IMG/VR virus record: IMGVR_UViG_3300013126_000209
Location: 1 to 26,099 of that record
From: a virus
Length of the DNA stretch: 26,099 bases
Direction: 5' to 3' (one strand)
In this document: positions 1-26,099 of the stretch, piece by piece
Layout of the letters: every line of letters begins with the position of its first letter
Position numbering within the stretch: the stretch's first letter is position 1
Position numbers and translations under genes: made by a program
The notes under the pieces: model-generated
What the model was told of the DNA's origin: nothing
Database searches by the model: none
The model's input: only the letters and a program-made list of their open reading frames with translations

Positions 1-1530
1 TACATCTCTAAATGCCCAACTTAGTCCTAAGATTAATCTATTGCGTTCACCTCTGCTTAAATTATCAAAGTCTAAGTCCTGTCCTAACTGTGTAATTTCC
101 ACAGTGAGATCATTCTGAAATAATACTTGGTGTGGCAAGCCCATACGATCCAAATAATAACTTAGCCTATTATTAAGATAGTTCAAGTTTTGATCAATAA
201 TCTTTTTACGAATAAAACTATCCTTGCTGGTCAACAATTTAATTAAAAATTCTTGATGATCTTTTATAGCAGTGAGTTCATTGACACGATCCCAATTGAT
301 TTCTTCCATGGCTGTATTGCGTAGTTCATCAATTTGTTCTTGATATGGATCGGTTTCTTCACTGCGTCGTAGTAGAGTATCTTCTAATGTTTTAAGATTG
401 TTTTGATGCTTTAGAGCCTCTTCCACAGTGTCATAAAAAGTTTCTGGCCTACCATTTATATCACCAATTTCATTTAATTCACTGATCACAAGTTCTAATT
501 TTTGTCCTACACTTTCCATATAGAGTGCTGATTCACTTACACTTTTTTGAGCAGCCTTTTTCATTTCTTTATGTTGGGCATCGTGAATTGGATTGTTACA
601 CTTGGGACAATTATGAGTTGCCAAGTCTTCTACTTCCTTAACAAACTTCTTCCAATTCTTTTCAGCCTGCATTAGAGCAGTCTCAAGAGTAGCACTTTCC
701 TTGTTCAAACTACTGATACGATTGCTTAGGTCAAGATAACTTTTAAGACGTTTATGCTGCCCTAATTCTTCCTCAATATCTATATTTTGTAGTTCCTCAA
801 TATTAGATGCCAATTTTTCAATGTCATCTTGTTGCTGTTTACTCCAAGCCCTCTGTTTTGATTGTAGGCTGAGAATACTTTGCTCAATACGATCATTACT
901 TTTCTTAGTGGCTTCAATATTGGCAGTTTCTTGCTGTATAGCTTCCTTACTTTGTCTAACTAATTCTTTCAGTGCATCACTTTTTTCACTGAGTAAGGTA
1001 ATGCCCAACAATTGCTCAATGATCATGCGTTGGTCAGCAGCCCTCATACTTAGAAAAGGCTCTGTGTAAGTGTTTAGAGCAACAATATTTTTAAACATAT
1101 CGTGCGTCATACCCAATAGATCATCCAGATCTTTTTGTGTTTCTCTTACATCACCTTGACTTTCATCAATAATTTCCTGTTCTTCACCATTGATATAGAA
1201 CTTAAAAACATTGGGCCTACGTCCACGTTCTACTTTATAGGTAGTGCCATTCTTTTCAAAGTTCAGCGTGACCAACATATTTTTATTATTGGTCTTGTTG
1301 ACGAGATTATCCTTCTTGATGTTGGTCAGTGCCTGTCCAAAAAGAGCGTAGCTTAGAGCATTAATGATGGTAGTTTTACCTGTACCATTACGACTGCCAC
1401 TGTCATCCCCACCTTGATCCAGATTCTCGCCCAAGACCAATGTCAGTTGTTCCTTACAAAAATCTACAGCTTGAGTATTATTACCCACGCTCATAAAATT
1501 TCTAACGGTTAAGTCTTTTATTTTTATCAT
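1..1530 (-). CDS. 46: Recombination endonuclease subunit gp46 (SbcC/Rad50-like ATPase), C-terminus cut by window edge
   Basis: This is the ATPase subunit of the phage Mre11/Rad50-type nuclease, which processes DNA ends for recombination-dependent replication and helps degrade host DNA. Reading down from the ATG at 1530-1528 gives 510 residues with no stop. Visible parts are the N-terminal strand MIKIKDLTVRNF; a Walker A ending RNGTGKTT (residues 47-54) with an acidic/Gly spacer after GEN (35-37); a long charged coiled-coil centre with a zinc-hook CPKC at 308-311; and the ABC signature LSRGER at 491-496. Walker B lies beyond the window; T4 gp46 is 560 residues, so roughly 50 are missing. The start overlaps the gp47 stop as ATGA and has little Shine-Dalgarno sequence of its own, so translation is probably coupled to gp47. 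The family call is very secure. Confidence 0.95.
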   Translation of the reverse strand, partial: MIKIKDLTVRNFMSVGNNTQAVDFCKEQLTLVLGENLDQGGDDSGSRNGTGKTTIINALSYALFGQALTNIKKDNLVNKTNNKNMLVTLNFEKNGTTYKVERGRRPNVFKFYINGEEQEIIDESQGDVRETQKDLDDLLGMTHDMFKNIVALNTYTEPFLSMRAADQRMIIEQLLGITLLSEKSDALKELVRQSKEAIQQETANIEATKKSNDRIEQSILSLQSKQRAWSKQQQDDIEKLASNIEELQNIDIEEELGQHKRLKSYLDLSNRISSLNKESATLETALMQAEKNWKKFVKEVEDLATHNCPKCNNPIHDAQHKEMKKAAQKSVSESALYMESVGQKLELVISELNEIGDINGRPETFYDTVEEALKHQNNLKTLEDTLLRRSEETDPYQEQIDELRNTAMEEINWDRVNELTAIKDHQEFLIKLLTSKDSFIRKKIIDQNLNYLNNRLSYYLDRMGLPHQVLFQNDLTVEITQLGQDLDFDNLSRGERNRLILGLSWAFRDV

Positions 1531-2537
1531 ATATTTTTATAGATATCCATAAGAAGTTTAATATTATACGTGTCACTTTCTAAACTTGTCAACTGATTTA
1601 TTACAATTTGGTCTAAACTTTCAAACGCTGTAATTTCTAAATCGCTATTAATTTCAACATCACGTTTTTCAGGAATCAGTGTAAGTTCACGAATGTCATA
1701 ATTTCCAATAAAATCTTCTTTGATCAAACTGCCCTCCTCATAACTAATAGGTATGTCCAATGTTACTCTAAGATGTTGTTTAGGTTTGATTAGTGTATCT
1801 TTTTCATCAATTAGCCTACTTAATGAGATAGTTCTAAAGGTAGGTTGACTGGGCCAAGCATAATACTCAGGCTCGCCACCCCACTCTAAGATCATCATAC
1901 CTCGGTCATCATCCCAAGCATCAGCATAGTTATGTGGAAAGGCATTGCCAATATAGTGCATATTCTGTTTATTTTGGCGTTTATGAAAATGACCACTCAG
2001 GCCAATTTCATATTTTTTAAATTGGCTCAACTGTATTTCACCATGATCAGGCATTTGTACCATGGCGTTCATAAAGAAACTGGGCAGTTCAAAGTGACCA
2101 AAGATATAACGTGCATCTTTCTTACCCACAGTTTTCCACTCATCACCTACGAGCCACGGACACATAGTAACTTCACCTTGTGTCATAGGTTTGTGTACAA
2201 CGGTGATACCTGGTATATATTTGCCAAACTCTACACTATGAATATCTCGTTTATCTTTATAGTAAAGATCATGATTTCCAGGAAAGAAGTAGAAATGATC
2301 AAATGCTTGGCCCAGTTTTTCTAAACTTCTAAGGCTATAATCCATAGTAACAATATTAAGACTGTTACGATTATGATGCCAGTCACCAAGAAAAAATCCA
2401 GTATCACAACCATTCTCTTTAGCAGTTTTAATAAACCAATCTACAAAATCCTCACAATCTTGATTATGTACTTGACTGTTAGACTTTAGACCAAAGTGTA
2501 TGTCTGTAAAAAATGCTGCCTTTTTAAACAAACTCAT
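1527..2537 (-). CDS. 47: Recombination endonuclease subunit gp47 (SbcD/Mre11-like nuclease)
   Basis: This is the metallophosphoesterase nuclease that pairs with gp46. At 336 residues it is about the length of T4 gp47. The Mre11 motifs appear in order: DIH (D12, H14), GDWHHNR at 51-57, GNHD at 87-90, GHFE at 147-150 and SGHFHKR at 181-187. These supply the Asp, His and Asn ligands of a two-metal centre. The C-terminal third has no motif I recognise and probably contacts gp46, as in the family. The ATG at 2537 overlaps the TGA of gp55 (ATGA) and follows a purine-rich AAAGAGAAGAAGA stretch. The TGA at 1529-1527 overlaps the gp46 start in the same way. The order gp55-gp47-gp46 with two such overlaps implies one mRNA and matched expression of the two nuclease subunits. 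Confidence 0.94.
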   Translation of the reverse strand: MSLFKKAAFFTDIHFGLKSNSQVHNQDCEDFVDWFIKTAKENGCDTGFFLGDWHHNRNSLNIVTMDYSLRSLEKLGQAFDHFYFFPGNHDLYYKDKRDIHSVEFGKYIPGITVVHKPMTQGEVTMCPWLVGDEWKTVGKKDARYIFGHFELPSFFMNAMVQMPDHGEIQLSQFKKYEIGLSGHFHKRQNKQNMHYIGNAFPHNYADAWDDDRGMMILEWGGEPEYYAWPSQPTFRTISLSRLIDEKDTLIKPKQHLRVTLDIPISYEEGSLIKEDFIGNYDIRELTLIPEKRDVEINSDLEITAFESLDQIVINQLTSLESDTYNIKLLMDIYKNI

Positions 2538-3355
2538 TCTTCTTCTCTTTCATACCTTTTCAAGCTGGCTGTGTGTTCAGCATTGCTAGTTCTAGTATAA
2601 CTAGGTGTCATATCATTCATTTCTAAAATGTCATCCCTAATATTTTGATTACGTTTTTCAATATTGATTATTCGAACGAAACTATTAGTAACAGCAGCAG
2701 TAAAATAAGCAAAAGGATTGTTCGATTTGGCTTCATTAAATTGTAGTCCTACCTGTGTAAGTTGTAGTATGGCCTGTGCTCTCATTTCATCATTGTAAGT
2801 ATAGCCACGCACATTGCCACGAGTAGCATAACGTTCACATAGTTTCATATACATACGAGCTAAGGTATTGGTTATTTGTCCATGATCCTTATTAAACTTG
2901 CCGCTTTTTACACCGCCCTTCCAATGACTTTTTCCAACGCAGATTAGTTCATCATTTTCATCAAACTTCCAATGTTGGAACGGGGGAAAGTTTACACGAT
3001 CGTGTCCATCTGCTTCAGTTTTTTGATTTTTCTTACGTGTTTTATTCACAGGAATATGTTCATAGGTCATAATCCTAAAAATCAAGTCAGTCTTAGCCAT
3101 TTTTTTATAATCAATTTCACATTCAGCCTGTTTTACCTTTTCACCTGCTTCTTTACGACGCTGATAATCCTGATCACCTAAACGTTTAGCACGATTTCGT
3201 TTTGCCTCAGCTACGGTTCTGATATTAATTTTATCCAAACTGGTCAAAATAATATCATATTGATGATATTCTGGCTTACTAAAACTGCTGTAAGTATTTT
3301 TACTTTTATGTATTTCTTCTAGTAAATCTTTGTTATTAAGATAATTTACACTCAT
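2534..3355 (-). CDS. 55: Late-transcription sigma factor gp55, with long internal insertion
   Basis: gp55 is the small sigma factor that directs host RNA polymerase to phage late promoters and, in T4, works with the sliding clamp. Two blocks resemble T4 gp55. One is the N-terminal NYLNNKDLLEEI (residues 4-15; T4 has YVNNKELLQAI). The other is about residues 184-240, including GYTYNDEMRAQAIL, NPFAYFTAAVTNSFVRII and EKR, which matches the sigma region 2-like block of T4. Between them lie about 120 residues, rich in Lys/Arg and aromatics, that make this protein 273 residues against 185 in T4. The T4 clamp-binding tail SLDFLYE is not obvious; the end here is SLKRYEREEE. The ATG at 3355 follows a clear TAGGAGAGGA ribosome site and a strong-looking sigma70-type promoter. 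It leads the gp55-gp47-gp46 operon. Confidence 0.88.
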   Translation of the reverse strand: MSVNYLNNKDLLEEIHKSKNTYSSFSKPEYHQYDIILTSLDKINIRTVAEAKRNRAKRLGDQDYQRRKEAGEKVKQAECEIDYKKMAKTDLIFRIMTYEHIPVNKTRKKNQKTEADGHDRVNFPPFQHWKFDENDELICVGKSHWKGGVKSGKFNKDHGQITNTLARMYMKLCERYATRGNVRGYTYNDEMRAQAILQLTQVGLQFNEAKSNNPFAYFTAAVTNSFVRIINIEKRNQNIRDDILEMNDMTPSYTRTSNAEHTASLKRYEREEE

Positions 3356-3360
3356 TGAGT

Positions 3361-3370
3361 AGTCCTCTCC
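3361..3370 (-). promoter_or_regulatory. Ribosome binding site of gp55
   Basis: The minus strand reads TTTAGGAGAGGACTACTCA just before the ATG at 3355. AGGAG and GAGG match the anti-Shine-Dalgarno closely at 6-10 bases spacing. This is the best ribosome site in the minus-strand operon and it decides the start. Confidence 0.65.
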
Positions 3371-3377
3371 TAAAGTT

Positions 3378-3406
3378 ATTATAAACTACGCACATTTAAA
3401 AGTCAA
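3378..3406 (-). promoter_or_regulatory. Sigma70-type promoter for the gp55-gp47-gp46 operon
   Basis: On the minus strand the -35 box TTGACT (3406-3401) and the -10 box TATAAT (3383-3378) are separated by exactly 17 bases. This is one mismatch from the bacterial vegetative consensus at optimal spacing. Transcription would begin near 3371, giving a leader of about 16 bases that contains the gp55 ribosome site. It should therefore be read by unmodified host polymerase, so that gp55 is made before late genes. Confidence 0.68.
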
Positions 3407-3413
3407 ATAAATA
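3406..3413 (+). promoter_or_regulatory. T4-like late promoter box upstream of the baseplate operon
   Basis: AATAAATA matches the T4 late consensus TATAAATA at 7 of 8 positions. Late promoters in this phage group need only this -10 element, recognised by gp55. Start of transcription would fall near 3419-3420, leaving a very short leader with the AAGGGG ribosome site (3420-3425) six bases before the ATG at 3432. Its first base overlaps the -35 box of the opposing promoter. AT-rich DNA produces such boxes by chance, but the position, directly before the first late gene, supports it. Confidence 0.5.
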
Positions 3414-3431
3414 TTTGCCAAGGGGAACAAT

Positions 3432-4457
3432 ATGCCAATACCAGGAATATCAAGCGTAATAGGTGCTGTAACAGGTGGTGTATCAGGCGCAATAAATGGT
3501 GCAATATCAGGTGCAGCTGGTAAATTAGCCGGTGCAGTTAACGGCGCTGCTGGTGGACTAGTCAGTGCTTTACGAAGTGTTAATATTCCATTAAATGCCG
3601 AAGCCTTTACACCAAAAGCAGACACTAAGCCACAACAAGGTGCAGGAGGTGATGCTGCTGACTGGCGTGTTAGATTAAGTTTTCCCAATGACGTAGCGGA
3701 GTTTGCAGGTAGTCCAGTATTTACTCCTTTAAAAGAAGCAGGTGGGCTAATTTTTCCTTATACTCCCACGATCAGTATTAATTCTACAGCAAATTATACA
3801 GAAAGCCCAGTTACACATCAAAATTATCAATTTGTCAGTTATGCTAATAGTAGAGTTAGTGAAATTAGTATCAGTGGTGATTTTTATGTTGAAGATGCTG
3901 TACAGGCTAGATATTGGTTGTCCTGTGTTCATTTTTTACGCAGTGTGACTAAAATGTTTGTGGGTTCTGATCAACGTGCAGGTAATCCACCAATTCTACT
4001 TTATTTTAATGCTTATGGTGATTTTGTTTTTAGAGATGTGCCTGTAGTAGTAAAAAGTTTTAGTATGACATTACCCAAAGAGGTTGATTATATAAGAACT
4101 AATATAAATGGTATAGGTGCAAGTGTAGGAAATTTTGGAGGCGGTGATCCTACTGGTTCAATTGGAGGTCTAGCCAATACTATGGCAGGGATAGCCAGTG
4201 CAGCAGGTGCCACACAAGCAGCAGCAGCTATGAAAAGTGTGGCAAATATAGCTAATGTACTTTCAGGTGGTGGTAAATCACCAAATAGTAATGCTAGTTC
4301 AGGCAGTGCTAATATCAATACTGAAAATGATAGCCATGTTCCTACTCAAAGTACATTAAACATGACACTATTACCAATTTATAGTAGAACAAGAGTTAGA
4401 AAATTTAGTTTAGAAACATTTGTAAATGGTGGATATGTAAAGGACGGATTTATCTAA
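3432..4457 (+). CDS. 48: Baseplate tail-tube cap/initiator protein, gp48-like
   Basis: This is probably the protein that caps the centre of the baseplate and starts tail-tube polymerisation, as T4 gp48 and gp54 do. It has 341 residues against 364 for T4 gp48. The N-terminus (residues 1-45) is an Ala/Gly-rich segment with repeated GAxxGA patterns. A compact conserved-looking core follows at about 77-230, with DWRVRLSFP, FPYTPTISI, NSRVSEISISGDF, YWLSCVHFLRSVTKMF and NAYGDFVFRDVPVV. A Gly/Ser/Ala linker (about 237-292) leads to a terminal LLPIYSRTRVRKFSLETF block. The core matches my memory of T4-like marine phage proteins labelled gp48, but exact assignment between gp48 and gp54 is uncertain. 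The ATG has AAGGGG six bases upstream. The stop shares one base with the start of gp53. Confidence 0.6.
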   Translation: MPIPGISSVIGAVTGGVSGAINGAISGAAGKLAGAVNGAAGGLVSALRSVNIPLNAEAFTPKADTKPQQGAGGDAADWRVRLSFPNDVAEFAGSPVFTPLKEAGGLIFPYTPTISINSTANYTESPVTHQNYQFVSYANSRVSEISISGDFYVEDAVQARYWLSCVHFLRSVTKMFVGSDQRAGNPPILLYFNAYGDFVFRDVPVVVKSFSMTLPKEVDYIRTNINGIGASVGNFGGGDPTGSIGGLANTMAGIASAAGATQAAAAMKSVANIANVLSGGGKSPNSNASSGSANINTENDSHVPTQSTLNMTLLPIYSRTRVRKFSLETFVNGGYVKDGFI

Positions 4458-4756
4458 TGGCCACATATACTTCAAATAGTCCATATTTCGATACTTTAAT
4501 AACAAATAATGCTTTAGATATTTTAAGTATTAGGCCAGTTAGTGCAGAGAGTGATGACTTCTTATATACTATAGAAAGTCAATATGCCCTAAGGCCTGAC
4601 TTATTAGCTTTTGATATCTATGGAACACCATCATTGTGGTGGGTCTTCATACAAAGAAATTTAAATGTGCTACAAGATCCTATATTTGATTTTGTTCCAG
4701 GTGTACAAATCTATTTGCCTAAAAAGAGTAGTCTAATAAGGGTACTAGGAATATAA
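4457..4756 (+). CDS. 53: Baseplate wedge subunit gp53
   Basis: gp53 bridges neighbouring baseplate wedges in T4. The family signature is plain at residues 43-66: YALRPDLLAFDIYGTPSLWW, the conserved arginine-proline-aspartate, tyrosine-glycine-threonine and double-tryptophan pattern. A LysM-like end follows with DPIFDFVPGVQIYLP at 74-88. At 99 residues it is about half of T4 gp53 (196), keeping the wedge core and lacking extra domains. The ATG overlaps the gp48-like stop by one base, and the next gene begins one base after the stop at 4756. A ribosome-site candidate AAAGGA lies 12 bases upstream, so coupling is likely. Confidence 0.88.
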   Translation: MATYTSNSPYFDTLITNNALDILSIRPVSAESDDFLYTIESQYALRPDLLAFDIYGTPSLWWVFIQRNLNVLQDPIFDFVPGVQIYLPKKSSLIRVLGI

Positions 4757-4757
4757 C

Positions 4758-7160
4758 ATGGCCTTATTGAACAATATTGTAAAAGGTGCAGTAGTAGCCG
4801 CAGCTGGTGCGGCAGTTGTCAAAACATTAGGTAACACCAATGTAGTAGGTGACTTAAAAAATGCTGCTCAAAATTTAGGTGGACAATTAGATAAACTAAA
4901 ACAACTGCCCAACGGTGATTTAAGCCAAGTAGTAAACAAAGTACCTGGACAAGTGATCAGTGATCTAGCACAAGGCATAGTAGGTGGTTTAGTTAATGTA
5001 CCGAAAACAAAAATATTAACTGGCTTAGCTGAAGAAGAAGTCATTGAATTAGATATAAAAGAAAGACCATTTGCTAATATATTACAAAATTACGCCAGTG
5101 TAAATTATAATTGGACCATGAGTGTATTAACGCCAAATCAAGTAAATTTTCCAGATGAAAGTTACAAAAAAGGCATATTAGGTGATATAATTTTTAAATC
5201 TGCTAGTGCAGATCCTGAAAATCGAATACCTTTACCTGACTATGGTAGTACAAGCAAAAAGAGTGTAGATGCCAACCCAGAAGGTAAGTTTGACTTTTTT
5301 ATAGATAATGTAAAAATAAATGGTGTAATGGGCTTAGACGTTCACACAAAGAATACTAATGCTGCTACAATGACTTTTGATATTTTTGAACCTTATAGTT
5401 TAGGATTATTTTTTCAAAGCTTAATGATGGCAGCAAAACGTAACGGGTATGAAAATTGGGTTATTATGCCTATTTTATTAACTTTAGAATTCAAAGGACA
5501 CTATAGCCCAGATACACATTTTATAGACTATTCAGTGGCTAAAAGACATTTTCCTTTAAAACTTACAAATATTCAAATGCGTGTAACTGAACGTGGAAGT
5601 CAATATGAAGTGCAAGCAGTGGCTTGGAATGATGAAGCATATAGTGATGCTATTAGTAGGATCAAAACGGATATGGATTTACAAGGTGCTACCGTTCAAG
5701 AAATGTTACAAACTGGTCCTTATAGTTTGCAATCAATATATAACAAAACATTACAAGAACTAGCAAAAAAGAATGACATCCCAACACCAGATCGAATATT
5801 AATATTATTTCCTAAAAGTACAAGTTCAGCTCGTAATACAGGTGGTGCTGGTGATGACAATAGTAGACCGAAAACAGCAACAACCTCAGGAGGGGGAGTG
5901 GGCGGCGACATATTTAAAACATTAGGTGTAGAATTAGGTGATGATGGTTATAATTATGTTCAAAAAGATAACGTAAATGATGTAGGTAAAGCTAGTATAG
6001 GATTTACAGATAGACGTAAAATACAAGGTATATTCGGTGAAGATAATGTGGTATGGGATGATGCAGCCCAAGTATTAAAACGTGGCAATATTAAAATATT
6101 AAAAGATAAAGGTACAGCACATTTTAAACAGAGTACAATAATACCTAATATTTTAAATGAAATAATTAGTAGCAGTAATTATGGTATAGAGGCACTTAAA
6201 CCTGGTAATATTTCTAAACCAAAAGGTATGATACAATGGTATAAAATAAGCAGCAAACAATATCTTTTAGAAACTACAAGCAATATACCAACTACTGGTC
6301 GTAATCCTGTGGTAACTGTATATAGTATAATACCATTTGAAGTGCATCACAGCAGATTTAGTAAAGTGGCTAAAAAACCTCTTGGCGTAGAATATATCAA
6401 AAAGAATGCTCTTAAGCACTATGATTACATTTACACTGGAAAAAACACAGATGTTATAGACTTTCAAATATTATTTCAGAATAGTTTCTATAAAGCCACA
6501 GCCAGTGACGGTAATATTAGTAACGAAGATGAACTACAAAAAAATAAAAATGCTACCGTATCTACCCCTGAAGTACCTAATGCACCACCTCCCAATCCTA
6601 GTAGTTCAAAAGGTGGTAATGATAAAACTAAACAACTTAATCAACAAGACCAAACTAAGCTTAAAAGATCCTTAGGTGGTATACAGCCTCAAGAACGAGG
6701 TACTTTAATAACTAAACAATTCATGGATGCCATATATAATGGCGGTGACATGATTAATGTAAACATGAAAATTTTAGGAGATCCTTTTTATTTAGGTGAT
6801 AGCGGATGGGGGAATTATACTGACACTGGAACTAGTAATAATGATATTAATAGTGATGGTGCTATAAATTATGAAAGAACTGAAATTTATATTAGTGTAG
6901 ATTTTAAAAATCCTACAGATATAAATGGACATGTGTACGATTTTCCTGGACCTAAAGCAGTTCAAGCAATAAGTGGTGTTTATAAAGTAAATTTAGTAGA
7001 GAGTACATTTAACAGAGGTCTGTTCAGTCAAACTTTACAAATGAACAGAATGCCTAACCAAGATATTGATGGTGCAGAAGAACCTACGATATTATTAGAA
7101 CAAAAAGATCCAGATAGTCCACGTGAAATACAGGAAACTGGTTTCAGTGATGTTTTATAG
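4758..7160 (+). CDS. Large baseplate hub candidate (800 residues), possible functional gp27 equivalent
   Basis: I do not recognise this protein with certainty. It sits directly before gp5, the spike that needs a trimeric hub partner (gp27 in T4, 391 residues), which makes a central hub role the best inference. The N-terminus is hydrophobic and Ala-rich (MALLNNIVKGAVVAAAGAAV). Residues about 170-310 contain paired beta-type segments such as FDFFIDNVKINGVMGLDVHT, FDIFEPYSLGLFFQSLM and YEVQAVAWNDEAYSD, a style typical of hub/tube-like proteins. Low-complexity linkers lie near 354-385 (Gly/Ser/Thr/Asp) and 605-632 (Pro/Ser/Lys). The C-terminal part (about 645-800) has VNMKILGDPFYLGDSGW and a final KVNLVESTFNRGLFSQTLQM block. 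An AGGA ribosome site is seven bases before the ATG. The coding call is certain; the hub role is inferred from position. Confidence 0.5.
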   Translation: MALLNNIVKGAVVAAAGAAVVKTLGNTNVVGDLKNAAQNLGGQLDKLKQLPNGDLSQVVNKVPGQVISDLAQGIVGGLVNVPKTKILTGLAEEEVIELDIKERPFANILQNYASVNYNWTMSVLTPNQVNFPDESYKKGILGDIIFKSASADPENRIPLPDYGSTSKKSVDANPEGKFDFFIDNVKINGVMGLDVHTKNTNAATMTFDIFEPYSLGLFFQSLMMAAKRNGYENWVIMPILLTLEFKGHYSPDTHFIDYSVAKRHFPLKLTNIQMRVTERGSQYEVQAVAWNDEAYSDAISRIKTDMDLQGATVQEMLQTGPYSLQSIYNKTLQELAKKNDIPTPDRILILFPKSTSSARNTGGAGDDNSRPKTATTSGGGVGGDIFKTLGVELGDDGYNYVQKDNVNDVGKASIGFTDRRKIQGIFGEDNVVWDDAAQVLKRGNIKILKDKGTAHFKQSTIIPNILNEIISSSNYGIEALKPGNISKPKGMIQWYKISSKQYLLETTSNIPTTGRNPVVTVYSIIPFEVHHSRFSKVAKKPLGVEYIKKNALKHYDYIYTGKNTDVIDFQILFQNSFYKATASDGNISNEDELQKNKNATVSTPEVPNAPPPNPSSSKGGNDKTKQLNQQDQTKLKRSLGGIQPQERGTLITKQFMDAIYNGGDMINVNMKILGDPFYLGDSGWGNYTDTGTSNNDINSDGAINYERTEIYISVDFKNPTDINGHVYDFPGPKAVQAISGVYKVNLVESTFNRGLFSQTLQMNRMPNQDIDGAEEPTILLEQKDPDSPREIQETGFSDVL

Positions 7161-7168
7161 GTAGAAAT

Positions 7169-8800
7169 ATGAGTGAAATGAATAGGTCTAGCCAAGAGGC
7201 AGACCCAGGAAGTAGAGAAAATGGAATGATACTGGCTCTAGTAGTCAGTCATTTAGATCCTGACTATATGGGTACTTTACAAGTAGAAAAACTAAGACAA
7301 GTTGGTAATGACCGCAAACGTACTGGACAATTAGCCACAGTTCGTTATATTAGCCCTTTTATGGGAGTCACTGGGGAAGAATTTAATAGCAAAGTAAATG
7401 AGTATGATGGTACACAGAAAAGTTATGGTTTTTGGGCTATACCACCTGATGTAGGAACCACTGTAGTATGTTTTTTCCTAGATGGTGATCCCACACACGG
7501 GTTTTATATAGGATGTTTACAAGACAAAAATATGAATTTTATGGTGCCAGGATACGCTGCCACTGAAATTCATGAAGATGGCATAGAAAAAAGAGTAGTA
7601 GTTGCAGAATATAATAAAAAAGCACAATTAAATATTACCAAAGATGCAACACAGATTAAAAAACCACAACATCCTTTTACAGAAATATATAGAGATCAAG
7701 GCACTTTAAAAGATGATATTAGAGGCATTACTACCAGCAGTGCCCGCAGAGAATGGCCTAGCTCAGTGTTTGGCGTTAGTACTCCCGGACCAGTGGATAA
7801 AGATGGCCCTAGGCATAAAATGGGCAAGCATGAATGGGAAATTACCAAATATCCAATTAGTAGATTAGGCGGTAGTAGTTTTGTTATGGATGATGGTGAT
7901 GATAAATTCCTACGCATTAAAAATGCCAGCGAAGGTCCACCTGATTATGCGGCTGTAGAAGATGGCGAACTTAATGGTGATAGAACATTATTACATAACG
8001 AATTAATAAGATTGCGTACACGTACTGGGCATCAAATACTTTTACATAATACTGAAGATTTAATTTATATAGGTAATGCTCGTGGCACAGCTTGGATAGA
8101 ATTAACCAGTGATGGTAAAATGGATATATTTTGTGCCGATAGTATTAATATTAGAACAAAAAAAGATTTTAATTTTTATGCAGACAGAGATTTTAATTTT
8201 GAGGCAGGTAGGAACTTTAATATTAAAGTAAAAGAAGAAATGCATACACAGATAGGTAAAGATAATATTTTAATCATTGACGAAAATCAAAAAATACATA
8301 TCAAACAAAATAAGGATGAAACTGTAGGTCAAGATAGTCTATATACAATTTTAGGCAACTATGATACTAATGCTACTGGTCATATCTATGAAACAAGTGG
8401 TCAAAATAATGAAACTAGATCAGGAACAGCTATTATTGAAACTGCTCCAGTTATACATATGAACGGCCCAGAAGCTGCAACTGCTAGTATTGCTGAAATA
8501 CCTAAAGAATTAAAAACTCATAAACTTCCTGATTTTACAGTACCAAATATCAAAGACAGTCCTATAGATTTAGTTACTATATTGAGACGAGTACCTACTC
8601 CAGAACCATATCCTCACCATGAAAGTTTAGAACCTAAACAGTTTAAACCAGTAACAAATGATGAATATCCTGGTTTAGACAGGGATGTCCATGGTAGATA
8701 TATAGACAGCAATACTCCAACAACAGATCTCAGACCCCCACCAAAATTTTGGAAAAAATATACTACCAAACACGATACATTTAAAAAGGTTAAAAAATGA
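7169..8800 (+). CDS. 5: Baseplate central spike gp5 (OB fold plus beta-helix, no lysozyme domain)
   Basis: This is the central spike that punctures the outer membrane on tail contraction. It has 543 residues. Residues about 18-130 form the gp5/VgrG-type OB fold: ILALVVSHLDPDYMGTLQVE, then YGFWAIPPDVGTTVVCFFLDGDPTHGFYIGC. After a variable stretch, residues about 275-430 show the repetitive beta-helix style, with RTRTGHQILLHNTEDLIYI, GTAWIELTSDGKMDIFCADS and short NF/DF repeats. T4 gp5 carries a muramidase between these two parts; here I see no catalytic Glu/Asp/Thr lysozyme pattern, so it looks non-enzymatic. The C-terminus is basic (KKYTTKHDTFKKVKK). The start is eight bases after the previous stop with only a weak TAGGTAG site; a second ATG three codons on is possible. 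The TGA overlaps the gp25 ATG. Confidence 0.85.
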   Translation: MSEMNRSSQEADPGSRENGMILALVVSHLDPDYMGTLQVEKLRQVGNDRKRTGQLATVRYISPFMGVTGEEFNSKVNEYDGTQKSYGFWAIPPDVGTTVVCFFLDGDPTHGFYIGCLQDKNMNFMVPGYAATEIHEDGIEKRVVVAEYNKKAQLNITKDATQIKKPQHPFTEIYRDQGTLKDDIRGITTSSARREWPSSVFGVSTPGPVDKDGPRHKMGKHEWEITKYPISRLGGSSFVMDDGDDKFLRIKNASEGPPDYAAVEDGELNGDRTLLHNELIRLRTRTGHQILLHNTEDLIYIGNARGTAWIELTSDGKMDIFCADSINIRTKKDFNFYADRDFNFEAGRNFNIKVKEEMHTQIGKDNILIIDENQKIHIKQNKDETVGQDSLYTILGNYDTNATGHIYETSGQNNETRSGTAIIETAPVIHMNGPEAATASIAEIPKELKTHKLPDFTVPNIKDSPIDLVTILRRVPTPEPYPHHESLEPKQFKPVTNDEYPGLDRDVHGRYIDSNTPTTDLRPPPKFWKKYTTKHDTFKKVKK

Positions 8801-9237
8801 GCCTAGAAAAACTATATCAAAACACTGTGGTAAAAGGTCCAAAACAATTGGACAGACCACCTTTACCACGAACTTATAGAGGATTTAGTACAGTAAGTCC
8901 TGATAGTGAAAATTTTACTCTATATGATTTTAGCCTAATAAAACAGGACTTATTGAATCATTTTCATATTAGACAAGGGGAGAAATTAAACGACCCAACA
9001 TTTGGCACTATTATTTGGGATATAATTTTTGAACCAATGACTGATGATATTAGAAGATTAGTGCTTGCAGATGTAGAAAAAATTATAAATTACGACCCAA
9101 GAATTAGGGCAGAAAGTGTAATTGTTAATTCATATAGTACAGGACTACAAATTGAATGTGAACTAACTTATCTACCATATAATATCAGCGAACGTTTACA
9201 ATTTAGATTTGATCAAAGCGCAGGATTGATAGGTTAA
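8797..9237 (+). CDS. 25: Baseplate wedge subunit gp25 (GPW/gp25 family)
   Basis: gp25 is the small wedge protein next to the tail tube that initiates the sheath. It is 146 residues long; T4 gp25 is 132. The family core is visible at residues 44-80: DFSLIKQDLLNHFHIRQGEK, then NDPTFGTIIWDIIFEP. The helical segment DDIRRLVLADVEKIINYDPR and closing beta strands (VIVNSYSTGLQIECELTY) follow. The first 40 residues are a less ordered extension with several prolines. The ATG overlaps the gp5 stop (ATGA) and has AAAAAGG upstream, so it is coupled to gp5. Its TAA lies inside a perfect inverted repeat. Confidence 0.94.
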   Translation: MSLEKLYQNTVVKGPKQLDRPPLPRTYRGFSTVSPDSENFTLYDFSLIKQDLLNHFHIRQGEKLNDPTFGTIIWDIIFEPMTDDIRRLVLADVEKIINYDPRIRAESVIVNSYSTGLQIECELTYLPYNISERLQFRFDQSAGLIG

Positions 9238-9255
9238 AATAGCACATTTTAACCT
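9231..9255 (+). repeat. Perfect 10-base inverted repeat over the gp25 stop codon
   Basis: Arms AGGTTAAAAT (9231-9240) and ATTTTAACCT (9246-9255) are exact reverse complements around the five-base loop AGCAC. The left arm contains the gp25 TAA. The stem is AT-rich and no run of T follows, so it is a poor intrinsic terminator. An RNA stability or processing hairpin between gp25 and gp6, or a binding site, is possible. Confidence 0.6.
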
Positions 9256-9257
9256 AA

Positions 9258-9265
9258 ACTAAATA
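9258..9265 (+). promoter_or_regulatory. Weak late-promoter-like box before gp6
   Basis: ACTAAATA matches TATAAATA at six of eight positions and contains the TAAATA core. It lies in the only gap of real size in the late operon (45 bases), 18 bases before the gp6 ATG and directly after the hairpin. An AAGGA ribosome site (9272-9276) follows, six bases from the ATG. It might boost gp6 and the giant gene, but an AT-rich chance match is possible. Confidence 0.33.
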
Positions 9266-9282
9266 TAGAATAAGGATAGGTC

Positions 9283-12200
9283 ATGTCATCCACCGATAGA
9301 CAAAATAGATTACTAGTAGCTGAAGATTGGAGAAGACTTTATCAAAGCTTCAAAAATGCTGATTTTGCCAGCTATGATTTTGAAAATTTACGTAGAGTAA
9401 TGATTAATTACCTACGTGAGAACTATCCTGAAGATTTTAACGATTATATTGAAAGCAGTGAATATATTGCCTTAATTGATATGATTGCTTTCTTAGGTCA
9501 AAGTTTTGCTTTTAGAGTTGATTTAAATGCTAGAGAAAACTTTTTAGAACTAGCAGAACGCAGAGAAAGCATTCTAAGACTAGCACGTACATTAAGTTAT
9601 AATAGTAAACGTAATAAAACTGCTAATGGGTTACTCAAATGGGATACAATAAGTACAACTGAGGATGTTATAGATAGTAATGGTAGAAATTTAAGTAATG
9701 TAGAAATTTTATGGAATGATCCCAGTAATGCTAATTGGTTAGATCAATTTATTAGAGTGGTTAACTCTGCTCTACCCATGACCAGTCAGTTTGGTACTCC
9801 AGAAAAAAGTAGTGAAGTATCTGATATTCCTACCCAACAATATAGGTTTCAAACAGTTAGTAATACTGTGCCTATCTACAGTTTTAATAAACTAGTAGAT
9901 GGTCGTAATATGAATTTTGAAGTAGTCAGTACTGGTATTGATGGTTCTAGTATAGTTGAAGAACCTCCCCTAGCAGCACGTAGATTAAGCTTTATCTATA
10001 GAGACGATGGTAGAGGAGCAGCCAGTAATACCACAGGTTTCTTTAGTCATTTTAGACAAGGTGGCCTAAACACTGGTAGTTTTACATTAACTCAGCCAAC
10101 TACAAATGAAAGTATAGATATTGATGCTACTAATATAAATGATACAGATTTATGGTTGTATAAACTAAATGCTAATGGTGCAGAAAGTGAATTTTGGCAG
10201 CGTGTTCCAAATTTTGAAGCAAATAATATAATTTACAATAGCTTAAAAAAGAATATAAAAAACATATACAATATTGTCACTAGAACAAATGATCGTGTTA
10301 GCCTAGTATTTGGTGATGGTGTTTTTGGTAATTTACCTGTAGGCACATTTAGAGTATATTATAGAGTAAGTAATGGCCTAAGTTATACAATAAATCCAAA
10401 AGATATGCGTAATATATCTATGGATTTGACCTATCTGAGCAATAAAGGACAATTAGAAATCCTAAGTTTATCTATGAGCTTACAGACTAGTGTAGCTAAT
10501 AGTAGTGAAACAGAGAGTGATAATTCAATTAAAGCCAATGCTCCAGCTACATATTATACTCAAAATAGAATGATAACTGCTGAGGACTATAATATTAGTC
10601 CTTTAAGTATAGATCAAGATGTATTAAAAATCAAAACTATTAATAGAACTAGTAGTGGAATTAGTAGGTATTTTGACTTAATTGATCCTACTGGAAAATA
10701 TAGTAGTACAAATCTTTTTAGTGATGACGGCGTAATTTATCAAGAAGAATATGAGGATAGTTTTAGGTTTAGTTATAGGAATAGAATAGATATTCAATCA
10801 ATTATTCTAAATCAAATAATTCCTTACTTAAAAACTATTAATATAAGAAATTATTACTATTACAAATTTGGTAGAAAAACTGTAACTAATGAAGCCAGTA
10901 CTCAGATAAGTTGGGTCAATAAAACTCAAATCACTAATTTATGTACAGGACATTTTAAAAATACACTGGGTGTTATTGAAGGGTATAATGTCAATACTAC
11001 TTTAAGGTATTTAGAGCCAGGTGCTATGTTAAAATTTATAGCACCTACAGGTAAAGTGTTTAATCGAACAAGAAATAATAGACTAGAAAACGAAACTAAT
11101 AACTTAAAAAATACAACAAAGTATATATGGGTAAAATTAATCAGTATTACTAACAACGGTTTAACTGAAACACTAGAAGATGGCACTGGAAGTATAAGCA
11201 TAAATGAAAAAATACCTACAGATGCTATACTAGAAGAAATTATACCAATTTGGAGAACTAGCTTAGATAGTAACACAATTACTACTATAAATGAATTAAT
11301 TTTTTCAAATAAACCATTTGGTTTACGCTATGATATAGAATTAAAAACTTGGCAAGTTATATTTGAAGTAAATCTTAATCTAAAAGACCCATTCAGTATA
11401 TCTAGATCAGGTGACATATCAAATCAAAAATTAGATAGTAGCTGGCTAATATCATTTACAACAGATACAGAATTTTACACAGTAAAATCTAGAAATACTA
11501 GATATATTTTTGAAAGTGATAAAAAGATTAGATTTTATTTTGATAAAACAAATAAAGTATATGACACAAAAACTAATACAGTAATCAAAGATAGAATCAG
11601 TATACTGGATATAAATTCAAAACCAAACAATGATGGTAGTCTAAACTACGATATAGAATGGGAAGTAACTAATGAGTTTATTGGATCAGACGGATACGTA
11701 GATACTAAAAAAATAGAAGTTACTTTTAAAGATACCAATGATGATGATATAGTAGATGATCCAGATATTTTTAATTTAATAGTAAGTCCAACATATGCAT
11801 CAGGTGCAGTGAATTTTAATAATTTTATTATATTACAAAAATTTGAAACAAGAACTGGACAGTATGATTATTTTTACACTGAAAATACTGGTAGTGATGG
11901 TAACGAACTAGTAACAGTGATACAAAACTTAAACTCTGCAAGTCAATCTTATTACATAGATGGAAAATATGTTTATGATTATGATCTTAGCACGTTATTT
12001 AGATATAATATTTTAACAACAAAATGGGAAGTTAGTTTAGATTATAAAGTTTTTCAAGGTCGTAGCAATTTAAAATTCCAATATGTACATAGTGCAGATT
12101 ATGAAGCAAGAATTGATCCAGGTCAAACTAATTTAATGGATCTTTATGTATTAACTAAACAATATGATATTAATTTTAGACTATGGTTGTTAGGTAGTAT

Positions 12201-12747
12201 TGATGATGAACCATTACCACCTAGTACAGATGAATTAAGTTTTATATTAAGTGAAGAATTAAATCAAATAAAGGCTATAAGTGATGAAGTGATTTATCAT
12301 CCAGTAAAGTATAAGGTACTTTTTGGATCTAAAGCTATACCTAGTCTACGTGCTAGTTTTAAAATTATAAAAAATCCAGAACAAATTATCAGTGATAATG
12401 ATATAAAATCAAGAGTTTTACAGGCTATGAATGAATTTTTTAGTTTAGATAATTGGGATTTTGGTGATAGTTTTTATTTTAGTGAATTAGTAGCCTATAT
12501 AATGAATAGGACTGCACCATTTTTAGCTAATATACTAATTGTTCCTAGGATGGAAAATTTGTCCTTTGGTAGTTTATTTGAAATAAAAGCAGAAACTGAT
12601 CAAATATTCATCAATGGTGCAACCAGTGAAGATTTAGAAGTAGTAGATAGTATTACATCTAGTATATTAAATGCTGATGGTAGTATAGAGCTATCAAGTA
12701 ATATTGTATCACAGCAGTATATTATTAGTAAAACAGGATTTAATTGA
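9283..12747 (+). CDS. 6: Baseplate wedge subunit gp6, enlarged (baseplate J-like)
   Basis: gp6 joins the wedges into the inner baseplate ring. Residues about 25-110 carry the gp6 N-terminal pattern, with YDFENLRRVMINYLRENYPE, SSEYIALIDMIAFLGQSFAF, NARENFLELAERRESILRLA and LSYNSKR. The baseplate-J signature follows: VFGDGVFGNLPVGTFRVYYR (about 342-361) and YYTQNRMITAEDYN (about 422-435). The C-terminal block from about 1024 (RASFKIIKNPEQIISDNDIK, then ELVAYIMNRTAPF) is the part used for ring dimers in the family. Length is 1154 residues against 660 in T4; the extra material, mostly about 445-1010, is beta-rich and Asn/Thr/Asp-rich. The start has AAGGA six bases upstream. The TGA shares its last base with the ATG of the next gene. 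Confidence 0.93.
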   Translation: MSSTDRQNRLLVAEDWRRLYQSFKNADFASYDFENLRRVMINYLRENYPEDFNDYIESSEYIALIDMIAFLGQSFAFRVDLNARENFLELAERRESILRLARTLSYNSKRNKTANGLLKWDTISTTEDVIDSNGRNLSNVEILWNDPSNANWLDQFIRVVNSALPMTSQFGTPEKSSEVSDIPTQQYRFQTVSNTVPIYSFNKLVDGRNMNFEVVSTGIDGSSIVEEPPLAARRLSFIYRDDGRGAASNTTGFFSHFRQGGLNTGSFTLTQPTTNESIDIDATNINDTDLWLYKLNANGAESEFWQRVPNFEANNIIYNSLKKNIKNIYNIVTRTNDRVSLVFGDGVFGNLPVGTFRVYYRVSNGLSYTINPKDMRNISMDLTYLSNKGQLEILSLSMSLQTSVANSSETESDNSIKANAPATYYTQNRMITAEDYNISPLSIDQDVLKIKTINRTSSGISRYFDLIDPTGKYSSTNLFSDDGVIYQEEYEDSFRFSYRNRIDIQSIILNQIIPYLKTINIRNYYYYKFGRKTVTNEASTQISWVNKTQITNLCTGHFKNTLGVIEGYNVNTTLRYLEPGAMLKFIAPTGKVFNRTRNNRLENETNNLKNTTKYIWVKLISITNNGLTETLEDGTGSISINEKIPTDAILEEIIPIWRTSLDSNTITTINELIFSNKPFGLRYDIELKTWQVIFEVNLNLKDPFSISRSGDISNQKLDSSWLISFTTDTEFYTVKSRNTRYIFESDKKIRFYFDKTNKVYDTKTNTVIKDRISILDINSKPNNDGSLNYDIEWEVTNEFIGSDGYVDTKKIEVTFKDTNDDDIVDDPDIFNLIVSPTYASGAVNFNNFIILQKFETRTGQYDYFYTENTGSDGNELVTVIQNLNSASQSYYIDGKYVYDYDLSTLFRYNILTTKWEVSLDYKVFQGRSNLKFQYVHSADYEARIDPGQTNLMDLYVLTKQYDINFRLWLLGSIDDEPLPPSTDELSFILSEELNQIKAISDEVIYHPVKYKVLFGSKAIPSLRASFKIIKNPEQIISDNDIKSRVLQAMNEFFSLDNWDFGDSFYFSELVAYIMNRTAPFLANILIVPRMENLSFGSLFEIKAETDQIFINGATSEDLEVVDSITSSILNADGSIELSSNIVSQQYIISKTGFN

Positions 12748-12749
12748 TG
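12735..12749 (+). promoter_or_regulatory. Ribosome site and TGATG stop-start overlap before the giant gene
   Basis: AGGA at 12735-12738 lies eight bases before the ATG at 12747. The gp6 TGA (12745-12747) overlaps that ATG by one base. Together these fix the start of the giant frame and suggest it is translated by ribosomes finishing gp6. Confidence 0.6.
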
Positions 12750-15700
12750 TCTGAGCAGAACGAATACCCGGTACCTTTAGATAAAGATCAAAAAAGAAAA
12801 GCATCAAGATTTCTACCTAAGTTTTATCGTACTGATGCTAACCAAAAGTTTCTAGCAGGTACTATTGATAATCTAATACAACGAGGTACTGCCCAACGTC
12901 TAAATGGTTTTATTGGAAGAAAAAATAGTAAATCATCTAAGGCCAGTGATATATTTTTAAGTGAAGTTAGTGATGATCGAGCAAACTATCAGTTAGAACC
13001 TTGTTTAATAGCTGAGGATAATTTAGGCAATACAACATTTTTTAAAGATTATATTGATTATATCAATACTATAGACGTATTAGGTGGTATAAACAATAAT
13101 CATGAAAGACTAAATCAACAAGAGATCTATAGTTGGGATCCTCACATAAATTGGGATAAATTTGTCAACTATTTACAATACTATTGGTTACCATATGGGC
13201 CTGATACTGTTCCTATTAGTGGTACAAAAACATTAGATATTATTAGTACATATAATATAGAACTAGTTGACGAAGGTGATAATTTTGCTTATTTGTTCAC
13301 TCCAGACGCATTAACTAGAAATCCTGACCTACGCCTGTACAGAGGTGAAACATATAGGTTTGAAATCAATGTACCAGAACATCCCTTATCAATAAGAACT
13401 AATAGAACTGCCAGTCGAACACCTGAATTTAAAGGTAGTCAAAGTTTTAATTATACCCAACACGGTGTTAATAACTTTATTGTAGAAATTTTAAATAACA
13501 ATGATGATATAAACACATTATTAAGCGAAGTTTATATTAATGGTGAAAAAGTTGAACAAAATAAATTTACTTTTTATCTGAATGAAGATAAAAAGAATGT
13601 ATTATTATTAGAAAACAACATAGAAGAAAATGATATAGTAATATTAGATTTTTTTATTCTAAAAGATAATGACGAGTTTAGATATCTAGACGGTATAAAA
13701 ATATTTGATCGTATTAATGATAAGCTTGTACCCAGTAAAAATTTTAATATTAAAAATGGTGTACTAGAATTCACAGTCAGTGTTAATGCACCTGATATAT
13801 TGTACTATGTTAGTGATGATAATCCAGATACATCAGGAATGATTAAGATTTTTGATATTGAAGAAAATACTAGTATTGATGTAGAGAGTGAAGTTATAGG
13901 TAAAAAAAGTTACACATCAAATGGTGTTACACTATCAAATGGTATGAAAATAAAATTTAGAGGATTAGTTACACCAAAATTTTATAGAGATAAAGAGTTT
14001 TATGTTGAAGGTGTAGGTGAAAGTATAATGTTAGTTGATGTAGCCACACTGGAAGTAGTTAATGATATAGCATACAATGTAGATGTCAACTTTGATAGTA
14101 ATGGATTTGATCAGCTAGCCTTTAATAATATAAATTATGCAGCATTAGATAAAGATTATATTCTAATTAATAGATCTAGTCTTGATCGTAATCCTTGGAG
14201 TAGATATAATCGATGGTTTCATAAAGAAGTTATTGAACAAACTGCTCGTGCATTAGGAAAATTAGCAGTTTTTGATCAGGATAAAAGAGCTAAGAGACCA
14301 ATTATAGAATTTAATCCAAACATAAGATTGTTTAATTTTGGTAATCACAGTAAAGCAAATATTGATTTATTAGATGATTTTACTAAGGATGTGTTTAGTA
14401 TTGTTGAAGGAGCTTTAGGGTATATCATTGATGGTGTAGAGTTAGTCAATGGACATAGAGTAATATTCACTGCTGACACTGATCCTAGGGTAAAAAATAA
14501 AGTATTTCGTGTTGAATTTTTAGATATATTTGATGAGGATTTACAACGAACTTATAGAAGAATACATTTGGCTGAAGAACCAGATACTGAACCTGAATTA
14601 GATCAAACTGTATTAGTATTGGCTGGTAACATATTAGGTGGACAGATGTTTTGGTTCAATGGATCTACTTGGAAATTAGGTCAATATAAAAGCGGTTTGA
14701 ATCAGTGTCCATTATATGATATATTTGATGAAGAAAAAGTTAGCCTAAGTAATTTAAGCAAATATGAAGGTAGTACATTTAAAGGAAATAAACTATTTTC
14801 TTATAAAATAGGCAATGCCAGCATTGATAGTGAACTAGGATTCAGTTTAACTTATAGAAATATTAATAATATTGGCGATATTGTTTTTGATTTTAATCTA
14901 ACCAGTGAAGATTTTAAATATAAAGATGGTACAAAAATTATTAGTGACATATTGTCAAACAAATACTTAGAACACTATACTCCACAACAGGAAAAAAGAT
15001 TAGTTAATGGATGGATAAAAAATAATCTAGCAAATGTTCAACCTATTGTTAGAATTTATAAACAAGAATATAAAGTGCAAAATGATATAAAATCATTAGT
15101 TCTTAATGATTTTGCATTAGACATATTTGATGATTATAATGATTTAGATGATTTAAGAGTAAAAGTTTATATTAACGATAAAAGATTAGACGAAAGCCAA
15201 TATGAAATATATAATGGAGTAATATATAAACATGTCGGATTACAGAATGATATTGATATAAACGATATTGTTACTATAAAATGCTATACTAAAAAGCCAA
15301 AAAATTCTATAGGATATTATGAATTCCCAGTAAACTTTCAAAATAATCCTCTAAATGAAAACATTGAAACATTTACACTAGGTGAAGTCATAGATCATGT
15401 TGACAGTATAGTTGATAATGTGGATAATTTTGTAGGAATTTACCCTGGATCAAGTAACCTAAGAGATATAGGCCAGTTAAGTACTAAGGGGTTAAAGTTT
15501 TTACAGCATAGTGGTAGTCTTAACCTAGCACTATATCATCTTACCGATAAAAATGCCAATATCATAAAAGCATTAGAATCTGGTATGAATGATTATTCAA
15601 AGTTTAAAAAGAGTATAATTTTTAATAGTGAATATTTAGAAGAAGGACTAACACCTAAACAAGCACTTGATCAATTGTTAAAAAAGATCAATGAAAATAA

Positions 15701-18700
15701 AACAATTAATATGCCTTACTATTTTAGTGATATGTTAGCATATACTGCACATACACATACTCAATTTAAACTAAAAGAATTTGTACAGACTAGTTTCCCA
15801 TTAAGTTCGATTTTTACTTTAGAAGAAATAAATCCTAAGGCTGTGTATATCTATGTTAATAACAATCTTTTACTTTATGGTAAGGACTATACATTTACAA
15901 GAACAGGGTTTATTGAAGTATTTGCATCGTTAAAAGAAAATGATTTAGTTGATTTATATGAATATAATAGTACTGATGGATGCTTTGTACCGCCTACACC
16001 TACTAGTTTAGGACTTTATCCAAAATACGAACCAAAAAAGTATGTAGATGATACTTTTTTAGAACCACGTACAGTAATTCAAGGACATGATGGTAGTATT
16101 GTACTAGCTTTTGACGACTTTAGAGATGATATAATATTAGAGTTTGAAAAAAGAATCTTTAATAATATTAAAATTAATTACGATCCTACGCTAATAGACA
16201 TATACGATTATATAGAAGGATCTAATAGACCCAGTTTATACAATAAAGAGGAGTTTAATAGAATATTATCAACAAGTTTCTTTAAATGGACAACTCTAAT
16301 TGATCAGGATTATACTAAACAGGAATTATATCTACAAAGTAATCCATTTACCTATAATTATAGCGAGGTACAAAGTTTTGATTTAGTTACTTTACCAGGA
16401 TTTTGGAGAGGTGTTTATAAATGGTATTATGATACAGATCGTATACATATCTGTCCTTGGGAAAGTTTAGGTTTTAGTATGGAACCTATATGGTGGAAAG
16501 AAGTGTATGGTCCTGCTCCATATACCAGTGACAATTACGTATTATGGAATGACCTAAGAGATGGTATTATTCGTGAACCAAACAAAGGTACAAGAGTTAA
16601 CGAACGATTTGTTAAACCTGTTTTAAATAATATTCCTGTAGATAGTAATGGCAATTTGTTAGATCCTATACAGGCTAATTTGGCTACTGGATTGTTTAAT
16701 ACTAGATTAGAAAAGAATTATATATTCGGTGATATTAGTCCAGTAGAGAGTGCTTGGCGTCGTAGTAGTTATTATCCATTTAGTTTGTTAAAAACAATAA
16801 TACTAATGACTCCTAACAAGGTTTTTAGCCTGTACTATGACAGATCAAGAATAGTAAAAAATTCAGCAGCACAAAATGTATATAAAGATACAGGATTACG
16901 CATTAGGCTAAAGGATATATTACTGCCAAATACTGGATCAACTCAACAAAGAACTCAAACCAGTGGACTAGTTAATTATATTGTAGACTATTTGGTAAAC
17001 AATAAGAATCAATTTTTAACAGAATACGCAAATAATTTAAAAAATTTAACTAATAAAATTAGTCATAGGCTAAGTGGATATAGTAGTAAAGAAAAATATA
17101 ATTTAATTTTAGACAGTAGAAATATTAAATCTACAACTAGTGTTTTTGTACCTAATGAAAATTACAAAATTTTTCTAAACACTAGTTCACCTACTAAAAA
17201 ATTATTCTATAGTGGTGTTATTATTACTAAAATTAGAAATAGATATGGGGTAGGCTATGAAATAAAAGGTTATAGTGTTAGTCAACCATATTTTTACTAT
17301 TATCCTTGGGCTAAACCTGGTTATGATATAAATGTAGGCGGTATTAGTGAAAGTTATATTATTTGGGATACTAATCAACGATATATTGCAGGGAATATTG
17401 TTAAAATAAATGAATTATACTATAGAGTAAAAATTAGTCATACTAGCTCAACAAATCCAGATTATGATTATCTGCAAAAATTGCCAACATTGCCTATTGT
17501 AGGAGGTGTTGATGCCAATATTAGAAGCATTTTTGATCCTATTCCACTAGTGTTAAATTATGGAACTATAATTTACAATGTACAAGAAGTAGTAGATTTT
17601 CTATTAGGTTACGGTGAATACCTAAAAAGTCAAGGCTTTATTTTTGATACTTATATTCCAGAACTTAAAAATGTAGCTAATTGGGTTACTAGTACTAAGG
17701 AATTCTTATTTTGGATAACACAAAATTGGAGCTCTGGTCGTGATGTATATGATGAATGGGAGGAACTTACTAATTATAAAGTAGGTGATTTAGTTTTTTA
17801 TAATAGAAATTTTTATCAAACTAAAATAGAGCATGTTACATCATCAGTATTTGACCCAAGTTATTACACACCTATCGATAATATCAATACTGAAGGAGCT
17901 AGTGCTATAAGCTTAAGTCCAGCAGCACTAGCCATAGAGCTTAAAAACGAATATAACGTAGTTGATGAGATCACTGACTTTTTTGAATATGAAATTTTTA
18001 GAGCTGACGGCGTAAAATATAGAGCAGGAGATCTTAATTACTATAGAGATGGTAATAATTTTATAATTAAACCTAAAAATTTAGATGTAGGTATATATGG
18101 TTTTGGCTGTTATTTAATACAAAAAGAACATGTTGTTGTCATAGACAACTTAACTCAATTTAATGACGTTATATACAATACTCCAACTGGTTATAGACAG
18201 GAAAGAATTAAAGTTTACGGATATAAAACTATAGATTGGGACGGAAGTTTATATAGCCCAGGATTCGTATATGACACTGCTAATTTACAGGAATGGACAT
18301 CATGGGTTGATTATGCTATAGGTGACATTGTAAAATATAAAGAATTTTACTATACTGCCAGTAAAAAGATCCCAGGTAATGAATCCTTTGATATAAATGA
18401 CTGGGTTAGAATAAATGAAACTCCTGAATCTAAATTATTACCAAATTGGGACTATAAAAGTTTACAATTTTTAGATTTTTATGATCTAGATAGTGATAAT
18501 TTTGACTATGACCAACAACGTATAGCACAGCATTTGATAGGATATCAAAAACGTCAGTATCTAAGTAACATTATAAAAAATGATGTTAGTGAGTTTAAGT
18601 TTTATCAAGGTATGATTACTGAAAAAGGTACTAAAAATAGCCTTAGTAAATTATTTGATGTATTAGGTCCTGAAGATGGCAATAGTTTGACATTCTTAGA

Positions 18701-21700
18701 AGAATGGGCTCTTAGAGTAGGAAGATATGGTGCTATAGATGCATTTGAAGAAGTGGAATTTATTTTAGATGAAAGTCTTTTTAAGCTAGAGCCACAGGCT
18801 ATTGAACTAGTTGACATTGTAGACCCAAATAAAGTAGACTTTGTAATAAGACAAACTCCAAATGACATATTCTTAAAACCTAATCAATATAGTAATAATA
18901 TTTGGCCAGTAAACAATAATTATGAACCATTACTAAAAACACCTGGGTTCAGCAAAATAGAATTCGCTAAACTAATTATAGATGACTTAGATGATATACT
19001 AGTCGAGCAAACTAATGAAACTTTATCAATAGTTGATCTAGTATCTGGTGATTATGTTTGGTGTGGTTTTGAAAAGAAAATAAATCAATTTGATGATGAT
19101 TGGTGCATTTATAGATATAATAAATTATATCTAGTAGCCACAGTTATTGAACCAACAGGAACAACATTAGATATACAATTTGATTTATGGTATGATTTTA
19201 ATATAGATGATTTAGTTGGTTTTACTAGTGAGTACAGTAAATTTAATCAATTTTTTAAAATTACGTATATCAACCAAGCTGACAAAACTATTACTATTGA
19301 CTTACCATCAGGATTCAATTTTGATAATCTTGATCAATCAACTATACAAACCTTTGTGTTTACTCTACAAAGATTTAATAGTATAGATGATTTTGTAATA
19401 CCCAAATATTTAAATATTCAATCAAATAGTTGGCCCTATGGTGAACTAGTGTGGTTTAATGGTGATAAAAAATCTATTTGGAAAAACTATAAAGTTTACC
19501 AACAAAAAACACTAAAAAATTTAAGTTTGAATTCTATACCAGAATTAGGTAGTAGAGTGAGTGTTAATAAAGATAGTACAATTCTTTTGGCTAAATCCAG
19601 TAACGGTGAACAATGGAAAGGTACTTGGACCAGTAACATAACTTATAATTTAAATGATGTAGTATTTCAAGATCAGTTATTTTGGCGTTGTTTTAAATCT
19701 AGTTCAACACAGGAATTTTTTAACCCCAGTAAGACGTTAAATGAAGTAAATGTAGATAGTTTCCCAACCAATAATGGATTTTTCAGTTGCGCCAATCGTG
19801 ACTATCTCAGAGAAGGAAGTCTAATTCAGGTTTTTGGAACATTAGCTACTGGTGAGAATGATGGTCAAATATCTGGATATGTTGACGGTAACATATATAA
19901 AATACCTACAGACGGATTACCAGAACTTACCAATTTATTTAAATTAGTAAATTTAGATGATACTGAACTTACAACTGTTGATGGGGATACTACTGGTCTT
20001 TCATTTGTATTATTGGGGGATTGGACTGAAACAAATAGTTCTAATAGTGAAATAATAGTTTATGATAAACCATATCTAAGTAACCAATGGAGTAAAAAAC
20101 AATCTATACCTAGTCGTCAAAATACATTTAATTTTGGAGATATTCTAGCCATAAGTGATGATGCTAGATATTTGGCAATTAGCGGAATAACTAGAACTAT
20201 CGATGACTCAAATTGGCAAAAGAGCGTATTAATTTATTCAGTGCCTCAAAAAACTTTAACCTTTAGTAGTAATTTTACTTTAACAACTGGTAATAGATTA
20301 AGTCATCTACAGAATAAAATTATTATAGAATCACATTTATTATTGGATGGTGCCTTAATAAAATATAGTACAACAGATACTACGATTAAAGGATTAGAAA
20401 ATAATGAGGAATATTATGTAAAAGTTATTGATTCAGATAGTTTTAGACTATGTAGAGATGTGGAATTAGAAGATATTGTACAATTAGGACAAACCCTATC
20501 TGGAACACACTATATAACAAACTTAAAACTTAGTCAAGATTATTCATTAGAAGTTATAATTGATAATCCACAAGGATTTGATCAAGATTTTGGTACAAAA
20601 TTTAAATTTAGTAGAATAGATAATCCTAATCCTAACTTAGTTACATATAAATTTTATGCTAATAAAATTGGTACTGGGTTATTTGTTTTTAACTTTCCTA
20701 ATATAACTAGTTATACTCTAATTGAAAAATCTTCATCTAGTGAATTTGCTTATGATTATGATGTAAACGATGACGGATCGAAAATAATTATTAGTGATCC
20801 TGCCAAAGTTAATGGTGAAGTTTATGTATATAGCGCCTCAAATAATTATACAACTATACAACAAACTATAATAGCAGTTAATACTCAAAGATTTGGTCAT
20901 AGTACTTGTATCAGCGTTAATGGAAATTATCTTGCTATTAGTAGTACACTAGAAGATGAACCATTTACAAACCAAGGCCGTGTTAGAGTATACAAGTATG
21001 CAACTAGTCAATATGCGTTACAACAAACTATAGAAAATCGTAATGCTGAAACTAATGAAGAATTTGGTTATAACTTATTCTTTGCTAACGATGACTTAAA
21101 CAGATATCCAAAAACTTTAATAATTTATAGTAAAAAAGGTGATGCACTTACTCTTGATGATAGTACTAGTATTATAACTGACGCTAATACTACAGCGGAT
21201 GTTGGTCGTATTGATGTTTATGATAGATATGAAACTAAATTCATATTCAGTGAGTCTTTACCTGCTAGTAATACAGTATTAACTGCACCAAATTCAATGG
21301 CTGTAGCAGATAACCTAATAATTATAGGTGATCCAAGCTATACTAATAATGATGGTAAAAAAGAAGGTATAGTATATCTACAGGAAAAAAAGCGTAATAC
21401 CTATAGTTGGCAGTTGTTTATTGAAGAAAAAGATAAAATTGATTTAACTTTATTTAAAAAGATATTTTTATATACAAGAGCTAACAATAGTCTATTAACT
21501 TATTTAGATATAGTAGATCCAACACAGGGTAAGATATGTGGATCAGCAGAACAAGACATTAAATTTAAATTATATTATGACCCTGCTACCTACAGTTATA
21601 AAGATTCTACATTTACAACCAGTGTAAATGTTGATCAAGGATTATCTTGGACTGACAGCTATGTGGGCGTATTATGGTGGGACTTAAGACGTGCTAAGTT

Positions 21701-24700
21701 CTTAGATAGCAGCATAGGTGATATAGTATATAATAACAGTGTTTGGAACACATTATTCCCAACAGCCAGCATAGATATCTACGAATGGGTAGAATCAAGC
21801 GTACTACCTAGTATATGGGATGAATTAGCTGATACTGTAGAAGGATTGGCTGAAGGCATTAGTGGTCAAAGCTTATATGGGGATAATGTATATAGTGTTA
21901 AAATTACATACGATACCTTAAGTAATAAATCTATTTCTACATATTATTTCTGGGTAAAAAATAAAAAATTAGCACCAACAAGTCAAAATAGAAAATTTAG
22001 TGCTATTGATGTGGCTAGTTTAATAGCAAATCCTAAAAACTTTAATATAAAATATATTAGCTTTTTAGATAAAAACGCCGTAAGTTTATCCAATGTAAAA
22101 CCATTGACTGATAATAAAAATGTTATATTAAGTGTTCAATATTGGACCGAAGATCCGACAAATTTGGCTATTCACAATGAATGGAAAATTGTATCAGATA
22201 ATGAAAAAACAGTAATACCAAAAAATATTGAAGAAAAATGGTTTGATAGCCTAATAGGGAATGATAAGAATGGTAGATCTTTACCTAACATAGGACTTCC
22301 ACCTAAATTGAGATATGGTATAGAAAATAACCCTAATCAAACCATGTTCTTTAATAGGCTAGAAGCAGTTAAAATCTTTATAGAAAGATTTAACTATGAA
22401 TTTAAGTCTGTTCAAGTTGATAATATTGATCTAAGTGAGCTATACTTAAAAGATGAAATACCTAAATTTAGTGATGGATTATATGATATAATTAAAGATA
22501 GTTATGATGAACTTAGATTTGTCATAGTTGATACCTTTAAACAAGCAATATTAACACCAATTATTAGCAACGGTAAAATTACAGGTGTTAATATTATTAA
22601 TTCAGGATTTGGTTATAAATCAGCACCTACAGTTATGGTAAAAGGTGGTGGGGTTGATGCAATAATCAAAACCACTATAAATTCACAAGGATCTATCAGT
22701 GATGTTTTTGTTGTATCAAGTGGGTACGGATATATTGATAATACAGAATTAATTGTAAGACCTTTGAGCGTACTAGTTAGAAGTGACAGGCTTACATTAG
22801 GAAACTGGTCCATATATCATTTTATAAATTTTGAATGGACAAAGGTTAAAACTAAAGAATACGATGTTACAGATTATTGGTATTTTATAGATTGGTACAG
22901 TGAAGGCTACAGTCAATTTACTAAAGTAGACTATCTTGTCAAAGGATTTAATGAATTAATTTTATTAAAAGCAGATATTGGTAGCATTGTAAAAGTAGAG
23001 AATGTTTTAGGCACAGATGATTGGGTATTAGCCGAAAAAATTAGTGACGATATTGCTCTAGACTATACTAAAATCTACAAAATTGTAGCAAGAAAAAATG
23101 GTGCTATACAATTAAGTTCAAACTTTTATAATTTTAGAATTAATGAACAAGGCTATGATGGATTGTTATATGATAGTGATCTTTATGATAGAATTGGTAG
23201 TATTGAATTAAGAATAATTTTAAACGCATTGAGGAATAAAATTCTAATAGATGATAGAAGAAGCATTTATCTTAACTTATTTTTCTCTAGCATAAGACAC
23301 GTATTACACGAGCAGACATTTGTTGATTGGGTATTCAAAACAAGCTTTGTTAAGGTTTTACATAATGTTGGACCATTACGTCAAAAAGCTAATTTTAATA
23401 ATGACAATTTAGAAGACTATGAAAGTTATATAAAAGAAGTTAAACCATATAGAACCAAAATAAGAGAATATGTCAGTGTCTATAATAATTTAGAAAATAG
23501 TAATAGTTTGATAACTGATTTTGATCTTCAACCTTATATTAAAAATGATGGAACAAGTGTTTCATTTATAACTCAATTTTCTAATAAAAATGTTTATATC
23601 AACAATCCAGATTTAGCTAATCAATATCCTTGGCGTGCTTGGAAAGATAATCTTGGATTTAATGTAAAAGATATTGTAATTGTAGATAGTGGAGACGGGT
23701 ATTTACTTCAACCTACTATAGAAATAGTCGGTGAATGTACAAGACCAGCAAGAATTAAAATTTATATCAGCAGAGGTAGAGTAGCAAAAGTTGATATCAT
23801 AGATCAAGGCGAAGGGTACTTCAATGCACCATCTATAAGAATTAAAGGCCAATATATAGAAACTGGTCGTGAAGCAAAACTTATTGCAATATTAGGGAAT
23901 AGCCCTATTCGAAGTAATCAATTAAGTATGAAATTTGATAGATATACTAAGGAAAGCATTGATAATTTATTAAATCTATCAGTAAATGATCAGTTCATAG
24001 GAGATGGCACTACTACTAGTTTCGACTTAAGATATAGTCCAATACTTGATCGTGACACCTTTACAGTATTCATCAATAACGCAGAATTATTTTTAACAGA
24101 ATATACAGTAGAAAAGAAAACTAGTCAAAGTAGAAAATATACAAGTTATTATGCTACAATAACTTTCAAAAATCCTCCAGCAGATCAAGTTTCAATCATT
24201 GTAAGTTATGATAAAGACTTTAATAATTTAAATGCTTTAGAAAGAATAAAGTATTTTTACAAACCAACCAGTGGCATGTTAGGTATTGATTTTGATCAAT
24301 TAATGACTGGTATTGATTATGGTGGTGTAAGTGTTACTGGTATTGGATTTGACAAGCCTAATTTATGGGACGGATCTTATAGTTGGGGTAGCAGGAATTG
24401 GGATGCAGGAGAACCAACAGATGACGAACTATATGATACTATTATAGATGGTGGTAATTTACCCAAACTTAACCCAATTTATAGAACAGCCAGTGGATTA
24501 CGAGCAGATGATATCATAATAGATGGTGATAATTTTATTACACCTACAACAAGTCCTGCACCTGAGGAAATGTTGCCAGGACACATTTATGATACATTAG
24601 CTATAAAAGTGTTTGAAAGAAATACCACAGTTACTAGTGAAGTATTTTGTGAAAGATTTATTACAGATGGTAGTAGTAAAGATTACACCATAACAAATTA

Positions 24701-26099
24701 TCCAAACAATGACAAAGCTATTATTGTAAAACTAAATGAAAATTTATTAAACACTGATGATTATTATTTTGATTATAATAATTTAACTATAACTCTTTTT
24801 GAGACACCTGAAGAAAATCAAGACTTATCTATAATTGGTCTAGGATTCAATGGTTTAGATATGATAGAAACTAATAGTTTTGTTGTAGAAGAAGATAGTG
24901 AAATTATCATATTAGATATTGATCATCAACCAAATGTTAGAGTGTTTACAGTCGTAGCAGGCAGAGTACTAACTAATATACCATTTAAAACTTACGGAGC
25001 TTGGCAAAATACTGTATTTTATAAAATAGGTGATGAAATAGTGTATCAAAATACATTGTTTAGAAGCTTAGTCAATAGTAATAGAAATAATTTGCCTTTT
25101 GTTTTAGATATAGCAGATAATACTCAAATACCAAATGAAAAGTTTTGGGAAAAAATACAAGATAATGTAGATGCTTATATTAAAGTTGGTAAAATTGGTA
25201 TTAGATTCCCAGAAGTAGTTAAACAAGGTGATATACTGGTATTCAGTGTGTTTTTAAGCAGTGATGTAAGTCAAAGTATTTTGACTAGGGAAATTATTAT
25301 AAGCAATGGTACTAGTACTATATTCAATTTACAAAATTTTGTAGGATATAAAATACCACTGGGTGTTAGTACTATAGTTAGAGTCGGTGATGATATATTG
25401 AATAGTGTAGATCAATTCAAATTTACTCTAACTAATAGAAGAACACAATATCCTATACCATTGAATAAAAATGATTTAGATGTTTATGCAAGTACTGATT
25501 ATGAAGTGTTTATAGATGGTGTAAAAGTTCCTGATGCTATTGCATATACTTTAAATTTATTAGATGGCGTAATAACTATCAAACCTAATTATTATAGAGA
25601 AAATGCTTTAGTTTTAGTTACTATAGTTAAATTTGCTGAATATTTTATAGACAATACACTAGGATACAGTAGAATAAGATTTAGAGTGCCCTTTCCAGCA
25701 GGTACTCGAATAGAAATTATTGCAATGACTAACCACGATCTGTTAGGTATTAATAGATCATATCTAGATATACAAAAAGATAATACTTTACTATTAGAAA
25801 ATGCTTATTATCTATTGTTAATTCAAGCTAGTGGTGGAGTATTTTATCTAGATCAGGAAATTAAAAATAGTAATTATGTATGGGTCACTAAAAACAAAAA
25901 ATTACTAATTCCTTTAACAGATTATATATTACAAGAAGATAAAAAGAGCATCAAATTAGTAGAAGAACCTAATGGTGATGATAAGATAGGTATTATTACC
26001 TTTGTTAGTAATATAGAAAGAACTCCTGTAAGCTTTATGTTGTTTAAAGATATGTTAAATGACTATACTTATAAGCGTTTAAGTAGAAATAGAACAACA
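12747..26099 (+). CDS. Giant modular baseplate/tail structural protein in the gp7 position, C-terminus beyond window
   Basis: The frame runs for 4451 codons without a stop and is still open at the edge, so the protein exceeds roughly 500 kDa. I followed it codon by codon; no frameshift is needed. It begins MSEQNEYPVPLDKDQKRKAS, then RFLPKFYRTDANQKFL and an aromatic block YSWDPHINWDKFVNYLQYYW (about 130-149). Later come a cupredoxin-like region (192-371), conserved-looking blocks (WSRYNRWFHKEVIEQTA about 478-494; LPGFWRGVYKWYYDTDR near 1220; QKRQYLSNIIKNDVSEFKFY near 1934), five Trp/Tyr modules, an interrupted propeller (about 2419-2895), paired GxGY repeats and a helical block (3479-3577). 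Position after gp6 equals T4 gene 7 (1032 residues), and overlap with gp6 implies baseplate assembly. I recall similar blocks in uncultured marine T4-like phages. A peripheral baseplate or host-contact role is inference; no enzyme motif was seen. Confidence 0.9.
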   Translation, partial: MSEQNEYPVPLDKDQKRKASRFLPKFYRTDANQKFLAGTIDNLIQRGTAQRLNGFIGRKNSKSSKASDIFLSEVSDDRANYQLEPCLIAEDNLGNTTFFKDYIDYINTIDVLGGINNNHERLNQQEIYSWDPHINWDKFVNYLQYYWLPYGPDTVPISGTKTLDIISTYNIELVDEGDNFAYLFTPDALTRNPDLRLYRGETYRFEINVPEHPLSIRTNRTASRTPEFKGSQSFNYTQHGVNNFIVEILNNNDDINTLLSEVYINGEKVEQNKFTFYLNEDKKNVLLLENNIEENDIVILDFFILKDNDEFRYLDGIKIFDRINDKLVPSKNFNIKNGVLEFTVSVNAPDILYYVSDDNPDTSGMIKIFDIEENTSIDVESEVIGKKSYTSNGVTLSNGMKIKFRGLVTPKFYRDKEFYVEGVGESIMLVDVATLEVVNDIAYNVDVNFDSNGFDQLAFNNINYAALDKDYILINRSSLDRNPWSRYNRWFHKEVIEQTARALGKLAVFDQDKRAKRPIIEFNPNIRLFNFGNHSKANIDLLDDFTKDVFSIVEGALGYIIDGVELVNGHRVIFTADTDPRVKNKVFRVEFLDIFDEDLQRTYRRIHLAEEPDTEPELDQTVLVLAGNILGGQMFWFNGSTWKLGQYKSGLNQCPLYDIFDEEKVSLSNLSKYEGSTFKGNKLFSYKIGNASIDSELGFSLTYRNINNIGDIVFDFNLTSEDFKYKDGTKIISDILSNKYLEHYTPQQEKRLVNGWIKNNLANVQPIVRIYKQEYKVQNDIKSLVLNDFALDIFDDYNDLDDLRVKVYINDKRLDESQYEIYNGVIYKHVGLQNDIDINDIVTIKCYTKKPKNSIGYYEFPVNFQNNPLNENIETFTLGEVIDHVDSIVDNVDNFVGIYPGSSNLRDIGQLSTKGLKFLQHSGSLNLALYHLTDKNANIIKALESGMNDYSKFKKSIIFNSEYLEEGLTPKQALDQLLKKINENKTINMPYYFSDMLAYTAHTHTQFKLKEFVQTSFPLSSIFTLEEINPKAVYIYVNNNLLLYGKDYTFTRTGFIEVFASLKENDLVDLYEYNSTDGCFVPPTPTSLGLYPKYEPKKYVDDTFLEPRTVIQGHDGSIVLAFDDFRDDIILEFEKRIFNNIKINYDPTLIDIYDYIEGSNRPSLYNKEEFNRILSTSFFKWTTLIDQDYTKQELYLQSNPFTYNYSEVQSFDLVTLPGFWRGVYKWYYDTDRIHICPWESLGFSMEPIWWKEVYGPAPYTSDNYVLWNDLRDGIIREPNKGTRVNERFVKPVLNNIPVDSNGNLLDPIQANLATGLFNTRLEKNYIFGDISPVESAWRRSSYYPFSLLKTIILMTPNKVFSLYYDRSRIVKNSAAQNVYKDTGLRIRLKDILLPNTGSTQQRTQTSGLVNYIVDYLVNNKNQFLTEYANNLKNLTNKISHRLSGYSSKEKYNLILDSRNIKSTTSVFVPNENYKIFLNTSSPTKKLFYSGVIITKIRNRYGVGYEIKGYSVSQPYFYYYPWAKPGYDINVGGISESYIIWDTNQRYIAGNIVKINELYYRVKISHTSSTNPDYDYLQKLPTLPIVGGVDANIRSIFDPIPLVLNYGTIIYNVQEVVDFLLGYGEYLKSQGFIFDTYIPELKNVANWVTSTKEFLFWITQNWSSGRDVYDEWEELTNYKVGDLVFYNRNFYQTKIEHVTSSVFDPSYYTPIDNINTEGASAISLSPAALAIELKNEYNVVDEITDFFEYEIFRADGVKYRAGDLNYYRDGNNFIIKPKNLDVGIYGFGCYLIQKEHVVVIDNLTQFNDVIYNTPTGYRQERIKVYGYKTIDWDGSLYSPGFVYDTANLQEWTSWVDYAIGDIVKYKEFYYTASKKIPGNESFDINDWVRINETPESKLLPNWDYKSLQFLDFYDLDSDNFDYDQQRIAQHLIGYQKRQYLSNIIKNDVSEFKFYQGMITEKGTKNSLSKLFDVLGPEDGNSLTFLEEWALRVGRYGAIDAFEEVEFILDESLFKLEPQAIELVDIVDPNKVDFVIRQTPNDIFLKPNQYSNNIWPVNNNYEPLLKTPGFSKIEFAKLIIDDLDDILVEQTNETLSIVDLVSGDYVWCGFEKKINQFDDDWCIYRYNKLYLVATVIEPTGTTLDIQFDLWYDFNIDDLVGFTSEYSKFNQFFKITYINQADKTITIDLPSGFNFDNLDQSTIQTFVFTLQRFNSIDDFVIPKYLNIQSNSWPYGELVWFNGDKKSIWKNYKVYQQKTLKNLSLNSIPELGSRVSVNKDSTILLAKSSNGEQWKGTWTSNITYNLNDVVFQDQLFWRCFKSSSTQEFFNPSKTLNEVNVDSFPTNNGFFSCANRDYLREGSLIQVFGTLATGENDGQISGYVDGNIYKIPTDGLPELTNLFKLVNLDDTELTTVDGDTTGLSFVLLGDWTETNSSNSEIIVYDKPYLSNQWSKKQSIPSRQNTFNFGDILAISDDARYLAISGITRTIDDSNWQKSVLIYSVPQKTLTFSSNFTLTTGNRLSHLQNKIIIESHLLLDGALIKYSTTDTTIKGLENNEEYYVKVIDSDSFRLCRDVELEDIVQLGQTLSGTHYITNLKLSQDYSLEVIIDNPQGFDQDFGTKFKFSRIDNPNPNLVTYKFYANKIGTGLFVFNFPNITSYTLIEKSSSSEFAYDYDVNDDGSKIIISDPAKVNGEVYVYSASNNYTTIQQTIIAVNTQRFGHSTCISVNGNYLAISSTLEDEPFTNQGRVRVYKYATSQYALQQTIENRNAETNEEFGYNLFFANDDLNRYPKTLIIYSKKGDALTLDDSTSIITDANTTADVGRIDVYDRYETKFIFSESLPASNTVLTAPNSMAVADNLIIIGDPSYTNNDGKKEGIVYLQEKKRNTYSWQLFIEEKDKIDLTLFKKIFLYTRANNSLLTYLDIVDPTQGKICGSAEQDIKFKLYYDPATYSYKDSTFTTSVNVDQGLSWTDSYVGVLWWDLRRAKFLDSSIGDIVYNNSVWNTLFPTASIDIYEWVESSVLPSIWDELADTVEGLAEGISGQSLYGDNVYSVKITYDTLSNKSISTYYFWVKNKKLAPTSQNRKFSAIDVASLIANPKNFNIKYISFLDKNAVSLSNVKPLTDNKNVILSVQYWTEDPTNLAIHNEWKIVSDNEKTVIPKNIEEKWFDSLIGNDKNGRSLPNIGLPPKLRYGIENNPNQTMFFNRLEAVKIFIERFNYEFKSVQVDNIDLSELYLKDEIPKFSDGLYDIIKDSYDELRFVIVDTFKQAILTPIISNGKITGVNIINSGFGYKSAPTVMVKGGGVDAIIKTTINSQGSISDVFVVSSGYGYIDNTELIVRPLSVLVRSDRLTLGNWSIYHFINFEWTKVKTKEYDVTDYWYFIDWYSEGYSQFTKVDYLVKGFNELILLKADIGSIVKVENVLGTDDWVLAEKISDDIALDYTKIYKIVARKNGAIQLSSNFYNFRINEQGYDGLLYDSDLYDRIGSIELRIILNALRNKILIDDRRSIYLNLFFSSIRHVLHEQTFVDWVFKTSFVKVLHNVGPLRQKANFNNDNLEDYESYIKEVKPYRTKIREYVSVYNNLENSNSLITDFDLQPYIKNDGTSVSFITQFSNKNVYINNPDLANQYPWRAWKDNLGFNVKDIVIVDSGDGYLLQPTIEIVGECTRPARIKIYISRGRVAKVDIIDQGEGYFNAPSIRIKGQYIETGREAKLIAILGNSPIRSNQLSMKFDRYTKESIDNLLNLSVNDQFIGDGTTTSFDLRYSPILDRDTFTVFINNAELFLTEYTVEKKTSQSRKYTSYYATITFKNPPADQVSIIVSYDKDFNNLNALERIKYFYKPTSGMLGIDFDQLMTGIDYGGVSVTGIGFDKPNLWDGSYSWGSRNWDAGEPTDDELYDTIIDGGNLPKLNPIYRTASGLRADDIIIDGDNFITPTTSPAPEEMLPGHIYDTLAIKVFERNTTVTSEVFCERFITDGSSKDYTITNYPNNDKAIIVKLNENLLNTDDYYFDYNNLTITLFETPEENQDLSIIGLGFNGLDMIETNSFVVEEDSEIIILDIDHQPNVRVFTVVAGRVLTNIPFKTYGAWQNTVFYKIGDEIVYQNTLFRSLVNSNRNNLPFVLDIADNTQIPNEKFWEKIQDNVDAYIKVGKIGIRFPEVVKQGDILVFSVFLSSDVSQSILTREIIISNGTSTIFNLQNFVGYKIPLGVSTIVRVGDDILNSVDQFKFTLTNRRTQYPIPLNKNDLDVYASTDYEVFIDGVKVPDAIAYTLNLLDGVITIKPNYYRENALVLVTIVKFAEYFIDNTLGYSRIRFRVPFPAGTRIEIIAMTNHDLLGINRSYLDIQKDNTLLLENAYYLLLIQASGGVFYLDQEIKNSNYVWVTKNKKLLIPLTDYILQEDKKSIKLVEEPNGDDKIGIITFVSNIERTPVSFMLFKDMLNDYTYKRLSRNRTT
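13320..13859 (+). other. Cupredoxin-like domain in the giant protein, copper ligands apparently lost
   Basis: Residues about 192-371. The opening NPDLRLYRGETYRFEINVPE followed by HPLSIRT and the closing APDILYYVSDDNPDTSGMIK match the first and last strands of cupredoxin-like domains common in marine phage tail proteins. In copper-binding members the closing strand reads like YYxCxxHxxMxG; here Val/Ser and Asn/Pro replace Cys and His. An extra stretch of about 90 residues (NNNDDINTLLSEVYINGEKV to DRINDKLVPSKN) separates the two halves. A structural beta-sandwich role is more likely than redox or metal binding. Confidence 0.45.
17364..17432 (+). repeat. Trp/Tyr 23-residue module, copy 1 (residues 1540-1562)
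   Basis: WDTNQRYIAGNIVKINELYY begins the copy. It fits the shared pattern W-x5-Y-x2-[GN]-[DN] with aromatic residues at positions 19-20, like family 5/12 carbohydrate-binding modules. Gly-Asn replaces the more usual Gly-Asp. Confidence 0.5.
17757..17825 (+). repeat. Trp/Tyr 23-residue module, copy 2 (residues 1671-1693)
   Basis: WEELTNYKVGDLVFYNRNFY is the most canonical copy. Trp 1, Tyr 7, Gly-Asp 10-11, Val 13, Tyr 15 and Phe-Tyr 19-20 match the spacing of chitin/cellulose-binding type modules. It lies 108 bases past the end of a W-rich stretch that also contains FWITQNW. Confidence 0.55.
18294..18362 (+). repeat. Trp/Tyr 23-residue module, copy 3 (residues 1850-1872)
   Basis: WTSWVDYAIGDIVKYKEFYY keeps every key position of copy 2 without a gap and has a second Trp at position 4. 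Confidence 0.55.
18540..18830 (+). other. Predicted helical block of the giant protein
   Basis: Residues about 1932-2028 are Lys/Glu/Leu-rich with a helical look, unlike the beta-rich surroundings: GYQKRQYLSNIIKNDVSEFK, then EKGTKNSLSKLFDVLG and EEWALRVGRYGAIDAFEE. I recall near-identical motifs in marine T4-like phage structural proteins, which suggests a conserved assembly interface. No catalytic pattern is seen. Confidence 0.4.
19626..19694 (+). repeat. Trp/Tyr 23-residue module, copy 4 (residues 2294-2316)
   Basis: WTSNITYNLNDVVFQDQLFW aligns without gaps; Asn-Asp replaces Gly-Asp, and the closing aromatic pair is Phe-Trp. It immediately precedes the propeller-like region. Confidence 0.5.
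20001..21431 (+). other. FG-GAP-like beta-propeller region with an inserted domain
   Basis: Residues about 2419-2895. Repeating blade signals consist of an FG opening, an I/L-A-I-S strand and a closing V-x-V-Y strand: FGDILAISDDARYLAISG with VLIYS; YDVNDDGSKIIISDP with GEVYVYS; RFGHSTCISVNGNYLAISS with GRVRVYKY; EFGYNLFF with GRIDVYDRY; and MAVADNLIIIGDP with GIVYLQE. An earlier half-blade, SFVLLGDW with SEIIVYD, opens it. About 160 residues (2504-2665) interrupt between the second and third blades. Propellers of this kind often serve as binding platforms; here that is inference. Confidence 0.5.
22572..22760 (+). repeat. GxGY beta-repeat pair 1 in the giant protein
   Basis: Residues about 3276-3338. 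Two tandem units share I-x(3)-G-x-G-Y: GVNIINSGFGYKSAPTVMVK and DVFVVSSGYGYIDNTELIV, each about 32-35 residues. Such repeats usually form short beta-hairpins or solenoid-like rungs in phage fibres. Confidence 0.5.
23181..23475 (+). other. Second predicted helical block of the giant protein
   Basis: Residues about 3479-3577. Helix-like sequence with LYDRIGSIELRIILNALRNK, FFSSIRHVLHEQTFVDWVFK and YIKEVKPYRTKIREYV. The last motifs strongly recall marine T4-like phage structural proteins. It sits between the two GxGY repeat pairs. Function is unknown. Confidence 0.4.
23664..23894 (+). repeat. GxGY beta-repeat pair 2 in the giant protein
   Basis: Residues about 3640-3716. DIVIVDSGDGYLLQPTIEIV and KVDIIDQGEGYFNAPSIRIK repeat the pattern of pair 1, about 360 residues further on, followed by a strand ending KLIAIL. 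The SAPTV and NAPSI ends are the most alike between pairs. Confidence 0.5.
25002..25070 (+). repeat. Trp/Tyr 23-residue module, copy 5 (residues 4086-4108)
   Basis: WQNTVFYKIGDEIVYQNTLF keeps Trp 1, Tyr 7, Gly-Asp 10-11 and Tyr 15, far from the other copies and near the window edge. Confidence 0.5.

Follow-up and report, generated by a model that had tools for sequence, protein, structure and literature searches.

How are the start signals of a late sigma factor gene and of the virion operon facing away from it accommodated in 76 nt, and could their arrangement pass transcription from one gene set to the other? The question arises at one junction in the window, the 26,099-nt stretch analysed here (positions 1 to 26,099 of IMG/VR virus record IMGVR_UViG_3300013126_000209), where a gene for a gp55-like protein and an operon of virion genes diverge. 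The features on which the analysis draws are the following, with coordinates in the window.

1..1530, minus strand: following ORF to the left, not closed within the window, gp46-like by the gene order of relatives only
1527..2537, minus strand: gp47-like SbcD nuclease subunit, in the same leftward operon as gp55
2534..3355, minus strand: gp55-like late sigma factor, 273 aa (phrog_12791, phrog_234), first ATG at 3355
3356..3431, no strand: divergent intergenic region of 76 nt with both promoters inside (sequence and ORF list)
3364..3371, minus strand: Shine-Dalgarno-like AGGAGAGG of gp55 (sequence)
3378..3383, minus strand: −10 hexamer TATAAT of the gp55 promoter, 17-nt spacer (columns 110–115 of 115 in representatives)
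3401..3406, minus strand: −35 hexamer TTGACT of the gp55 promoter (TTGA 115/115, C 114/115 in representatives)
3406..3413, plus strand: late box AATAAATA, core TAAATA at 3408–3413, the −10-like element of a predicted late promoter
3420..3427, plus strand: Shine-Dalgarno-like AAGGGGAA of the right gene (sequence)
3432..4457, plus strand: virion structural gene, first of the rightward operon (phrog_12050, E 6.6e-45)
4457..12747, plus strand: remaining rightward operon (gp53-like, virion protein, gp5-like, gp25-like, gp6-like)
9258..9265, plus strand: second late box ACTAAATA, 17 nt ahead of the gp6-like start

The left gene encodes a late sigma factor (phrog_12791, E 3.7e-74; phrog_234, E 1.3e-23), and a profile of its family retrieves T4 gp55 from the PDB (7d7c chain F, E 1.1e-9, residues 144–235). 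About 140 residues precede the T4-gp55-matching part in the jumbo-phage protein. The AlphaFold model of the window's gp55 has a mean pLDDT of 78.8 and is weak in the sigma domain, and a Foldseek search of this model against the PDB returned no match at E 0.001 or better. The jumbo-phage protein thus differs from T4 gp55 in that it matches in residues 144–235 only and carries a long N-terminal part for which Foldseek finds no counterpart. The rightward operon includes gp53-, gp5-, gp25- and gp6-like baseplate genes. An inverted repeat, GGTTAAAATAGCACATTTTAACC, occupies 9232–9254, where the gp25-like gene ends, shortly ahead of the gp6 late box. Directly after the gp6-like gene, an ORF of at least 4452 aa (12744–26099, plus strand), open at the window end, specifies an unusually large protein and matches the virion structural family phrog_10938.

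The first-pass annotation had placed a sigma70-type promoter, TTGACT-17-TATAAT, leftward into gp55, and a rightward late box, AATAAATA, sharing a base with its −35 hexamer. Both assignments hold on inspection. The hexamers lie at 3406–3401 and 3383–3378 on the minus strand, with 11 of 12 matches to the sigma70 consensus and a spacer of 17, and AATAAATA lies on the sense strand, 18 nt ahead of the ATG at 3432 of the virion gene, with exactly one base, 3406, in common with TTGACT. From the position of the −10 hexamer, gp55 transcription is predicted to start near 3371. According to the late-promoter passages of PMC2988020 and PMC7892883, a T4 late promoter is an 8-bp −10-like box without a −35 element, and in the former the TATA box lies about one turn upstream of the start; by this rule, the late transcript of the window would start near 3419. 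The window's late box has the same form, an 8-bp −10-like box without a −35, and the T4 reader of such boxes is a homologue of the window's left gene. In the T4 site collection given in PMC2988020, AATAAATA is the commonest natural late-box variant, with A at −13 (9 of 50 sites). The same source gives a/gC at −13/−12 as the late-box consensus of Aeh1, a form that the window's second late box, ACTAAATA, also carries.

In the window alone, neither box stands out: TATAAATA with at most one mismatch occurs 145 times versus 172.3 in shuffles, which is no enrichment, and sigma70-like matches in positions 1–8000 number 46 versus 33.2 (sd 6.0) in shuffles. A single sigma70 match in this range reaches 12/12: TTGACA-18-TATAAT at 1592–1563 on the minus strand, inside gp47 and ahead of the next leftward gene. 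It was considered as an additional early promoter. Among 12 relatives, ten could be judged (L020 yielded no ORF, and the 583-aa ORF taken for L062 is probably not gp47); nine of the ten lack a 5+5 match around the end of gp47, and the tenth, L005, has one with a 16-nt spacer. The match at 1592–1563 is probably due to chance.

To assess conservation, viral contigs were searched with protein sequence only, once with the window's gp55 and once with a more distant gp55, and the best 80 loci of each search were kept. Of these 160 gp55 loci, four (L052, L074, L387 and L397) lack upstream sequence, leaving 156. The first-pass annotation had proposed looking for the late box in relatives, and the comparison bears it out, since both boxes and their register are kept in 155 of the 156 loci. 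Specifically, 152 loci have TATTTA (the late-box core read on the gp55 strand), 1 nt, TTGA(C/T), a 17-nt spacer and a TATAAT-like −10; three (L064, L075 and L076) have 0 nt between the boxes; and one, L413, lacks the composite. The spacer is 17 nt in all 155 loci with the composite, which comprise 129 distinct 80-nt upstream strings.

For column-wise comparison we used 118 representatives with less than 88% gp55 nucleotide identity. They were drawn from composite-bearing loci and so do not include L413; the unbiased conservation count is 155/156. Fourfold-degenerate sites of the representatives are near saturation (identity 0.38 versus 0.33 by chance), and in the 115 representatives of the 1-nt form TATTTA and TTGA are invariant (115/115 each), C follows in 114/115, and the −10 columns are kept in 110–115. 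A chance match of the box pair is ruled out by this conservation, that is, by 155/156 loci and by invariant boxes at saturated fourfold sites. Within the spacer, TA stands at −17/−16 in 112 of 115 representatives. We considered the conserved spacer as an extra operator and set this aside: of 36 other early promoters whose spacer has 17 nt, 15 share the TA, which may thus be common to promoters in general. That account does not extend to the A at column 18, invariant at the gp55 junction across the 115.

Conservation of both boxes leaves the question of whether their contact matters. Two independent promoters may simply have been packed together by genome compaction, their overlap having no regulatory role. 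We hold this to be the main rival explanation, if a doubtful one. The intergenic region has just 76 nt, six large contigs of relatives are 92–96% coding, and promoters could be crowded together by the shortness of intergenic regions alone. Furthermore, T4 late promoters show no −35 conservation in the late-promoter passages of PMC2988020 and PMC7892883, and since a promoter of this type does without a −35 element, another promoter can have its −35 in the sequence upstream of the late box. Against packing alone stands the behaviour of the gap between the boxes. Leaders are of variable length, 17–60 nt from the −10 to the gp55 start (117 of 118 representatives with an assigned start) and 11–27 nt from the late box to the right start (112 of 118). 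On the gp55 tree of the 118 composite-bearing representatives, hence without L413, the gp55 leader changes at least 68 times and the right leader at least 62 times, as against at least 2 changes of the gap. Even so, indels at the joint of the boxes may harm either box more than leader indels would. A gap that stays fixed while the leaders change argues against compaction as the explanation for these predicted promoters, short of proof.

Other junctions in the same contigs point in both directions. The six large contigs contain 58 divergent junctions of 20–400 nt. All six contigs have a gap of 1 at the gp55 junction; eight other divergent junctions carry both box kinds, at distances from −14 to 31. 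That several junctions bring the two kinds together at varied distances favours mere packing, and that none of them has the register of the gp55 junction tells against it. One divergent, early/late-looking junction of contig G001 (L207–L225; about 318629–318725) lies between two small ORFs and has AATAAATA at a distance of 5 nt from TTGACA. The predicted promoters of the gp55 junction, for their part, overlap in a conserved, fixed register. Between the boxes stands G in 81 representatives, T in 34 and no base in 3; A and C never occur there, and this position changed at least 12 times. C precedes TAAATA in 81 of 118 representatives at the gp55 junction and is rarer elsewhere (16 of 132); its frequency is consistent with a trade-off between the two boxes or with a late promoter of lower strength.

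A different reading denies that TATTTA is a late box at all: it would be an UP-like part of the gp55 promoter, and the right operon would be driven from elsewhere. TATTTA is indeed A/T-rich and directly upstream of the −35. In the six contigs, TAAATA stands 14–50 nt ahead of starts 97 times in sense and 34 times in antisense orientation (418 upstream regions). When ten of the 12 listed late-box genes of contig G006 were scanned (a 3168-aa gene and the junction gene were left out), six of the ten were virion genes, namely tail sheath, two tail fibres, head-tail adaptor, baseplate hub and baseplate wedge; the others were one 2OG oxygenase and three without known function. The gp6-like genes of G006 and G004 have ATAAATA 18 nt ahead of their starts. 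Sigma70-type TTGAC..TATAAT promoters number 55 in the six contigs, and ten genes behind such promoters in G001 comprise seven with named non-virion functions (dNMP kinase, HNH endonuclease, ATPase, protease, clamp loader, RNA-binding protein and RNA ligase), three unknown and no virion gene. In these small sets from related contigs, the sigma70-type class of the left promoter precedes genes of DNA and RNA metabolism and the late-type class of the right box precedes tail, baseplate and connector genes, in agreement with the types originally assigned to the two promoters. TATTTA does not belong to the early promoter class, being found 1 nt before the −35 in 0 of 50 other early promoters and within 12 nt of it in one of the 50 (G001 gene 336). 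That absence argues against an UP-like part, as does the position of the same box 14–50 nt ahead of many genes, including six of the ten tested virion genes and the window's gp6. Moreover, TATTTA lies 11–27 nt ahead of the right start codon in all 112 representatives with an assigned start, and it stays in place in L413, where the gp55 promoter has moved. We regard the UP-like reading as highly improbable. The predicted identities of the two promoters and their overlap are well supported.

The composite is largely specific to gp55. A DNA-only scan of viral contigs for TATTTA-K-TTGAC-N18-TATAAT retrieved at least 120 stretches, of which 80 loci were examined. Sixty-seven of the 80 are gp55 junctions: 63 lie directly ahead of a gp55 match, and four more (L114, L151, L154 and L164) combine the right-hand homologue with the beginning of a gp55-like frame that is cut by the contig end or was missed by tblastn. 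The remaining 13 matches are located elsewhere; two of them, L130 and L144, place a composite-like pattern directly ahead of what looks like a tRNA gene. Among 11 records, the composite occurs once per record in nine and is absent from two (G004 and G007, which have one-base variants), and the reversed pattern occurs in none of the 11.

Two loci show variations. In L413, TATTTA is kept in place, both hexamers (−35 and −10) of the original gp55 promoter have decayed, and TTGACT-16-TATAAT has arisen about 45–60 nt nearer gp55 (L413 region 1240–1500). A TAAATA in this region of L413 now faces gp55. Behind its composite, L094 carries a further gp55 promoter in tandem, similar to TTGACA-18-TATAAT. 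According to these two loci, the late box is retained for its own sake and the boxes need not touch, and the separability of the pair in L413 favours independent packing.

Deeper relatives extend this picture. The order gp46/gp47 and gp55 leftward, with a divergent operon to the right, is found in PA5oct, PBECO4, Serratia BF and RaK2, the RaK2 genes right of gp55 being annotated as hypothetical. Atu_ph07 and Phosso have the same order, except that a nucleotidyltransferase-like gene separates gp55 from the virion genes, and Atu_ph07 has an exact TATTTAGTTGACA with a poor −10. More distant jumbo phages thus keep the divergent order, and box spacing differs. By regular expression, with L317 and L335 not included, the late box ends 24 nt before the −10 in the window's clade (23 in three loci) and 27 (2 loci), 28 (11) or 29 nt (4) before it in 17 loci of the 121Q/BF type, whose −35 is mostly TGRAACG- or TGGGACA-like. 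Among 47 loci of PA5oct-like phages, 30 have exactly 36 nt between the late box and TTGAC; the rest have other distances (28–72 nt) or lack one box by pattern, and PA5oct itself has 23 nt between the boxes. Fourfold sites are near saturation in 23 representatives of the 36-nt group too (0.39 versus 0.32 by chance), and a distance held in 30 of 47 loci at such saturation is a further point against packing, one that conserved UP-like bits may explain. Conserved ATAAA, TTTTAT and GAAA bits indeed lie in the 36-nt stretch between late box and −35 (L270–L315), and we take them to resemble an UP element. The motif of this group, with at most one mismatch, has five sites in four contigs, four of them at the gp55 junction. 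L413 and the 36-nt group together show that touching boxes are not strictly required.

What would the overlap do? RNA polymerase covers about −55 to +20 in its sigma70 form and about −40 to +20 in its gp55 form. The predicted footprints of the two polymerases overlap over roughly 3379–3426, so simultaneous binding should be impossible; mutual exclusion would follow from geometry, that is, from the box distance and these ordinary footprints. Early in infection, host sigma70 polymerase would use the strong left promoter to transcribe gp55 and then gp47/gp46 behind it. Later, gp55-polymerase, needing only the −10-like box, would open the T4-type promoter of the baseplate operon, and one DNA copy would serve one polymerase at a time. 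As gp55 rises, gp55-polymerase at the right promoter would displace initiation at the gp55 gene and limit gp55 synthesis. Between composite and gp55 the window has no sense TAAATA from which late transcription could make up for the early gp55 transcription lost. We infer that gp55 reads the late box, that transcription starts at the predicted sites, and that occupancy is exclusive. For T4, PMC2988020 states that initial binding of gp55-polymerase is not site-specific and that only the open complex is.

The self-shutting switch that the first-pass annotation proposed is supported in part: it is plausible, and its parts differ in strength. That the divergent, overlapping promoter pair works as an early-to-late handover at gp55 is, on balance, the reading we favour from the sequence comparison. 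Negative feedback of gp55 on its own promoter, which we infer from the same geometry, seems to us just short of an even prospect. More tentative is the full proposal that the 36-bp composite TATTTA-K-TTGAC-N18-TATAAT is one autorepressing unit by which gp55-polymerase would open the virion operon and close the gp55 gene, per DNA copy and without a repressor, its register being selected and defining a large clade of T4-like jumbo phages. The logic could also run the other way: early host polymerase on the gp55 promoter would mainly silence the virion operon until sigma70 transcription fades, and self-repression of gp55 would be unimportant. The same geometry supports this, as do the near-consensus gp55 promoter (11/12) and the frequent C form of the late box there. 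We nevertheless think it unlikely as the main function, because late promoters need gp55 to be made first, which limits premature late transcription anyway. Against a handover at gp55, host promoters may be turned off in some other way; AsiA models gave no match in eight records, with controls equally silent. T4-type late promoters have gp33 and the sliding clamp gp45 as co-factors, and the gp45 model PF02916 matched 0 of 8 records, but also 0 of 14 controls.

Known systems offer partial parallels. Lambda PRM and PR are overlapping divergent promoters with mutually exclusive polymerase binding. Like them, the junction sets promoters of antagonistic programmes back to back on common DNA; unlike them, the predicted exclusion is between two sigma forms of polymerase, one sigma being encoded at the junction, and no separate repressor is needed. 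In the T4-like S-SM2 (cyanophage), Mosig (pelagiphage) and Melnitz-2, unlike the window, gp55 is not divergent from a baseplate or virion operon. In CBB and GAP32, RpoD-like, TGAAACG/TATA and ATAAATA promoter classes have been predicted, with a TGAAACG/TATA promoter ahead of the gp55-like CBB_244 and ATAAATA ahead of structural genes (promoter section of PMC5259590). The window's relatives resemble them in having separate promoter classes with the ATAAATA class ahead of structural genes, and the −35 class of the 121Q/BF type is the one predicted there ahead of CBB gp55. The promoter section of PMC5259590 mentions neither overlap nor divergence at gp55. A literature search, whose coverage left out most subscription journals, found no description of this overlap of gp55 promoter and late box.

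The conserved arrangement suggests, without proof, an early-to-late handover built into the junction. The arrangement is widespread, with at least 80 loci from each protein search and at least 120 stretches from the DNA scan, and the composite provides a DNA signature for gp55 junctions of these uncultivated phages. The junction also offers a clean test of the handover from host to late transcription in jumbo phages with T4-type late transcription. If the feedback is true, it would be a very small early-to-late timer, in which a sigma factor regulates itself by promoter competition instead of a repressor.
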